Source: Panopea generosa (taxonomy: Eukaryota; Mollusca; Bivalvia; Adapedonta; Hiatellidae). From it: DNA of 64,000 nucleotides. The notes beneath the pieces are model-generated. The model saw only the letters and a program-made list of their open reading frames with translations. It was not told where the DNA came from and did not search any database. Made by a program: the position numbers and the translations under genes. Location: positions 91,208,829 through 91,272,828 of the forward strand of contig CM055897.1 of NCBI GenBank assembly GCA_029582155.1, written 5' to 3'. Below, in pieces: positions 1-64,000 of this stretch (positions are counted from its first letter, which is position 1; the number at the start of each line of letters is the position of its first letter).

Positions 1-90
1 TGTGTCAATATGGCACAGCAAGTCATCAAATAAGATTAACTTTTTATAATTTGGTAAATGAGAATTTATGTTATTGCGTTTATACTGTAG

Positions 91-270
91 ACTGTGGATC
101 TCCACCGCCTACTGGTACCCGGTCGGTTTACAGCAGCAAAACAGGGACAACATATATGAATACAGCTACGTACACATGTGATTCCGGGTACGAGCTGTCA
201 CCTGCCAGTCTCACCATTTCGTGTAAAGACACGGGTTTGTGGGAGGATGCTCCTGTATGTCAAGCTATAG
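91..270 (+). CDS. Exon: CCP/sushi domain 1
   Basis: Phase 1-1 exon of 180 nt, acceptor tgtag and donor gtaata. The domain has the four sushi cysteines at domain residues 2, 30, 45 and 57, the GY after the second cysteine and a Trp at 51 before the last one. The first base of its Asp codon comes from an upstream exon that is not in the window, so this is not the first exon of the gene. Confidence 0.9.
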
Positions 271-3200
271 GTAATATATGTGAAAACATACATTAACTGA
301 TAATAGTGGTGTCTAATTTTTAGCATAAAAATGAAAACGTTACCAGACATTAAGATGTGTAATAGGAAAGACGATATCGTAATTTATGTATTACATATAC
401 ATCAAGTATGCATAAATAGACGACATGTGTTACTGGAAATTATACTCTAAATTAAATAGAGTATGTGGTAATTGTATCTGTGTGTAACTGATCAAGATAA
501 ATACTAATCGTTAGTTTACTTCGATAATAGTGTCTTCCAGAGTAGAACCAGCACTAAGCATATGCCGATGCGGAGGATCGAACCCTAATTGTTCCAATAC
601 GGTAACCGTTTTTATCACCTCCTTTATTGAAGCTGAAAGACACGACAAACCTGTTCATCAGATGTAACAAGTAAGACGATGATTTGAGTGATTATTATCG
701 AATTTATTTTGTTGAATGGACAACATTCTATTACTAAATAGTATTGAAATACTAGAATATTAGGACAAAAAATGGTGAAAAAAAGAACAGGGTCGTAAGG
801 TATTTGTTGTATATATAATTCAAAATATCAATATTGTCATGTTTGCCACATTGTGACACCACATTACAGTTTTTGTGTTAATGATTTGATCAAATATCTG
901 ATAAGATAAGAAAGTAAAATGGTATATCTTTGTTTCAAATACACCTACCTCAACGTGCTCTGTTTTTATGTGACTAGAAAACGTATCTATACATACTGAT
1001 AACTAATAAATATGTTTCTCAAAAAGACTAGAAAGAGTATGTTTTGAAAAAGAAAAAAAAATCTGACTAAGGCAGAAAATGACATTTAAATAGAAGAGTC
1101 TGCGACCTATGGTGCGTATCTGAAATAATATCAAATGCGTCTTAAATGAACGCTTTCCTATTTCTTTATGACCTAGATGGATGAAATGTTGTTTGAGGTT
1201 ATGAAAAATACGGTCGGCGGTAAAAGATTACGGCGATCGGGCCACAAGAAACAAAATTATTTTTTTTGCCTTAATGTAAACATGCTAGCCAATAAAGAAA
1301 CTGTTGATTTAAAATTGAGGGTTGGACATACTCAATAGGGAAATTGCTACAGATTTAGTAAATACACGAGGGATGTATTGTGTATTTATAAGTCGCGCAA
1401 AATTCACGTCAAATTTTACATCAATATTTATACACGTGGATAGCTATATATTCAATACCTACACAATGGTATACACAAGTATCTGCTAAAATATCGAATT
1501 CCAGAGTTAAATATATAGGCAGTTGTTATCCAATGTTGTAAAAATGGTTGGTAAACGAGTAGAAACTTGTGAGGAAATTCGAATTTTTATCAAAGCTCGT
1601 ACTTAACTCAGTTGCTTTTCCAAACTGAAAAACTTCCTCTCTAGATATGGATCACTGCAGGTTCTTGGTTCTGCTGTAAACCAGTGCCATCGTAGTATAC
1701 CCCAAACAGCCTTACGTGATGCTTTCCGGAACTGGAACCAAAGACAATTATGTATCTTTAACCAGGGAGTGTCTTTGGGTAACCCTTGGAGGATGTTATA
1801 ACACATTGTTTTGTATATTCCGTCATATCTGTAACGCTAGCTAATGCTGTAGTATATTTCCTGCCATATTCCGTCTTCTACATGATATGTTTTCACTTGG
1901 AATATTCCACGAACTCACCCAATTCATCTTTTTCTGGAAACGAGTGTCAAATTTCATCGTAGTTTTACAGTGCTTCTATAACCATTGAGGTCATGTTGTT
2001 AATGTTTCCTTTAAGATATTCTAATCAAACTGCATGTTGCTGTTACAGATATAAAGTGGAAGATTGGTATAGGTTTGAGATTAATTGGGTCATCATCAAT
2101 GTAATTGTTTTTGAAAATGCACAAAAACGGTCAATAACTTTAGTTTCATTTAAGATATGAAATATTATGTATAGATCATAACAAAGAGTTGTGGTAAAGG
2201 TCATGGCCGCAGGTACTAACAATTAAGAACTGTTTTTGCTCCAAAACCTTAGTTTCCTTTAAGATTGTCCTCAGAAGCTTATTATATCATTTATAAACAT
2301 CACTGATTATGTTTCTGGATTGTTGCGGGCGCATATCGACTACTTGTCGCTTCATGTTTCAAATACTTTACAGTTGTTTAGAAACTTAATGAAGATTTTT
2401 CGCCGTTTTAGACTGTGGAGCTGCGCTAACCTCTGGGGCACATTCAAAGCCAGTCTCCAATACCGGTACAAAGGTTGGTGATTCAGCCGTATACACATGT
2501 GAAACGGGATATGAAAATATGGCACCTGGTGGTCTTACCATATCATGTATGGATAGCGGATGGCAGCCGACCCCCGGCTGTACGATAATTGGTAGGTATG
2601 GGTAATCCTTAAATCAGGATTTATAGAGTGATTATGTTTCTGCCTGGTCGTGATGTCTATAAAAGTGTCTATATTAAAACGATTATATATTGTTTAACAT
2701 GTCAGAAATGATATACAACTTACTATGGTACAATACAATATATACTTAATATAAAATTTACATAAAATTTAATTTCATTTTACATAGATATATTAAGAAA
2801 TACATTTATACAAAATCAACAAATTAAAAAATTAAATCAACACACAATAAAAAGAAATACCGGTTTACTAAATTATATTTAAAGACTGGAGTTTAACTGA
2901 TCGTGCTATTCTTATTGCTACATTTTATATTGAATGTTTCATTCACTAATATAAAGTATGTTTATTCATGTATACTACTTCCGCGTCCGGAACCCAATCC
3001 CAATCGACTCTTATGGCGAGGGATGTATCAACAGGACGATATTTCCTGTGAGTTACGCTCATTTTTGCCGCGCGCCACTGATACGTCGGCTGCACAAGTT
3101 GTCTTAACGACAAAAACGTGGGATACACATTATATGACGGTATTATCCACCAGATGACCCCCGGATCGTTGATTTGTTGTGAACCCACTTCTCATATACA

Positions 3201-6200
3201 TAGAAACGGCTACAAATATATATGTAACCCCAGATTTACAATTTACTCAATCTCAATATGTAATGCCATTATTACATTTATTCCTTAACATATATTAGCT
3301 CCATGGTATTATTATCAATAAGCAGTTTAAATGAATTAAATCCTTACTAGCTATCAGCTCCATGAGAGTTTTAACAATGAGTAGTAATAACATTCATTTA
3401 TTATCGTCTATCCATCCCATGCTAGCAACCATTACTTTAATCATATGCATTGCAACAGCTGCTCTCCAATCCACATAACACCATTATGTGTTATATAACA
3501 AAGACGGACCACAAGTCAGTTTGAATAGCATACAATTTGCACAACAACCGGCGTCCTTATAAAAAACCCTGACTGACCTCAATACCTCGGGTATGAAATT
3601 AAATTGTCAGATTTCTCGTCTTAAAAGAAATCACCAAATTATTTTAAATTAATGAAGTAGCACTGATTCTATAGAACTATCGCCATCAGACATTTACAGT
3701 ATTCGCCCATATAAAACATAACTTACTCATTAACACAGTAAATTCGACAGAAAGAAACATTGACTAATATCTGTCACACTTCTCCTTGTCATATCTACCT
3801 AGCGATAAGCTTAACCAAAAGCAGATTAAATTTGCGCTTTTTCTTCTTTCTACTTGTATACAAACACGACAAACTTGAACTAGATGACACTTCTACATTA
3901 GGCCACGTAAACTATATATTTTGTTACAACCACAATGAATGTCAAAATTAATAGAAACTAAACATAAAATACACTTTGACAATTTACCATTCAACCAGCA
4001 TTAACGGAAATTAAGTACATCGTCAATTCTAGTTGTTTTATTTGTAAGTGTTGTTTGCTTAAGATTGTGGCACTCCCCCGGCTGGTACAAACACAGAACC
4101 TGCTGTGACCACCGTAACAACGTTCAGCAGCACAGCACAATACACATGTAAACGAGGCTATGAAAATAAATTTGGTTCTCTTACTACCAACTGTTTGGCA
4201 ACAGGAAATTGGGACAGCGCACCAGTCTGTACATTAAAAGGTAAATTAAAAATCGGTATGTACAACAATCTAGAAATGATCAAATAGATTAACCATGTAA
4301 CCACGATGACGGAATTGATAAGTGAGGCTTCATTAGTTCATATATTTATACTGTCAATGTAATGTATGCATTTATAATAAATATGAATTTCCAGAAAGCA
4401 TCGTGTTCATTTTCGAAAACAGTTCAATAAACAAATTGTTAATATAAGACAAACTGCTGTACTTTAAGTATCAGTTCTCAGTGTTACAACGTATAGTCTA
4501 AATGGTATTGTTCGTTAAAACAAGTCAATGTATATGAGCACGTGACATGAGTTGTCACGTGGTTATTGTCAGTCAATTTGGTTTTATAAATCAGATCTAC
4601 GCGAGTTTTCACATCGAATTTCTTTTTAAATTCAAATTCAATTTGAAAAAAGGTTATGTTAAAAAATATAAAACCATTTTCTGAAAAACGACTTTTGTGA
4701 ATACAGGGATACAAGAGAGTATTTTGTATACCGTTTATGGCTTTTATTTATTTTATGTAGTACAAATGATAAATGTAACATTTAAACATATATAGTTTCA
4801 TACGTTAACATGTGTTGTTTAGTTACTATTAAGGCAGGTGAGACAACACCGGAGGCAGGTTATCACGTGTTTAGGCTGGTATTGCAGAATTATATCATGA
4901 TTTTTTTTCTGGTGGTATGGTAGCTGTTTGAATAGTACTCGTTTTGATTATTCGTCTATGGTGTACAGCACATGGTCAAATCGTTTGTCCCCCTCCCACA
5001 GGAAGTAAGGTTGCGTAGCCAGCTTTCATCGACCTGTATGTATTTCTGTATTGTATGATTTGTTTTATATAAAATTACATTTGTAAAACAACCACAAACG
5101 AGCACGCACGTGATAAAGCTCGATGAATGCGTTTATAGCAGTTATATATTTTGAAAGTTTTGTCAATACGCTAAGACGTCATACTTTTTGTATGATTGAA
5201 TTATCAAAAGAAAGGAAAGAATATGAATAGGTGATACTATGGAAAGTGTAATATTAATATTTTCAGATTGTGGGAGCGCTCCATCATTAGTTGCCAACGC
5301 CGTGCTTGTGTCCACTACTGGACACGTATATGGGGCGACCGCCACGTACAAATGTGACCCTGGTTATGAGACGACGACGCCAGGTTCTCTCCAGATTACC
5401 TGCCAGGATACAGGGAACTGGCAAACCACACCAACATGTTTAAAAAAAGGTGACAACTGTGTTAAGTTTTATACAATCGTGGCTAAAACACAGATAAAAA
5501 CACGATTGATCCAGTATGGATGTAATGAACAATTATAACTTGCATAACAATTTTCACTATTTAACAATGTATGATATTAAAAAGAGCCTAAGAATGTTTA
5601 ATATACACAAGTAGTTGTTTTAGAAGTTTTAACGAATTATTCTCAACGCTTCGAATTTAGAACAACCCATATGTTTCAAATTTTGCAAAATAGATGCATT
5701 AGTTATAGCCATTAGGTACATGCTTTAGGCAAAACATTGTTTATATGTTACATGTGTTATTATATTTGAAAAATGATGAAAAAACAACAACTTCAATTTC
5801 ATTTATGTATCCATCAGTTCTTTTTATTATTAAATATTGAATTGCCTTTTTAATGCAAGAAGATAATCGTTTGTGCAAAATAATCAAAGTGCGTATCAGT
5901 GTAACCATTGCTTAAATAACAAGTACACGTGATAATACGATAGTACGATGGCACGATAGCACTGATAAAACAGTACGATAGAGCGATGGTTATGCAACGA
6001 TTTGATGGAGCAATGACACGATTGTGATGAAACGATGCTAAGAGAGCACGATGATATATTATCGCATCTTCGTCTTTGTCATCGTGCAGCCGTGCCCGAA
6101 AAGCTCAACAGGTAACGCGTTTGACTATCAATCCAGTGGTCGTGAGTTCGAATCCCCGCCCGGCAACAGTCTCCGTGATGATTGATATACGGCATTATGT

Positions 6201-9200
6201 CTCATTATCATTCGTGTTGCACCGCTGGTTCAACTCTGAAAGTTATCAGTTACTTGCTGAGATGGGGTGTGCTCGAGTACTGGTTAACCTATCAGTATAT
6301 CCCAGGTGATTAGGTTAATTGATCGTCTATTAGTCCTTGTTGGCATGAAAATGACGCTTAATATTCAATCAATCGATCGTCATAGTGCCATTGTTCAAAC
6401 ACTACCGTACTTTCGTACCATCACCACCATGTTATTGTATGATCGTCGTCATGTGGTGGTAGCATCGCTTTCTAAAATGAACACTAGGTATGTGCTGTGT
6501 TCCATATAATCATTATAAACATTCACTTCCACCCTAAACGTCCTGGGTAAAGTAAGGTACAAAATACATCAACTATAGCATCAAAAAGTAGATTTTGATG
6601 ATATAATTTGTAGTTGAATCAAGTTTCTCCAGTGTACAAACCAATTCATTTAACACAGCACTATAACCAATTATAATATTTTCAAACCTCATCATGACAC
6701 GTTGTTAATTCATGCGCACGGGATGTTACTACAGCACGACAGCGTGATGGTGATGGTACGATATATATGACATCACTCCATCGGCCTCATGCCATGGTGT
6801 CATTGCTCAATCGATTCATTGTGTTATCACGCCTTGGTAATTGTGTAACTGCCACATTGCCATCGTTTTGTTTTCGCCATCATTTTGTAATCGCACATTT
6901 GTCACTGTGCAACTGTTACATCACCATAGTGTTATCGCTCTCATCGTGTCATTGTGTTATCGAACATTTGTCATTGTACAACTGTCACACCACCACAGTG
7001 TTATCGCTCTCATCGTGTCATTGTGTTATCGCACATTTGTCATTGTGCAACCGTTACATCACCATAGTGTTATCGCTCTCATCGTGTCATTGTGTTATCG
7101 CACATTTGTCATTGTGCAACTGTTACATCACCATAGTGTTATCGCTCTCATCGTGTCATTGTGTTATCGCACCTTTGTCATTGTACAACTGTCACATCGC
7201 CATCGTGCCACCGTTCTCATCGTGTCATTGTGTTATCGCACCTTTGTCACTGTGCAACTGTCGCATCACCATCGTGTCACCACTCTCGTCGTGTCATTGT
7301 GTTATCGCACATTTGTCATTGTGCAACTGTTACATCACCATAGTGTTATCGCTGTCATCGTATCATTGTGTTATCGCACCTTTGTCATTGTGCAACTGTC
7401 ACATCAACATAGTGTCATCGCTCCCATCGTGTCATTGTGTTATCGCGCCTTTGTCATTGTGCAACTGTCACATCACCATAGTGTTATCGCTCTCATCGTT
7501 TCATTGTGTTATCGCGCCTTTGTCATTGTGCAACTGTCACATCACCATAGTGTCACCGTTCCCATCGTGTCATTGTGTTATCGCACCTTTATCATTGTGC
7601 AACTGTCACATCAACATAGTGTCATCGCTCCCATCGTGTCATTGTGTTATCGCGGCTTTGTCATTGTGCAACTGTCACATCAACATAGTGTCATCGCTCC
7701 CATCGTGTCATTGTGTTATCTCACCTTTGTAATTGTTCAACTGTCGCATCACCATAGTGTCATCGCTCTCATCGTGTCATTGTGTTATCGCACCTTTGTA
7801 ATTGTTCAACTGTCGCATCACCATAGTGTCATCGCTCTCATCGTGTCATTCTGTTATCGCACCTTTGTCATTGTGCAACTGCCACATCACCATAGTGTCA
7901 CCGTTCTCGTCGTGTCATTGTGTTATCGCACCTTTGTCATTGTGCAACTGCCACATCACCATCGTGTCACCGCTCTCGTCGTGTCATTGTGTTATCGATC
8001 CATTGTAATTGTTCAACTGTCGCATCTCCATAGTGTCATCGCTCTCATCGTGTCAATATGTTATTGCGCCTTTGTCTTTGTGAAATTATCACATCACCAT
8101 CGTGTCACCGCGCTCATCATGTCATTGTGTTATCGCAACTTTGTTATTTTGAAACTTTCACATCACCAGTGTGTCATCGCTCTCATGATGTCATTGTGCA
8201 ACTGTCACATCACCATCGTGTCATCTCTCTCATGATGTCATTGTGTTATCGCACATTTGTCATCGTGCAACTGTCACATCACCATTGTGTCATCGCTCTC
8301 AACGTGTCATTGTGTTATCACATCTTTGTCATTGTGCAACTGTCACATCACCATTGTGTCATCGCTCTCATTGTGTCATTGTGTTATCGCACATTTGTCT
8401 TTGTGCAGCTGTCACATCATCATAGTGTCATCGCTCTCATTGTGTCATTATGTTATCGCACATTTGTCTTTGTGCAACTGTCACATCACCATTGTGTCAT
8501 CGCTCTCATCGTGTCATTGTGTTATCGCACCTTTGTCATTGTGAAACTGTCACATCACCATCGTGTCACCGCTCTCATTGTGTCATTATGTTATCGCACA
8601 TTTGTCTTTGTGCAACTGTCACATCATCATAGTGTCATTGCTGTCATCGTGCCATTGTGTTATCGCACCTTTGTCATTGTGCAATTGTCACATCACCATC
8701 GTGTCACCGCTCTCATCGTGTCATTGTGTTATCGCACCTTTGTCATTGTGCAACTGTCACATCACCATTGTGTCATCGCTCTCATCGTGTCATCGTGTTA
8801 TCGCACATTTGTCATTGTGCAACTGTCATATCACCATCGTGTTATCGCTCTCATCGCGCCATTAATATCGCGTTTTTTTTGCTGTTATGCTTTCACCATT
8901 ATATCATCGTGTGTGCTTGTTAAAAAGCGATAGGACTAACGGAACACCATGAAAAACTCTCGACGCATTGGTTAGTTTTATGAGTTTTAAAAGATATAGA
9001 TCGGCAGACATAGAGAATTAATATTTGCCCAGCCAGTGGCAGCCTTTATATTGTTCCAGGTCCTTTGGATGATTCCACTTCTGTTTTGTTATATTTGTTC
9101 ATTTGCTTTTGAGTAAGATACATTGATTGGTTTTTATGTTAACTTTTCGAGTTTATCGTGATATTTTTAGAGTGTGGTAATGCGCCAGGTGTTGGTACTG

Positions 9201-12200
9201 GATGTATTCTACAGATAAGTTCTGGGACGGACTTTGGCAGCACAGCGACGTACCAGTGTAAAACAGGATATGAACTCACAGCTGGTTCCCTAACTACAAA
9301 TTGTTTAGCTACTGGACACTGGGATAGTATACCATCGTGCACGTTGAAAGGTAACATTCTTAACATATCTTACAGTAAACACTGCAATATTTGCTGATAA
9401 GTGTCAGTGTAGGACAGGTTCAGTTGTGAATAAGTTGCTAAGTTTTATTTATATACGTAGTTTACAATGACTATTAACATGACTGTGTTAAATTTATATT
9501 TCATCATTAGGCTAAGGGTATATATTCGTTTTACTTTAAATTGCACATATATGCACATAATTAATGATGTATTTTAACATAACTGGCATACATACTATAG
9601 ATATGAATATATCAAAGTCTATTTCGACATTTTTCTGTACAGCGTAGTTCAAAATATTGATTCCAGACTTTTAATCTTTCGTTATTTGAAATATAAACAA
9701 TTACTAAATGTGCTATATATAAAGTAATATTGACATTAAAGTCGTCCCAGTCGGACCACACTGTGGTAACATACCTGCTGCTAGCTTACACTCGACACTG
9801 GTGTCCAGCACTGGTACAGATGTTGGTACCGGGACTGCCAAATATGTTTGTGACACCGGATACCAAACAACTGATTCAGCTACGATCTCGTGTAAACCTG
9901 CTGGCAGCACGGGGAAATGGGACACGCCTCCGACCTGTACACCTAAAGGTTGGTTTTAACAATCCGATATAAAATGCTATGCATTGCAAACGCAATACTA
10001 ATTATAACATGCGACATAATATGTTATGTAACCTATTCATGTTGCATATCTATAGTGTTAAGTTGTTAAATATATCTAACAATTTCATAGCCAAGATCGC
10101 AAGACTATAGTAGTGTAGTTAATAGAGTGCTGGCCGCTCAAACCAGAGGTATATGCAATTAACTTGTTGATGTTTGTATTCAAGTTGTACTGTCAATAAA
10201 TAATCATATATCTCATATGTGTATGCTTATAACCTGGAAAGTATATTGGCTTAATGAAATAATTTCTGTTTCAGTGCACCTTAACCCTTTACTCCATAGA
10301 TACGCGTTTTCCCGCACCAATCACAGAAGGTCATTGAAAACAGTGCAGGAATAGTTCAGATTGCTCGTAACGAGCAATCTGAATACTTCCTGCACTTTTT
10401 TCCACTCTGTAAGTTAATATAAACATAATTCACCCATTGCTGATACATGGTGAATTAATGCTTTCAATATAAGAGGTGTCTAAAGGTGTCTATATGAAGT
10501 AAAGGGTTAAAATCGAAATTCTATCCTTCATTAATCGCTTTTCAACTCCATTCTGTGATACCAAATATATGAATCGGGAGCATGATAATAAGAACGTGAT
10601 GTCGAGGAGAACAGTTATCATTATTTACAAAGTCAAAAGTCAAACTTTTATTAGCATAAACATATACATGTTCATCGCCATATGTATGGCTATAATGATA
10701 GTACACTACTGTTGTTATGATCTTATGGTTGTTTTGTTGTCATCTTGTATTAAGTCGTTCCGACAATTGATTTTGTAAGCATATCTATTCTCAAGCTGAG
10801 CTGGTTTTCATGTCGTCCGTTAGTAAACCTTTAGATTGTGTGTACTTGAATTTGTCATGCGTTCCTCACAAAACTTATGCAGAAGTTATGTAACCATAAT
10901 ATTTCAGACGAGTTCTTGAACTTGTCAATAAAGTGAGAGCTATGGACATTAAATGTTAAAATTGCCTATTCTCTCCTCAAAAACATATAAAAATAAAGAC
11001 GCGTGTTGTTTTTATTCTGCTTTCCTCGGCTGTGTCTTTTAAATGCTTTGTCTTTTTTAATGGCTATAGCTTTTGTTTCCCTTGAATATAGCAAATAACT
11101 CAGTATATTACCATTTTAACTTCTCAATGCTTTTTGCAGTTAACAAAAAAGTCACAAACCCATTGTCTTAATTTCTATTCAACATTTTAAATAATTAAGA
11201 AAAAATTATTGTTGTCATAAATGACCCAATATCTAATGTTTTTAAATGAAATAAGATGTATTGTACAGTTTCTCATAAGAACCATTTATACATGTTGCAG
11301 ATTGCGGATCGTCAACGTTATCAGGTTCATATTTAGTTGTTACCTCGAGCTCTGGTTCGACAACATACGGAAGTACGGTTACATACGCCTGTGACCAAGG
11401 GTATTTACTAGCGGGGCCACAGACAGTCACGTGTAAGGTGGATGGCACCTGGGAAACACTGCCGACATGCACCATCAAAGGTAATAGTCATACCAAGAAA
11501 ATAAATCACTATACAGTCTAATACTTGTATTTAACTGAGTTATACTCCAATAACTGCAGGCATATTGGCAAACTTCTCCACCATAATACTCGTCATTATG
11601 AGCATCAATATTACAATCATTCTCATACCGACTATCGTGTTCGTCGATGTCATTGTAACCGCAAGATTATTACCATAAAGTATAAGGAGGCTAAGTTGCC
11701 ATGCAAAACAGTTCGATGCTAATGATTATATAGAACAGTCTAGTTGTATCTAAATAAAGCATCGATGACAATTATATAATTTTGTTAACAAAATACTAAA
11801 TCTAGATATTTGAAAATTGTTTTAAATATATCTTTTGATATCAGGATGAATAATTGATAATTAATGTTTCTGTTTAGATTGAGGTGACTGACCCATCATC
11901 GACGTGTTTACATTCTCGATACTTGTCAAAACTGAATTGCATTTATATATAGCATCGATGTCAGTTATATAATTTGGTTAACAAAATGTTATGAAATCAT
12001 TTTTTAGATATCTCTTTTGATATCGTACTTTAATTTTTCTGTTTAGATTGTGGCGAACCACCAGCGACGGGTTTACACTCTCTCTACTCGTCCAAAAATG
12101 GAACAAAGTACATGGACGAGGCCAAGTATGTTTGCGATACTGGCTATGAACTAACGACGGGGTCTCTGTCTATATCGTGTCTAGATATCGGCGTGTGGAC

Positions 12201-12913
12201 CACAGCCCCTACATGCACCATTAAAGGTGCAGCCTTGGTTATTTAAATCAATAAATTCAAGAGTTTTTAATTATATTGGAAATGTTTTATGTAAAACATG
12301 TCTAAATAAATTTTAATTAGTTTTGTAGTTACAACCTGAATTTTATTGGAATACTATACTTTTGCCTGTCAATAAAATACATTTGCCAAATTTGTACACA
12401 TAATAACAAATACGAATATCATGTTACTTAGATGTCCAAGACGCTTAGATTTACGTTGTAAAGATATTCCACAAGCGATATGGCTTACGTCGCATACATA
12501 TGTGAACATCGTGTTATGCTTGATGATATTGCTTAGTTTCTATAGCTGATTTAACTAATTCTGGTGTCATTGTTATAGGGAATACCCTGCTGTTTATCCG
12601 ACCTGGTAGTCTAAAATGTTTCAGGTTAGGTAGAGAAAAAATAAGTACGAGCATTAACAAGTCATTATTTCATAAAATTATGGAAAACTTGTTTTTATAT
12701 GGTCAATATACTGATTTTCTCAAGGCTATGTATATTTCTACATAATTATATTAAACATTGAACTGTTTAAAATAATTTGTTTTTTATTAAATACATTCTG
12801 AGATAGCATTCACTTATTGTATAAGATATTTTCATATACTTATTTATTATATATTTATTTATTCATTGTTTGATTGATTGGTTTTATTTTTTTTATTTCA
12901 TAGAAGGATCTAT

Positions 12914-12980
<67 letters not shown>

Positions 12981-13001
12981 TAAGTATTAATTTATTTATA
13001 T

Positions 13002-13056
<55 letters not shown>

Positions 13057-13067
13057 TATTAATGTTT

Positions 13068-13122
<55 letters not shown>

Positions 13123-16100
13123 TCCTCACCTACAGATTGCGGTGATGCTCCATCTAGTGGTTCCAACTCCTATCGCCAGTCGAGCACGGGGACACAATAT
13201 GGTAGTACAGCTACCTACAAATGTAATACGGGATATGAACACACGACTGGTACCCAGACGATATCCTGCAAAAATACTAGAAACTGGGACACAACCCCTG
13301 CTTGTACAATAAAAGGTTTGAATGCACTGTTACATTTTATTTACGTTGCGTTTTAATTGGAACTAAATGGACATTTGTTAAATTCCACGCACTCGAAACA
13401 CCTAAATATTAAAGAAATACATTATTTGTTAAAAATCTAAGAGAAAATTTCATCAGAGATATCTTGCAATATTTACAATTATCTAAAATATCTAAGATAT
13501 GGAAAAATACGTCCTAAGTGACAGCATGTACGTTATTTTTGAAATTTTATTAAATAGAAACATTTGTTTCTAGATTGTGGATCCATACCTTCCGTTCCAA
13601 ATGCATCCATTAAGTCATCTTCAGCGACCACATTTGGCAGTAGTGTCGTATTTGAGTGCGATTCAGGGTACAAACTGACTTCCGGCTCGACGAGTGTCAC
13701 GTGTCTGGCGGCGGGTATCTGGGACACATCACCTACATGTACTGTAAAAGGTATTACGGGTCTGTTTTCTTACGCTGTTTCGTGTTATGTTGGGTTCTAT
13801 TGTATACGAGATATAAGCTCCCCATTGGTTGTTTTTGCTGATGACCTTCCAAGGCGATAACCCTGTTGTCACTTCAAGAAGTTATTACGTGCTAAGATTA
13901 TTCTCATGTTGATTTTGTTCCTGTGGTAATGACGGCTGTGTCCTTTGAAATTACTTCGTTGCTTTAGGTGGACAAGTATGTTCTTATTCTTTTTTTTCTA
14001 CATAATTACAGCATCTTTCATTTAAACCCTAATGATCACTATCGAACACGCATATACGCTTCAAAATATAGTTCAGACAAGACATCTTCCCCCAAAATAG
14101 CCTGAATACTTTCTAACTCAAAACTCGACTATTCGCTTTGATCCTCTCCGATCCAAACTGAACCTAATCAGCCAGTCGTCCCATTTAGCTGTCACCAGAG
14201 AGTAACCACTCATTAATATACAATGGTCACATTTATCAACAGGTATTTTGTACTTAATAGATATATGGTGGACATGATGGACAGATATTCCTGGTCACAT
14301 GTATGGTATTCTCTTGACAGGCCATCACTTATCACACATCACTAAGTTTGACCACTTACTAACATATAAAGGTTATATATTCCAATTTTAACTAATTTAA
14401 AAGTATTATTTTCATTGATCCAGTTTTAAGCTATTTAACTAATAAAATCTATAATTATTGAGTGACTTTAAAACAATTGTTATGTTATTGATTACAACTA
14501 ATCCATAGTTACCATTTATTCAATCGGCAATTATGGCCTTATGGAACGTTTACTTATTATTATGTTTTTATTTAGTACTATATTGTTATAGTTGTTGCTT
14601 CATTGTTTAATATTGATTGATTGGTTGATTCTTTATTTCCTCCATAGTACAAATATACAGGAGAGTATAAACATTTAAACAGCAAATGGGAGTACAATAA
14701 ATATACAAAAACATAATACACATATAGACAATTAAATGACAATCATATATATACAATACAAACAAACATATTACTTCGATAGTTCAAACAACTTACATAT
14801 ATACAAACAAAATAAATAAATGATATGTCCATTCAAATTGCAAAATATATTGACACTTTTAGAAGAGTATTGCATATAATGACTGATATGACTTGCCGAA
14901 ACGAAACACAAGAACATACATACACTATATGGGTGCTAAAAGTGGTATTAGTTCCAAATAATATCTTTCAAAAACATAATTGTATTCGTACCTTAAAAGT
15001 TAAATGAAAGGTACGCATTATTTGAAGACATTATAATTTTTTTTTTTTTTTTTTTTTTTAACAATTTGAATACAAACAATAGATATATAATATAATATTT
15101 AAAATTAAAATATTATTGTGTATTGTTATTTTCGTTGTCAATACGAGATAACGACGTGCTCAGCAACAAAGTGACAACATACAAAAGATGAAGTATTGTG
15201 TGTGTTATCTACATAAACGTATATCTTAATGCTTTAGTCATATGATGTAAATGTCTAAATGTAATTTTTGAAATAGCAACCGTTTGTTTATCTGTCATGT
15301 TTAAAGAAGGATAACCGGAAACAGTTCTATAATTTGATTAAAGGCGTCCATGTTACAAAGCTTATTGTACATAACTGATCCACATACTTTGTGTATATTA
15401 CATAATAAAGTATGTCGGAGGGAATTATTTGACGAGCAGAACAAAATTAAATGTTCAGCTACAGTTTCTGTAATGAGACTGCACTGCGGACAAACAGTTT
15501 GATATTTGCGGGCAAATAATTTACCAATTATAAAAGTAACAGTTCTACAGTATGGTAGAGAATCGCGATATATTTGGCAGAAATACCAAATACTGTTTGG
15601 TACGATTTCTCTTTGTATATTGAGAAAACTACTGAGACTGTCGTCTTGAACCAGTCTTGCTCTAAAGTCAAATTCGGCTGATTTATGTATACTTAATTTA
15701 AGTCTTTTTTCCATTGTCTTAACGTAGGGAAGAATGCAGTGGAAATGTATTTCGTTAGAACATCGGTCAATTTGTATTTGCCTAGAATACGGTAGATATC
15801 TGGTATAAAACCCTGCGTTTTACGTGGATAAGACATGAATTGTATGAGCCTAATAACAAAAAGTGTGTTTATCCTGAAGCGTTTATTAATACTACATAAT
15901 TGTCCAAACATCAAGAGCTTTCGCTTATCAATTTCATGCTCGATTCGTGTGAGGTCAATTAAAGCCAGCGCGACGTCACTACGAGTTTGTTTTGGTAAAG
16001 ACTGCATATGTTTAACACATTGAACATGTACTCGTTCTAGCGATTTGAGTTGCGTGTCCGTAATGGCTTTCCATAGTTCGCAGCCGTATAAAGCTCTCGA

Positions 16101-19100
16101 GAGGACAACAGTTTGATATAAATGTTTTACTGTAATTGGGTGTAAACCATTTTGATGGACGCTACAGTCGGCTAATCCAAAATATGTTTTACGTAGTTTA
16201 GTGCACGCGTCTTTGATGTTTTCATTCAGACACATGTCTTTACTACATGAAATGCCTAGATGAACATATGTATCGGTTTCAATGACAGTACTTTGGCCTA
16301 AACGCCATTGCCTTGAGTTATTTTGTGATTCAGAACTGCATTCATTAAAAACAATGACATTACATTTATTTGCATTATAAGTATATCGTTCTCGGATAGA
16401 GTTATTATGACATATGGTCATAAGTTTTTCTAATCCGTTCTTAGTCAGTGAACTGAGCACCATATCGTCTGCAGAAGTTGGGCAACAGTAACCCGTATCA
16501 TTTATTTTCAGACCGTAATAGGATTGATCTAACTTATTCATTAGATCATTTAAGAAGAGTAGATAGAAGTACGGGCTCATTACTTGGCCTTGCCTTGTTC
16601 CCTGTAAAATTGGGAACCAATCCGAAGATTGGCCTTGTGACCTAACGCAGCTAAAAATATTTTCAAACATGTTTTGTATAATTTTAAAAATAGATTTGTT
16701 GACACCTGTTTTATATAATTTAAGCATCACTATGCTATGAGATACGTGGTCAAATGCTTGTCTCACGTCGAGGAAGCATGTAAAAAGTTTAGAGTTGTTT
16801 TCTTTTGCAAAAAAGATACTTTCTCGTAATAGAAAAGACGTCATTTTACAATTAATGTTTCTTTGAAAACCGCCTTGCAATGTGTTTAACCTGAGTGTAC
16901 CAGATTGCTCTAACATTTTTAGTAAAATCTTTTCGTACAATTTTAAAATAGTAGAACAAAGTGATATGGCCCTGTAACTATTTGGGTCCGTTTTGTTTTT
17001 ATTGTTGCCTTTGTAGAGGGTCGTTATAATACCCTTTTTCATTTCAACAGGTACATGTGCTAGTAAAGACATATTGTGAAATAATTTTGTAATTACGGAA
17101 AGTAATAGCGGACCACCGTATATCATATTTTCGTAATAAATAAGATCACTGCCACAGGTTTTTTTCTTTTTACAAGATTTTAAAGCCTGTTCAACCATAG
17201 TTAAATTGATCTCAATGTCGTTACATTGATGTGTATTTAATTCAGACTTAATGTTCAACAACTCTTCATCGCATGATCGTGCATAGGCTGAATCAAAACC
17301 ATGATCTTGCAGAGTGTATAACTCTGAAAAATAGTTTTTCCAGCCATTATTAATATCGACCGGATTCTCATACGATTGTCCATTAAAATTCATTTTAAGA
17401 GTGGTTTCTGATTTCTTATTTTTCTTACGCCTATTTATCAATTTCCAGAACTCATTATTGTCCATATCTGCCGCTGCATCAATTTCCCGTTCTAAGCTAG
17501 ACAGATACGTTTGGACAACAGCGCGATGGACTTTACGAAATTTGTTTTTTGATGCCTTATAGTTTCTATAACTAAGGGATTGAATACTGCGAGGGCGATT
17601 TTCATTTAACCATTGTATCCTTTTTGAATTCATTTTGTTATGTAAATATGATAATTCACGATTCCAGTATGGTTTAATAAATGGTTTAAATTTTGATCTT
17701 GGAATGTATTTATTGGTCGCATTATTCATTAAATTAACGACGGTCGTATATAACGAGTCAACGTCACCGGGCGTAGATATATGTAATGAAAGCAAATCGT
17801 TACGCATTATGTTTGTATTTAAAAAACTGCAATATTTATATATTTTTTCCTGCTTCACATCATGCCAATTTATATTATGATAAGTTTCACTTGAATGAAT
17901 ATTATTTTCAATTTGACATTCTATTTTACAAACAATTGGACGATGAGTCGAAACATTTAAACAACTGTCATCTAAAATTTTACATGACTTTATCAGCTCA
18001 ATAGAACTTGATTCAATTAATATGTGATCTATGAGTGTCTCTCTATCAATATTATATGGCACATTACTAAATTCTGCTCCATAACACAGGCTTAGCGAAT
18101 TAACGGCTAACAAATTATAATTAAGCATAAAATCAACTAACAATTTTCCTCGGCTATCGAGTTTAAATGTAGGTTGGTTTCTGGAGGATAATTCAGTATT
18201 ATAATCACCCATAAGACATATTATACCCGTTGTCCTGTATATACATAGTATATTCTCTACATCGTCTAAACATTTCTTATACATGGCAAAAGAGTAGTTT
18301 TTACATGGAAAGTACACTTGAAAAATAAATATAGAAATTCCTATAGAAGACATAATTTGGATACCTAATATATATTTACTTTCTAAGTTCAAAGGTGAAA
18401 CAATATCGTTTAGACGCTTGTTCCAGAACATACAGATGCCACCCTTACCAACTCTTCGGTTGCTTGGCAACAGAAGATCAGGATCAGAAATCGAATGACA
18501 TGAATATTTATTATTGATGCAATCAAGAAAGTGTAAATCATGTTTGAATAACCAATGCTCGGCAATGCCGCAGACATCTATAGCATTATTTTCTAAAAAA
18601 TCACTTAAATAACTCGCACTGGACATAATTCCGGTCGCGTTCCATGTGGCTATATTTAGAAATAAATTACTTATACCTGACATAATTAATCAATATCATA
18701 GTCCGAGGCTACTATTTAGTACTATATTGTTATAGTTGTTGCTTCATTGTTTAATAATGATATGAATATATGGTGACAATATCAATGTACACTTTTTGAT
18801 TGTTTTTTTAAACTGTGGTCCTTAGGAAGGAAATTGGGGTGTTAGTATATTATTTTCATATATGGGAATACAACTTGTATTTAACATTTCCACATGTTTT
18901 TTTCTCTTACGATTTTGTATTGCATATAAAGCATAATACGAACACTGTCACCTTTGTAAATTACTTGTCTGATAGGACTTTTAATTACGCTGCCAGTTTT
19001 TCTGTATACATTGATTGTCTGTATTATAATTATTTAAAGCTCCCCATATCTAATGTGTATATGTCTTTATTGCGCATATGTCATATAAATTTTACGACTC

Positions 19101-22100
19101 CTGTTTGACATATATTTGCTGATGTCGCTAAATTTACGCGTATATTGGACGTAAAAAAATTCTCTTAAATTTTTACTCTTGAAATAATTTTCTTTTCCAG
19201 ATTGTGGACCAGCTCCTACGATTTCACATGGGACTCTTACTGCAGCCCTTGCAACGTCAACAGTGGTTGGTAGTACAGCATCATACACATGTGATACCGG
19301 ATACCAGCTTACGGCTGGTTCCTTGTCAATATCCTGTCTAAATACTGGCCAGTGGGACACAACTCCTACATGTTCCAGCATTGGTAATATAATTACTATC
19401 ACGATTAACACGTTCAATATTGATACAGTAGATCACAAATTATTAATATGTGATACATGGTGGATATAATCAAATGTACGTGTGACCACGGCTTACTTTT
19501 TGTCACATTGTGTATTGTAATTATAGTTGCGAGCCTTCGGGTTTCAAGCACTCTGATATATATATACATAATTCTATAGTCTGTTTCATTCGTTTATGTT
19601 GTGACGTTAGTTAATCAGTATATACATGTATGTATTGCACGTAGTTATTGAGCGAATGTATGATAATTATGTGTATAAATATTGCCTATGTGTAGAAAAA
19701 AAAACTGAACAATGGATGCATTGAATATGTCACATTGTTACCGGCTATAATTATGCAATCTATGTAAAGTACATATATGTCGTAACACATGGTTATCATT
19801 ATGCATTATTAGAAAGACACACATGTGTCATTACAGTTTTATATATACATCGTTAGACGCAAGGCACACACGTGCCATAATATCAGTACACCATATTGCA
19901 AATATTGAATTATCAACAGAACAAATAAAAGAATGTGTTTTATATATTAAATACATGCATTGATTAAAAGATAAATGTTATAGGATTCAACGTATGTGAT
20001 GAGATTTAGTTTTTATAATTAACAAGACGTCATTAATGAAGACTAAAAGAAAATAGGTTCTCTTTGGAGGCTCTAACCAAGATTGTAAATACCTACAACC
20101 TTACACGGGTAGCGCCACGTATTGCTGAATGGTGCACATGTTGTACATGTTCCATTCTATGTTGGACATGCGGTTTCTGATTTATAAACTAAAACATGAT
20201 CGAATAGTACAGTAATAATATATATGTGAATGGTTTGACCCTTACTTAAGACAAAACACTAACGTCACGTTGAGTTGACTAATGTGTATGATTAATATTA
20301 GCTAATGCAAGCATAGAACTGATCTTTGTCTGCAAACATAGATCATATCATTAGTGTGCAAACATGTAGTCTGCAAACATAGATCGTACCATTAGTCTGC
20401 AAACATTGACCATACCAATAGTGTACAAACATGTAGTCTGCAAACAGATCATACCACTAGTATGCAAACATGCAGTCTGCAAACATAGATCATACCTTAA
20501 GTATGCAAACATATAGTCTGCAAACACAAGATCATACCATTAGTATGCAAACATGTAATCTGCAAAAATAGGTCATACCATTAGTATGCAAACATGTAGT
20601 CTGCAAACATAGATCAAACCATTAGTATGCGAACAAGTAGTCTGCAAACATAGATCATACCATTAGTATGCAAACATGTAGTCTGCAAACATAGATCATA
20701 CCATTAGTATGCAAACATGTAGTCTGCAAACATAGAACATGACATTGGTCTATGACATTAATATGATGTACATCACAAAAATAGAACTGTTTAAGCAAGA
20801 ATAAAACTTGTTATCTTAAGAGAACTTGTCATCATTTAACTGTATTATTTGAAACTTTGTAGAAGATAACGTTGATAACATCACATGTCTATGAATATCT
20901 TCGGGAATATTGCAGGCCCCACTGTAGGATCCCATTGTAGTAGTATTCCGTCACCAACTGTGAAGTCCACACTAGTCTCGAACACTGGTACAGCTGCTGG
21001 GATCGGTTCAGCCACATACAAGTGTAATACTGGATATACAACCCCTGATTCCCTCACGATAGCCTGCAAAATAGATGCAACCTGGGAAATATCTCCACCC
21101 TCTTGTATAATAAAAGGTAAGCTTTGAAGACTGTTTGAACTTATACTGTCTGTCTTGTGAGATTGTACACATATTTCAAATACTTCGTATTTATACTGCA
21201 TATACATGTTTATATCATTTGCAGACAGTTTATATGAATTGTGTGTTTTCAGATTGTGGACTTGTTCCGTCGGGTGGTGCAGGGTCACATTTAGAAGCAC
21301 CAACATCTACAACAACAACTTTTGGAAGTAAAGCTAAATTTACATGTACGTCTGGATACATTCTTGACACTGGATCTCTCACTATCACGTGTCTTGATAC
21401 GGGACATTGGGAACAGAACCCAACTTGCAAACCATTAGGTGCGTATTAAGTTGCTTACTTGGTGCACTAATTAATCAACCAGTTGAGTTTAAGTTGTTTT
21501 AATTATCTGAAATGAGGTGGCTTTACTTAGAACAGAGGTAAGATTATATAACACGCTCGTAGTGTGACGCGAACAAGCATACTTGTCAAAAGTTGTGTCC
21601 ATCATAATGTATGACTTTGTGTCCATTATAATGTATGACTTTATGTTTATTATAATGTATGACTTTGTGTCCATTATAATGTATGACTTTGTGTCTATTA
21701 TAATGTATGACTTTGTGTCCATTATAATGTATGACATTGTATCTATGAGTATAGGAGTTGTGTCCATTATAATGTAAGACTTTGTATCTATGAATATAGG
21801 AGTTGTGTCCATTATAATGTATGACTTTGTGTCTATGAGAATAGGAGTTGTGTCCATTATAATGTATGACTTTGTATCTATGAATATAGGAGTTGTGTCC
21901 ATTATAATGTATGACTTTGTGTCTATGAGTATAGGAGTTGTGTTTATTATAATGTATGACTTTGAATCTATGAGTATAAGAGTTGTGTCCATTATAATGT
22001 ATGACTTTGTATCTATGAGTATATGAGTTGTGTTCATTATAATGTATGACTTTGTATCTATGAGTATAAGAGATGTGTCCATTATAATGTATGACTGTAT

Positions 22101-25100
22101 GTCTATTATAATGTATGCATTTGTATCTATGAGTACAGGGATATTAGAAAGCAACGTAAAACCTTCAATGACATTTTTTACTTACAATGTCATGTGGTAT
22201 AAGAATATCATGTGACATTTAAAATGGCTTGTGGTATTTACATTGTCATGTGGTATTCACAATGTCATGTGGTATTTACATTGTCATGTGGTATTCACAA
22301 TGTCATGTGGTATTTACAATGTAATGTGGTATTCACAATGGCATGTGGTATTCATAATGTCATGTGGCATTTACAATGTCATGTGGCATTTAAAATGGAT
22401 TGTGGCATTTACAATGGCTTGTGGTATTCACAATGTCATTTGGTATTCACAATGTCATGTGGTATTTACAATATCATTTGGTTTTCACAATGTCATGTGG
22501 CATTTACAATGTCATGTGGCATTTAAAATGGATTGTGGCATTTACAATAGCTTGTGGTATTAACGAGGTTATGTGACATTCATAATGCCATGTGGCATTC
22601 ACAATGCCATGTGGCATTCACAATGTCATGTGGCATTCACAATGTCAAGTGGTATTTACAATGTCATGTGATATTTACAATGTCATGTGGTATTCACAAT
22701 GTCATTTGGTGCCTACAATGTCAAGTGATACTTACAATTTCATGTGGTATTCACAATGTCATGTGGCATTCACAATGTCAAGTGGTATTTACAATGTCAA
22801 GTCGTATATACAATGTCATGTGCTATTTACAGTGTTATGTGTTATTTACAATGTAATGTTGTATTCACAATGGCATATGACATTCACAATGTTTTGTGGT
22901 ATTAACAATGTCAAGTGGTACTTACAATGTCATGTGGTATTAACAATGTCATGTGGTATTTACAGTGCCATGTGGTATTAAAAGTGTCAAGTGATATTTA
23001 CAATGTCATGTGATATTTACAATGTCATTGGGTATTTACAGTGTCATGTGGTATTCACAATGTCATATGGCATTCGCAATGTCAAGTGGTACTTACAATG
23101 TCATGTGGTATTTACAATGTCATGTTGCATTCACAATGTCATGTGGTATTTACAATGTCATGTGGTATTTACAGTTTCATGTGGCATTCACATAGTCAAG
23201 TGGTTCTTACAATGTCATGTGGCATTCACAATGGCATGTGGTATTTACAATGTCATGTGGTATTGGTATTTACAGTGCCATGTGGCATTCACAATGTCAA
23301 GTGGTACGTACAATGTCATGTGTCATTCACAATGTCATGTGGTATTTACAATGTCATGTGGTATTTACAGTGTCATGTGATATTTACAATGTCAAGTGAT
23401 ATTTATTATGTCATGTGGTATTCACAATGTCATGGGGGCATTCACAATGTCAAGTGGTACTTACAATGTCATGTTGTATTCACAATGTCATGTGACTTTC
23501 ACAATGTCAAGTTGTACTTACAATGTCGTGTTGTATTAACAATGTCATGTGGTATTTACAGTGCCATGTGGTATTTACAATGTCATGTGGTATTTACAAT
23601 GAATGTGGTTTTTACAGTTTCATGTGGTATTTACAATGATAAGTGATATTTACAATGTCATGTGGTATTTACAATGTAATGGGGGTATTTACAATGTCAT
23701 GTGATATTTACATATATATACCAATTTGCGCATTTCGTAACGATGTGCTATAAAACAACCGTTTGGTACCCGTTTACAAATATATTATTATATTTAGCGC
23801 GTAATATAGTGATATAATGTCAAACTCCGATATGTAAGCGGCATGTGTGCCCTTTAATCAGGATAATGGGTTGCGTCCTTTGGCATTCATCCAATAGTTT
23901 CTTCAAACTCATTTTATCCTTGTAGACGTCGAGTGTATATAGTATAGCAGGGTAAACTTATTTTAACAATCAATGTGTTATAAGGCTGTTTAGAATTAAT
24001 TGCTTCATTTCGGCAGACTGTGGAAGTGCTCCTACCAAAGGCACATACTCTTCGAAATCTAGTGAAACTGGGACAACGTTCGGTAAAACGTCTACTTACA
24101 CATGTGATACTGGTTATAAGCCTTCGTCCCCTGGCACACTCACCATACATTGTTTGTTTACTGGTCGGTGGGAAACTGCGCCCACCTGTCTCATCAAAGG
24201 TAAGGCTTAAAAGAAAAACGTTTTTAAATTTGCCTTGTTTTAGCGCACTTTCTGTAAACTTTGCGAGAGATATTATTGCACTTTTATTTTGTAACAGTAC
24301 ATGTATGTGAATTTTACCTATAAAGAAATGATTTGTATCACATAATTCATCAATATATGCGTTCAAATATTCACGTAAATAATCAAATTTTGGACAACAA
24401 AATATGAAATGCATTTTATCTTCAGCAATATTTAAATTACACTGTTTACATGTACAAATCTTTGGTATCATGGTAAACCAATATACGGACCTAACTTGAT
24501 TGCAATGGGAAGCAAACCAGAGCGTGGTTATGTAATACATGATCTTTTTGTTAAGTTTCATTTTTAACATATAACTCGCACTCATATTCAAATTTAGTAT
24601 TATCATTTATGATAAGCTGAATTTAAAAAAATATATAATTTGTCCATTTTATCTTATATTGTTGAAATAGAAGATAACATAGTGATTACATCTTTGGTAA
24701 ATGTGGTGTTATAAAAACTTCTTAAAAAAAGGAATTAAAGTCGCGTTCTTTATCAATTTCTTTAAATATAGATTTAGTGTATAATAAAACTAGAAGTAAT
24801 TTCCATTATGAATAAGAGGTACATACAACATATGACGTAAACATGACCATGTTCGGCCTTTTTAACATCTTAATTTATAGCAGGAAAATCGAGTATTTTT
24901 AGACCTTAGTCGAATTTTACCTAACATATAGAATCAAAAAATATATCACCACTTACACGTTTGACGAATGTATGGATCTACAAATGCAAAGATTACAGCA
25001 AACGCCAAAATTCTGAAAATACTAGCGAAAAACGGGAACTATTTTCTCTCTCGATTTTTTCGAAAAAAAGACGGCTTCAAATCTAATGTGCTCAAGTATT

Positions 25101-28100
25101 AATAAGCACATTTCGATTTGATGTTTTCCGAAATTAACTTAAAAGCTTTAGTTAAAAATCAACAATGTATTGCATATAATAGTATTATTCTTTTCTTATG
25201 CTAAGTATGGTATGCTAAATGCATCGGAAAGTCTAAATTAAACTTATTTCAGATTGTGGCGCTCCACCTACTGCCCAAAACGCTGTCCTTTCTGGAAGAA
25301 CGGGGACAGAATATGGAGATTCAGCTTCATATACATGTAACACGGGTTACACAACAAGTTCTACTCTCGACATATCCTGCTATGACAGCTGGCAGTCAGC
25401 ACCTGTATGCCAGAAGAAAGGTAATATTACAGCGGTCTGTTTTAACAGTCAGTAGTTCCAAGGCTGAAAACGTGTGACTAAATCATGCATCCTACTGAAG
25501 CAAACCTCTCACAAATATCCCAATTATATATAGCTTCTTGTTTGTAACTCTGCAGGGAAATCATAGTTTTGCGACAGTTTTCATAATTCAGCTGTCAAAC
25601 TTTTTATGTATGTTATCTTTGAATGCTACGTCTCTAGTTGGATAAACGTTATCTGATATTGCTCTAAATAATGTAGCATACAAAGAAAACATGTCATAAA
25701 CAGAAAAAAAGATGAAATTTGATATTGAATTCTTAGATACTATGGTGAATACAATAGTCACATGTACACTGATATATACAAAAACGAGATAAACAAGCAA
25801 CTATGTGTTTAAAGCCACTGTTGCCATAGACCTAGCACAAATAAAGCTTGGAATAAGGCTTGAAATATATGTGAAAAAGGCGAAGATTTTAAGCGATATA
25901 GTCGAGAGTTAAAATGCAACTTTCATATTCAAACAAGGCACACGATAGTATCTATAAGTATATGTATGCCTTACACCGGTATGTATAATATACGTATGCC
26001 TTACACCGGTATCAATAAGTATATGTATGCCTTACACCGGTATCAATAAGTATACGTATGCCTTACACCGGTATCAATAAGTATACGTATGCCTTACACC
26101 AGTATCAATAAGTATATGTATGCCTTACACCGCTATCAATAAGTATATGTATGCCTTACACCTTACACCGGTATCAGTAAGTATATGTATGCCTTACACC
26201 GCTATCAATAAGTATATGTATGCCTTACACCTTACACCGGTATCAGTAAGTATATGTATGCTTTACACCAGTATCAATAAGTATATGTATGCCTTACACC
26301 GCTATCAATAAGTATATGTATGCCTTACACCTTACACCAGTATCAGTAAGTATATGTATGCCTTACACCGCTATCAATAAGTATATGTATGCCTTACACC
26401 TTACACCGGTATCAGTAAGTATATGTATGCATTACCCCTCTATCAATAAGTATATGTATGCCTTACACCTTACACCGGTATCAGTAAGTATATGTATGCC
26501 TTACACCGTTATCAATTAGTATATGTATGCCTTACACCGCTATCAATAAGTATATGTATGCCTTACACCTTACACCGGTATCAGTAAGTATATGTATGCC
26601 TTACATCTTACACCGGTATCAGTAAGTATATGTATGCCTTACACCGTTATCAATGAGTATATGTATACCTTACACCGGTCAGATAAAAGTAGCTGTCGCT
26701 TGTGGCATTTCGACGGCACGAAAAAAAAAATATGCGACACTTTGGTTCCAAGCAAGACCAAACGTCTGACAAAGAGAAGAGATAACAGCTGAACAACCAT
26801 ATGTGAGATGTGTGACAACATCTCAAACGCGTTTGAATGATAGTATAGTTTCAGAATTACGATGAATTCCGGAAAATTATTTTGACGAAATGTATGATGG
26901 AATATATAATTTCTAAATAATTGAGTTTTGGCTTTTGATAAACAATAGTTACTATATACGGTTTAACTATTTTTACAGTTTCAGGAAAGTAAATGTTTAA
27001 CTATTCTGGTGTTAAGTCGGTTTTTACCCTAACACCAACCTAAACCAAGTTATAGAATATATAGAACATGAATACTCATTTATTATTGAATTTATTAAAG
27101 GAGTTGGAAAAAAAAAATATATGCGATGCTTTGCGGGAATTTATATAACATCAATGAGTTTGATAAGTTATATGATAAATGTCTCACTACACAGTTGAAT
27201 TTTGTTCTTTGTTCTATGTAAAATAAGGTCTAGGATATCCCTTGTTAAAAAAAAATCCACATAGATTTTTTTTGCATTTTTTTTCCATAGCAGGAATATA
27301 AACCAACATAAAAATGCACAAAAACTGGTACGTTGACCACATTGTTTTTTTTTAAAAAGGGTGCAGTGACAACCTGAGATTTTTTTTTTTATAAAAGAAG
27401 TCCTCAAATGCTCATAAAAACATGCATATGTTGAAATCTTATAAAAGTCACTTTTTAACACCAGGGATGTCTTACTGCAGTATATGCTATACCAACTTTT
27501 GCTCTACTCATCTGCAGCAAGAAATCACAACTACTATTAACCATTTTGAAAATATTTCAAAACCAAAATTACATAGGCCTTATTTTTTAGCGTAAGAATC
27601 ATGTTACCGTGGGAAAAAAGGGGCGTAACTGTGTGGTGAGACGTAAATGAGCACGATTCATATAACTCAAGAAAAATGTTCATTTACGATATATTTGATA
27701 AATAGGGCTTTTTAGCTTTCGTCTATCGTCATATGATGTAACGTCTCAAAATAGCGTCATTTTATCATGACAAATCGACGTCATTTATATGTTTGGACTT
27801 GTCACGTACAATAGCCGAGTTATAGGGACAACTTCAATAGATGAATAAGAAGTGATATTAACCTAGGTTAATATAAAATAAAATTTTGTCGTCTCCTGCA
27901 CCGTAAATTATGTGATATAATTATGTAGTTATCCAAACATTACAATGTTTCCTGATTTTAATGCAAAGTATTATGAGAAACTATAATATAACTGTAATAT
28001 GTTGTGTATATAATGTCATGTTACGTAAAATGTGTATACATACGTTACATTACAGATTGTGGTAGTCCGTCCAGTGTCCCTAATGCAGCAGTACCGGCAT

Positions 28101-31100
28101 ACACTGCCACAACCTTTGGTAGCACCGCGACGTATACATGTGATCCGGGCTATAAACTTACATCTGGTTCTTTAACAATAGCATGTTTACAGACTGGTGT
28201 TTGGCGTCAGGTTCCAGTGTGTTCTAAGAAAGGTTTTGTATTTTCATCAAACAGTAAAACAATAAAATTTCATATACAGATCCAGTTAAGGATTCATGAC
28301 TACTCATATGCTGTATAACGGAAACATTTATAAACCCGTTGGATCATAGAGATACATTGAATTCATGTATATTTAATTTCATAAAGGGAGGTAATTTAAT
28401 TCACAACAACGGAATTAATAAATATATACATTAAAAAATAAAACAATGCACGAACGATTTATATTTTCAATAAACATGTAAACTGAACGTAACAGCTAAT
28501 CTGCAACCTTTGTATTTCCAATATATTCGTCAAAATATTTATTATCCTTATTAAAACTTGTATACACCATTATAACAGACACTTAACATAGTCTGATTGG
28601 CCATTGTTATCGTAAATGTTCTTTCTTATTGAAGTCCAAATTTCAAGAAAATTGCTCTCGTACTTTTTGAGATAATACATGATATGTCAGATGGTGGGTT
28701 ACCTGAAATTAGTCTAATATATGTCATGTGGCGAGTTACCTGAAATTACTCTAATATATGTCAGGTGGCGGGTTACCTGATATTACTCTAATATATTTCA
28801 GATAGCGGGTTACCTGAAATTACTCTTATATATGTCAGGTGGCTGGTTACCTGACATTACTCTAATATATGTCACATAGCGTGTTAGCTGTTTCATTCAG
28901 TAAATGTATTCGGCAAACTTTGTTTCAACACACGTGTTGCAGATCCTCTTAATTGTAATGACCGCGTGTGATCGGATACTTACATAATAAATTTATATAA
29001 CCATTTATATAAATATGTTACTGACTTGTGACTGATATATTTCGTAAGTAATTTATCGTGAGAAATCTATTTCAACTTTTTGTACTTACTGTTTATTTGT
29101 AACGCTGATAGCCTTGGTGTGCCAACACAATGGTTTCTACAATGCAGTTAAGATGTTGTGTATTTGTCCGAGTGGATACTCTGGAGAAAAATGCGAAAAA
29201 GGTATGGAGATTTGATAAATATCTGAAAAGATAATTGTTTTCGAATAAACATTGTTATATAGTAAATGTCTGTGTTTTCCTAAAAAAGAACATTTATGAG
29301 TTATTATTAATCTTCTATCATAGAAAAAAATATTTACAACTTCAAAACTTTTATATAAAAATACAACAGGTGTGCAAAAGTAGTAATAATTTCGGCCGTC
29401 TCATAAATGTTACAGACAGAATTAATAACGAACCTCTCATTTACTTTACAAACAACATTTTACTCAGAGATTACAATGTTGTTAACTGTAAAAAAAACAA
29501 TCTTAGTAACGGTATGAATAAAAAAAAATAAAAATAAAAAGTGTGGAATTCAACAAAACAGGAAATAAGAAGACAAGCGTTTTATCTTTAATAACTTTCA
29601 TAATACCGCTCCGTTGATGTAAGATACCACACTATTTAGTTGTCTTCTCATTTTAATGAATTGATGAAATACAGCTTGCGTAAGTATAATTGCATTTTTG
29701 TCACTGAAATGATATTATATAGTTTTACATTGTATTGAGAATACACCGAAAGATTCTAATAACGCAACACGATTACAGTGTAACTAGTTCGTAAGTAGAC
29801 AACTGGCTCTACTAAAAGAGCTCTTGCATAAAATCTACACTGCACAAGTTTTAAAAATGAAAAAAAAACAACACAAGAAGATCGAAATCCATAGACCGAA
29901 ACCGTGCTTTGCACGTACGCTTTATTGGAAAAATAATGTTTGTAAAGATATGTGTTAAATGTGTTTCAGTAGGTCAACGCTGACCGAAAATAAACAAATA
30001 TCAACTCTATTTTAAATTATAGTGATACTTACTTTCCGATTATTTTTTTTATTTGATATAGAAAACTGATTGGTTTGCCGTACTGTACTAGTATGTCTAT
30101 CGATGGAATTTCTTTATTAAATATTGCCGACATTACATTTTATTGAAGCGCTATACGAACATTTCGGTGTATGACTGACCAAATATTGGTATTCTGAGTA
30201 AGTATTATTCAATGTTTTTCAGTGGGCAGTGATAGAATGGCAGAGAATATAACAACACCGTTAGATCACGTAATCATTATTTTTGTATTTTAAACACTTA
30301 CACTGTTTATATTTTGCCGGGCCCTGGTAGTTCAGTCGGTAAAGTGTCTGACTCGTAATTAGAGTTCGAATCCTCGTCTGACAACATTCTCTGTGATAAT
30401 TGCTTATGTGCATACATGGCGATATTAAATATCATGATTATGCAAACAAGCATTCCTTTCTTTTCTAAGAGTCATTTACGGCTAGTTAATCCATTTATTT
30501 ATTCAATAAAGGTCAACATGGTTTAAGTTCTCCGTTGGCTTCTGATTGGTCAAAGGCGGTTTGCCTGAGTATTTCAATGTTTTGTATGGTTTTGCATGGT
30601 TTGCACGCTTATTTTGAGTACATGGAGTAAATAAAAAATACGTCTTTTTCGTCCGAATTACAACTGTAAATGCTCAGTATTAAAGTGCTTCTGGCATGTA
30701 AGAGCAGATAGATTTACATTATTTATAAGTTAGATCTGACTCGTGATAGTGAATGTCGATTTAGCTGATGTTTGTCAGTGTAGATTTGCCCATGTTTCAG
30801 GCACCCCCAACATTCACCGAGTACATCATACCAGAAATTCTCAACTGTGTGATCGGCAAACCCTGCAAAATCGTCCTGCCCGTAGATGCTAAGCCAACTG
30901 CTAGGTATGTTCACAACGATAGAAAAAATGGATATCAATATGTTAGACTCTTTTTATATATATTTCATCTCATATCAAAAGCCGTATACCGTAAATTACA
31001 AAATCTTATTTCTTTGGTACCATAACTCGAATAATACCGCAAATGTTAATCCAGAACAATATTAATAGTAATTCCAGCGAAGGTTAGTAAGTACCAGAAC

Positions 31101-34100
31101 CATTTTCCATTAAGCGATAACGATATAGTTTAGCTATTCACTGAATATTTTTGATAAAATAACGCTTCTGTCAAATTTCTTTTTGAAATAAATCCTTGAA
31201 AAGTAAATATGATCATCAAACAAAATTAATATTCCTGCATTAGAAACTAATTCAGATGAAATGTTACATATTTTCTTCACACGTACTGCATGGACATACG
31301 AGAATGGAGCAAAACTACCATGTATGCAATTATTTCGATAATCGATTAAGGATACCACATGGAATAAAATGTTGAATGGATGTATCAATTTTGATAACTT
31401 TTTTTATTGTTGCAGCATAATTAATACCGAATATAAGTTAACGAAATGTTTAATTATCCCAGACCAACTGTTCAGAACGGCCATTACACACCCGGGCTTA
31501 TTGTTGAACCGCCCGTCACTACATCACGGCAGCCTTGTTTACTCTCGGCACCACGCTGTAGCTACCAGGCATTGATATCCGTGACACCCAGTAAACCTGG
31601 CAACTTCAAGTACTGTGTACAAACCACTGATGCCCACCTGTAACTATCAGCGTTATGTTTTCTGGTTACTATAAAAATACAAAACTTCATAAAAACGTTA
31701 CAGTTATCGTAATTCTCATTTGTTTAAATCATTATTTCGATTGTTTGTAGTGATATAACAACTTTTATGACATATTACGAAATATTTCTGCTTTAAAAGT
31801 AACGTAAAATATTGGAAAAAACCGTTAAACATTGTTTTAGGAATTTAGATGAATTTTTTTTGTAGCATATAGACAATTATATCGAGTATTAATTCAATCA
31901 CTGAATGTAACTGACATGTACGTACATCTAGCTGGTATTATTTTATTTTCTTGTTTCTAGAGTGAATGCAGATGAACTGTGCTATCAGATCCATGGAACA
32001 CCTGGTAAGGAATGTTCAACATTATATTGCTTCATTACTCCCCGTTCCTGAAACATTTAAAGAAATATGGAAAAATAAAGAAAACGTTATAAGTATCACT
32101 ATAGTAACGTATTCCAGCAGATTTTAGTATCTTATATATGTGGCTCATCTTCATCGTCGCAATGACATAGTTATGAATGTGCTTTGTATTTCTATTATCA
32201 AATCTGATGCTATTTTATAGTTTACATTGTATTCATGAAATTGATATTCAATCTTCAAATTATATTGCTATGATTTTGAATGGCTTAACTTTTGTTTCAT
32301 ATATGTTTTATATAAGTTACTTTAGCAATCTCGTGTAGGTCAAATAACAAACACTCATTCGACCGCTTGTCAAACTTTGATTTGAAATGAAATTAGTTTA
32401 AAATATTAAGTACAGCGTTTTAAACTGTGTGAATGTATTAACACATCCAACAATTGCCGGAATCTGGTGTAAAATACTTTTTTTATATTGTGTTTATTTG
32501 ATATTTGTATTCATTGATTATGTTTCGTTAAATTTCAGATTCACATTTAATACGGGTAAGATGCGTACAATTAAAATATTGGACTTTTTTTGTCGTGATA
32601 TATTAACTTAATGCAGCATGTACAAAGTCGGCAAACATCTAAGAGAGGTTCACATAAACGGTACTTAAGTTCATATATCTTTAATGTTCCACAAATAAAG
32701 TTCACTTCTTATATTCATATCTTTAATATTCCTTGTTAATACACCCATGTACTGTTTCGCATCTATCTAGCCCCGATTCACATTTAAAATATGCAAAAAT
32801 TTAATACATAATCTTTCGAGCCACACGTATAGTTATACTTTGAGTCTTGCCTACTCAACATAATAAAGTTAATCATGAGTATGTTATATGTAAATAGGTT
32901 AAGCCTGATTATATAAAATGTAATGATCGAGACCAAATATCGAAGTTTACAAAAGTTTGTAGAGAGAACCCAGAACAGCACATTCAAAAGTGTTCTTAGT
33001 TTGTTACAGGATCATTACTAATATAATGATTTTACATTTTTTGTTTTAATTTTAAAATTCGTAAAAATAAAACAAACACGTTTAGCTCCAAATATGGAAA
33101 TCATGTTCATACAAGTCGTATGAACAGTATGATTGATTTTAAAAAACAAACCATCATTTATCGCAATGGTGGTACCTTCAACCCCTCTTCCATCCCTTTC
33201 CACTCTGTTAAAACACAACTTTTCGTTTTACATTACCTAAGATTGAATTGCGTGCATTATAAATACCTATATATTGTAATAATATCGCATTACAAACACA
33301 TTTTCAGATGTTGTTTACTTTATTAACATTATTCTAGGGCAGACCCGTTGATTTGCTGAATATTTTGTTTCTCAAAATTGTATTTAAAATGTAACTGTGT
33401 GTAGCTGAATGTCTTGCAATGAATCCTAAAAAACGGGGTTTATCTGTCGATACAGTTTATTTTGTAAATCGTTAATATAAGCATTTAAGTATTTATGACA
33501 ATGCCTATTTAAAGTGATTTCAGTTTACAATATTTCATTACAACTGTATTACTAATCAATGGATTGAATACATAACATGTACAACTGATGTTTTTGAAAT
33601 TTGCGTTTAACACTGTCCATTTTACATGTTATATGTAATGTTATAGTATGTTATATGTCAATTTCATCAGCACATCATGCATTAAAAACGTGCCTGCACG
33701 GTTTTAAGTTGTTGTTTTAATAGTAGAAGATATATTAATATTTGGAAAAACTCTATAAGAAATGTATTCCGCCGTTCTAATCCTTTATATTTTGTATGCT
33801 GTACATGTTAATCTGATAGTACTAGAAACAAACTATGTTTAAACCAACTCATTTATAGCCTCCAAGTAAGTTTGTAGAACCGCCAACATATCCCGTGAAT
33901 TCTACTCTTGTGTGTTCGCCAACATCCACCTGTCACATTCCTATTGAAGTGACAAAGGACACCGGAATACCATGGTATGTGTATGACATATTTGGTTTGC
34001 TTTCAACATTTATCAACTCTTAATAGGTTTAAAGTAGTATTACTCAAGTTACGGTACTATGCTTACGAAGTACAGACAATACATTAACGTATACCTCAGT

Positions 34101-37100
34101 AGAAGACTTAAAATTATTCGAATAATTGTTTTTAAATTAATTTTATGTGTAACTTCAACCATTTTTTCCGTACAATCGTTTGCTTGACATTTATTAAAAC
34201 CTTTGTTGTATGAAATAGTCGTCGCAATCAATAATAATTTTAGGTTTGATTGAAGGTTTAAAAAATAAATAATTCAAAATGTATTTGGTTTGAATAAGAA
34301 AAGGAAATATTGTACCAACAGTATGATCTTATACAACTTCCAGTCAGAGCATTGTGGTAGATCCTCCTGTACAAAATGTGAAAATCTTCTCCCAAGGACC
34401 AGCATCAACTACATGTAAATTTGACGTGGCATTTGCACCATCAGAAACACAGAAAGGAAACATTACTGTCTGCTTTAAGTAAGAATATTTCTGTTTTTCT
34501 TGTCATGATATATTGACTTCTTCATCTCAAACCCATTGTATAATATCGGCCAGTTTGTTGTTTCGTTTCTGTGATATGTAATTTATCTCGTTTATATTAC
34601 TTAACAAATTAAGATGAATACCCTAACTTTTGCAAATAAAACTGATGAAAGAATCTCTTGGAAACACAGATTGCACTTCACGTAACCAGAATAAAAATAA
34701 TAATATCAGGCTTGGTTTTATGTAATGTGTTCCTGAGGGGTAATACGATACTCCCATCGCGACTCTGGTACTGGCTTAAGTGGTACAAGACAAAATGAGC
34801 TCCATGAATCCACATACAGGGTGACATTTACGGTCGCCACACGGCACACAAGACTGCTGTTGTGACAATTACAATTGACGATCGCCACACGGAACACAAA
34901 CCTGATGTTGTGACAATCACATTGGATGGTCGCCACACGGCACACAATACTGCTGTTGTGACAATTACAATTGACGGCCGCTACACGGCACACAAACTGC
35001 TGTTGCTGAAATCACCATTGACGGCTGCCACACGGAACACAAACCTGATGGTGTGGCAATCACAATTGACGGCTGGCACACTGCACTCAAGACTGCTGTT
35101 GTGATAATTACAATTGACGGCCGCAACACGACACGCAAGACTGCTGTTGCGACAATCACATTGGACGGCTGCCACACGGCACTCAAGACTGCTGTTGTGA
35201 TAATCACAATAGATGGCCTCCACACGGCACGCAAGACTGCTGTTGTGACACTCACAATGGACGGTCGCAACACGGCACGCACGACGGCTGTTGTTAAAAT
35301 CACAATGGACGGCCGTCACACGGCACGCGTGACTGCTGTATGACAATTCCAGTGGACGGCCGTGTGAGACAGCTGTCACACGGCAGGCAAGACTGCTGTT
35401 GTGACAATCTCAATGGACGACCACCAGATGGCACGCCAGGCTGCTGTTATGACAATCACAGTTGAAGTCAATCATATCTGATAAAACGATCCATTGGAAG
35501 TAACAAATGAAACATTCTTTTAAAGCTAAAATACTGAAGCTGTTGTCCATGCTATAGATTTAACCTCGAATGCTTGAGGTTGTTTGTTGTGTCCTGTCCT
35601 AATTATATGAAAAAGTTGTAAGTTGCGCTCAAATTCCTACGTAAACTAAAAGAAGGTCATATATGGCTTTACGACTCAAGACGATGACCTCTATTAATAT
35701 ATCTTCATGACTCCTGATAGACATATATTTCGGCCGTGAATACGTGTAGAACGCAACAGTAAATTTCGCATATGCGGTACAATATCTCGAAACGTTTTAC
35801 ATATGCACTTAAAGTTTAGATCGGAGCATATAATTGCGATGTTGCCGATATAAGAAAGGGATGTTATGTAAGACACATACTATATTAGTGACTTTAGGGA
35901 TTTTTAAAATGATAATTAACGTTGAAAAGTTTAATTTCTTTTTTTCCAGAAAACCGTCTACGTCATCAAGCACTCACGATGAGACGCGCTGTATCAAGAT
36001 TGATGTGAAATCAAAACAAGAAATGTGTAAGTAACATGATCCCTGATCTTTGAGCTTTGTAATAATTGCCCGTTTACCTTACCCTATTTTAGCCTTGAGC
36101 CCACCACCTTATTACACAAGCGCAGTACCAATTTCTTCTGATCTCATGAATACTATTTCAGTGTAGTTGAAAACACTTTTCATATTTTGACTAAGTTGGT
36201 TGTTATCAGCTCAAAACACTAACATAATATATTTGAACTCTGAAGAAGAGTTACTTTTGTCCTATTTTAGCCAAACTTCTTATAACACCATCAGTAGTAC
36301 TAATGAAGTACTAATTTCTTCTGATTTCATGAATATTTCCGTGTAGTTAGCCATAGATTGTTTGACTAAGTTCGTTGTTATCAGCTCAACATACTTATAA
36401 TTATAATATTTATCAGAATGTAATATTTATATAATATATATATACATTGAGATAGATATTTGTGAATAACCAGACATAAATGAACAGACCAGACAACGGC
36501 CAGCGCGCCTAGCTACAATGCAACAAGGCGTCAACTTATATACTATATATATGATATGGAACTTTGTCAATCCATGTGATATTTGAGTTCGTGTAAATCT
36601 TATTTCGTCTGGATTGCCACTTGTTTCCAAACATTATGCGAAACCGAATTCTATTCATTTGCTATCATATTCGCAAATTGCTGACGAACAATGTCACGTA
36701 TTGGCCTTTCAAGCTTTAGATTATATCCATGTATTTTGTTATTACTCGAGTATGATATGAAGAAACAATCTTTCTAATGCGTATTGGTCGAATACTATCA
36801 CAACATATATATATGAATCGCTATTTCCCTTTTATTGTTTAAGGCAGTGAATGTAATTTTAATAATTTGACGTTGGTCGCCAGGCCCACCCTATGCGAAG
36901 TATGTCAGTTTATTATAACTGGCTAGTTTTTTTTAATTAAATGGAATCTTCTATAATCATAATCACAGTCTGGGAGTTAACTTAAATGTCTAAATGTCTC
37001 GTGTATAATTGATCGTTCGGGAAACTTTTGAAATACATTTGTATCCAGTATTTTTTTTCTAATAAGCTGTTCATAACCATTAATAAAAAAAAAAGTGTTT

Positions 37101-40100
37101 AAAGAAATCGCGCGTAATTTTTAAAATTGTTGTGCCTTTCATTCACTAGAACCTACATAGTTATAAATTAACGTAGTTTTGACATATTCTAAACGTCCTT
37201 GTCACATGAATATATAGATTTAAGAATGAAAATGCTGACAGAAGCATAAGCCATCACATTAATATATTATTTCTTAAAAGACAGTATCTTCTATAAAATA
37301 AAACAAGAAAAAGTTGTCTGAAGAACACGAATTTATAATATCATCCTTCCCAACAACCAGTGCATAATAATATATATATATATATTTCCGGATCATAATC
37401 TTGTATAAGAGTTTTTGCCCTAAGTAAATGTTATTTATGTATATACATGTCGGTATCTTTTAGTACAGAGCACAGGACCATGCAGGAATCTCCATTGTGA
37501 GAACGGGGGATTCTGTGACGCGAAGAGCTCATCTCCAACCTGTCTTTGTAAACCAGGCACATCTGGACAAACATGTCAAAACAGTATGTAGAAGAGAGAA
37601 GTATTTGGAAAATACATGTTTCCATATACTATTACTTATCCACAGATATTAAAACTGATAAATCATCTAAAGGTACCCATTGAAACGAAAGATTGTCAAT
37701 TGATGGTTCATGAAATTAAGTTTATCAGATTATCATTTTTAGTATCATAGTCAAATTTTAAAAAGAAAATTCTTAAAATATATATTGTTTAATAATTTGT
37801 AGTGTTTTAGGATCTGTGTTAATGTTTCACCTAAAGGATATTTACATCAACATGATACGTTAAAGTGTATGCTTATAAAAATGAAAGTTCGTACATATGT
37901 CGTAATATTGTTCTTCACTCTTGTTATACACCAATATATATCTTCATACCCAAAAAAGAATCAAGCTACAATTCAGCTGGAGCCATACCAACAAGTGTCA
38001 CGTGTGTAAAATCCCAGAAATGTGTGATTTCATTCCCAGTGATTAGTGGCAGGTTTGTACAAATAGTTAATCATGTTTAATAAACTACTGATATTTTATG
38101 ACAAATCACACTGATCAACAAATTGTATTGAGAGAGCATGTCTATATTAAAAGAACTGTATGTTAATTTTGTCTATATTAAAAGTACTGCATGTTAATTT
38201 TGTCTATATTTAAAGTACTGCATGTTAATTTTGTATATGTTTTAAGTACTGCATGTTAATTTTGTCTATATTGTTAATTTTGTCTATATTAAAAGAACTA
38301 TATGTTAATTTTGTCTATATTAAACTATGTTTAAAGTACTGCATGTTAATTTTGTCTATATTAAAAAAACTGCATGTTAATTTTATATATATTATAAAAA
38401 CTGCATGTTAATTTTGTCTTTATTGTTAATTTTGTCTATATTAAAGTACTGCATGTTAATTTTGTCTATATTTAAAGTACTGCATGTTAATTTTGTCTAT
38501 ATTAAAAAACTGCATGTCAATTTTGTCTATATTAAAGTACTGCATGTTATGTTAATTTTGTCAATTTTGTCTTTATATAAAGAACTACATGTTAATTTTA
38601 TCTATATTTAAAGTACTGCATGTTAATTTTGTCTAAATTTAAAGAACTACATGTTAATTTTGTCTATTTAAAGGACTGCATATAAACATTGTCTCAAATT
38701 TAAGAACCGCATGTTAATTTTGTCTTTATTTAAAGAACTGCATGTTAAATTAGTCTATATTTAAAGTACTGCATATTGATTTTGTCTATATTTAAAAAAA
38801 CTGCATGTAAATTTTGTCTTCATTTAGAGAACTAAATGTTAATTTTGTCTATTTAAAGTACTGCATACTAATTTTGTGTACATTGAAAGAACTGCATGTT
38901 AATATTGTCTAAATTTAAAAAACTGTATGTTAATTTTATCTTTATTTAAAGAACTGCATGTTAATTTTGTCTATTTAAAGTGCTGCATATTAATAAATTG
39001 AAAGAAATGTATGTTAATTTTGTCTATATTTAAAGTACTGCATATTAATTTTGTGTACATTGAAAGAACTGCATGTTAAATTAGTCTATATTTAAAGTAC
39101 TGCATATTGATTTTATCTATATTTAAAAAACTGCATGTAAAGTTTGTCTTCATTTAAAGAACTAAATGTTAATTGTGTCTATCTAAAATACTGCATATTG
39201 ATTTTGTCTATATTTAAAAAACAGCATGTAAATTTTGTCTTCATTTGAAGAACTCAATGTTAATTTTGTCTATATTTAAAGTACTGCATATTAATTTTGT
39301 GTACATTTAAAGAACTGCATGTTAAATTAGTCTATATTTAAAGTACTTCATATTGATTTTATCTATATTTAAAAAACTGCTTGTAAATTTTGTCTTCATT
39401 TAAAGAACTAAATGTTAATTTTGTCTATTTAAAGTACTGCATATTAATATTGTCTAAATTTAAAAAACTGTATGTTAATTTTATCTTTATTTAAAGAACT
39501 AAATGCTAATTTTGTCTATTTAAAGTACTGCATATTAATTTTGTCTAAATTTAAATAACTGCATGTTAATTTTGTCTATTCAAAGTACTGATATTCATTT
39601 TTTGTTTATATTTAAAAAAGTGCATGTTTATTTTGTCTTTATTTTAAGAACTGCATGTTAATTGTGTCTATATCTAAAGTACTGCATGTTAGTTTTTTCT
39701 ATGTTAAAAATACTGCATGTTAATTTTGTCTATATTAAAAAAACTGCTTGTTAATTTTGTCTTTATTTAAAAAATGCATGTTAATTTTATCTGTATTTAA
39801 TGTACTGCATGTTTATTTTATCTATATTGTTAATTTTGTCTATATTGAAAGAACTGCATGTTCATTTTGTCTATATTAAAAAAATTGCATGTTCATTTTG
39901 TCTGTATTAAAAAACTCCATGTTAATTTTGTCTATATAAAAGTACTGCATGTTATGTTAATTTTGTCAATTTTGTCTTTATTTAAAGAACTGCATGTTAA
40001 TTTGGTCTACAATTTAAAGAACTGTATGTTAATTTTGTCTATATTTATAGTACTGCATATCAATTTTATCTACATTGAAAGAACTGCATGTTAATTTTGT

Positions 40101-43100
40101 CTATATTTAAAGAACTGCATGTTAATTTTGTCTATGTTTAAAGTACTGCATGTTGATTTTGTCTATATTTAAAAAACTGCATGTTAATTTTGTCTTTATT
40201 AAAAAAACAGCATGGTTATTTTATCTATATTTAAAGTACTGCATGTTGATTTTTCTATATTTAAAAAACTGCTTGTTAATTTTGTCTTTATTAAAAAACT
40301 GTATGGTTATTTTATCTATATTTAGAGTACTGCATGTCAATTATGTCTAAATTAAAAAACTTCATGTCAATTGTGTCTATATTAAAGTACTGCATGTCAA
40401 TTTTGTATATTTTAAAGAAGTGCATGTTAGGTTAATTTTGTCAATTTTGTCTTTATTTAAAGAACTGCATGTTAATTTTGTCTATATTTAAAGAACTGCA
40501 TGTTAATTGTCTATATCTAAAGAATTGCATGTAAATTTTGTCTGTATTAAAAAACAGCATGTTAATATTGTCTATATTGATAAAACTGTATGATAATTTT
40601 GTCTTTATTAAAAAAATTGCATGTTAATTTTGTTTATATTTAAAGTACTGCATGTTAATTTTGTCTAAATTGAAAGAACTGCATGTCAATTTTGTCTATA
40701 TTTAAGGCTGCATGTTAATTTTGTCTAAATTGAAACAACTGCATGTTTATTTTGTCTAAATTTATAAAACTGCATGTTAATTTTGTCTATCTTTAAAGTA
40801 ATGCATATTGATGTTGTCTATATTTAAAAACTGCACGTTAATTTTGTCTTCAATTAAATAGCTGCATGTTAATTTTGTCTAGATTTAAAGAACTGCATGT
40901 TAATTTTGTCTATTTAAAGTACTACATTTTAAAATTGTTTAAATTTAAACAACTGTATGTTAATTTTGTCTTTATTTAAAGAACTGCATGTTAATTTTGT
41001 CCATATTAAAATCACAGCATATTAATTTTGTCTAAATTAAAAGAACTGCATGTTAATTTTGTCTATATTTAAAGTACTGCATATTAATTTTGTCCATATT
41101 TAAATCACAGCATATTAATTTCGTCTAAATTAAAAGAACTGCATGTTAATTTTGTCAATATTTAAAGAACTGCATGTTAATTTTGTTTATATTTAAAGTA
41201 TTGCATATTAATTTTGTCTATTAATTCTGTCAATATTTAAAGAACTGCATGTTCATTTTGTCTAAATTTAAACAAACTGCATGTTTATTTTGTCTTTTTT
41301 TACAGAGCTCATGTTAATTCTGTCTATATTTAAAGAACTGCATGTTAATTATGTCTATCTTTAAAAAAACTGCATGTTAATTTTGTCTATATTGATAAAA
41401 CTGCATGTTGATTTTGTTTTTATTAAAAAAAATGGATGTTAATTTTGTCAATATTTAAAGTACTACATGTTAATATTGTCTAAATTTAAAGAATTGCATG
41501 CTAATTTTGTCTTTATTTAAAGAAATGCATATTAATTTTGTTTAAATTTAAAGAACAGCATGTTAATTTTGCTGTGTATAAATGCACCACTGACATTATT
41601 GATTTAGACTATATGTTTGATAATTGTTCTGTCCTGAATTAGTTATTAAATTAATCACAATAGAGCTTTCTATATGTTGCTTTTGAAGGTGATAGGGGAA
41701 AGGAAAAGGAAAGTGCTATTTATTAAGTTTAAAACATAATTGATAACACAAATCAGCAGATATATTTATATTGCTTTATACACTAATTGCATTAGGAACT
41801 GAAATAAAGTGTACCACATGACCTCTGTCTGGTTTCAGTCCACCATCAGTGACGTCAAATAGCAGCATACCAGTAACCCCATTCCAAGACCCGTCCAACC
41901 CAGATCTACACCATATCGCGGTAGATGTCGATCCAAATGTTGACTCAACTACAATCTGTATCAACATCACTACTGACAAGTGTGTATACATGTCTATTTT
42001 TATAACGGAACTGTGGAATTAGAAAACAACACTAAATGATAGTCAAACTATTTTGTCATTGTGCCACAGTCATTTAAATTTCAACAGTTACGACATAGTT
42101 GCATAATGTAGTTCATTAAATATTGCGTTTAGGATTTTTGTGTGAAACTCTACTTTGTAATCAATTTTTTTTTCATTAGTTTCATTCCACTTCATCAGCT
42201 TTTTCTAATCAATGAAAGAAACCCCAATTTATTCATCTAAGTTAAGAAGCAATTATATCAATTTACAACTAAAACATTGTTAGTGTTATGCCAAGATTAC
42301 AATTTAGATGAATGTGCATTATATAATAATGTATATAATGACATTATATTACATTATTTAGACCAAAACCAGAGGAGAAATGTGTAGATATCATAAAGAC
42401 CAACACTCCGACTACACCAGCCAGACCAGGAGTAAGTAACTCCATAGTTCATATATTAACAGATCAAAACCACCAAAAGCGCCTTAGCCCTTGTCACACT
42501 ATCAGAGAAAAGTCGACGTTCTGTTTAACATAATTATTTTTTTATAACATTTATATTTATATTGCATTCGACAAAAGCTTAACCGTTAAATCATTGAACA
42601 TTAAAATGTATATACTTGATTGTATTCGTGAATGTACTCTTTAAACATTTTCTAAATGTTCACAATAACATAAACATGTATTGGGAACACTTTTATCACA
42701 CTTGCAAAGTTTATGTTGGTAGGTTGCAATAATATTTTCATTTTAATCTGCATTTTATTCAAACAGATTAGATACCTTGATAATTTTAAAACATTCGCAC
42801 AGGTTGTATTAATTTTGAACTATTACATTTGCACACATAACATATATGACTTGTGAATAATGTATCTGAGGGATGAAAAGTAGTATTTAAAAAAGGATAA
42901 TGTCAGTTTTAATTTACAAATTTAAATAAATAGCTTTTTTCAGTTATTGTTTTCCGTGTCTAAATAAATCACTCGTCATCCGGCGGGAATGGTAATTGTC
43001 ACCCAATTTGAGAATTACTCAGAAATGTTTTCCATGGAAGAAAACAACAGTTGAATAATATCTCTCTACCTTTATATAATTTGACCGGCCTTACTTTAAT

Positions 43101-44427
43101 AACCTAAATACGCCGTTTGTGTTTGTACTGATGAAGTAACATAGTTTTAGTTTAAACATATTTTATTCACAAATAGTATACAATTACATTGAAAATATCA
43201 CATACTAGTTAACACATGTGTATATACAATTATGTAAGGGATTCAGAAGAAAGCTTACAGCTTTTGTGAATCTGTCTCCCAATATAGTCTTGCAATTAGA
43301 CCTAGGCCTACTACGCTCTTGTTTGATATATCTATTTTTATTTTAGCTTACTTTAATGAAATAGTCTAACAATTTCACCATTAATCACTTAAGTCTTAAT
43401 GTATATTATATAGAACTTAAAAGTGTATCCATTCTATTCAAACACAAGTAAACAGTTATTTAGAAATCAAATACTGTTTTTCTTCAGCTGGTATCAATTA
43501 ATTTCAACATTTGATCACTAGCTACTAAATGTTTACATAACGTTTTCAGGAACTTTCAACGAGTGACCCGTCATTCCAGTGTGATCCTAACAGTCAGTGT
43601 CAAATCACCGTCAACAGCAAACCGTTGGTCGATAATTCCTGGTAAGTCGAGAATGAAATGTAATGAAAGACCTTATTTAAAGAGGGTAGCCCAATTAGAT
43701 TGAAACTAATCTTTCTTTGGGTCCTCTAATGATACATTTACATATTATTTACAAAATACAATAGTAAAACAAAATAAAAATATTATAAGCATTGCAAGGA
43801 AATTGATAAACATGAAATATGATAACTACATATATATCATTTTTAGGGTTTTTAAGCAATCCTTTGAAAGTCTCTTTGATTAAAAAATATATATACAAAA
43901 TTAATCAAGATAGTGAATATCGCTACATCTGTTACAACAAAATAAGCAACAACAACAAAAAAAACTACAATTATTTACAGTTAATTATATATTTGTGTAC
44001 ATTGAAGGTTGTGGCTTATTTATAACAATTTCAGTATTAATTGTTTAATTATCTTTGGGACATATGAAGAAGTTCATTCTGTTTGTAATCATTTAACACA
44101 ATTTGTTTTTTACTGCAGTACAGTTTCTGATATTAACCGGTATACTTTTCCATAATAAAGTTCCAGAATAGGACAAACTATATATAATTCCTTGTTGGGT
44201 TTGGTGTGATAAAATTTAATTCATTTTGTGAACGTATATTTCTACGAACGTTTTCATTTGTATCAATCATATCTGTTATATACGAAAGTGCATTGTTTTG
44301 TAAAACTCTTTTTAGGAAAGCAAGGTTACTACCTAGGAATTTAATATTTTTGTACAAAACAATGAAATTGAAATAGTAAAATTGTTTTGTTATCTTGGGA
44401 TTGTATTCACTCAAGGGGTGTGTGGGT

Positions 44428-44474
<47 letters not shown>

Positions 44475-47400
44475 CATTCAATGAAACACAAATTACTTTG
44501 GCAGGTCAAGCGTTGAAAGCTATTTTTAAATTAAATAAATATATATATATAGATTCACAAATATTTCGGTCAAACACAAACTTGATTTATTTGATAAACT
44601 TGTAAGGCCAATACTAAGGTATGGATCTGAAGTTTGGGGTTTAACTTCGGCTTTAAATATCGAAAGAGTACATATAATGTTTTGTAAAAAAGTACTTAAT
44701 GTAAAAAGGAGTACACAAAATAATTTCATCAATGGAGAATTAGGAAGAACAAATTTTGTCACACAGAGGCATTATAACATTGTCAAATATTGGTTAAAAA
44801 TAATTTGCTCTGGCGAAAATTAATTTGTAAAACTCGTATATAACATGATGAGAAGTGATGCTGATCTGCATCCAAATAAAAAGAACTGGGTAACGTTATT
44901 GAAACAACTTCAACTTCATTAATTATTATATAGTGCGGGAAATGACGTTACATCTTTTGACGTTGTCCATACAGGATATGACGTCACGTCATCATTATAG
45001 AAAAACAACCTAAAGGAAAATGGACGTTACCTAGCTGCAATATTAAATTTTCAATTTTTGATAAAGGCCAGGTGGCCGAAAATTAAATATTGAGTGAATT
45101 AAATTGAACTTGTGTTATTGAAACAATTATTGTCTTCTCTTGGTTTTTATGTCGCTTGGTTATTCCAAGGTGTTGGAGATAACACTTTGTTTTTGTATAC
45201 TGTAAAACAAAGATAATTTCATTCAAAATTTACATTATCGTCTTCGGATCTCAAGTAGAGCGAATACCTACACTTTATTTTTTGATAGTTTTGCTTTGAA
45301 ATCTTACTTGTATATGGTTAATATAGAAAAATACAGAATTGCGTTATCTAGGTTAAAACTCTCATCTCACAATTTACAAATAGAAGTCGGAAGATGGCAA
45401 AAACCTCATAGTATACCTTTAAATGAACGTAAATGTACCACATGTGATACATTAGAAAACGAATATCATTTTGTAATTGAATACAGATTATATAATCAAA
45501 TAAGAAACACATATATTAAGAAATATTATTCGAAAAGGCCAAATATGTTTAAATTTTTAGGACTTATGCAAAGTCAAAACGAAAAAACTATTAGTTGTCT
45601 TAGTGTTTCGTGTTTAAAGCTTTTGAAATAAAGAAAAATGAAATATTCAGTTAACCCAACTTACAATGCTACGTTACAAGTTTACATAACTTATATTAAA
45701 TATAAAAACAATAACAAAGAAAACATTTTTGAATACAAATGCATCTAAATTCAATTATTGTATAAACAGTTATGTGCGCGTGTGTGAGTGTGTTAGTACG
45801 TCTGTGCGTTGTATTTAGTTGTACACATTTCACATGGATCTTATGGCCTGTTGGAATTTCTGAATAAACGATATATATATATACATTTAATACACGAGAA
45901 ACATTGATTTTCCTTATTATGTCATTTAAAAAACATTTACAATTTAAGAACCTGTAAAATTTACAAATGTCGATATAAAAGGATTGTTCTAGCAAAACAA
46001 AAAGGAAACAGTCGTGTGAACGTTTTTTAAAATATAAATTTCAGCATAGGCAACCCCTGATTTTCTTTTTTTTTACTCTTCAATTCTGCAATTTTCAAAT
46101 ATCATTTTGCTAGGAAATGCTAGGATGAATTTAAATGTAAAACAGTATTTGTTTAAATAAGGCATTCATGGAATAATTGATACAACCTTGATCAATAATA
46201 ATCATTATCTTGTACTATCTCATAATATTATTAAATATATATTGTTTGAAAATGATCATAAAGTGAGCAGTGCATCTTTGAAAAGATGAGCTACTCTGTC
46301 ATTAAATTACAAGGCAGTATTGCCGAGGTTGTTGTTCTTTGATGTACAATTACATAGGATAACGCAGAAATATGTACGTAATTTCATTATGGTAATGGCG
46401 GGACTCATATATGTTTATCAATTCAGAATGGCATTTTAACCAATTACTCTCGTATGCAGATGATATTGGCCATAATTATTATTTCTGGTTATTGTTTCTT
46501 CTGATAAAATGTTTAGAATGAATCAAATATCTTAATTTATTAGCCATGTACCATTGATAAAATTTACATTGTCCGCCGACATTAAGTTATTGAGGTTTTG
46601 GATTTAGCAAACTAATAAATACATGCACGATGGTATTCAAATTTAGTGTTATTAAATTTGATAACCTTTTTGTTCTGTAATATGTTATGAAGGTAAAAAC
46701 TATATTGGATATGTTCCTGATGAACAGTGACTTTTCACTACAGCCGACCAATGAGGGTTCACGAGAGTACGAACATGGATGCTGTACATGTATTTAAAGG
46801 TACAAAAGTAGCTGGACAGTGCATTACATATGTTACCGCAACACCAACAGCAGGCCAAAGCGACCAGCAGATCTGTCTTGATACTTCAACAGTGTAAGTT
46901 TTGTAAATAATAGGTCACATGACCATGTTAGGCATTATGTAACAAGCATATCACGTGTCCAGTTTCACTGTTATGTAAGAATCAAATGGCGTAGTCATAT
47001 TGGCCATTATAAAACTGACCACGTGCACATTTAAGGTAGTTCGTGGCGTTCCCGTCAGATTTTTTGACATCTGGCGTAATTTATAAAAAATCTGTACAAT
47101 TGATCTTTATAGTCTCAGCTTTCGTTTAAACTTTGTTTTTATTAATGTAGGATCGCAGTTTCTCGTTAACAGCGCTCCCTGGTGGTATTATTTTTCGGAT
47201 GTTTTTCGCTACTTTTCCCTTGTAAAATAATCAGTATTTATTCAAAATTGTTTTAATTACATTATTTAATAACTTTTTTTATTTCCTGTGTGAGATTATA
47301 ACTTTCATGCAGATAAAATATAATTTGTGTTACCTTTATATCTAATCATTTTGCCGGTGTTGATATAAACGTGGGTTTAAAAACAACGAATTTGAAACAT

Positions 47401-50400
47401 TTTCACGGATGACTACGCGAAAATGCTCTGGTACAATTTCTAGAATTCACATATGTTAAACTTTATTATCTCTCTAAAATATGATCAAATACAGAGAGTG
47501 GTGTTCAAACTTGTGTTTTTAAGGGTTTCATTTTTAATTTGAATGCGAATTTATAAAAAAACTATCGTGAACTATTTTTTTATTCAGTCATAGTTTCAGT
47601 AGCAAAATAAATAAAGTTTAAAACATGTAAAATTCAAAAACTTGTACCAGAGCATTTTTGCGCAATCAAGTGTTAATTTTTCATTTTTTGTTTGTTTTTA
47701 AACCCGCATTTTAATCAACCCCAGTGTAATGATTAGATGTAAAGGTATCATGAATCACGCTTTATCTGCATTAATGTTATAGGTTTAACACAGGAAATTA
47801 AATAAGTAATTTAAAACTGTTATTAGAACAGTTTTCAAATAATATTGACCATTTTATAAGGAAAGAACGGCGAAAATCGGCCGTAAACACACATACAGTT
47901 CGGCGGCGCTGTTAACAAGATTCTGCATAACTATATTAAAAAAAACAAAGCTAATTGGAAAACTGAAACATCATAGTATCTTTTTTGTACAGAATTTTTA
48001 TAATTTGCGGCAACTGTAAAAAAATCCGATAGGAACGCCGCGAACTACCTTAAGCAGTTTGACTGTGTTACCTGTATGAAAGCAATGCGACCATCAAATT
48101 AGCTGACAATCATTTGTATCACTTCATTTATTGTCATCATAACACTTTCACCAAAGAACTTGAAGTAAACGTGAAAACATTGACATATTAATAATATATC
48201 CGTTTCATATGATATTACTATTTTACCAGAGCATGTGCAGCTGAATAAATAAATACCTGTACATCAAGTGAGGCCGAGTTCCGTAAAGTTTGGATGCACA
48301 CACAATTATCGTCTTATAAGATTGGAAGCCTCACATGTTATTGATACTTTAAGTGTTTTTTTTTAAATGGCTCAAACGTGTTTTTTCTTGCTAGAGGTTT
48401 TTGTTCGTATTAGATAAATTGAACTTCATTATTGTACAGAGTTTTATTATGTAGCTAGTAATTTATATTAGGTATTCAATGGTAATCTCTCGTAAAACAT
48501 TTCTTGGCCATGTACATATACTTCGTATAATTGTTGTACTTGTTATTGTAATGTACAAAGATGAGACTTAAATAATAATAATAATGATAAAAATAACTAT
48601 CATTATAATATTTATAATTGAAATAATAATAATAACATTATAACAACATTATCAATATTAATAATAATAATAAGAAGAAGATGAAAAAGAAGAAGAAAGA
48701 AGAAGGAAAGAAGAAAGAATTAATTTAAACACGACACTATTCCACATATTCATTATTTACGTCAAAACAATAAATAACACACAAACGATCTGTAACAGTA
48801 TATGCATATATAAGCTATTAAGTTATTAAACAAAATAGTATTACTAGATCAAGTCAGTTGTCCTGTTTTACTAAATTAAATACATTTTATTGTACATAGG
48901 AAACGGCTGACGACCGACGATAATGACAGGCTAACTTCATCTTAAGTAGATAGCATACGTTTGAGATACACTTGTCGGTAATTAATTATTTATTTTAATC
49001 AATACACTTATATCCTTCAGGCCCAAGTGTTATCAAGTGCATGTGGGAACAACAGGTAAGATTTGCTCAATCCTTTATAGACATAGGAATACTTTATGGA
49101 TGTGTAAAATAAAATTAAAAATAATTCGTAAAAAATTAAATGCATATATTATATTGGTAAGAAAAAACACATAGCACAAAATCGATTTTCCAGACCAACG
49201 TTAACTTACTTATTTTACATAATGATATAATATGCAAAAATGATTTCTTTTCTCCCGTAACCGGTGCTTTACACATGATTTCTCAGTCATTTTGTACGTT
49301 CGCGCGTCCTTGCGGTCCGTCTCCATACGCACCTACATGTATGCTTGATAGTGGAGTTTTGATGAATATGTGATTGACATATACATATTCACTTGCTGGG
49401 ATGAAAGTTGTTTTCACGACAGAACATTGTTGCACATGCAGAATGATCTTGTCATGTTTATATGCTTATGACAGTATTAACATGCACAGTTATCCTATAT
49501 GTGTTAGTGTGATAAGAGTTGCAATAAGCGCCGGAAATATAGTCGTGGATACCATAAAATTATAGGGCGGTAGATGTGATCGCCATGCCACGTGGATGTC
49601 CAATTAGAAGGTCCATGTAGCCATGTGAAAAGGGATAACTTTGTCTAATCAAGACAGTGAATGTTTTAAAATGAGTTAAACCACGTTGTATCGAAGATTC
49701 AATTACAGTAGTTGCCTACCGGATACATTATATTACGCCGGTTTCTGAGTAATCTAATGGTTGAATAATTAGGAAATAACGCAGACTTAGAGAGCTTATT
49801 ATTTAGAAACTATTTATTTCAATTGAAAATTAACTTCATTGTATTAACCCAATTTCATCTATATTCGAGATTACAAGAGCCAATGGTTAATGATGCGACA
49901 TTGTGATCCTAAACTGGATATAGCAGCATTTCCTTTTGATGATATAAGTGATTATTCGATCTCACGGTGGCATACTCAATGATTGAACTATCTAATATGA
50001 TATGTGGTTTATTTCGTCTTAATGATGGACATATGCCACGTTTGGATTGAGGTTCATTTTGTCTTAATTATGGGCATATGCCAAGTTTGGGTTGTGGTTC
50101 ATTTTGTCTAAATGATGGGCATATGTCAAGTTTGGGTTGTGGTTAATTTTGTCTTAATGATGGGCATATGCCAAGTTTGGGTTGAGGTTAATTTTGTCTA
50201 AATGATGGGCATATGCCAAGTTTGGGTTGTGGTTAATTTTGTCTTAATGATGGGCATATGTCAAGTTTGGGTTGTGGTTAATTTTGTCTTAATGATGGGC
50301 ATATGCCACGTTTGGGTTGAGGTTAATTTTCTCTTAATGATGGGCATATGCCACGTTTGGGTTGAGGTTTATTTTGTCTTAATGATGGGCATATGACAAG

Positions 50401-53400
50401 TTTGGGTTGTGGTTCATTTTGTCTTAATGATGGGCATATGTCAAGTTTAGGTTGAGATTAATTTTGTCTTAATGATGGGCACATGTCAAGTTTGGGTTGA
50501 GGTTAATTTTGTCTTAATGATGGGCATATGCTACGTTTGGGTTGAGGTTAATTTGTCTTAATAATGGGCATATGCCAAGTTTGGGTTGTGGTTAATTTTG
50601 TCTTAATGATGGGCATATGCCACGTTTGGGTTGAGGTTAATTTTGTCTTAATGATGGGCATATACCAAGTTTGGGTTGAGGTTAATTTTGTCTTAATAAT
50701 AGGCATATGCCACGTTTGGGTTGAGGCTAATTTTGTTTTAATAATGGGCATATGCCACGTTTGGGTTGTGGTTCATTTTGTCTTAATGATGGGCATATGT
50801 CAAGTTTGGGTTGTGGTTAATTTTGTCTTAATGATGGGCATATACCAAGTTTGGGTTGAGGTTAATATCGTCTTTATGATGGGCATATGCCAAGTTTGGG
50901 TTGTGGTTCGTTTCGTCTTAATGATAGGCATATGCCACGTTTGGGTTGAGGTTAATTTTGTCTTAATGATGGGCATATGCCACGTTTGGGTTGTGGTTAA
51001 TTTTGTCTTAATGATGAGTATATACCAAGTTTGGGTTGAGGTTAATTTTGTCTTAATTATTGGCATATGCAAAGTTTGGATTATGGTTAATTTTTGTCTT
51101 AATGATGTCCAAATTTGGTTGATAATATTGTTTGAACAATGGAGACACGTAAAATCTGGTATGTCGTCGTTGTTGTGTTAACGATGGTCAAATGTAAACT
51201 TTGGTGGTGGTTACTATTGTGTTTAACCAATAGCCACGATGACAAATAAATTTCGTTTGTGGTTAATATTGTCAAATCTGGTATGTAACTCTTACTTTGT
51301 AATTCTAATATACTTTAAAGAGAATGTAAACGGTATTTGAATGAATGCATGCATTGCATTGTACAAGAAGCATGTTTGAAGATAAACTGTGTTATTTGAT
51401 TGGTCTATGAATGTTCAAGGCCAACTTACATAATCTTCACAAATATACATATAAATGTTGGAATTACCAAAGCATAAAATAAAAATTCCCATGAGCAAAA
51501 CACATACATATAATACACATTCGTTTTGAACATTTGTTTTGTCATAGCGAAAATCGTGTTTATATATGTGTGTGTTAGTTATCACAACTCAGCTCAAATG
51601 TTTAAAACCAATTCAAACAAACGATATGTGAACATTAAAGGACATATTTAATTTCACTTTGGGGTTATTCGGTAGACTCATTACAGTTGACATGTTAACA
51701 GAGATACCTGAGGATATTGTATATAGTGCGATATATATTAATGTCATAAATAGCTCCAAAATTTGGAATACATTTATAATAGACTAAAAAGCCTAGAAAC
51801 AACAGTCATACTATAATTAATGATTTTACTTGGTAATAATTACACTAGGCAGTGCCAGACATGTTCTTCTTCAACTAGCATTTTTTTCAATATACGAGTA
51901 TATCATTTTATGGACACACTGTCAGTACATTTCTAATATGGATCCATTTTTCTTCAACTCCGTTTTACCCTTGAAGTAGTAAAATACACCTGCAGTGGAC
52001 GCTGTAGTGCTCTGCAATACAAGAGCATTGTGGTATATATATAAAAAAAATGTCCATAAGTAAAACAAGTATTTTTGAGCGAATGTAATATTCATAACAG
52101 AGAACAACAACACTATGTACATTAATAATTCGAGCAAATGATATTTAGATGTGCAAATCGATATTGAGATGTGCTAATTGATATTTAGACGTGCTAATTG
52201 ATATTTAGAACACTTTGATAGATTAGATGATGGTTATTCTGACATTAACCAATAATATGATGCGCCAGCCCGGCGATTGTTCAATTTTTTTCCGCATGCC
52301 GTTATTTATTAATTACGTTTTATTTATTCATTTATTTTCAGAGACATGCGATTTGAAAGAAGGTAAGATATGTATATATACAGTGTATAATGACATTTCA
52401 ACAAACGTTAACATGAAACGTGTATTTAGTAGAATAATATGTGTACCAAGTTTGATAGAAAGAACACATATGATATACTTTGAGTGTCAAGTATTTCTCC
52501 TCTTCATAATAACGTCATCTCTAACCTATATCCCTTCTCTATATATACCAACTTATTTTTTATTATAAACATACAGACATATTCATATTACACATTGTGA
52601 TAATACAAAAATCAAAAGGTAATATCATTGATATTTATTGTAAGAATTTATGAACATGGTCTGAAAACACCTGCGTATATTATATATAACTTAGCTTGCT
52701 ACTGATCGTTATCATTGTGTCATGAACAATGTTAGTTTAAACATATTTTATTGCTTAATTCACATAGCAAACGGGTTTGGCCACAAGTTCTAGCAACATT
52801 AGTGTGAACAATGTGTTGATAATTACATGTATAAATAATGAGAAATAGAGAGTTAAAACAAAAGAACACATCTTTTTAAGACAACGATTCGCCTTTATAT
52901 GTACAATATATAATCGTATATGTTTTATATGTACAATATATAATCGTATATGTTTTATATGTACAATATATAATGTCGGTGTTTCTTTCTACATGGCAAT
53001 GAAACACGCTAAACTTAGTAAACATCTAAATCTCGGAGGAGAACTTGCTCATCTATTAATGTTTCAATTATTGATTAACAATTTGACACATATATGAAAT
53101 ATATTATTTGCTTGATTATATGTAAATATGTAAATAATGAATACATGTAATTGATCAATTAAAATTGTATTTACAGCCAGTGCCAATGCGGTGAGTACAA
53201 GATATACTGAATTAATTGTTTAGTGTTTATCTAATTTTTATGTGTTATCAAAATCAGACTACATTACATAAACATTTCATAAACAGATCTAATTAACTAT
53301 TACGTCGTCTAAGTGGTATTACGTCATAAAGGGAATGAAATAGTAAACGTATTCATGATGATTAAATGTATAACTGATCAAAGCACAGACACAACCCATT

Positions 53401-56400
53401 GAATGCAATCATTGTTTTAGTTAGAACATAAATGAACCATTTGAAGTCGTTTATTACATTTGTTTTATCTATGCTTTTGAAGCTTTTGAACATTTCATAT
53501 AATAATAATAATATATCTCATTTGCATGCATCTGCTGTGTGTATTATATTTAGTTTGTACGGAATCTCTAGAATGTTTACACACGTGTGATAATAAGCAA
53601 CTGCAGCAGGTCTAGCCTCACTCTCGATTCAGTGTACTTAACATTGTGCGAGATAAACGCAATGAAATTGTCGGATTTTCGAGAACCATTTTAAGAAATG
53701 AAATCTTCTCAATTAGAATATAAACATAATTAACATAGACCTGCTATAAAATAACCTGAAACGTGTGTAATATTGAAATGTAATAGTTATGTTATTGGAG
53801 AATTTCTGCTTGGGTATTATCTTTCATCTGCATCAGATCACATGTGTGATTTACCATAGGTTTCTCTACATCAGATCACATTTGTGATTTACCCTAGGTT
53901 TCTCTGCATCAGATCACATTTGTGATTTACCCTACGTTTCTCTGCATCAGATCACATTGTGATTTACCCTCCGTTTCTCTGCATCAGATCACATTTATGA
54001 TTTACCATAGGTTTCTCTGCATCAGATCTCATTTGTGATTTACCCTAGGTTTCTCTACATCAGATCACATTTGTGATTTACCCTAAGTTTCTCTGCATCA
54101 GATCACATATGTGATTTACTCTATGTTTCTCCGCATCAGATCACATTTGTGATTTACCCTATGTTTCTCCGCATCAGATCAGATATGTGATTTACCCTAT
54201 GTTTCTCCGCATCAGATCACATATGTGATTTACCCTATGTTTCTCCACATCATATCACATATGTGATTTACCGTAGGTTTCTCTACATCAGATCTCATTT
54301 GTGATTTACCCTAGGTTTCTCTACATCAGATCACATATGTGATTTACTCTATGTTTCTCCGCATCAGATCACATATGTAATTTACCCTAGGTTTCTCTAC
54401 AACAGATCTCATTTGTGATTTACCCTAGGTTTCTCTTCATCAGATCACATTTTTGATTTACCCTAGGTTTCTCTGCTTATCGTACGTTTCTCTGCATCAA
54501 ATGGCATTGTGATTTACCCTACGTTTCTCTGCATCAGATCACATTTGTGATTTATCATAGGTTTCTCTGCATCAGATCACAGTAGTAATTTACCATAAGT
54601 TTCTCTGCATCAGATCACATTTGTGATTTACCCTAGGTTTCTCTTCATCAGATCACATTTGTGATTGACCTTAGGTTTCTCTGCTTATTCTAGGTTTCTC
54701 TGCATCAGATCACATTTGTGATTTACCATAAGTTTCTCTGCATCAGATAACATTTGTGATTTACCCTAGGTTTCTCTACATCAGATCACATTTGTGATTT
54801 ACCATAAGTTTCTCTGCATCAGATCACATTTGTGATTTATCCGAGGTTTCTCTATATCAGATCACATTTGTGATTTACCCTAGGTTACTCTTCATCAGAT
54901 CACATTTGTGATTTACCCTAGGTTTATCTGTTTATTCTAGGTTTCTCTACATCAGATCACATTTGTGATTTACCCTAGGTTTCTCTGCTTACCCTAGGTT
55001 TCTCCGCACCAGACCACATTTGTGATTTACCCTAAGTTTTTCTACATCAGATCACATTTGATATTTACCCTCGGTTTCTCCGCATCAAATCACAAATGTG
55101 ATTTACCCTAGGTTTCTCCGCATCAGATCATATTTGTGATTTACCCTTAGTTTCTCTACATCAGATCACATTTGTGATTTATCCTTAGTTTCTCTACATC
55201 AGATCACATTTGGGATTTATCCTAGGTTTCTCTGCTTATTCTAGGTTTCTCTGCATCAGATCACATTTGTGATTTACCATAAGTTTCTCTGCATCAGATA
55301 ACATTTGTGATTTACCCTAGGTTTCTCTACATCAGATCACATTTGTGATTTACCATAAGTTTCTCTGCATCAGATCACATTTGTGATTTATCCTAGGTTT
55401 CTCTACATCAGATCACATTTGTGATTTACCCTAGGTTTCTCTTCATCAAATCACATTTGTGATTTACCCTAGGTTTCTCTGTTTATTCTAGGTTTCTCTA
55501 CATCAGATCACATTTATGATTTACCCTAGGTTTCTCTGCTTACCCTAGGTTTCTCTGCACCAGACCACATTTGTGATTTACCCTAAGTTTTTCTACATCA
55601 GATCACATTTGATATTTACCCTCGGTTTCTCCGCATCAAATCACAAATGTGATTTACCCGAGGTTTCTCTGCATCAGATCATATTTGTGATTTACCCTTA
55701 GTTTCTCTACATCAGATCACATTTGTGATTTATCCTTAGTTTCTTTACATCAGATCACATTTGTGATTTATCCTAGGTTTCTCTGCCTACCTAAGTTTCT
55801 CTGCATCATATCACGTTTGTGATTTACCCTCGATTTCTCCGCATCAGATCACATTTGTGATTTACCCTAGGTTTCTCTGCTTATCCTAGGTTTCTCTGCA
55901 TCAGATCACATTTGTGATTTACCCTAGGTTTTTCTGCTTACCCCACGTTTCTCTACATCAGATCACATTGGTTATTTACCCTAGGATTCAATCCTTACCC
56001 ATTGTTTCTCTGCATCTGATCACATTTGTGATGTACCCTGAATTTTCTCTGCGTTAGATCACATTTGTGATTTACCCTACGTTTCACTGCATCAGATCAC
56101 AATTGTGATTTACTCTAGGTTTCTGAGATATGAATGATTACCGACAACAAAATGTTATCCGTTATAAATAATTATACATGTGTGTGATGAATATGTCTTA
56201 ATTAAAACAAATGCGCCTCGGACATTGTGTCTGTGTCGATCTTACGTTCAATCCGAACCGTAAAAAATTTGGACAGTTATTTTTGTCCGTGGGTTGAATA
56301 ACATTGTCGACAAGTTTTCACATGTGTTAACTTACCGAAGTTTACATGTGAAAAAATCAATTTATTTGTTACAATTCCAAATTTTAGATAAAGTATGGTT

Positions 56401-58218
56401 CTTTGTTTGTTTGTCTCGTTTGTTTTTCTTTTAAGTAAATAGAGATTCCATCTGGTTGACGTGAGTTGATATCATCAGCGTGCAAGCTGTTTTCCTCAGT
56501 GACATTTTTATTAGTTACAAACACTCTTGTAGCATTCCTTGACATTGACAAATCAATACTTCCTGTCATGAACTACTGTTTAAATTCATAACTTATTAGA
56601 CTTATTAATTCCATTTGCTAGTTAGATATACTTAGAAAACCAAAAATGGCTTTATTCCGTTTGTGTATTTATCATAAGGAACATGCAGAATATATCATTT
56701 CTCTCATCGGTACATTGGAAAATGTTGCTTGAAATTGGCAACACATTGAATATTTTAATCAGCATAACTTTATGATATAACGAAGATAATTTCATACAGA
56801 ATGGTTTAACAATAGACACCTGCATACGGCCGCAAACAATGTCACACCTTATCAATAGAATATCGTATAAGAATGCTAATATACTCTTTATCTCGTAGTA
56901 AATACCTCCGTTTGTTAGAGAGTCTTAAAGGAAACATTACAAATGCCAGATACATCAGATGTATAACCGATCATGTTTAAGTTGTAAAGATGGTCACCGT
57001 CTTGCACGAAGTCCGTTATATATGGAGCTATATCGTCTGGGCTATTGCAGTGAGATTTACTAAAAAGACAATGCTCGTTGTAATCGTAAAGATGATCCTA
57101 CCAACCGTTGTCGTTAATTAGTTCGGCTGTACTCTTTGCGTAGTATGATGCACGTCTTCCATCGTTTGACTATATAAGGTTAATTATTTAAAAAGTAGGA
57201 GTTTAACTATATTAACTTATTATGCATTGGGGCGAGTTGTAGTTTGATGTTATTTAATATGCTTACACATATGTCATTTTTTACAGTGTATATATATGTT
57301 AAAACGTAGTGCTTTATGTGTTATTCTGCAAGTATGATTGTTAGTCTGGAAGGTTATCAGTAAATATATAAACAACAAGTATTATTAAATGTGACAAATT
57401 GGTTTAAAATATGTATTGATATGTTTTACATGTAATATAGTCTCTTATAATTCTTTATAGAATGGCATGTCTAAATGTTAAATATAATGTTTAATTTAAT
57501 GTATGTACTGTGTATTTACCATGATGAGACTTAAATAAAGAAAAAAATCATAATATGTCGAGTCGAACTTAAAGTCGAAGAATCCTTTATGGCTGTGTGT
57601 ATTCTTTATGAACGTGTGTATCCTTTATGATCGTGTGTATCATATATTAGCGTGTTGCTCCTTTATGAATTCATATATCAACATCGTACAATACTTTCTC
57701 AAAATCGATATATGCTGGCTATATCCATTTATCTTAATTCAAATATTGCAGTCCCTGTGTCATTTTTTTCTAGAATTTAAGTTAAACCATTAGTGAATTC
57801 TCTCCAATTACAGGATATGTGAAAATAAATAGACTTTCAAAATATTCCTTTTCATATCGAAATCTGTGAAAATGACAGTTAATGTATTATTTTAACGTTG
57901 TTGACTTCATCTTAACATTAATAAATATCTTATTTCTTCTTACAGCGGAAGATGGTGACTGCTGGCTACGCCAGCTGTTATTGTACGGTGAATGATAAAC
58001 GAGTACAGATCATTAAGAAGAGGCCGGTTGTCACTGGCTCACAGCTGGTAAAATCTGCAGGATTTGGTGCCGGTGGTATGGCGGGAGGAATGGCCGTCGG
58101 TTTGGTGATCTATATGATAGTTACAAAAGTAAAGAATGCTAAACAACCAGCTGAGCGGAAAAGGCCTTCACCGCGACCCAATAATAGCGAACGTTCTTTG
58201 GTGCGTTCAGACCAATAG
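91..58218 (+). CDS. Sushi/EGF/novel-module type I membrane protein gene, 33 exons, 5' incomplete
   Basis: Spliced gene; exon coordinates are given in the entries below. The window encodes the last 1,554 residues: 16 CCP domains (about residues 1-971), a four-cysteine EGF-like domain (972-1001), two copies of an unrecognised cysteine module (1002-1218), a six-cysteine EGF domain (1219-1258), two more module copies (1259-1452), a short stem, a membrane helix (about 1501-1523) and a 31-residue cytosolic tail. All introns are GT-AG. Phase is 1 between CCP and EGF exons, 2 inside modules, and 0 only before module 4 and before the last exon. No start codon or signal peptide is visible because the 5' exons lie outside. 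CCP and EGF chains usually act in cell adhesion, complement-like recognition or ligand binding; the actual ligand is unknown. It resembles the broad class of sushi-rich cell-surface proteins, but I cannot name an ortholog. Confidence 0.85.
271..2411 (+). other. Intron 1
   Basis: AT-rich intron. Near 556-605 a short minus-strand piece has a tRNA B-box-like element (ggatcgaaccct on plus). Around 1610-1800 a less AT-rich block has open frames on both strands; I could not identify it. Nothing else stands out. Confidence 0.6.
2412..2591 (+). CDS. Exon: CCP/sushi domain 2
   Basis: Phase 1-1, 180 nt, acceptor ttttag and donor gtaggt; a second possible donor (gtatgg) four bases later would break the phase. 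It encodes a complete sushi domain: DCGAAL start, VYTCETGY, TISCMDSGW and PGC. The tail reads SGWQPTPGC, one residue tighter around Trp than in its neighbours. The open frame is too short for a standard ORF scan; I found it from the conserved start and the splice sites. Confidence 0.88.
2592..4063 (+). other. Intron 2
   Basis: AT-rich. A block at about 2965-3190 is clearly richer in G and C than its surroundings and is open on both strands, which suggests an old transposon fragment, but I recognise no protein motif in it. Confidence 0.5.
4064..4240 (+). CDS. Exon: CCP/sushi domain 3
   Basis: Phase 1-1, 177 nt, acceptor cttaag and donor gtaaat. Cysteines at domain residues 2, 29, 44 and 56, Trp at 50. 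The segment GSLTTNCLATG followed by WDS and CTLK is almost identical in CCP5, so these two exons probably arose by a fairly recent duplication. Confidence 0.9.
4241..5266 (+). other. Intron 3
   Basis: About 1 kb of AT-rich intron. I see no repeat array, mobile element or coding motif in it. Confidence 0.5.
5267..5449 (+). CDS. Exon: CCP/sushi domain 4
   Basis: Phase 1-1, 183 nt, acceptor ttttcag and donor gtgaca. Full sushi pattern: DCGSAP, YKCDPGYETTTPG, ITCQDTGNW, PTC. The donor lies after a run of seven A residues. Confidence 0.9.
5935..6075 (+). repeat. Degenerate, inverted copies of the 69-bp minisatellite
   Basis: The stretch repeats acgat/cgatag/gcacgat words and includes gcaatgacacgat and gtgatg, which read as the reverse complement of the 69-bp unit further right. 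It is too diverged to count units. It supports an array that once ran in the opposite orientation. Confidence 0.45.
6086..6230 (+). repeat. tRNA-derived SINE-like element
   Basis: An A-box-like segment (gctcaacaggtaacgcg) is followed about 40 bases later by a perfect B box (gagttcgaatccc). The downstream tail (caacagtctccgtgatg) matches the tail after a second tRNA-like sequence at 30319, so both belong to one SINE family rather than being functional tRNA genes. Confidence 0.6.
6815..8862 (+). repeat. 69-bp minisatellite, about 29 copies
   Basis: Tandem array in intron 4 with a unit of 69 bp (for example gtgttatcgcacctttgtca, gtgcaactgtcacatcac, then gtgtcatcgctctcatc). Because 69 is divisible by three and the unit lacks stop codons in several frames, long open frames of up to 464 codons run through it. 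Their products are low-complexity His/Cys/Val/Leu repeats without any domain, so I treat them as non-coding. Confidence 0.9.
8863..9170 (+). other. Right end of intron 4
   Basis: Non-repetitive AT-rich intron sequence between the 69-bp array and CCP5; nothing else seen. Confidence 0.5.
9171..9350 (+). CDS. Exon: CCP/sushi domain 5
   Basis: Phase 1-1, 180 nt, acceptor tttttag and donor gtaaca. It starts ECG instead of the DCG seen in most of the series. Its second half (GSLTTNCLATG, WDS, CTLK) is nearly the same as in CCP3. Confidence 0.9.
9351..9750 (+). other. Intron 5
   Basis: 400-bp AT-rich intron with no recognisable element. Confidence 0.5.
9751..9948 (+). CDS. Exon: CCP/sushi domain 6 (extended type)
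   Basis: Phase 1-1, 198 nt, acceptor tcccag and donor gttggt. The exon adds VGPH before the first cysteine and is longer between cysteines three and four (KPAGSTGKW). CCP12 has the same type of lead-in (VGSH) and a shared STLVS-TGT stretch, so the two form a subfamily within the series. Confidence 0.88.
10100..10152 (+). repeat. SINE fragment, tRNA-like 5' part
   Basis: The sequence tagtgtagttaatagagtgc followed by tggccgctcaaaccagaggt parallels the minus-strand tRNA-like element at 62805-62880 (reverse complement gtagtgcagtggatagaat, then agccgctcaaac). No B box follows, so the copy is truncated. Confidence 0.4.
10281..10510. mobile_element. piggyBac-like MITE with internal hairpin
   Basis: The 230-bp element begins ttaaccctttactccata and ends tatgaagtaaagggttaa, giving imperfect terminal inverted repeats of about 18-20 bp that start CCC next to TTAA on both sides. 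TTAA duplication and CCC-type ends are hallmarks of piggyBac transposons. It contains no coding capacity. In its left half is a hairpin centred near 10370, with perfect 14-bp arms around one base and an outer stem (tgcagga/tcctgca). Confidence 0.7.
11301..11480 (+). CDS. Exon: CCP/sushi domain 7
   Basis: Phase 1-1, 180 nt, acceptor gttgcag and donor gtaata. Four cysteines, DCGSS start, YACDQGY, VTCKVDGTW and PTC are all present. The domain ends CTIK, the ending shared by CCP8 and CCP9. Confidence 0.9.
11758..11950 (+). pseudogene. Decayed tandem duplicate carrying a dead copy of CCP exon 8
   Basis: This 193-bp unit (starting agcatcgatgacaattatat) aligns with the sequence beginning at 11951 (agcatcgatgtcagttatat), including the gatatc and tttctgtttag before the exon. 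The exon copy starts at 11878 and matches about the first 60 bases of exon 8. The TGT codon of the first sushi cysteine has become TGA, a second TGA follows, and the rest of the domain is missing. Confidence 0.8.
12047..12226 (+). CDS. Exon: CCP/sushi domain 8
   Basis: Phase 1-1, 180 nt, acceptor tgtttag and donor gtgcag. Complete sushi pattern with DCGEPP, YVCDTGYEL, ISCLDIGVW and PTC. Its upstream flank and first third are duplicated just before it in a decayed form (11758-11950). Confidence 0.9.
12227..12910 (+). other. Intron 8, left part
   Basis: AT-rich intron with no recognised element. A ttgattgattggtttta stretch near 12867 resembles the tail of the LINE in intron 10 and could be an old retrotransposon end. 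Confidence 0.4.
12911..13124 (+). repeat. (TTTA)n microsatellite interrupted by (TA)n
   Basis: Two long runs of the tetranucleotide ttta/attt (12911-12980 and 13068-13124) flank an alternating TA stretch at about 13013-13052. The block ends about 11 bases before the acceptor of exon 9, so the acceptor must work with a very short pyrimidine tract. Confidence 0.95.
13136..13315 (+). CDS. Exon: CCP/sushi domain 9
   Basis: Phase 1-1, 180 nt, acceptor ctacag and donor gtttga. DCGDAP, YKCNTGYEH, ISCKNTRNW and PACTIK give a full domain. It sits directly behind the TTTA microsatellite and only 258 bp before exon 10. Confidence 0.9.
13574..13750 (+). CDS. Exon: CCP/sushi domain 10
   Basis: Phase 1-1, 177 nt, acceptor tttctag and donor gtatta. 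Four cysteines; an N-glycosylation sequon (NAS) near residue 11. SVPNA, ATTFGS and GYKLTSGS recur in CCP16, pointing to a shared recent ancestor. Confidence 0.9.
13751..14568 (+). other. Intron 10, left of the LINE
   Basis: Non-repetitive AT-rich intron; no coding motif recognised. Confidence 0.5.
14569..14612. repeat. Target-site duplication, left copy (44 bp)
   Basis: The 44 bases from tatttagtactatattg to gcttcattgtttaata recur without mismatch at 18713-18756, bracketing the LINE. The bases just outside and inside differ. Confidence 0.9.
15301..15714 (-). pseudogene. LINE ORF2 C-terminal part, shifted frame
   Basis: 137 codons overlapping the end of the main ORF2 by 22 bp. They continue the typical C-terminal region of a LINE ORF2, with a CPQC...H...C zinc-knuckle-like motif (TVCPQCSL, EHLILFC). 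The shift lies at a run of six A on the element strand (around 15705). A one-base slip there is the simplest explanation; a programmed frameshift is less likely. Confidence 0.75.
15693..18683 (-). CDS. LINE ORF2: endonuclease and reverse transcriptase
   Basis: 996 codons. The N-terminal third is an apurinic/apyrimidinic-type endonuclease: NIATWNATGI near the start, GIAEHW, GDYNTEL and STHRP carry the usual Asn, Glu, Asp/Asn and His positions. The reverse transcriptase follows, with YRAISLCSTILKLYEKIL, FLDVRQAFDHVSH (first catalytic Asp), QGTRQGQVMSP and TSADDMVL. The catalytic box reads SADD where YADD or FADD is usual; both aspartates remain. The frame stops at 15693 in an A-run. The remaining C-terminal part is in another frame (15301-15714), so the protein is interrupted. 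Confidence 0.9.
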   Translation of the reverse strand: MSGISNLFLNIATWNATGIMSSASYLSDFLENNAIDVCGIAEHWLFKHDLHFLDCINNKYSCHSISDPDLLLPSNRRVGKGGICMFWNKRLNDIVSPLNLESKYILGIQIMSSIGISIFIFQVYFPCKNYSFAMYKKCLDDVENILCIYRTTGIICLMGDYNTELSSRNQPTFKLDSRGKLLVDFMLNYNLLAVNSLSLCYGAEFSNVPYNIDRETLIDHILIESSSIELIKSCKILDDSCLNVSTHRPIVCKIECQIENNIHSSETYHNINWHDVKQEKIYKYCSFLNTNIMRNDLLSLHISTPGDVDSLYTTVVNLMNNATNKYIPRSKFKPFIKPYWNRELSYLHNKMNSKRIQWLNENRPRSIQSLSYRNYKASKNKFRKVHRAVVQTYLSSLEREIDAAADMDNNEFWKLINRRKKNKKSETTLKMNFNGQSYENPVDINNGWKNYFSELYTLQDHGFDSAYARSCDEELLNIKSELNTHQCNDIEINLTMVEQALKSCKKKKTCGSDLIYYENMIYGGPLLLSVITKLFHNMSLLAHVPVEMKKGIITTLYKGNNKNKTDPNSYRAISLCSTILKLYEKILLKMLEQSGTLRLNTLQGGFQRNINCKMTSFLLRESIFFAKENNSKLFTCFLDVRQAFDHVSHSIVMLKLYKTGVNKSIFKIIQNMFENIFSCVRSQGQSSDWFPILQGTRQGQVMSPYFYLLFLNDLMNKLDQSYYGLKINDTGYCCPTSADDMVLSSLTKNGLEKLMTICHNNSIRERYTYNANKCNVIVFNECSSESQNNSRQWRLGQSTVIETDTYVHLGISCSKDMCLNENIKDACTKLRKTYFGLADCSVHQNGLHPITVKHLYQTVVLSRALYGCELWKAITDTQLKSLERVHVQCVKHMQSLPKQTRSDVALALIDLTRIEHEIDKRKLLMFGQLCSINKRFRINTLFVIRLIQFMSYPRKTQGFIPDIYRILGKYKLTDVLTKYISTAFFPTLRQWKKDLN
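18713..18756. repeat. Target-site duplication, right copy (44 bp)
   Basis: Perfect copy of 14569-14612 next to the 5' end of the LINE. Confidence 0.9.
19201..19383 (+). CDS. Exon: CCP/sushi domain 11
   Basis: Phase 1-1, 183 nt, strong acceptor tcttttccag and donor gtaata. DCGPAP, YTCDTGYQL, ISCLNTGQW and PTC complete the sushi pattern. It lies about 450 bp beyond the LINE, and its ending (CSSI) differs from the common CTIK. Confidence 0.9.
19384..20325 (+). other. Intron 11, left part
   Basis: AT-rich intron without an identified element; many short acacatgtg/catgtgt words but no clear array. Confidence 0.5.
20326..20745 (+). repeat. 41-bp minisatellite, about 10 copies
   Basis: Units of tagtctgcaaacatagatca followed by taccattagtatgcaaacatg repeat with small changes. 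The half-unit tgcaaacat occurs twice per period. Confidence 0.9.
20916..21116 (+). CDS. Exon: CCP/sushi domain 12 (extended type)
   Basis: Phase 1-1, 201 nt, acceptor attgcag and donor gtaagc. It has a lead-in before the first cysteine (PTVGSHC) as in CCP6, and CSS in place of CG after it. Four cysteines and Trp are kept. It is the longest sushi exon of the gene (67 residues). Confidence 0.87.
21253..21438 (+). CDS. Exon: CCP/sushi domain 13
   Basis: Phase 1-1, 186 nt, acceptor ttttcag and donor gtgcgt. DCGLVP, FTCTSGYIL, ITCLDTGHW and PTC. A Thr-rich stretch (TSTTTTF) lies before the second cysteine. The intron before it is only 136 bp, the shortest in the gene. Confidence 0.9.
21594..22139 (+). 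repeat. 24/45-bp minisatellite
   Basis: The first part repeats a 24-bp unit (gtgtccattataatgtatg + acttt). Later units alternate it with a 21-bp insert (gtatctatgagtataggagtt), giving a 45-bp higher unit. A minus-strand open frame of 221 codons (21489-22154) runs through it and is a by-product of the 45-bp period. Confidence 0.9.
22183..23713 (+). repeat. 19-bp minisatellite, about 80 copies
   Basis: Unit tgtggtatttacaatgtca with frequent ttt/ttc and ggt/ggc changes. It starts about 45 bp after the 45-bp array in the same intron. Several overlapping open frames pass through it; none encodes a recognisable protein. Confidence 0.95.
24017..24199 (+). CDS. Exon: CCP/sushi domain 14
   Basis: Phase 1-1, 183 nt, acceptor tcggcag and donor gtaagg. 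DCGSAP, YTCDTGYKPSSPG, IHCLFTGRW and PTC. A LINE tail fragment in antisense begins just after its donor. Confidence 0.9.
24205..24606 (-). mobile_element. LINE ORF2 C-terminal fragment
   Basis: The minus strand reads an ORF2-like C-terminus with a zinc-knuckle pattern (CTCKQCNLNIAEDKMHFIFC) and the basic LKMKLNKKIMYY region before it. The open frame continues antisense through exon 14, but that part is the shadow of the sushi exon. Family assignment rests on pattern only, with the same layout as the C-terminus of the intron-10 element. Confidence 0.6.
24607..25252 (+). other. Intron 14, right part
   Basis: AT-rich. A hairpin at about 25078-25122 (arms around aatgtgct/agcacatt, extended by caaatc/gatttg) is the only structure I see. 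Confidence 0.5.
25253..25420 (+). CDS. Exon: CCP/sushi domain 15
   Basis: Phase 1-1, 168 nt, acceptor atttcag and donor gtaata. The shortest sushi domain of the series (56 residues): DCGAPP, YTCNTGYTT, ISCYDSW and PVC, with only two residues between cysteine three and the Trp neighbourhood. Confidence 0.9.
25947..26680 (+). repeat. 31-bp minisatellite with 69-bp higher-order unit
   Basis: The basic unit is tatcaataagtatatgtatg + ccttacaccgg. From about 26100 onward a 31-bp and a 38-bp version (with an extra ttacacc) alternate, giving a 69-bp composite unit that leaves one frame open (recurring MPYTAINKYMYALHLTPV). Confidence 0.92.
26681..28055 (+). other. Intron 15, right part
   Basis: AT-rich intron with several A or T runs (27115, 27245-27390). 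No coding motif or mobile element recognised. Confidence 0.5.
28056..28232 (+). CDS. Exon: CCP/sushi domain 16
   Basis: Phase 1-1, 177 nt, acceptor ttacag and donor gttttg. DCGSPSSVPNA, YTCDPGYKLTSGS, IACLQTGVW and PVC. Last sushi domain; close to CCP10 in sequence. The next exon is EGF-like. Confidence 0.9.
28676..28882 (+). repeat. 37-bp tandem repeat, 5-6 copies
   Basis: Units of atatgtcaggtggcgggtta + cctgaaattactctaat with scattered changes. Confidence 0.85.
29112..29201 (+). CDS. Exon: degenerate EGF-like domain 1
   Basis: Phase 1-1, 90 nt, acceptor ctgatag (weak pyrimidine tract) and donor gtatgg. It encodes 30 residues with VCQHNG, MLCICPSGYSG and KCEK, matching the second, fourth, fifth and sixth EGF cysteines. 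The first and third are absent, which removes exactly the canonical 1-3 disulfide. The phase agrees with CCP16 and with the next exon. Confidence 0.75.
29202..30783 (+). other. Intron between EGF-like domain 1 and module 1
   Basis: AT-rich with a tRNA-like SINE piece at 30319-30430 (separate entry). No other element recognised. Confidence 0.5.
30319..30430 (+). repeat. tRNA-derived SINE-like element
   Basis: The head gggccctggtagttcagtcg, a tctgactcgtaatta arm like tRNA-Thr(CGT), and the B box gagttcgaatcc are present, but the variable region is deleted, so no functional tRNA can form. The tail caacattctctgtgataatt resembles that of the element at 6086. Confidence 0.6.
30784..30904 (+). CDS. 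Exon: novel module 1, part A
   Basis: 121 nt, phase 1 in, phase 2 out (donor gtatgt). Encodes DLPMFQAPPTFTEY then C-VIGKP-C-KI, the C-x5-C-x-I signature of part A. I chose the acceptor at gtgtag (30782-30783) because the stronger-looking tttcag at 30799-30800 puts the exon in a frame with a stop when joined to the EGF exon. Confidence 0.7.
30905..31462 (+). other. Intron within module 1 (A-B)
   Basis: AT-rich. It contains a strong pyrimidine-rich acceptor (attgttgcag, ending 31415), 47 nt upstream of the one I use; see findings. Confidence 0.5.
31463..31639 (+). CDS. Exon: novel module 1, part B
   Basis: 177 nt, phase 2 to phase 2, acceptor tatcccag and donor gtaact. Encodes RPTVQNG, LIVEPPV, three cysteines (QPC, PRC, KYC) and SVTPSKPGNFKYC. 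The VEPPV...PS..GN...C pattern is shared with part B of module 2, which fixes the frame. Ends CT|, completed to Leu by the next exon. Confidence 0.72.
31961..32004 (+). CDS. Exon: novel module 1, part C
   Basis: 44 nt, phase 2 in, phase 1 out, acceptor gtttctag and donor gtaagg. Encodes VNADELCYQIHGTP. CYQIHGT here and CYQVHVGT in module 4 are the same motif. Confidence 0.75.
32005..33877 (+). other. Intron between modules 1 and 2
   Basis: 1.9 kb AT-rich intron. I see no array, mobile element or missed exon in it. Confidence 0.5.
33878..33974 (+). CDS. Exon: novel module 2, part A
   Basis: 97 nt, phase 1 in, phase 2 out, donor gtatgt. Encodes EPPTYPVNSTLVC-SPTST-C-HIPIEV. The acceptor tttgtag (33877) keeps phase 1; tatag at 33858 would not. 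An N-glycosylation sequon (NST) precedes the first cysteine. The last two bases TG make a Cys codon with the next exon. Confidence 0.72.
34344..34478 (+). CDS. Exon: novel module 2, part B
   Basis: 135 nt, phase 2-2, acceptor acttccag and donor gtaaga. Starts by completing a junction Cys, then VVDPPVQNV, TTCKFDVAFAPS and GNITVCF, with a sequon (NIT) beside the conserved cysteine. Confidence 0.8.
34815..35465 (+). repeat. GC-rich 48-bp minisatellite, about 13 copies
   Basis: Units of ggccgccacacggcacacaa, gactgctgttgtgacaat and cacaattgac. It is visibly richer in G and C than any other intron array here. Period 48 keeps frames open on both strands, producing spurious 80-130 codon frames. Confidence 0.92.
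35466..35949 (+). other. Right end of the module 2 B-C intron
   Basis: AT-rich sequence leading to a pyrimidine-rich acceptor; nothing else seen. Confidence 0.5.
35950..36026 (+). CDS. Exon: novel module 2, part C
   Basis: 77 nt, phase 2 in, phase 1 out, acceptor tttttccag and donor gtaagt. Encodes KPSTSSSTHDETRCIKIDV and a short linker. The Ser/Thr-rich start may be O-glycosylated. CIKID fits C-[YIV]-x-[IV] of part C. Confidence 0.78.
36027..37463 (+). other. Intron between module 2 and EGF 2
   Basis: AT-rich. Two partial copies of a roughly 150-bp segment, gatctcatgaatac...tgttatcagctcaa (about 36140-36215) and gatttcatgaat...gttatcagctcaac (about 36320-36390), suggest a small local duplication. 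Confidence 0.45.
37464..37583 (+). CDS. Exon: EGF-like domain 2
   Basis: Phase 1-1, 120 nt, acceptor cttttag and donor gtatgt. All six EGF cysteines are present: GPC, LHC, ENGGFC, PTC, LC and QTC, with GTSG before the last. No Asp/Asn calcium-binding signature (DxNE) precedes the first cysteine, so it is probably not a calcium-binding EGF. Confidence 0.9.
37584..37958 (+). other. Intron between EGF 2 and module 3
   Basis: 375-bp AT-rich intron; nothing recognised. Confidence 0.5.
37959..38052 (+). CDS. Exon: novel module 3, part A
   Basis: 94 nt, phase 1 in, phase 2 out, donor gtttgt. Encodes SSYNSAGAIPTSVTC-VKSQK-C-VISFPV, with the same C-x5-C-x-I. The acceptor (caaaaaag) is A-rich and weak, but it is the one that keeps phase 1 from EGF 2. 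Confidence 0.72.
38139..41573 (+). repeat. 31-bp minisatellite, about 110 copies
   Basis: AT-rich array of tactgcatgttaattttgtc + tatatttaaag, the largest in the window (3.4 kb), filling most of the intron between parts A and B of module 3. Units vary by indels in the A- and T-runs. Sub-blocks recur, for example catgttatgttaattttgtc at 38543 and 39948. Confidence 0.95.
41839..41979 (+). CDS. Exon: novel module 3, part B
   Basis: 141 nt, phase 2-2, acceptor ggtttcag and donor gtgtgt. Encodes PPSVTSNSSIPVTP, LHHIAVDVDPNV and TTICINITTD. Only the conserved late cysteine is present; the extra pair found in modules 1, 2 and 4 is missing. Two N-glycosylation sequons (NSS, NIT). Confidence 0.8.
41980..42361 (+). 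other. Intron within module 3 (B-C)
   Basis: About 380 bp of AT-rich intron with nothing recognised. Confidence 0.5.
42362..42431 (+). CDS. Exon: novel module 3, part C
   Basis: 70 nt, phase 2 in, phase 0 out, acceptor tatttag and donor gtaagt. Encodes PKPEEKCVDIIK followed by a Thr/Pro linker (TNTPTTPARPG). The phase 0 exit is matched by the next exon. Confidence 0.78.
42432..43549 (+). other. Intron between modules 3 and 4
   Basis: 1.1 kb AT-rich intron without a recognised element. Confidence 0.5.
43550..43641 (+). CDS. Exon: novel module 4, part A
   Basis: 92 nt, phase 0 in, phase 2 out, acceptor cgttttcag and donor gtaagt. Encodes ELSTSDPSFQC-DPNSQ-C-QITVNS. Ends TG, giving a Cys codon with the next exon as in module 2. 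Confidence 0.82.
44414..44473 (+). repeat. (GT)n followed by a run of 32 G
   Basis: Alternating GT leads into an unbroken G-run from 44442 to 44473, directly before the LINE fragment. Runs of this kind can form G-quadruplexes and are error-prone in assemblies. Confidence 0.9.
44476..45630 (+). mobile_element. Degenerate LINE ORF2 3' part, with a nested insertion
   Basis: Broken plus-strand frames read like the end of a LINE reverse transcriptase: LAGQALKAIFKLNKYI, a PILRYGSEVWG-like stretch near 44610-44640, LGFYVAWLFQGVGDN near 45137-45175, then the C-terminal CTTCDTLENEYHFVIEY (45296-45631). Stops and frameshifts show it is dead. It is interrupted at 44908-45113 by another insertion. Confidence 0.7.
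44895..45126. mobile_element. Small insertion nested in the LINE fragment, 13-bp target duplication
   Basis: gttattgaaacaa occurs at 44895-44907 and again at 45114-45126. The reading of the LINE protein resumes after the second copy. The 206 bp between have no coding capacity; they contain tgacgtcacgtcatca. I cannot name the family. Confidence 0.55.
45632..46743 (+). other. Intron A-B of module 4, right part
   Basis: AT-rich intron; a short alternating GT/GC stretch near 45775-45795 and nothing else. Confidence 0.5.
46744..46893 (+). CDS. Exon: novel module 4, part B
   Basis: 150 nt, phase 2-2, acceptor cactacag and donor gtaagt. It completes the junction Cys, then RPMRVHES, VAGQCITYV and DQQICLDTST. 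The mid-exon GQC and late QIC match the TTC and TVC positions of module 2. Confidence 0.78.
47031..48053. mobile_element. 1-kb fold-back element between TTAA sites
   Basis: The element starts TTAA-ggtagttcgtggcgttcc and ends ggaacgccgcgaactacc-TTAA. The two halves keep matching as an imperfect inverted repeat all the way to a centre near 47542: tttataaaaaatctgtaca against tgtacagaatttttataa, gttaacagcgc against gcgctgttaac, gagcatttt blocks about 120 bp from the centre. It has no coding capacity. TTAA flanks suggest mobilisation by a piggyBac-type transposase. Confidence 0.8.
48054..49020 (+). other. Intron B-C of module 4, right part
   Basis: AT-rich; includes an (AAT)n/(GAA)n simple-repeat block at 48566-48722. 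Nothing else identified. Confidence 0.6.
49021..49055 (+). CDS. Exon: novel module 4, part C
   Basis: 35 nt, phase 2 in, phase 1 out, acceptor atccttcag and donor gtaaga. Encodes PKCYQVHVGTT, the shortest part C, matching CYQIHGT of module 1. Confidence 0.78.
49056..50009 (+). other. Intron after module 4, left part
   Basis: AT-rich intron sequence before the 45-bp array; nothing recognised. Confidence 0.5.
50010..51110 (+). repeat. 45-bp minisatellite, about 24 copies
   Basis: Units of ttaatgatgggcatatgcca + cgtttgggttgaggtta + attttgtc. Most units carry the palindrome ggcatatgcc. The 45-bp period leaves frames open on both strands (up to 205 codons); these are repeat translations, not genes. 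Confidence 0.94.
51111..52341 (+). other. Intron after module 4, right part
   Basis: AT-rich. A small tandem repeat (about 23 bp, tgatatttagatgtgctaat) lies at 52136-52212, about 130 bp before the microexon. Otherwise nothing recognised. Confidence 0.55.
52342..52362 (+). CDS. Exon: 21-nt microexon (stem)
   Basis: Phase 1-1, acceptor tttattttcag and donor gtaaga. Encodes ETCDLKE including one cysteine. Good splice sites on both sides and a fitting phase support it, although so short an exon cannot be proved from sequence alone. Being a multiple of three and phase 1-1, it could be skipped without a frameshift. Confidence 0.6.
52363..53176 (+). other. Intron between the two microexons
   Basis: AT-rich; contains a three-copy 30-bp repeat (ttatatgtacaatatataat + cgtatatgtt) at 52896-52976. 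Confidence 0.65.
53177..53190 (+). CDS. Exon: 14-nt microexon (stem)
   Basis: Phase 1 in, phase 0 out, acceptor tatttacag and donor gtgagt. Encodes ASANA together with the preceding base. It converts phase 1 to phase 0, which the last exon needs, so the transmembrane exon reads in frame only if it (or an equivalent) is included. Confidence 0.6.
53820..56125 (+). repeat. 38-bp minisatellite, about 60 copies, with a 551-bp higher-order repeat
   Basis: Unit catcagatcacatttgtgat + ttaccctaggtttctctg; each unit has an inverted repeat atcaca-tt-tgtgat. A composite block beginning ctgcttattctagg at 54681 recurs at 55232 with the same order of variant units, so a 551-bp block of the array was duplicated. 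Confidence 0.94.
56126..57945 (+). other. Last intron, right part
   Basis: 1.8 kb of AT-rich intron after the 38-bp array; no coding motif or element recognised. Confidence 0.5.
57946..58218 (+). CDS. Last exon: membrane segment and cytosolic tail
   Basis: Phase 0 in, acceptor ttcttcttacag, stop TAG at 58216-58218. Of 90 residues, 1-36 are a stem with a CYC pair (11 and 13) and a basic patch (KKRP). Residues 37-59 (SAGFGAGGMAGGMAVGLVIY plus MIV) form one uncharged helix, with glycines at 39/43/47 and 44/48/52, a double glycine zipper. Residues 60-90 are a basic, Pro/Ser-containing tail without a recognised signalling motif. Both flanks are basic, so the topology is inferred from the extracellular domains upstream. 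Confidence 0.85.
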   Translation, partial: RKMVTAGYASCYCTVNDKRVQIIKKRPVVTGSQLVKSAGFGAGGMAGGMAVGLVIYMIVTKVKNAKQPAERKRPSPRPNNSERSLVRSDQ

Positions 58219-58363
58219 ATCAACATTCGATACACATGGACATAATGTTGTGTTTAAAATTTTCTTTGTCAACGTTATGCAAACTATTACATAAATCATT
58301 CATTAAATTTTGACCTTGTACACTCACTTGCGGTTACCCTATGTTTGATGTAGGAACAGTTTT

Positions 58364-58412
58364 AATAAATAAGCAATAGTAAAACCTGGATATATTTCGA
58401 TACAGAAATAAA
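58364..58412 (+). terminator. Polyadenylation signals
   Basis: AATAAA occurs at 58364-58369, 146 bp after the stop, and again at 58407-58412. Either would give a short 3' UTR. The cleavage site cannot be fixed from sequence. Confidence 0.5.
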
Positions 58413-59994
58413 TATAAAATATTTTCAGATCAGAGAACGCCAATATGTTCTTTCTAAGCATTGAATGAACGTTATTTTCTAAAATCAAATTTGAAACAAA
58501 AAGCATTTGATTAATTACATCGAGCCATATATTGACATATTTCACATTTATTAATTTACTTGGTACGTTTTTAACATATAACTGTAACGACACTTGTTAA
58601 TAAAATCGTATACGTAAGTGGAGTTTAAATGATTACAAAATGAATTCGAGGGTCGACGAAGAAGTTGATAATACATTGCTAGATTTACCAAATTCCATTT
58701 AACTAAATCACTTTAGTGCCATATTGTAATTAAACAAGTTATAATTTTTCATTATAGTATTTTTGCATTAGATTGTAAAGTTACACTTGCTTACTAGCCA
58801 ATATCTGTATAACCTGATTATTTCTTACAAACATGAAACATGCCAATGTAAAGGTATAGACAATATACATGCTCGGTAATCTATTCTCATAATATATCGA
58901 TTGCTAATAAGTTAAAAAACTTATTGAACGGCCCTCATATAACATTTTCTCTTCTATATCTCATAAAAAAGTTATACATGTACATAACCTTAGATTTTAA
59001 TGTTATCCAAACATTGACGTATGGCAGATTTATCATTTACTCTGTGTCGAGGAGATAAGACTTTGTAAACAGATATGCTATCAGGTTTCTAATAATAAAA
59101 ATAAAATTCGTTTTGGGTATTAGTTAAAATCTGAAATCGAATTCTTGATTTTAATATTGCTTGTTCATGTTTTATGGGGCTAACTTATACTTGTTAGAGG
59201 TGCACGTAGAACTATAATACACGCTCGGTATTCACACCGATATGGAGTAGATACTAAAATTTGATTTATTGAGGCTAAGTTTCTATGTTGATAAGATATT
59301 GATTATTTTGGTTGCTGTTTATTATTAAAATGTCGGTTATTAGATCTGCTAAAGAGAAAAAACGAGAAAACTGCAGCAAAAGCGCCATAAAACATTGCTG
59401 CAACTAAATCAACATATGTCTAGGGTAAATCTTTTTAACGTTTGTATGCATCACCAAGATAGAATAAAGAATTACTTCAATAGTATCTGCGCATGCCTGA
59501 TGTACTTTTTTTTTTGAAAAGAGTTGATTCAGTTTCACCAGAACGTATCTAAGGTGTGTATTTCTAACAACTATCTGATCGTAATTACACTGTGACGTGG
59601 AAGCAAATTGTACTGATGTGTGTTTATTGATGTTTGTTTCCGGCTCGACGTTCGGTTAATGCACGAAGTGTTGATAGTTATCGCCTCTTTTCAAGTTCTA
59701 GTTTGATTGAACATTGTAAGGTGGTGTAAAGGTCAGGATTTTGAAACTAATGTTTTCTGCAATAATATATTGCCCTTTATTACCATCCCGTGTACAAAGA
59801 TAATAAATTAAAATGCACTGTGTTGTTGTGTTTGTATTGCTTGTGTACCTGGAGAAGCCCAAAATCATTGTTAAATGCAACACTGATATAACGAGACGTT
59901 ACTATAAACAAATGACCACATTTTAATGTCTAAATACGATCGAACTAAGCAGGCATTTTACTTCGTGTATAAAAATGAACACACAAGAGAGTAT
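58413..59994 (+). other. Intergenic sequence 3' of the gene
   Basis: AT-rich, no array, no exon-like sequence with sushi, EGF or module motifs, and no convincing ORF. Confidence 0.5.
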
Positions 59995-60412
59995 CACTGT
60001 TACAGAACCACACAATGGGGAATAATACCTATAACAGCGGAACATTGTTACACAAGAATCTTACAATGGGGAATAATACGTATAACAGCGGAACATTGTT
60101 ATACAAGAATTACAGAATTGAGAATAATACGTATAACAGCGGATCATTGTTATACAAGAATCACAAGATGGGGAATAATACGTATAACAGCGGAACATTG
60201 TTATACAAGAATCACACAATGGGGAATAATACGTATAACAGCGGATCATTGTTATACAAGAATCACACAATGGGGAATAATACGTTTAACAGCGGATCAT
60301 TGTTATACAAGAATCACACAATGGGGAATGATACGTATAACAGCGGAACATTGTTGAACTAGAATCACACAATGGGGAATACGCAAAACAGGGAAACACT
60401 TTTATACAATAA
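59995..60412 (+). repeat. 51-bp minisatellite, about 8 copies
   Basis: Units of acaagaatcacacaatgggg + aataatacgtataacagcgg + atcattgttat. The period is a multiple of three, so three overlapping frames stay open (up to 143 codons). Confidence 0.92.
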
Positions 60413-60799
60413 TCTTACAAGGTTGAATTTTATCTCTCCTGGTTCCTATTTAACCCGTTATTTCTACACACCCGTTATTATTACACTCCACAAAAACAAA
60501 TAAGGATCATGCCCTATATAATTTATTCCGAACTAATTTTCAAACTGTTCTACGATCAAGCCGAGAAAAGGTCATTGATAACGTTTTTATGAACTTTGCT
60601 AGGTTAACTAAGCTTAAGAATTTCTTATTAATAGTAAAAGAAACTATGAACTTTAAAATGTGTTAAAAGAAGCATTTTTAAATAAATAAAAAACAGTTTC
60701 TTATTTGATTAATAAATTAATTATTTAGTCAATGAATATGCGAGTTTTGAAAATAATCTGATATAAGATTTAAAGGATATTTTAACAGCATACCCCGCT

Positions 60800-62320
60800 G
60801 AATGAACAAATTTACCAATCATGGAGTTCATCATCTAACCAGTCACGGGTGTATTGACATGTCTACCCATCACGATTTACATTTAACCAGTCATGAATGA
60901 AAATACATGTTTACCCATCACAACGTACATTTAACCAGAAATGAGTGTATTGACATGTTTATCCATCACGATGAACTTTTAACCAGTCATGAGTGAATTT
61001 GCATGTTTACCCATCACAAAGTACATTTAACCAGAAATTAGTGTATTGACATGTTTACCAATAACGACGAACATTAAACCAGTCACGGGTGTATTGACAG
61101 GTTTACTCTCCACGACGTTAATTTAACCAGTCATTGGTGTATTGACAAGTTTACCCATCACGACATACATTTAACTAGTCATGGATGTATTGACAAGTTT
61201 ACCCATCACGAAGTACATTTAAATAATCATAAGTGTATTGATATGTTTATCCATCACAACGTTTATTAACCAGAAATGAGTGTATTGACATGTTTACCAA
61301 CAACGACGAACATCTAACCAGTCATGTGTGTATTGACATGTTTACCCATCACGACGGGCATTTAACCAGTCATGGGTATATTGACATGTTAACCCATCAC
61401 GACGTACATTTAACCAGTCATGGGTGTATTGACATGTTTACCCACCTGGACGTAAATTAACCAGCCATGCGTGTATTGACAGGTTAACTCATCACGACGT
61501 ACATTTAACCAGTCATGGTTGTATTGACATGTTCACCCATTAGGACGTAAATTAACCAGCCATGCGTGTATTGACAGGTTTACCCATCACGACGTACATT
61601 TAACCAGTCATGGGTGTATTGACAGGTTTACCCATCACGACGTACATTTAACCAGCCATGCGTGTATTGACAGGTTTACCCATCATGACGTACATTTAAC
61701 AAGCCATGCGCGTATTGACAGGTTTACCCATCACGACGTACATTTAACAAGCCATGCGCGTATTGACAGGTTTACCCATCACGACGTACATTTAACCAGC
61801 CATGGGCGTATTGACAGGTTTACCCATCACGACGTACATTTAACCAGTCATGACTGTATTGACATGTTTACCCATCACGACGTACATTTAACAAGCCATG
61901 CGTGTATTGACAGGTTTACCCATTACGACGTACATTTAACCAGCCATGCGTGTATTGACAGGTTTACCCATGACGACGTTAATTAACCAGCCATGCGTGT
62001 ATTGACAGGTTTACTCATCACGACGTACATTTAACCAACCATGGATGTATTGACATGTTTACCCATCACGACGTACATTTAACCAGCCATGCTTGTATTG
62101 ACAAGTTTACCCATCACGACGTACATTTAACCGGCCATGGGTGTATTGACAAGTTTACCCATCACGACGTACATTTAACCGGCCATGGGTGTATTGACAG
62201 GTTTACCCATCACGACGTACATTTAACCATCCATGCGTGTATTGACAGGTTTACCCATCACGACGTACATTTAACCAGCCATGCGCGTATTGACAGGTTT
62301 ACCCATCACGACGTCAGTTA
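60800..62320 (+). repeat. 48-bp minisatellite, about 31 copies
   Basis: Units of gtgtattgacaggtttaccc + atcacgacgtacatttaacc + agccatgc. Left units are more diverged; units from about 61560 to 62320 are nearly uniform, which suggests recent expansion at the right side. Confidence 0.93.
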
Positions 62321-62344
62321 TAATTGGTGAAATAAACGTCGTTA

Positions 62345-62665
62345 TTAAAAACACTTACCAGTACAGTTATGACTGGTTGAATGTACGTCATGTCTGGTTA
62401 AATGTATGGCATGTCTAGTTAAATGAACGTCATGATTGGAAAGTTTGTAAGTACAGTGATGACTGACTAAATGTACGTCATGTCTGGTTAAATGTATGGC
62501 ATGTCTGGTTAAATGTACGTCGTGGCTGGAAAGTTTGTCAGTACAGTGATGACTGGCTAAATGAACGTCATGTCTGGTTAAATATTCTTCACATATACGT
62601 CGTGATTGGTCAGTACAGTAATGACTGATTAATGATCTGGCAAATGTACGTCGTGACTGTTATAT
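62345..62665 (-). repeat. Inverted continuation of the 48-bp array
   Basis: Words such as tggttaaatgtacgtcgtg and ctggttaaatgtatggcatg are the reverse complement of the tacatttaacca/cacgacgtac core of the array to the left. The array therefore switches orientation near 62325-62345. Confidence 0.75.
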
Positions 62666-62804
62666 AAACGTTTCTGCACAGTGATGGGTGATTAGTTGAT
62701 GCTCATTATTTAAACTCGATTGCCAAGTAAACTTGAGCTTATAATTTCTTATTAATCGCTCTTAACTAAAAGCATGCCAAGTACTAAGTATTGTTGTTTG
62801 AGAG

Positions 62805-62880
62805 GCTGTCGGGTCTAGCTGGGGATCGAACCCGGAACCTTTAGTTTGAGCGGCTAATATTCTATCCACTGCACTACTGT
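62805..62880 (-). repeat. tRNA-derived SINE-like element
   Basis: On the minus strand gtagtgcagtggatagaat resembles an A box region and ccgggttcgatcccc is a B box. The middle (agccgctcaaac) matches the fragment at 10100-10152. Confidence 0.5.
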
Positions 62881-63049
62881 TTTTTTGTTGTTTTTAGTGT
62901 GCGTGTGTGGATGGTGGGGGTGGGGGTTGGTATGGGGTTTAATGCCATTAACGACACTTTTCAGGTTATATATGGCATATCAAGTTTTATTGGTGGAGGA
63001 AATTAGAACCACCGTCCTTACGCCAGTAACTGGTAAACTTTCGGGCATA

Positions 63050-63150
63050 AAGTTTTTTGAGGAGCGGGACTCGAACGTACGACATTATTGGTGAACGGTA
63101 AATGTCATTGAGACGGCGCCTGAGACGACTTGGCCACTGAGGATTCCGTA
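63050..63150 (-). repeat. tRNA-like (Ser/Leu type) SINE or pseudogene
   Basis: The minus strand reads agtggccaagtcgtctcagg (A-box region of long-arm tRNAs) and, about 55 bases later, cgttcgagtcccgct (B box). Flanking sequence shows no clean cloverleaf acceptor stem, so I do not call a functional tRNA. Confidence 0.5.
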
Positions 63151-63240
63151 CAGTGTTGCAGGTAGTACAAAACATGTCAAAGCTCGTAATTTTTTTGATC
63201 ATTTAATAAATAAACCCATACAATGTTTTAATCTTCTCAG

Positions 63241-63241
63241 C

Positions 63242-63282
<41 letters not shown>

Positions 63283-63317
63283 TATCTCTCTCGTTTTCTT
63301 TTTCTTTCTCTCTTCCA

Positions 63318-63400
<83 letters not shown>

Positions 63401-63402
63401 AT
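63241..63402 (+). repeat. (CAT)n and (TC)n microsatellites
   Basis: A (cat)n run at 63243-63282 is followed by an interrupted (tc)n run to about 63400, then by tccg/tctg repeats. The Asp/Met and Arg/Glu frames here are translations of these simple repeats. Confidence 0.97.
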
Positions 63403-64000
63403 TCTCTGACTGTACGCTTTTTCTCTGTCTGTCCACTTTTTTTCTGTCCGTCCGTCCGTTTGTCCGTCTGTTTAAACACCTATAACCTTTATTAATATTT
63501 CGTCAATTCGAGTTAACAGTTGTTATATTTTAAACTGCAATCTAATAAACAAATTCAATGTGTATATTTTCGAAAAAAAAATTGAAATGCAACACCCGCA
63601 AAGTCAAAAATCAAAATTACATCCGTATCTTGTATGTATGCCATTTGCCTTAAAAACTGACGTGAATATTTTCTAAGAAATAAGGATAGCCACACTATCA
63701 AACAGCTTATAAATGTATGTATTATATAACAAATCGCACATGGAAATGTGTAAGTTTAGTGGACAGTCATAAAATACAACCCAATAGATCAATGCAACAG
63801 GATTATAAATTCATGGCGGAATGTTCAGTGTTGCACCCATTTATACCGTCAGCAGGAACACAATCCGCCACAATATGTAACAAGTGCCCCTTAGAGCGGA
63901 TCGATACTTAATTAACGCTCCAGTATGCTTCACGACCGTTAGACAAGCCGGGAATAACCGAACGCTCAAACCGAGGCTAACAAATATCGACTGTGCTCTC
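63403..64000 (+). other. Right end of the window
   Basis: Non-repetitive sequence. A 64-codon open frame at 63717-63911 has no recognisable motif and no exon-like borders; I do not call it a gene. Confidence 0.4.

Follow-up and report, generated by a model that had tools for sequence, protein, structure and literature searches.

A candidate extracellular domain in two alternating, intron-split subfamilies from a predicted sushi-rich membrane protein of the bivalve Panopea generosa

Sushi domains are disulphide-bonded, and CSMD1, SVEP1 and Uninflatable are large extracellular or membrane proteins bearing sushi and/or EGF-like domains; none of the three is known to us to carry the module described here. 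In another extracellular setting, PMC3431597 describes a C-X5-C motif in EC1 as completely conserved across vertebrate clustered protocadherins. Analysing a window of Panopea generosa DNA (the whole stretch of 64,000 nucleotides considered here, in which all features given below lie on the plus strand), we characterized a cysteine module present in four copies behind a series of sushi exons, together with its paralogues elsewhere in the genome. On sequence evidence, the fourteen copies form two alternating subfamilies, not four equal repeats, and searches of Pfam-A (2025), NCBIfam and the PDB gave no convincing match that would put a name to the domain.

Exon structure of the predicted gene

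The 5' part of the window, between 91 and 28232, holds 16 sushi (CCP) exons of phase 1-1 (first 91-270, last 28056-28232), with 8+8 stretches matched by PF00084 on two concatenates of these exons. Fourteen were called by pattern and two were added later (2412-2591 and 25253-25420), for both of which we chose the end ranked second, as the sushi domain is complete only with that end. All 16 are assigned by assumption to the module-bearing protein, and the start of the gene, with any signal peptide, lies outside the window. Two EGF-like exons of phase 1-1 follow, the first supported by frame and splice sites (29112-29201) and the second (37464-37583) holding the best PF00008 stretch, at residues 278-305 of what we call the tail protein. 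PF00008 matched two stretches of this protein (E 1.7e-5), which fall in the two EGF exons when the best stretch per family is taken, and EGF_Teneurin aligned with residues 4-29 at E 0.011, short of the cut-off.

The first-pass annotation had proposed four copies of a cysteine module, each divided into exons A, B and C by two introns. This structure held, with GT-AG sites and continuous frames in 4/4 copies (30801-49055), phase 2 at both A|B and B|C in all four modules, and every one of the cysteine motifs quoted for parts A, B and C found in the spliced products. For the first exon A the start is 30801 and not 30784 as proposed, and the spliced modules M1 to M4 measure 108, 109, 101 and 92 residues against the earlier 114, 103, 102 and 92. 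M1 (type I) comprises exon A at 30801-30904, exon B at 31463-31639, which carries two extra cysteines spaced by seven residues, and exon C at 31961-32004. M2 (type II) comprises exon A at 33859-33974, exon B at 34344-34478, where the A/B junction codon TG|T encodes Cys3, and exon C at 35950-36026. M3 (type I) comprises exon A at 37959-38052, exon B at 41839-41979, devoid of Cys3 and Cys4, and exon C fused to a linker with exit phase 0 at 42362-42431, a layout shared with copies P3a, P3b and Q1. M4 (type II) comprises exon A at 43550-43641, exon B at 46744-46893, with TG|C as its Cys3 junction codon, and exon C at 49021-49055. The start of M3 exon A is uncertain because its acceptor is weak, scoring 0.8 where the remaining acceptors used score 5.3-12.9. 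Profiles trained on copies outside the window revealed no fifth module in its 2,869 six-frame peptides.

Short linker exons complete this organization. A direct join of the first EGF exon to M1 exon A was ruled out on phase, and the micro-exon that would provide the phase 1 to 0 step (30223-30269) is a doubtful candidate, whose splice score leaves it out of the top 6 among 57; it was included in the tail protein used for the Pfam, tblastn and genome searches. Between M1 and M2, a 17 nt micro-exon of phase 1 to 0 (32539-32555) is the best of 35 candidates in its interval (14.9, next 6.0), one of five control intervals having reached 14.4, and two upstream units carry micro-exons of the same phase and place. 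Such a short I-II linker exon occurs in 3/7 spliced pairs and, since it runs from phase 1 to 0, linker, A, B and C together can form a class 1-1 unit. Downstream of M4, a short exon of phase 1-1 (52342-52362) and another of phase 1 to 0 (53177-53190), both placed on frame and splice sites, lead to the last exon (57946-58215), which is followed by a stop codon and encodes a CYC juxtamembrane stretch and a Gly-rich probable membrane helix with a short basic tail behind it. This last exon is 49% and 51% identical to its counterparts in two C15 paralogues. Its 19-residue hydropathy maximum is 1.73 (1.41 and 1.61 in the paralogues) in a Gly-rich, moderately hydrophobic segment with basic residues next to it. 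The product is probably a very large, single-pass membrane protein, with a predicted architecture of at least 16 sushi domains, two EGF-I-II units and, at the end, a membrane helix with its short basic tail.

Homology of the copies and their division into two subfamilies

Further copies of the module were found in the source genome at C4, C15 (two genes) and C14, these copy numbers being lower bounds, and include paralogues with EGF exons, modules and the last exon. EGF exon 2 alone has ten C15 matches at 48-63% identity, and the order EGF-I-II is kept in 7/7 spliced pairs. At C14, the EGF exon, a type I B exon and a C exon were found and exon A was not; the third exon of copy V2 was not found either. 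In the C15 minus-strand gene (L026), a type I exon B is seen in two frames, and at L022 an exon A is followed by sushi-like frames without a B exon.

Within the window alone, pairwise scores were weak apart from that of M1/M2, which was reached by 5/1000 shuffles; that of M1/M3 was reached by 55/1000, and those of the remaining four pairs by 230-397 of 1000. The C-x5-C-x-I motif, picked post hoc, appeared in 0.5-1.0% of shuffled versions of each exon A, giving a product of about 2e-9 for the four. A MAFFT alignment restricted to the window copies misaligned M3 and was set aside. Firm evidence came with the paralogues: in 14/14 leave-one-out tests within subtype, the score was reached by 0/2,000 shuffles and by 0/2,000 cysteine-fixed shuffles. 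In a blind test, profiles trained solely on copies outside the window and run on its 2,869 six-frame peptides placed 7/8 A and B exons at the top: M1B, M3A and M1A were ranks 1-3 for type I, and M4B, M2A, M4A and M2B ranks 1-4 for type II. The eighth, M3B, came fifth with the type I profile (E 0.54), below a peptide from a repeat array (E 0.038), and the C exons gave no significant score in this test with the outside-trained profiles.

Exons of the ten outside copies had been chosen by requiring cysteine motifs near C-x5-C together with phase 2 at both internal introns (exon B of P3a and P3b, with poor acceptors, was chosen by eye from frame lists), so that phase 2 in all copies and C-x5-C in 14/14 are not independent counts for them. 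When these ten copies were retested in a homology-fixed frame with all phases allowed, by taking the best-scoring splice site within 36 nt, phase 2 was best in 18/20 donors and 15/19 acceptors, five of the six exceptions lying in P3a and P3b and one in Q1. Furthermore, spliced frames gave dN/dS of 0.15/0.62 for P3a/P3b (ratio about 0.24) and 0.15/0.38 for P4a/P4b (0.39), both computed without a significance test. Leave-one-out scores, blind recovery and shared intron phases support the initial proposal that the module is a homologous domain duplicated together with its introns.

The subfamilies alternate along the gene, with M1 and M3 as type I and M2 and M4 as type II, and differ in cysteine content, mostly four in type I and six in type II. 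In type II, the A|B intron cuts a Cys codon in 7/7 copies and a further Cys lies 24-27 residues on in 7/7, a co-occurrence suggesting a C3-C4 disulphide; in type I, this junction Cys is absent in 7/7 copies and 6/7 have four cysteines in total. A bonded C-x5-C pair (C1-C2) is plausible. Compared as profiles, the two types are related to each other, with an hhalign E of 2.7e-6 and a probability of 89%; an earlier comparison with ten copies only had given 8.3e-5 and 61%, and in its cross-subtype shuffles only copy U1 beat all 2,000. Against 4,000 shuffles, the type I profile placed M2, U2 and Q2 above all of them, and M4, V2, P4a and P4b were not separated, being reached by 1,101, 363, 405 and 28.

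Candidate nature of the domain and competing explanations

The modules had been described as fitting neither sushi, EGF, HYR, fibronectin III nor Ig signatures, in agreement with our searches. In Pfam-A (2025), searched to a maximum E of 10 with HMMER filters that drop most matches above about 0.1, none of the 14 copies gave a match at the cut-off, the lowest E being 0.04. PF00084 matched none of the 14 and does match the 16 neighbouring exons, none matched an EGF profile, and HYR, fibronectin III, Ig, cadherin and PKD models gave none up to E 10. NCBIfam yielded no significant match for the four window copies (best E 0.083), and the PDB no convincing one for single copies M4 and M2 or profiles A2, A3, A4, A6 and A7. 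A phage capsid protein reached in the PDB with the misaligned window-only profile A2 (E 0.0098) was absent with larger alignments and was read as chance. When the tail protein was compared with viral and prokaryotic sequence collections, there were 3 and 33 pattern matches, and tblastn returned no relative. Taken by themselves, the B exons of the four window copies gave a poor AlphaFold model, with a pLDDT of 48.5 and two short strands, which was left out of the interpretation.

Our favoured explanation, which we regard as reasonably probable as a whole, is that of a membrane receptor with paired, disulphide-held I and II domains spread by duplication together with their introns. Types I and II would both belong, as subfamilies, to a single extracellular domain that is about 90-115 residues long and folds as a small beta-sandwich stapled by disulphides, in which the C-x5-C bridge would lie near the domain start, C5-C6 would tie the last two strands and C3-C4 would be an extra bridge of type II. 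The EGF-I-II block probably spread by duplication, introns included, inside the locus and into paralogues, and the modules probably make up the stalk of a receptor for recognition or adhesion at the cell surface and provide its contact surface.

The modules could also be diverged members of the Ig-like superfamily (cadherin-like, FN3-like, PKD or putative Ig) beyond profile detection, a prospect we consider evenly balanced; it would assign the favoured fold to a family and is compatible with the favoured explanation. Strand-like hydrophobic patterns seen by eye and the late Cys pair point in this direction, as do non-significant resemblances to a BigA beta sandwich domain (M2, E 0.084), p73 (E 0.68), an endoglucanase stretch that we take to be PKD-like (E 0.57), an internalin-like protein (E 0.73) and, via its C-x5-C, protocadherin-19. 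However, other weak matches were unrelated (the phage capsid protein, and pectinesterase at 0.77), no copy reached the Pfam cut-off, and no beta-sandwich family showed a significant sequence link in the Pfam and PDB searches. Somewhat less probable, and still a serious prospect, is that the domain already has a catalogue entry, either without a name or in a specialist resource (PANTHER, CDD, InterPro), or is treated in a paper beyond the library covered, and would be new only to the libraries used. Molluscs commonly have large sushi proteins, and our searches were confined to Pfam-A (2025), NCBIfam, PDB entries and openly available PMC papers; against this, among the PMC papers listed for sushi/EGF proteins, molluscs or bivalves, no title or abstract opening names the domain.

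That some or all copies are decaying, functionless duplicates would account for the two-frame exon B of L026 and the lone exon A of L022, but it is very unlikely given intact frames in 4/4 window copies, the conservation of cysteines and last exon, and the low dN/dS ratios of both paralogue pairs. Chance open frames, made alike by selecting cysteine-bearing ones, would suit the weak window scores other than M1/M2 and the motif- and phase-based choice of outside copies, but are scarcely credible in view of the blind recovery, the 14/14 leave-one-out tests including cysteine-fixed shuffles, the dN/dS values and a G+C content that is higher in the module exons (0.46) than in the introns (0.30).

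Returning to the receptor explanation, we tentatively propose, at slightly less than even confidence, that I-II is a new extracellular family occurring as an obligate alternating pair in a clade-limited block of giant sushi receptors, with a conserved intron inside a disulphide-Cys codon, this Cys and the C3-C4 bridge marking the subfamily split. Since the kind of protein is familiar, the surprise is moderate. Animal cell-surface building blocks outside model species are still missed by domain libraries, and the subfamily pair, with its phases, cysteine pattern and 14-copy seed, is directly usable as a profile for other animals, where it could name unannotated parts of sushi-rich receptors and date the origin of the unit.

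Comparison with known extracellular modules

The modules share their protein and setting with the sushi/CCP domain (PF00084), itself a class 1-1 exon, but a sushi domain is here a single exon of about 60 residues, whereas each module consists of three coding exons, sometimes with a linker exon, and has no PF00084 match. The EGF-like domain (PF00008) precedes domain I in all seven spliced pairs and co-duplicates with it; the modules are longer, differ in cysteine spacing and match no EGF profile. With protocadherin EC1 they have in common a C-x5-C-x-I in an extracellular domain, and only 25 columns around the motif align with protocadherin-19 at a non-significant E of 5.1; the modules do not qualify as cadherin repeats, cadherin models in Pfam matched none of the 14 copies, and the likeness is most likely convergence.

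The EGF-I-II unit qualifies as a class 1-1 shuffled module, bounded by phase-1 introns on either side. The EGF exons are 1-1, and the M1-M2 and M3-M4 pairs exit in phase 1, which is also the entry phase of M3, whereas entry into M1 requires a linker exon whose candidate is doubtful by splice score, and M3 or M4 taken singly is not class 1-1. As in the class 1-1 modules treated by Patthy (PMC8001218), the I-II pairs exit in phase 1 behind class 1-1 EGF exons, so that EGF-I-II would be duplicable in frame. By contrast with the modules described there, the present one is interrupted by a pair of phase-2 introns, and in type II one of the pair falls within a Cys codon.

A sushi, EGF and cysteine-module mosaic gene

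Our verdict on the four three-exon modules (M1 to M4) is that they represent a real, duplicated domain pair, as yet without a name, within a familiar type of receptor. They belong to one long mosaic gene on the plus strand of the window, comprising 16 sushi exons between 91 and 28232 (8+8 sushi stretches in Pfam), a first EGF exon (29112-29201) preceding M1 and M2, a second (37464-37583) ahead of M3 and M4, and then a pair of very short exons before the final one (57946-58215), which a stop codon follows immediately. Exons A, B and C of each module were found within the span given by the first-pass annotation (30784 to 49055), both internal introns (A|B and B|C) being phase 2 in all four copies, and each cysteine motif it had quoted was recovered. 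All drawn junctions are GT-AG with a continuous reading frame, and G+C content was 0.46 in module exons vs 0.30 in introns. The step from the first EGF exon (phase 1) to M1A (phase 0) requires a linker exon, for which the candidate at 30223-30269 is doubtful, as it fell outside the six best of 57 by splice score. Because the first sushi exon begins at base 91 and further units lie upstream, the gene very likely extends beyond the window and may include these upstream units (U and V).

The introns and 3' flank are dense in minisatellites, with shortest reported periods of 19-69 bp (score 400 or more; 6880-8863, 20393-20740, 21617-22096, 22182-23712, 25947-26679, 34826-35362, 38139-41571, 50006-51107, 53822-55786, 60004-60381 and 60832-62314), including more than 3 kb of 31-bp units between M3A and M3B. 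A 998-residue stop-to-stop frame on the minus strand (15693-18689), amid the sushi exons, resembles a LINE reverse transcriptase, and frames on the plus strand at 44539-45631, in the M4A-M4B intron directly after a long G run, resemble the end of one.

Paralogous copies and two alternating subfamilies

Searching the 1.47 Gb genome (39 contigs; window at C4:91208829-91272828) with the spliced product from the EGF/module part onward, including the doubtful linker exon, revealed an EGF/module region upstream on the same contig (C4) and two genes on opposite strands of contig C15, whose last exons share 49% and 51% identity with the window's. Ten additional copies were spliced from outside the window: U1, U2, V1 and V2 (the latter without a third exon) upstream on C4, and Q1, Q2, P3a, P4a, P3b and P4b on the plus strand of C15. 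These 14 copies form two subfamilies, type I (M1, M3, U1, V1, Q1, P3a, P3b) and type II (M2, M4, U2, V2, Q2, P4a, P4b), alternating in the order I then II with an EGF exon upstream of the type I member in all seven pairs. Single exons belonging to still other copies were also detected on the C15 minus strand (e.g. exon A in stretches L026, L028 and L032; E 4e-11 to 7.7e-10), as was a type I exon B on C14 (E 5.9e-5); in two genome searches with spliced paralogues (40 candidates scored each), all matches with E < 0.1 were on C4 or C15.

A sushi-like frame, read from the sequence and not from a Pfam scan, adjoins one C15 unit. Elsewhere on the C15 plus strand (L022:477-1068), a solitary type I-like exon A (477-573, E 0.00018) is followed by two sushi-like repeats in one frame, with no B exon; this exception to the EGF-I-II order may be a relic or an unusual join. 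On the minus strand, homology to type I exon B in L026 (reverse complement about 2827-2992) is divided between two reading frames, perhaps through breakage or misassembly of this copy. L030 (reverse complement 26-202; profile E just 0.13) contains an exon resembling B that has two additional cysteines (STCDTC), a hint of another divergent member of type II. Among 150 scored of 1,896 candidates, long runs of similar sushi exons occurred on C5, C6, C16 and other contigs, for example at C6:65.04-65.12 Mb, many of whose matches have identical or near-identical scores.

The proposal of a homologous, duplicated domain was borne out by profiles. Aligning the four window copies pair by pair would have been insufficient proof: the M1/M2 score, the only clear one, was reached by 5 of 1000 shuffles, that of M1/M3, a borderline case, by 55, and the remaining four pairs lay inside the shuffles (230-397 of 1000). 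In leave-one-out tests against own-subtype profiles, all 14 copies exceeded 2,000 plain and 2,000 cysteine-fixed shuffles, close sisters being held out for the P pairs and the likewise close U1/Q1 and U2/Q2 not being held out jointly. Profiles built blindly from outside copies and run against 2,869 six-frame window peptides ranked M1B, M3A and M1A first to third for type I (M3B was fifth, E 0.54, below a repeat-array peptide at E 0.038) and M4B, M2A, M4A and M2B as the top four for type II; among these peptides no C exon was significant and neither profile revealed a fifth copy. Spliced frames gave dS 0.62 and dN 0.15 for P3a/P3b, and 0.38 and 0.15 for P4a/P4b, as estimates carrying no significance test.

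Kinship between the subtypes was detected profile against profile (E 2.7e-6, probability 89%), more weakly than within subtypes. The type I profile placed M2, U2 and Q2 above all 4,000 shuffles, while P4b, V2, P4a and M4 were reached by 28, 363, 405 and 1,101. With the type II profile, U1, Q1 and V1 exceeded all 2,000 plain shuffles (cysteine-fixed: 16, 16 and 1 of 2,000), and M1, M3, P3a and P3b were reached by 14, 30, 7 and 10 plain and 111, 174, 73 and 81 cysteine-fixed shuffles (of 2,000 each). The intron phases common to both subtypes strengthen this evidence of kinship.

Cysteines, intron phases and linkers

C1-x5-C2 is present in 14/14 copies, those outside the window having been searched with a near form of the motif. 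In type II, the A|B intron cuts a Cys codon and another Cys follows 24-27 residues on (both 7/7); no type I copy has Cys at the junction codon (0/7), and 6/7 carry four cysteines in all. The partial exception is M1, which has two further cysteines, +25 and +32 relative to the junction, the first of them at about the distance of the fourth cysteine; V2 carries one extra Cys, at +6. As cysteine co-occurrence tracks the subtype split, that of C3 and C4 may reflect one or few events. We infer disulphides C1-C2 and C5-C6, plus C3-C4 in type II.

Since paralogue exons had been picked by asking for phase 2, phases were retested with all phases allowed, the frame set by homology and the best-scoring site taken within 36 nt: phase 2 was best in 18/20 donors and 15/19 acceptors, P3a and P3b holding 5/6 exceptions. 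Linker micro-exons between types I and II pass from phase 1 to 0 and measure 17 nt in the window (score 14.9, one of five control intervals being as high as 14.4), 26 nt in the U unit and 35 nt, Pro/Thr-rich, in the V unit. Exon C of M3, P3a, P3b and Q1 extends into the linker and exits in phase 0, as if an intron had been lost. A 74-bp minisatellite with 19 copies (L041:427-1836; C4:91194278-91195687) stretches from the end of exon U1B into the next intron; its unit consists of the last 62 nt of the exon plus the 5' splice donor, AG|GTAAT being kept in 16/18 script-found matches (the exon's own counted), and the exon end seems to have given rise to a series of decoy donors within the intron.

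Known domains, probable topology and spread

The modules had been described as fitting no named domain, and a Pfam-A scan of the 14 copies (hmmscan, max E 10) agreed, its five matches all missing the cut-off (BigA_beta 0.084, EPTP 0.04, Antimicrobial25 0.31, MinC_N 0.19, DUF6993 0.088). NCBIfam gave a single match for the four window copies, far under cut-off (E 0.083), and PDB sequence searches gave nothing significant for M4 or M2 singly or for profiles of 5-7 copies; a phage capsid protein (E 0.0098) came from a misaligned four-copy profile and was absent from later searches. None of the papers retrieved on sushi/EGF proteins, molluscs or bivalves names the module in its title or abstract opening. 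AlphaFold on exon B alone (pLDDT 48.5, two short strands) was too poor to serve as evidence.

The last exon encodes a CYC-containing juxtamembrane stretch, then a Gly-rich segment of moderate hydrophobicity (19-residue hydropathy means of 1.41-1.73 across three genes) and finally a short basic tail; we read it as a putative membrane anchor. Such an anchor would bring the modules, which separate it from the sushi array, close to the membrane, where they could act as disulphide-stapled stalk or adhesion domains; from the architecture alone, we infer a possible recognition function.

Patthy (PMC8001218) states that the domains employed when animal exons are shuffled are of class 1-1, to which the EGF exons and I-II pairs conform, so that EGF-I-II could have duplicated in frame. 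The type I profile also touched protocadherin-19 in the PDB at the C-x5-C motif (E 5.1); PMC3431597 describes an EC1 C-X5-C motif as conserved in vertebrate clustered protocadherins, and convergence is the simple reading of this shared motif.
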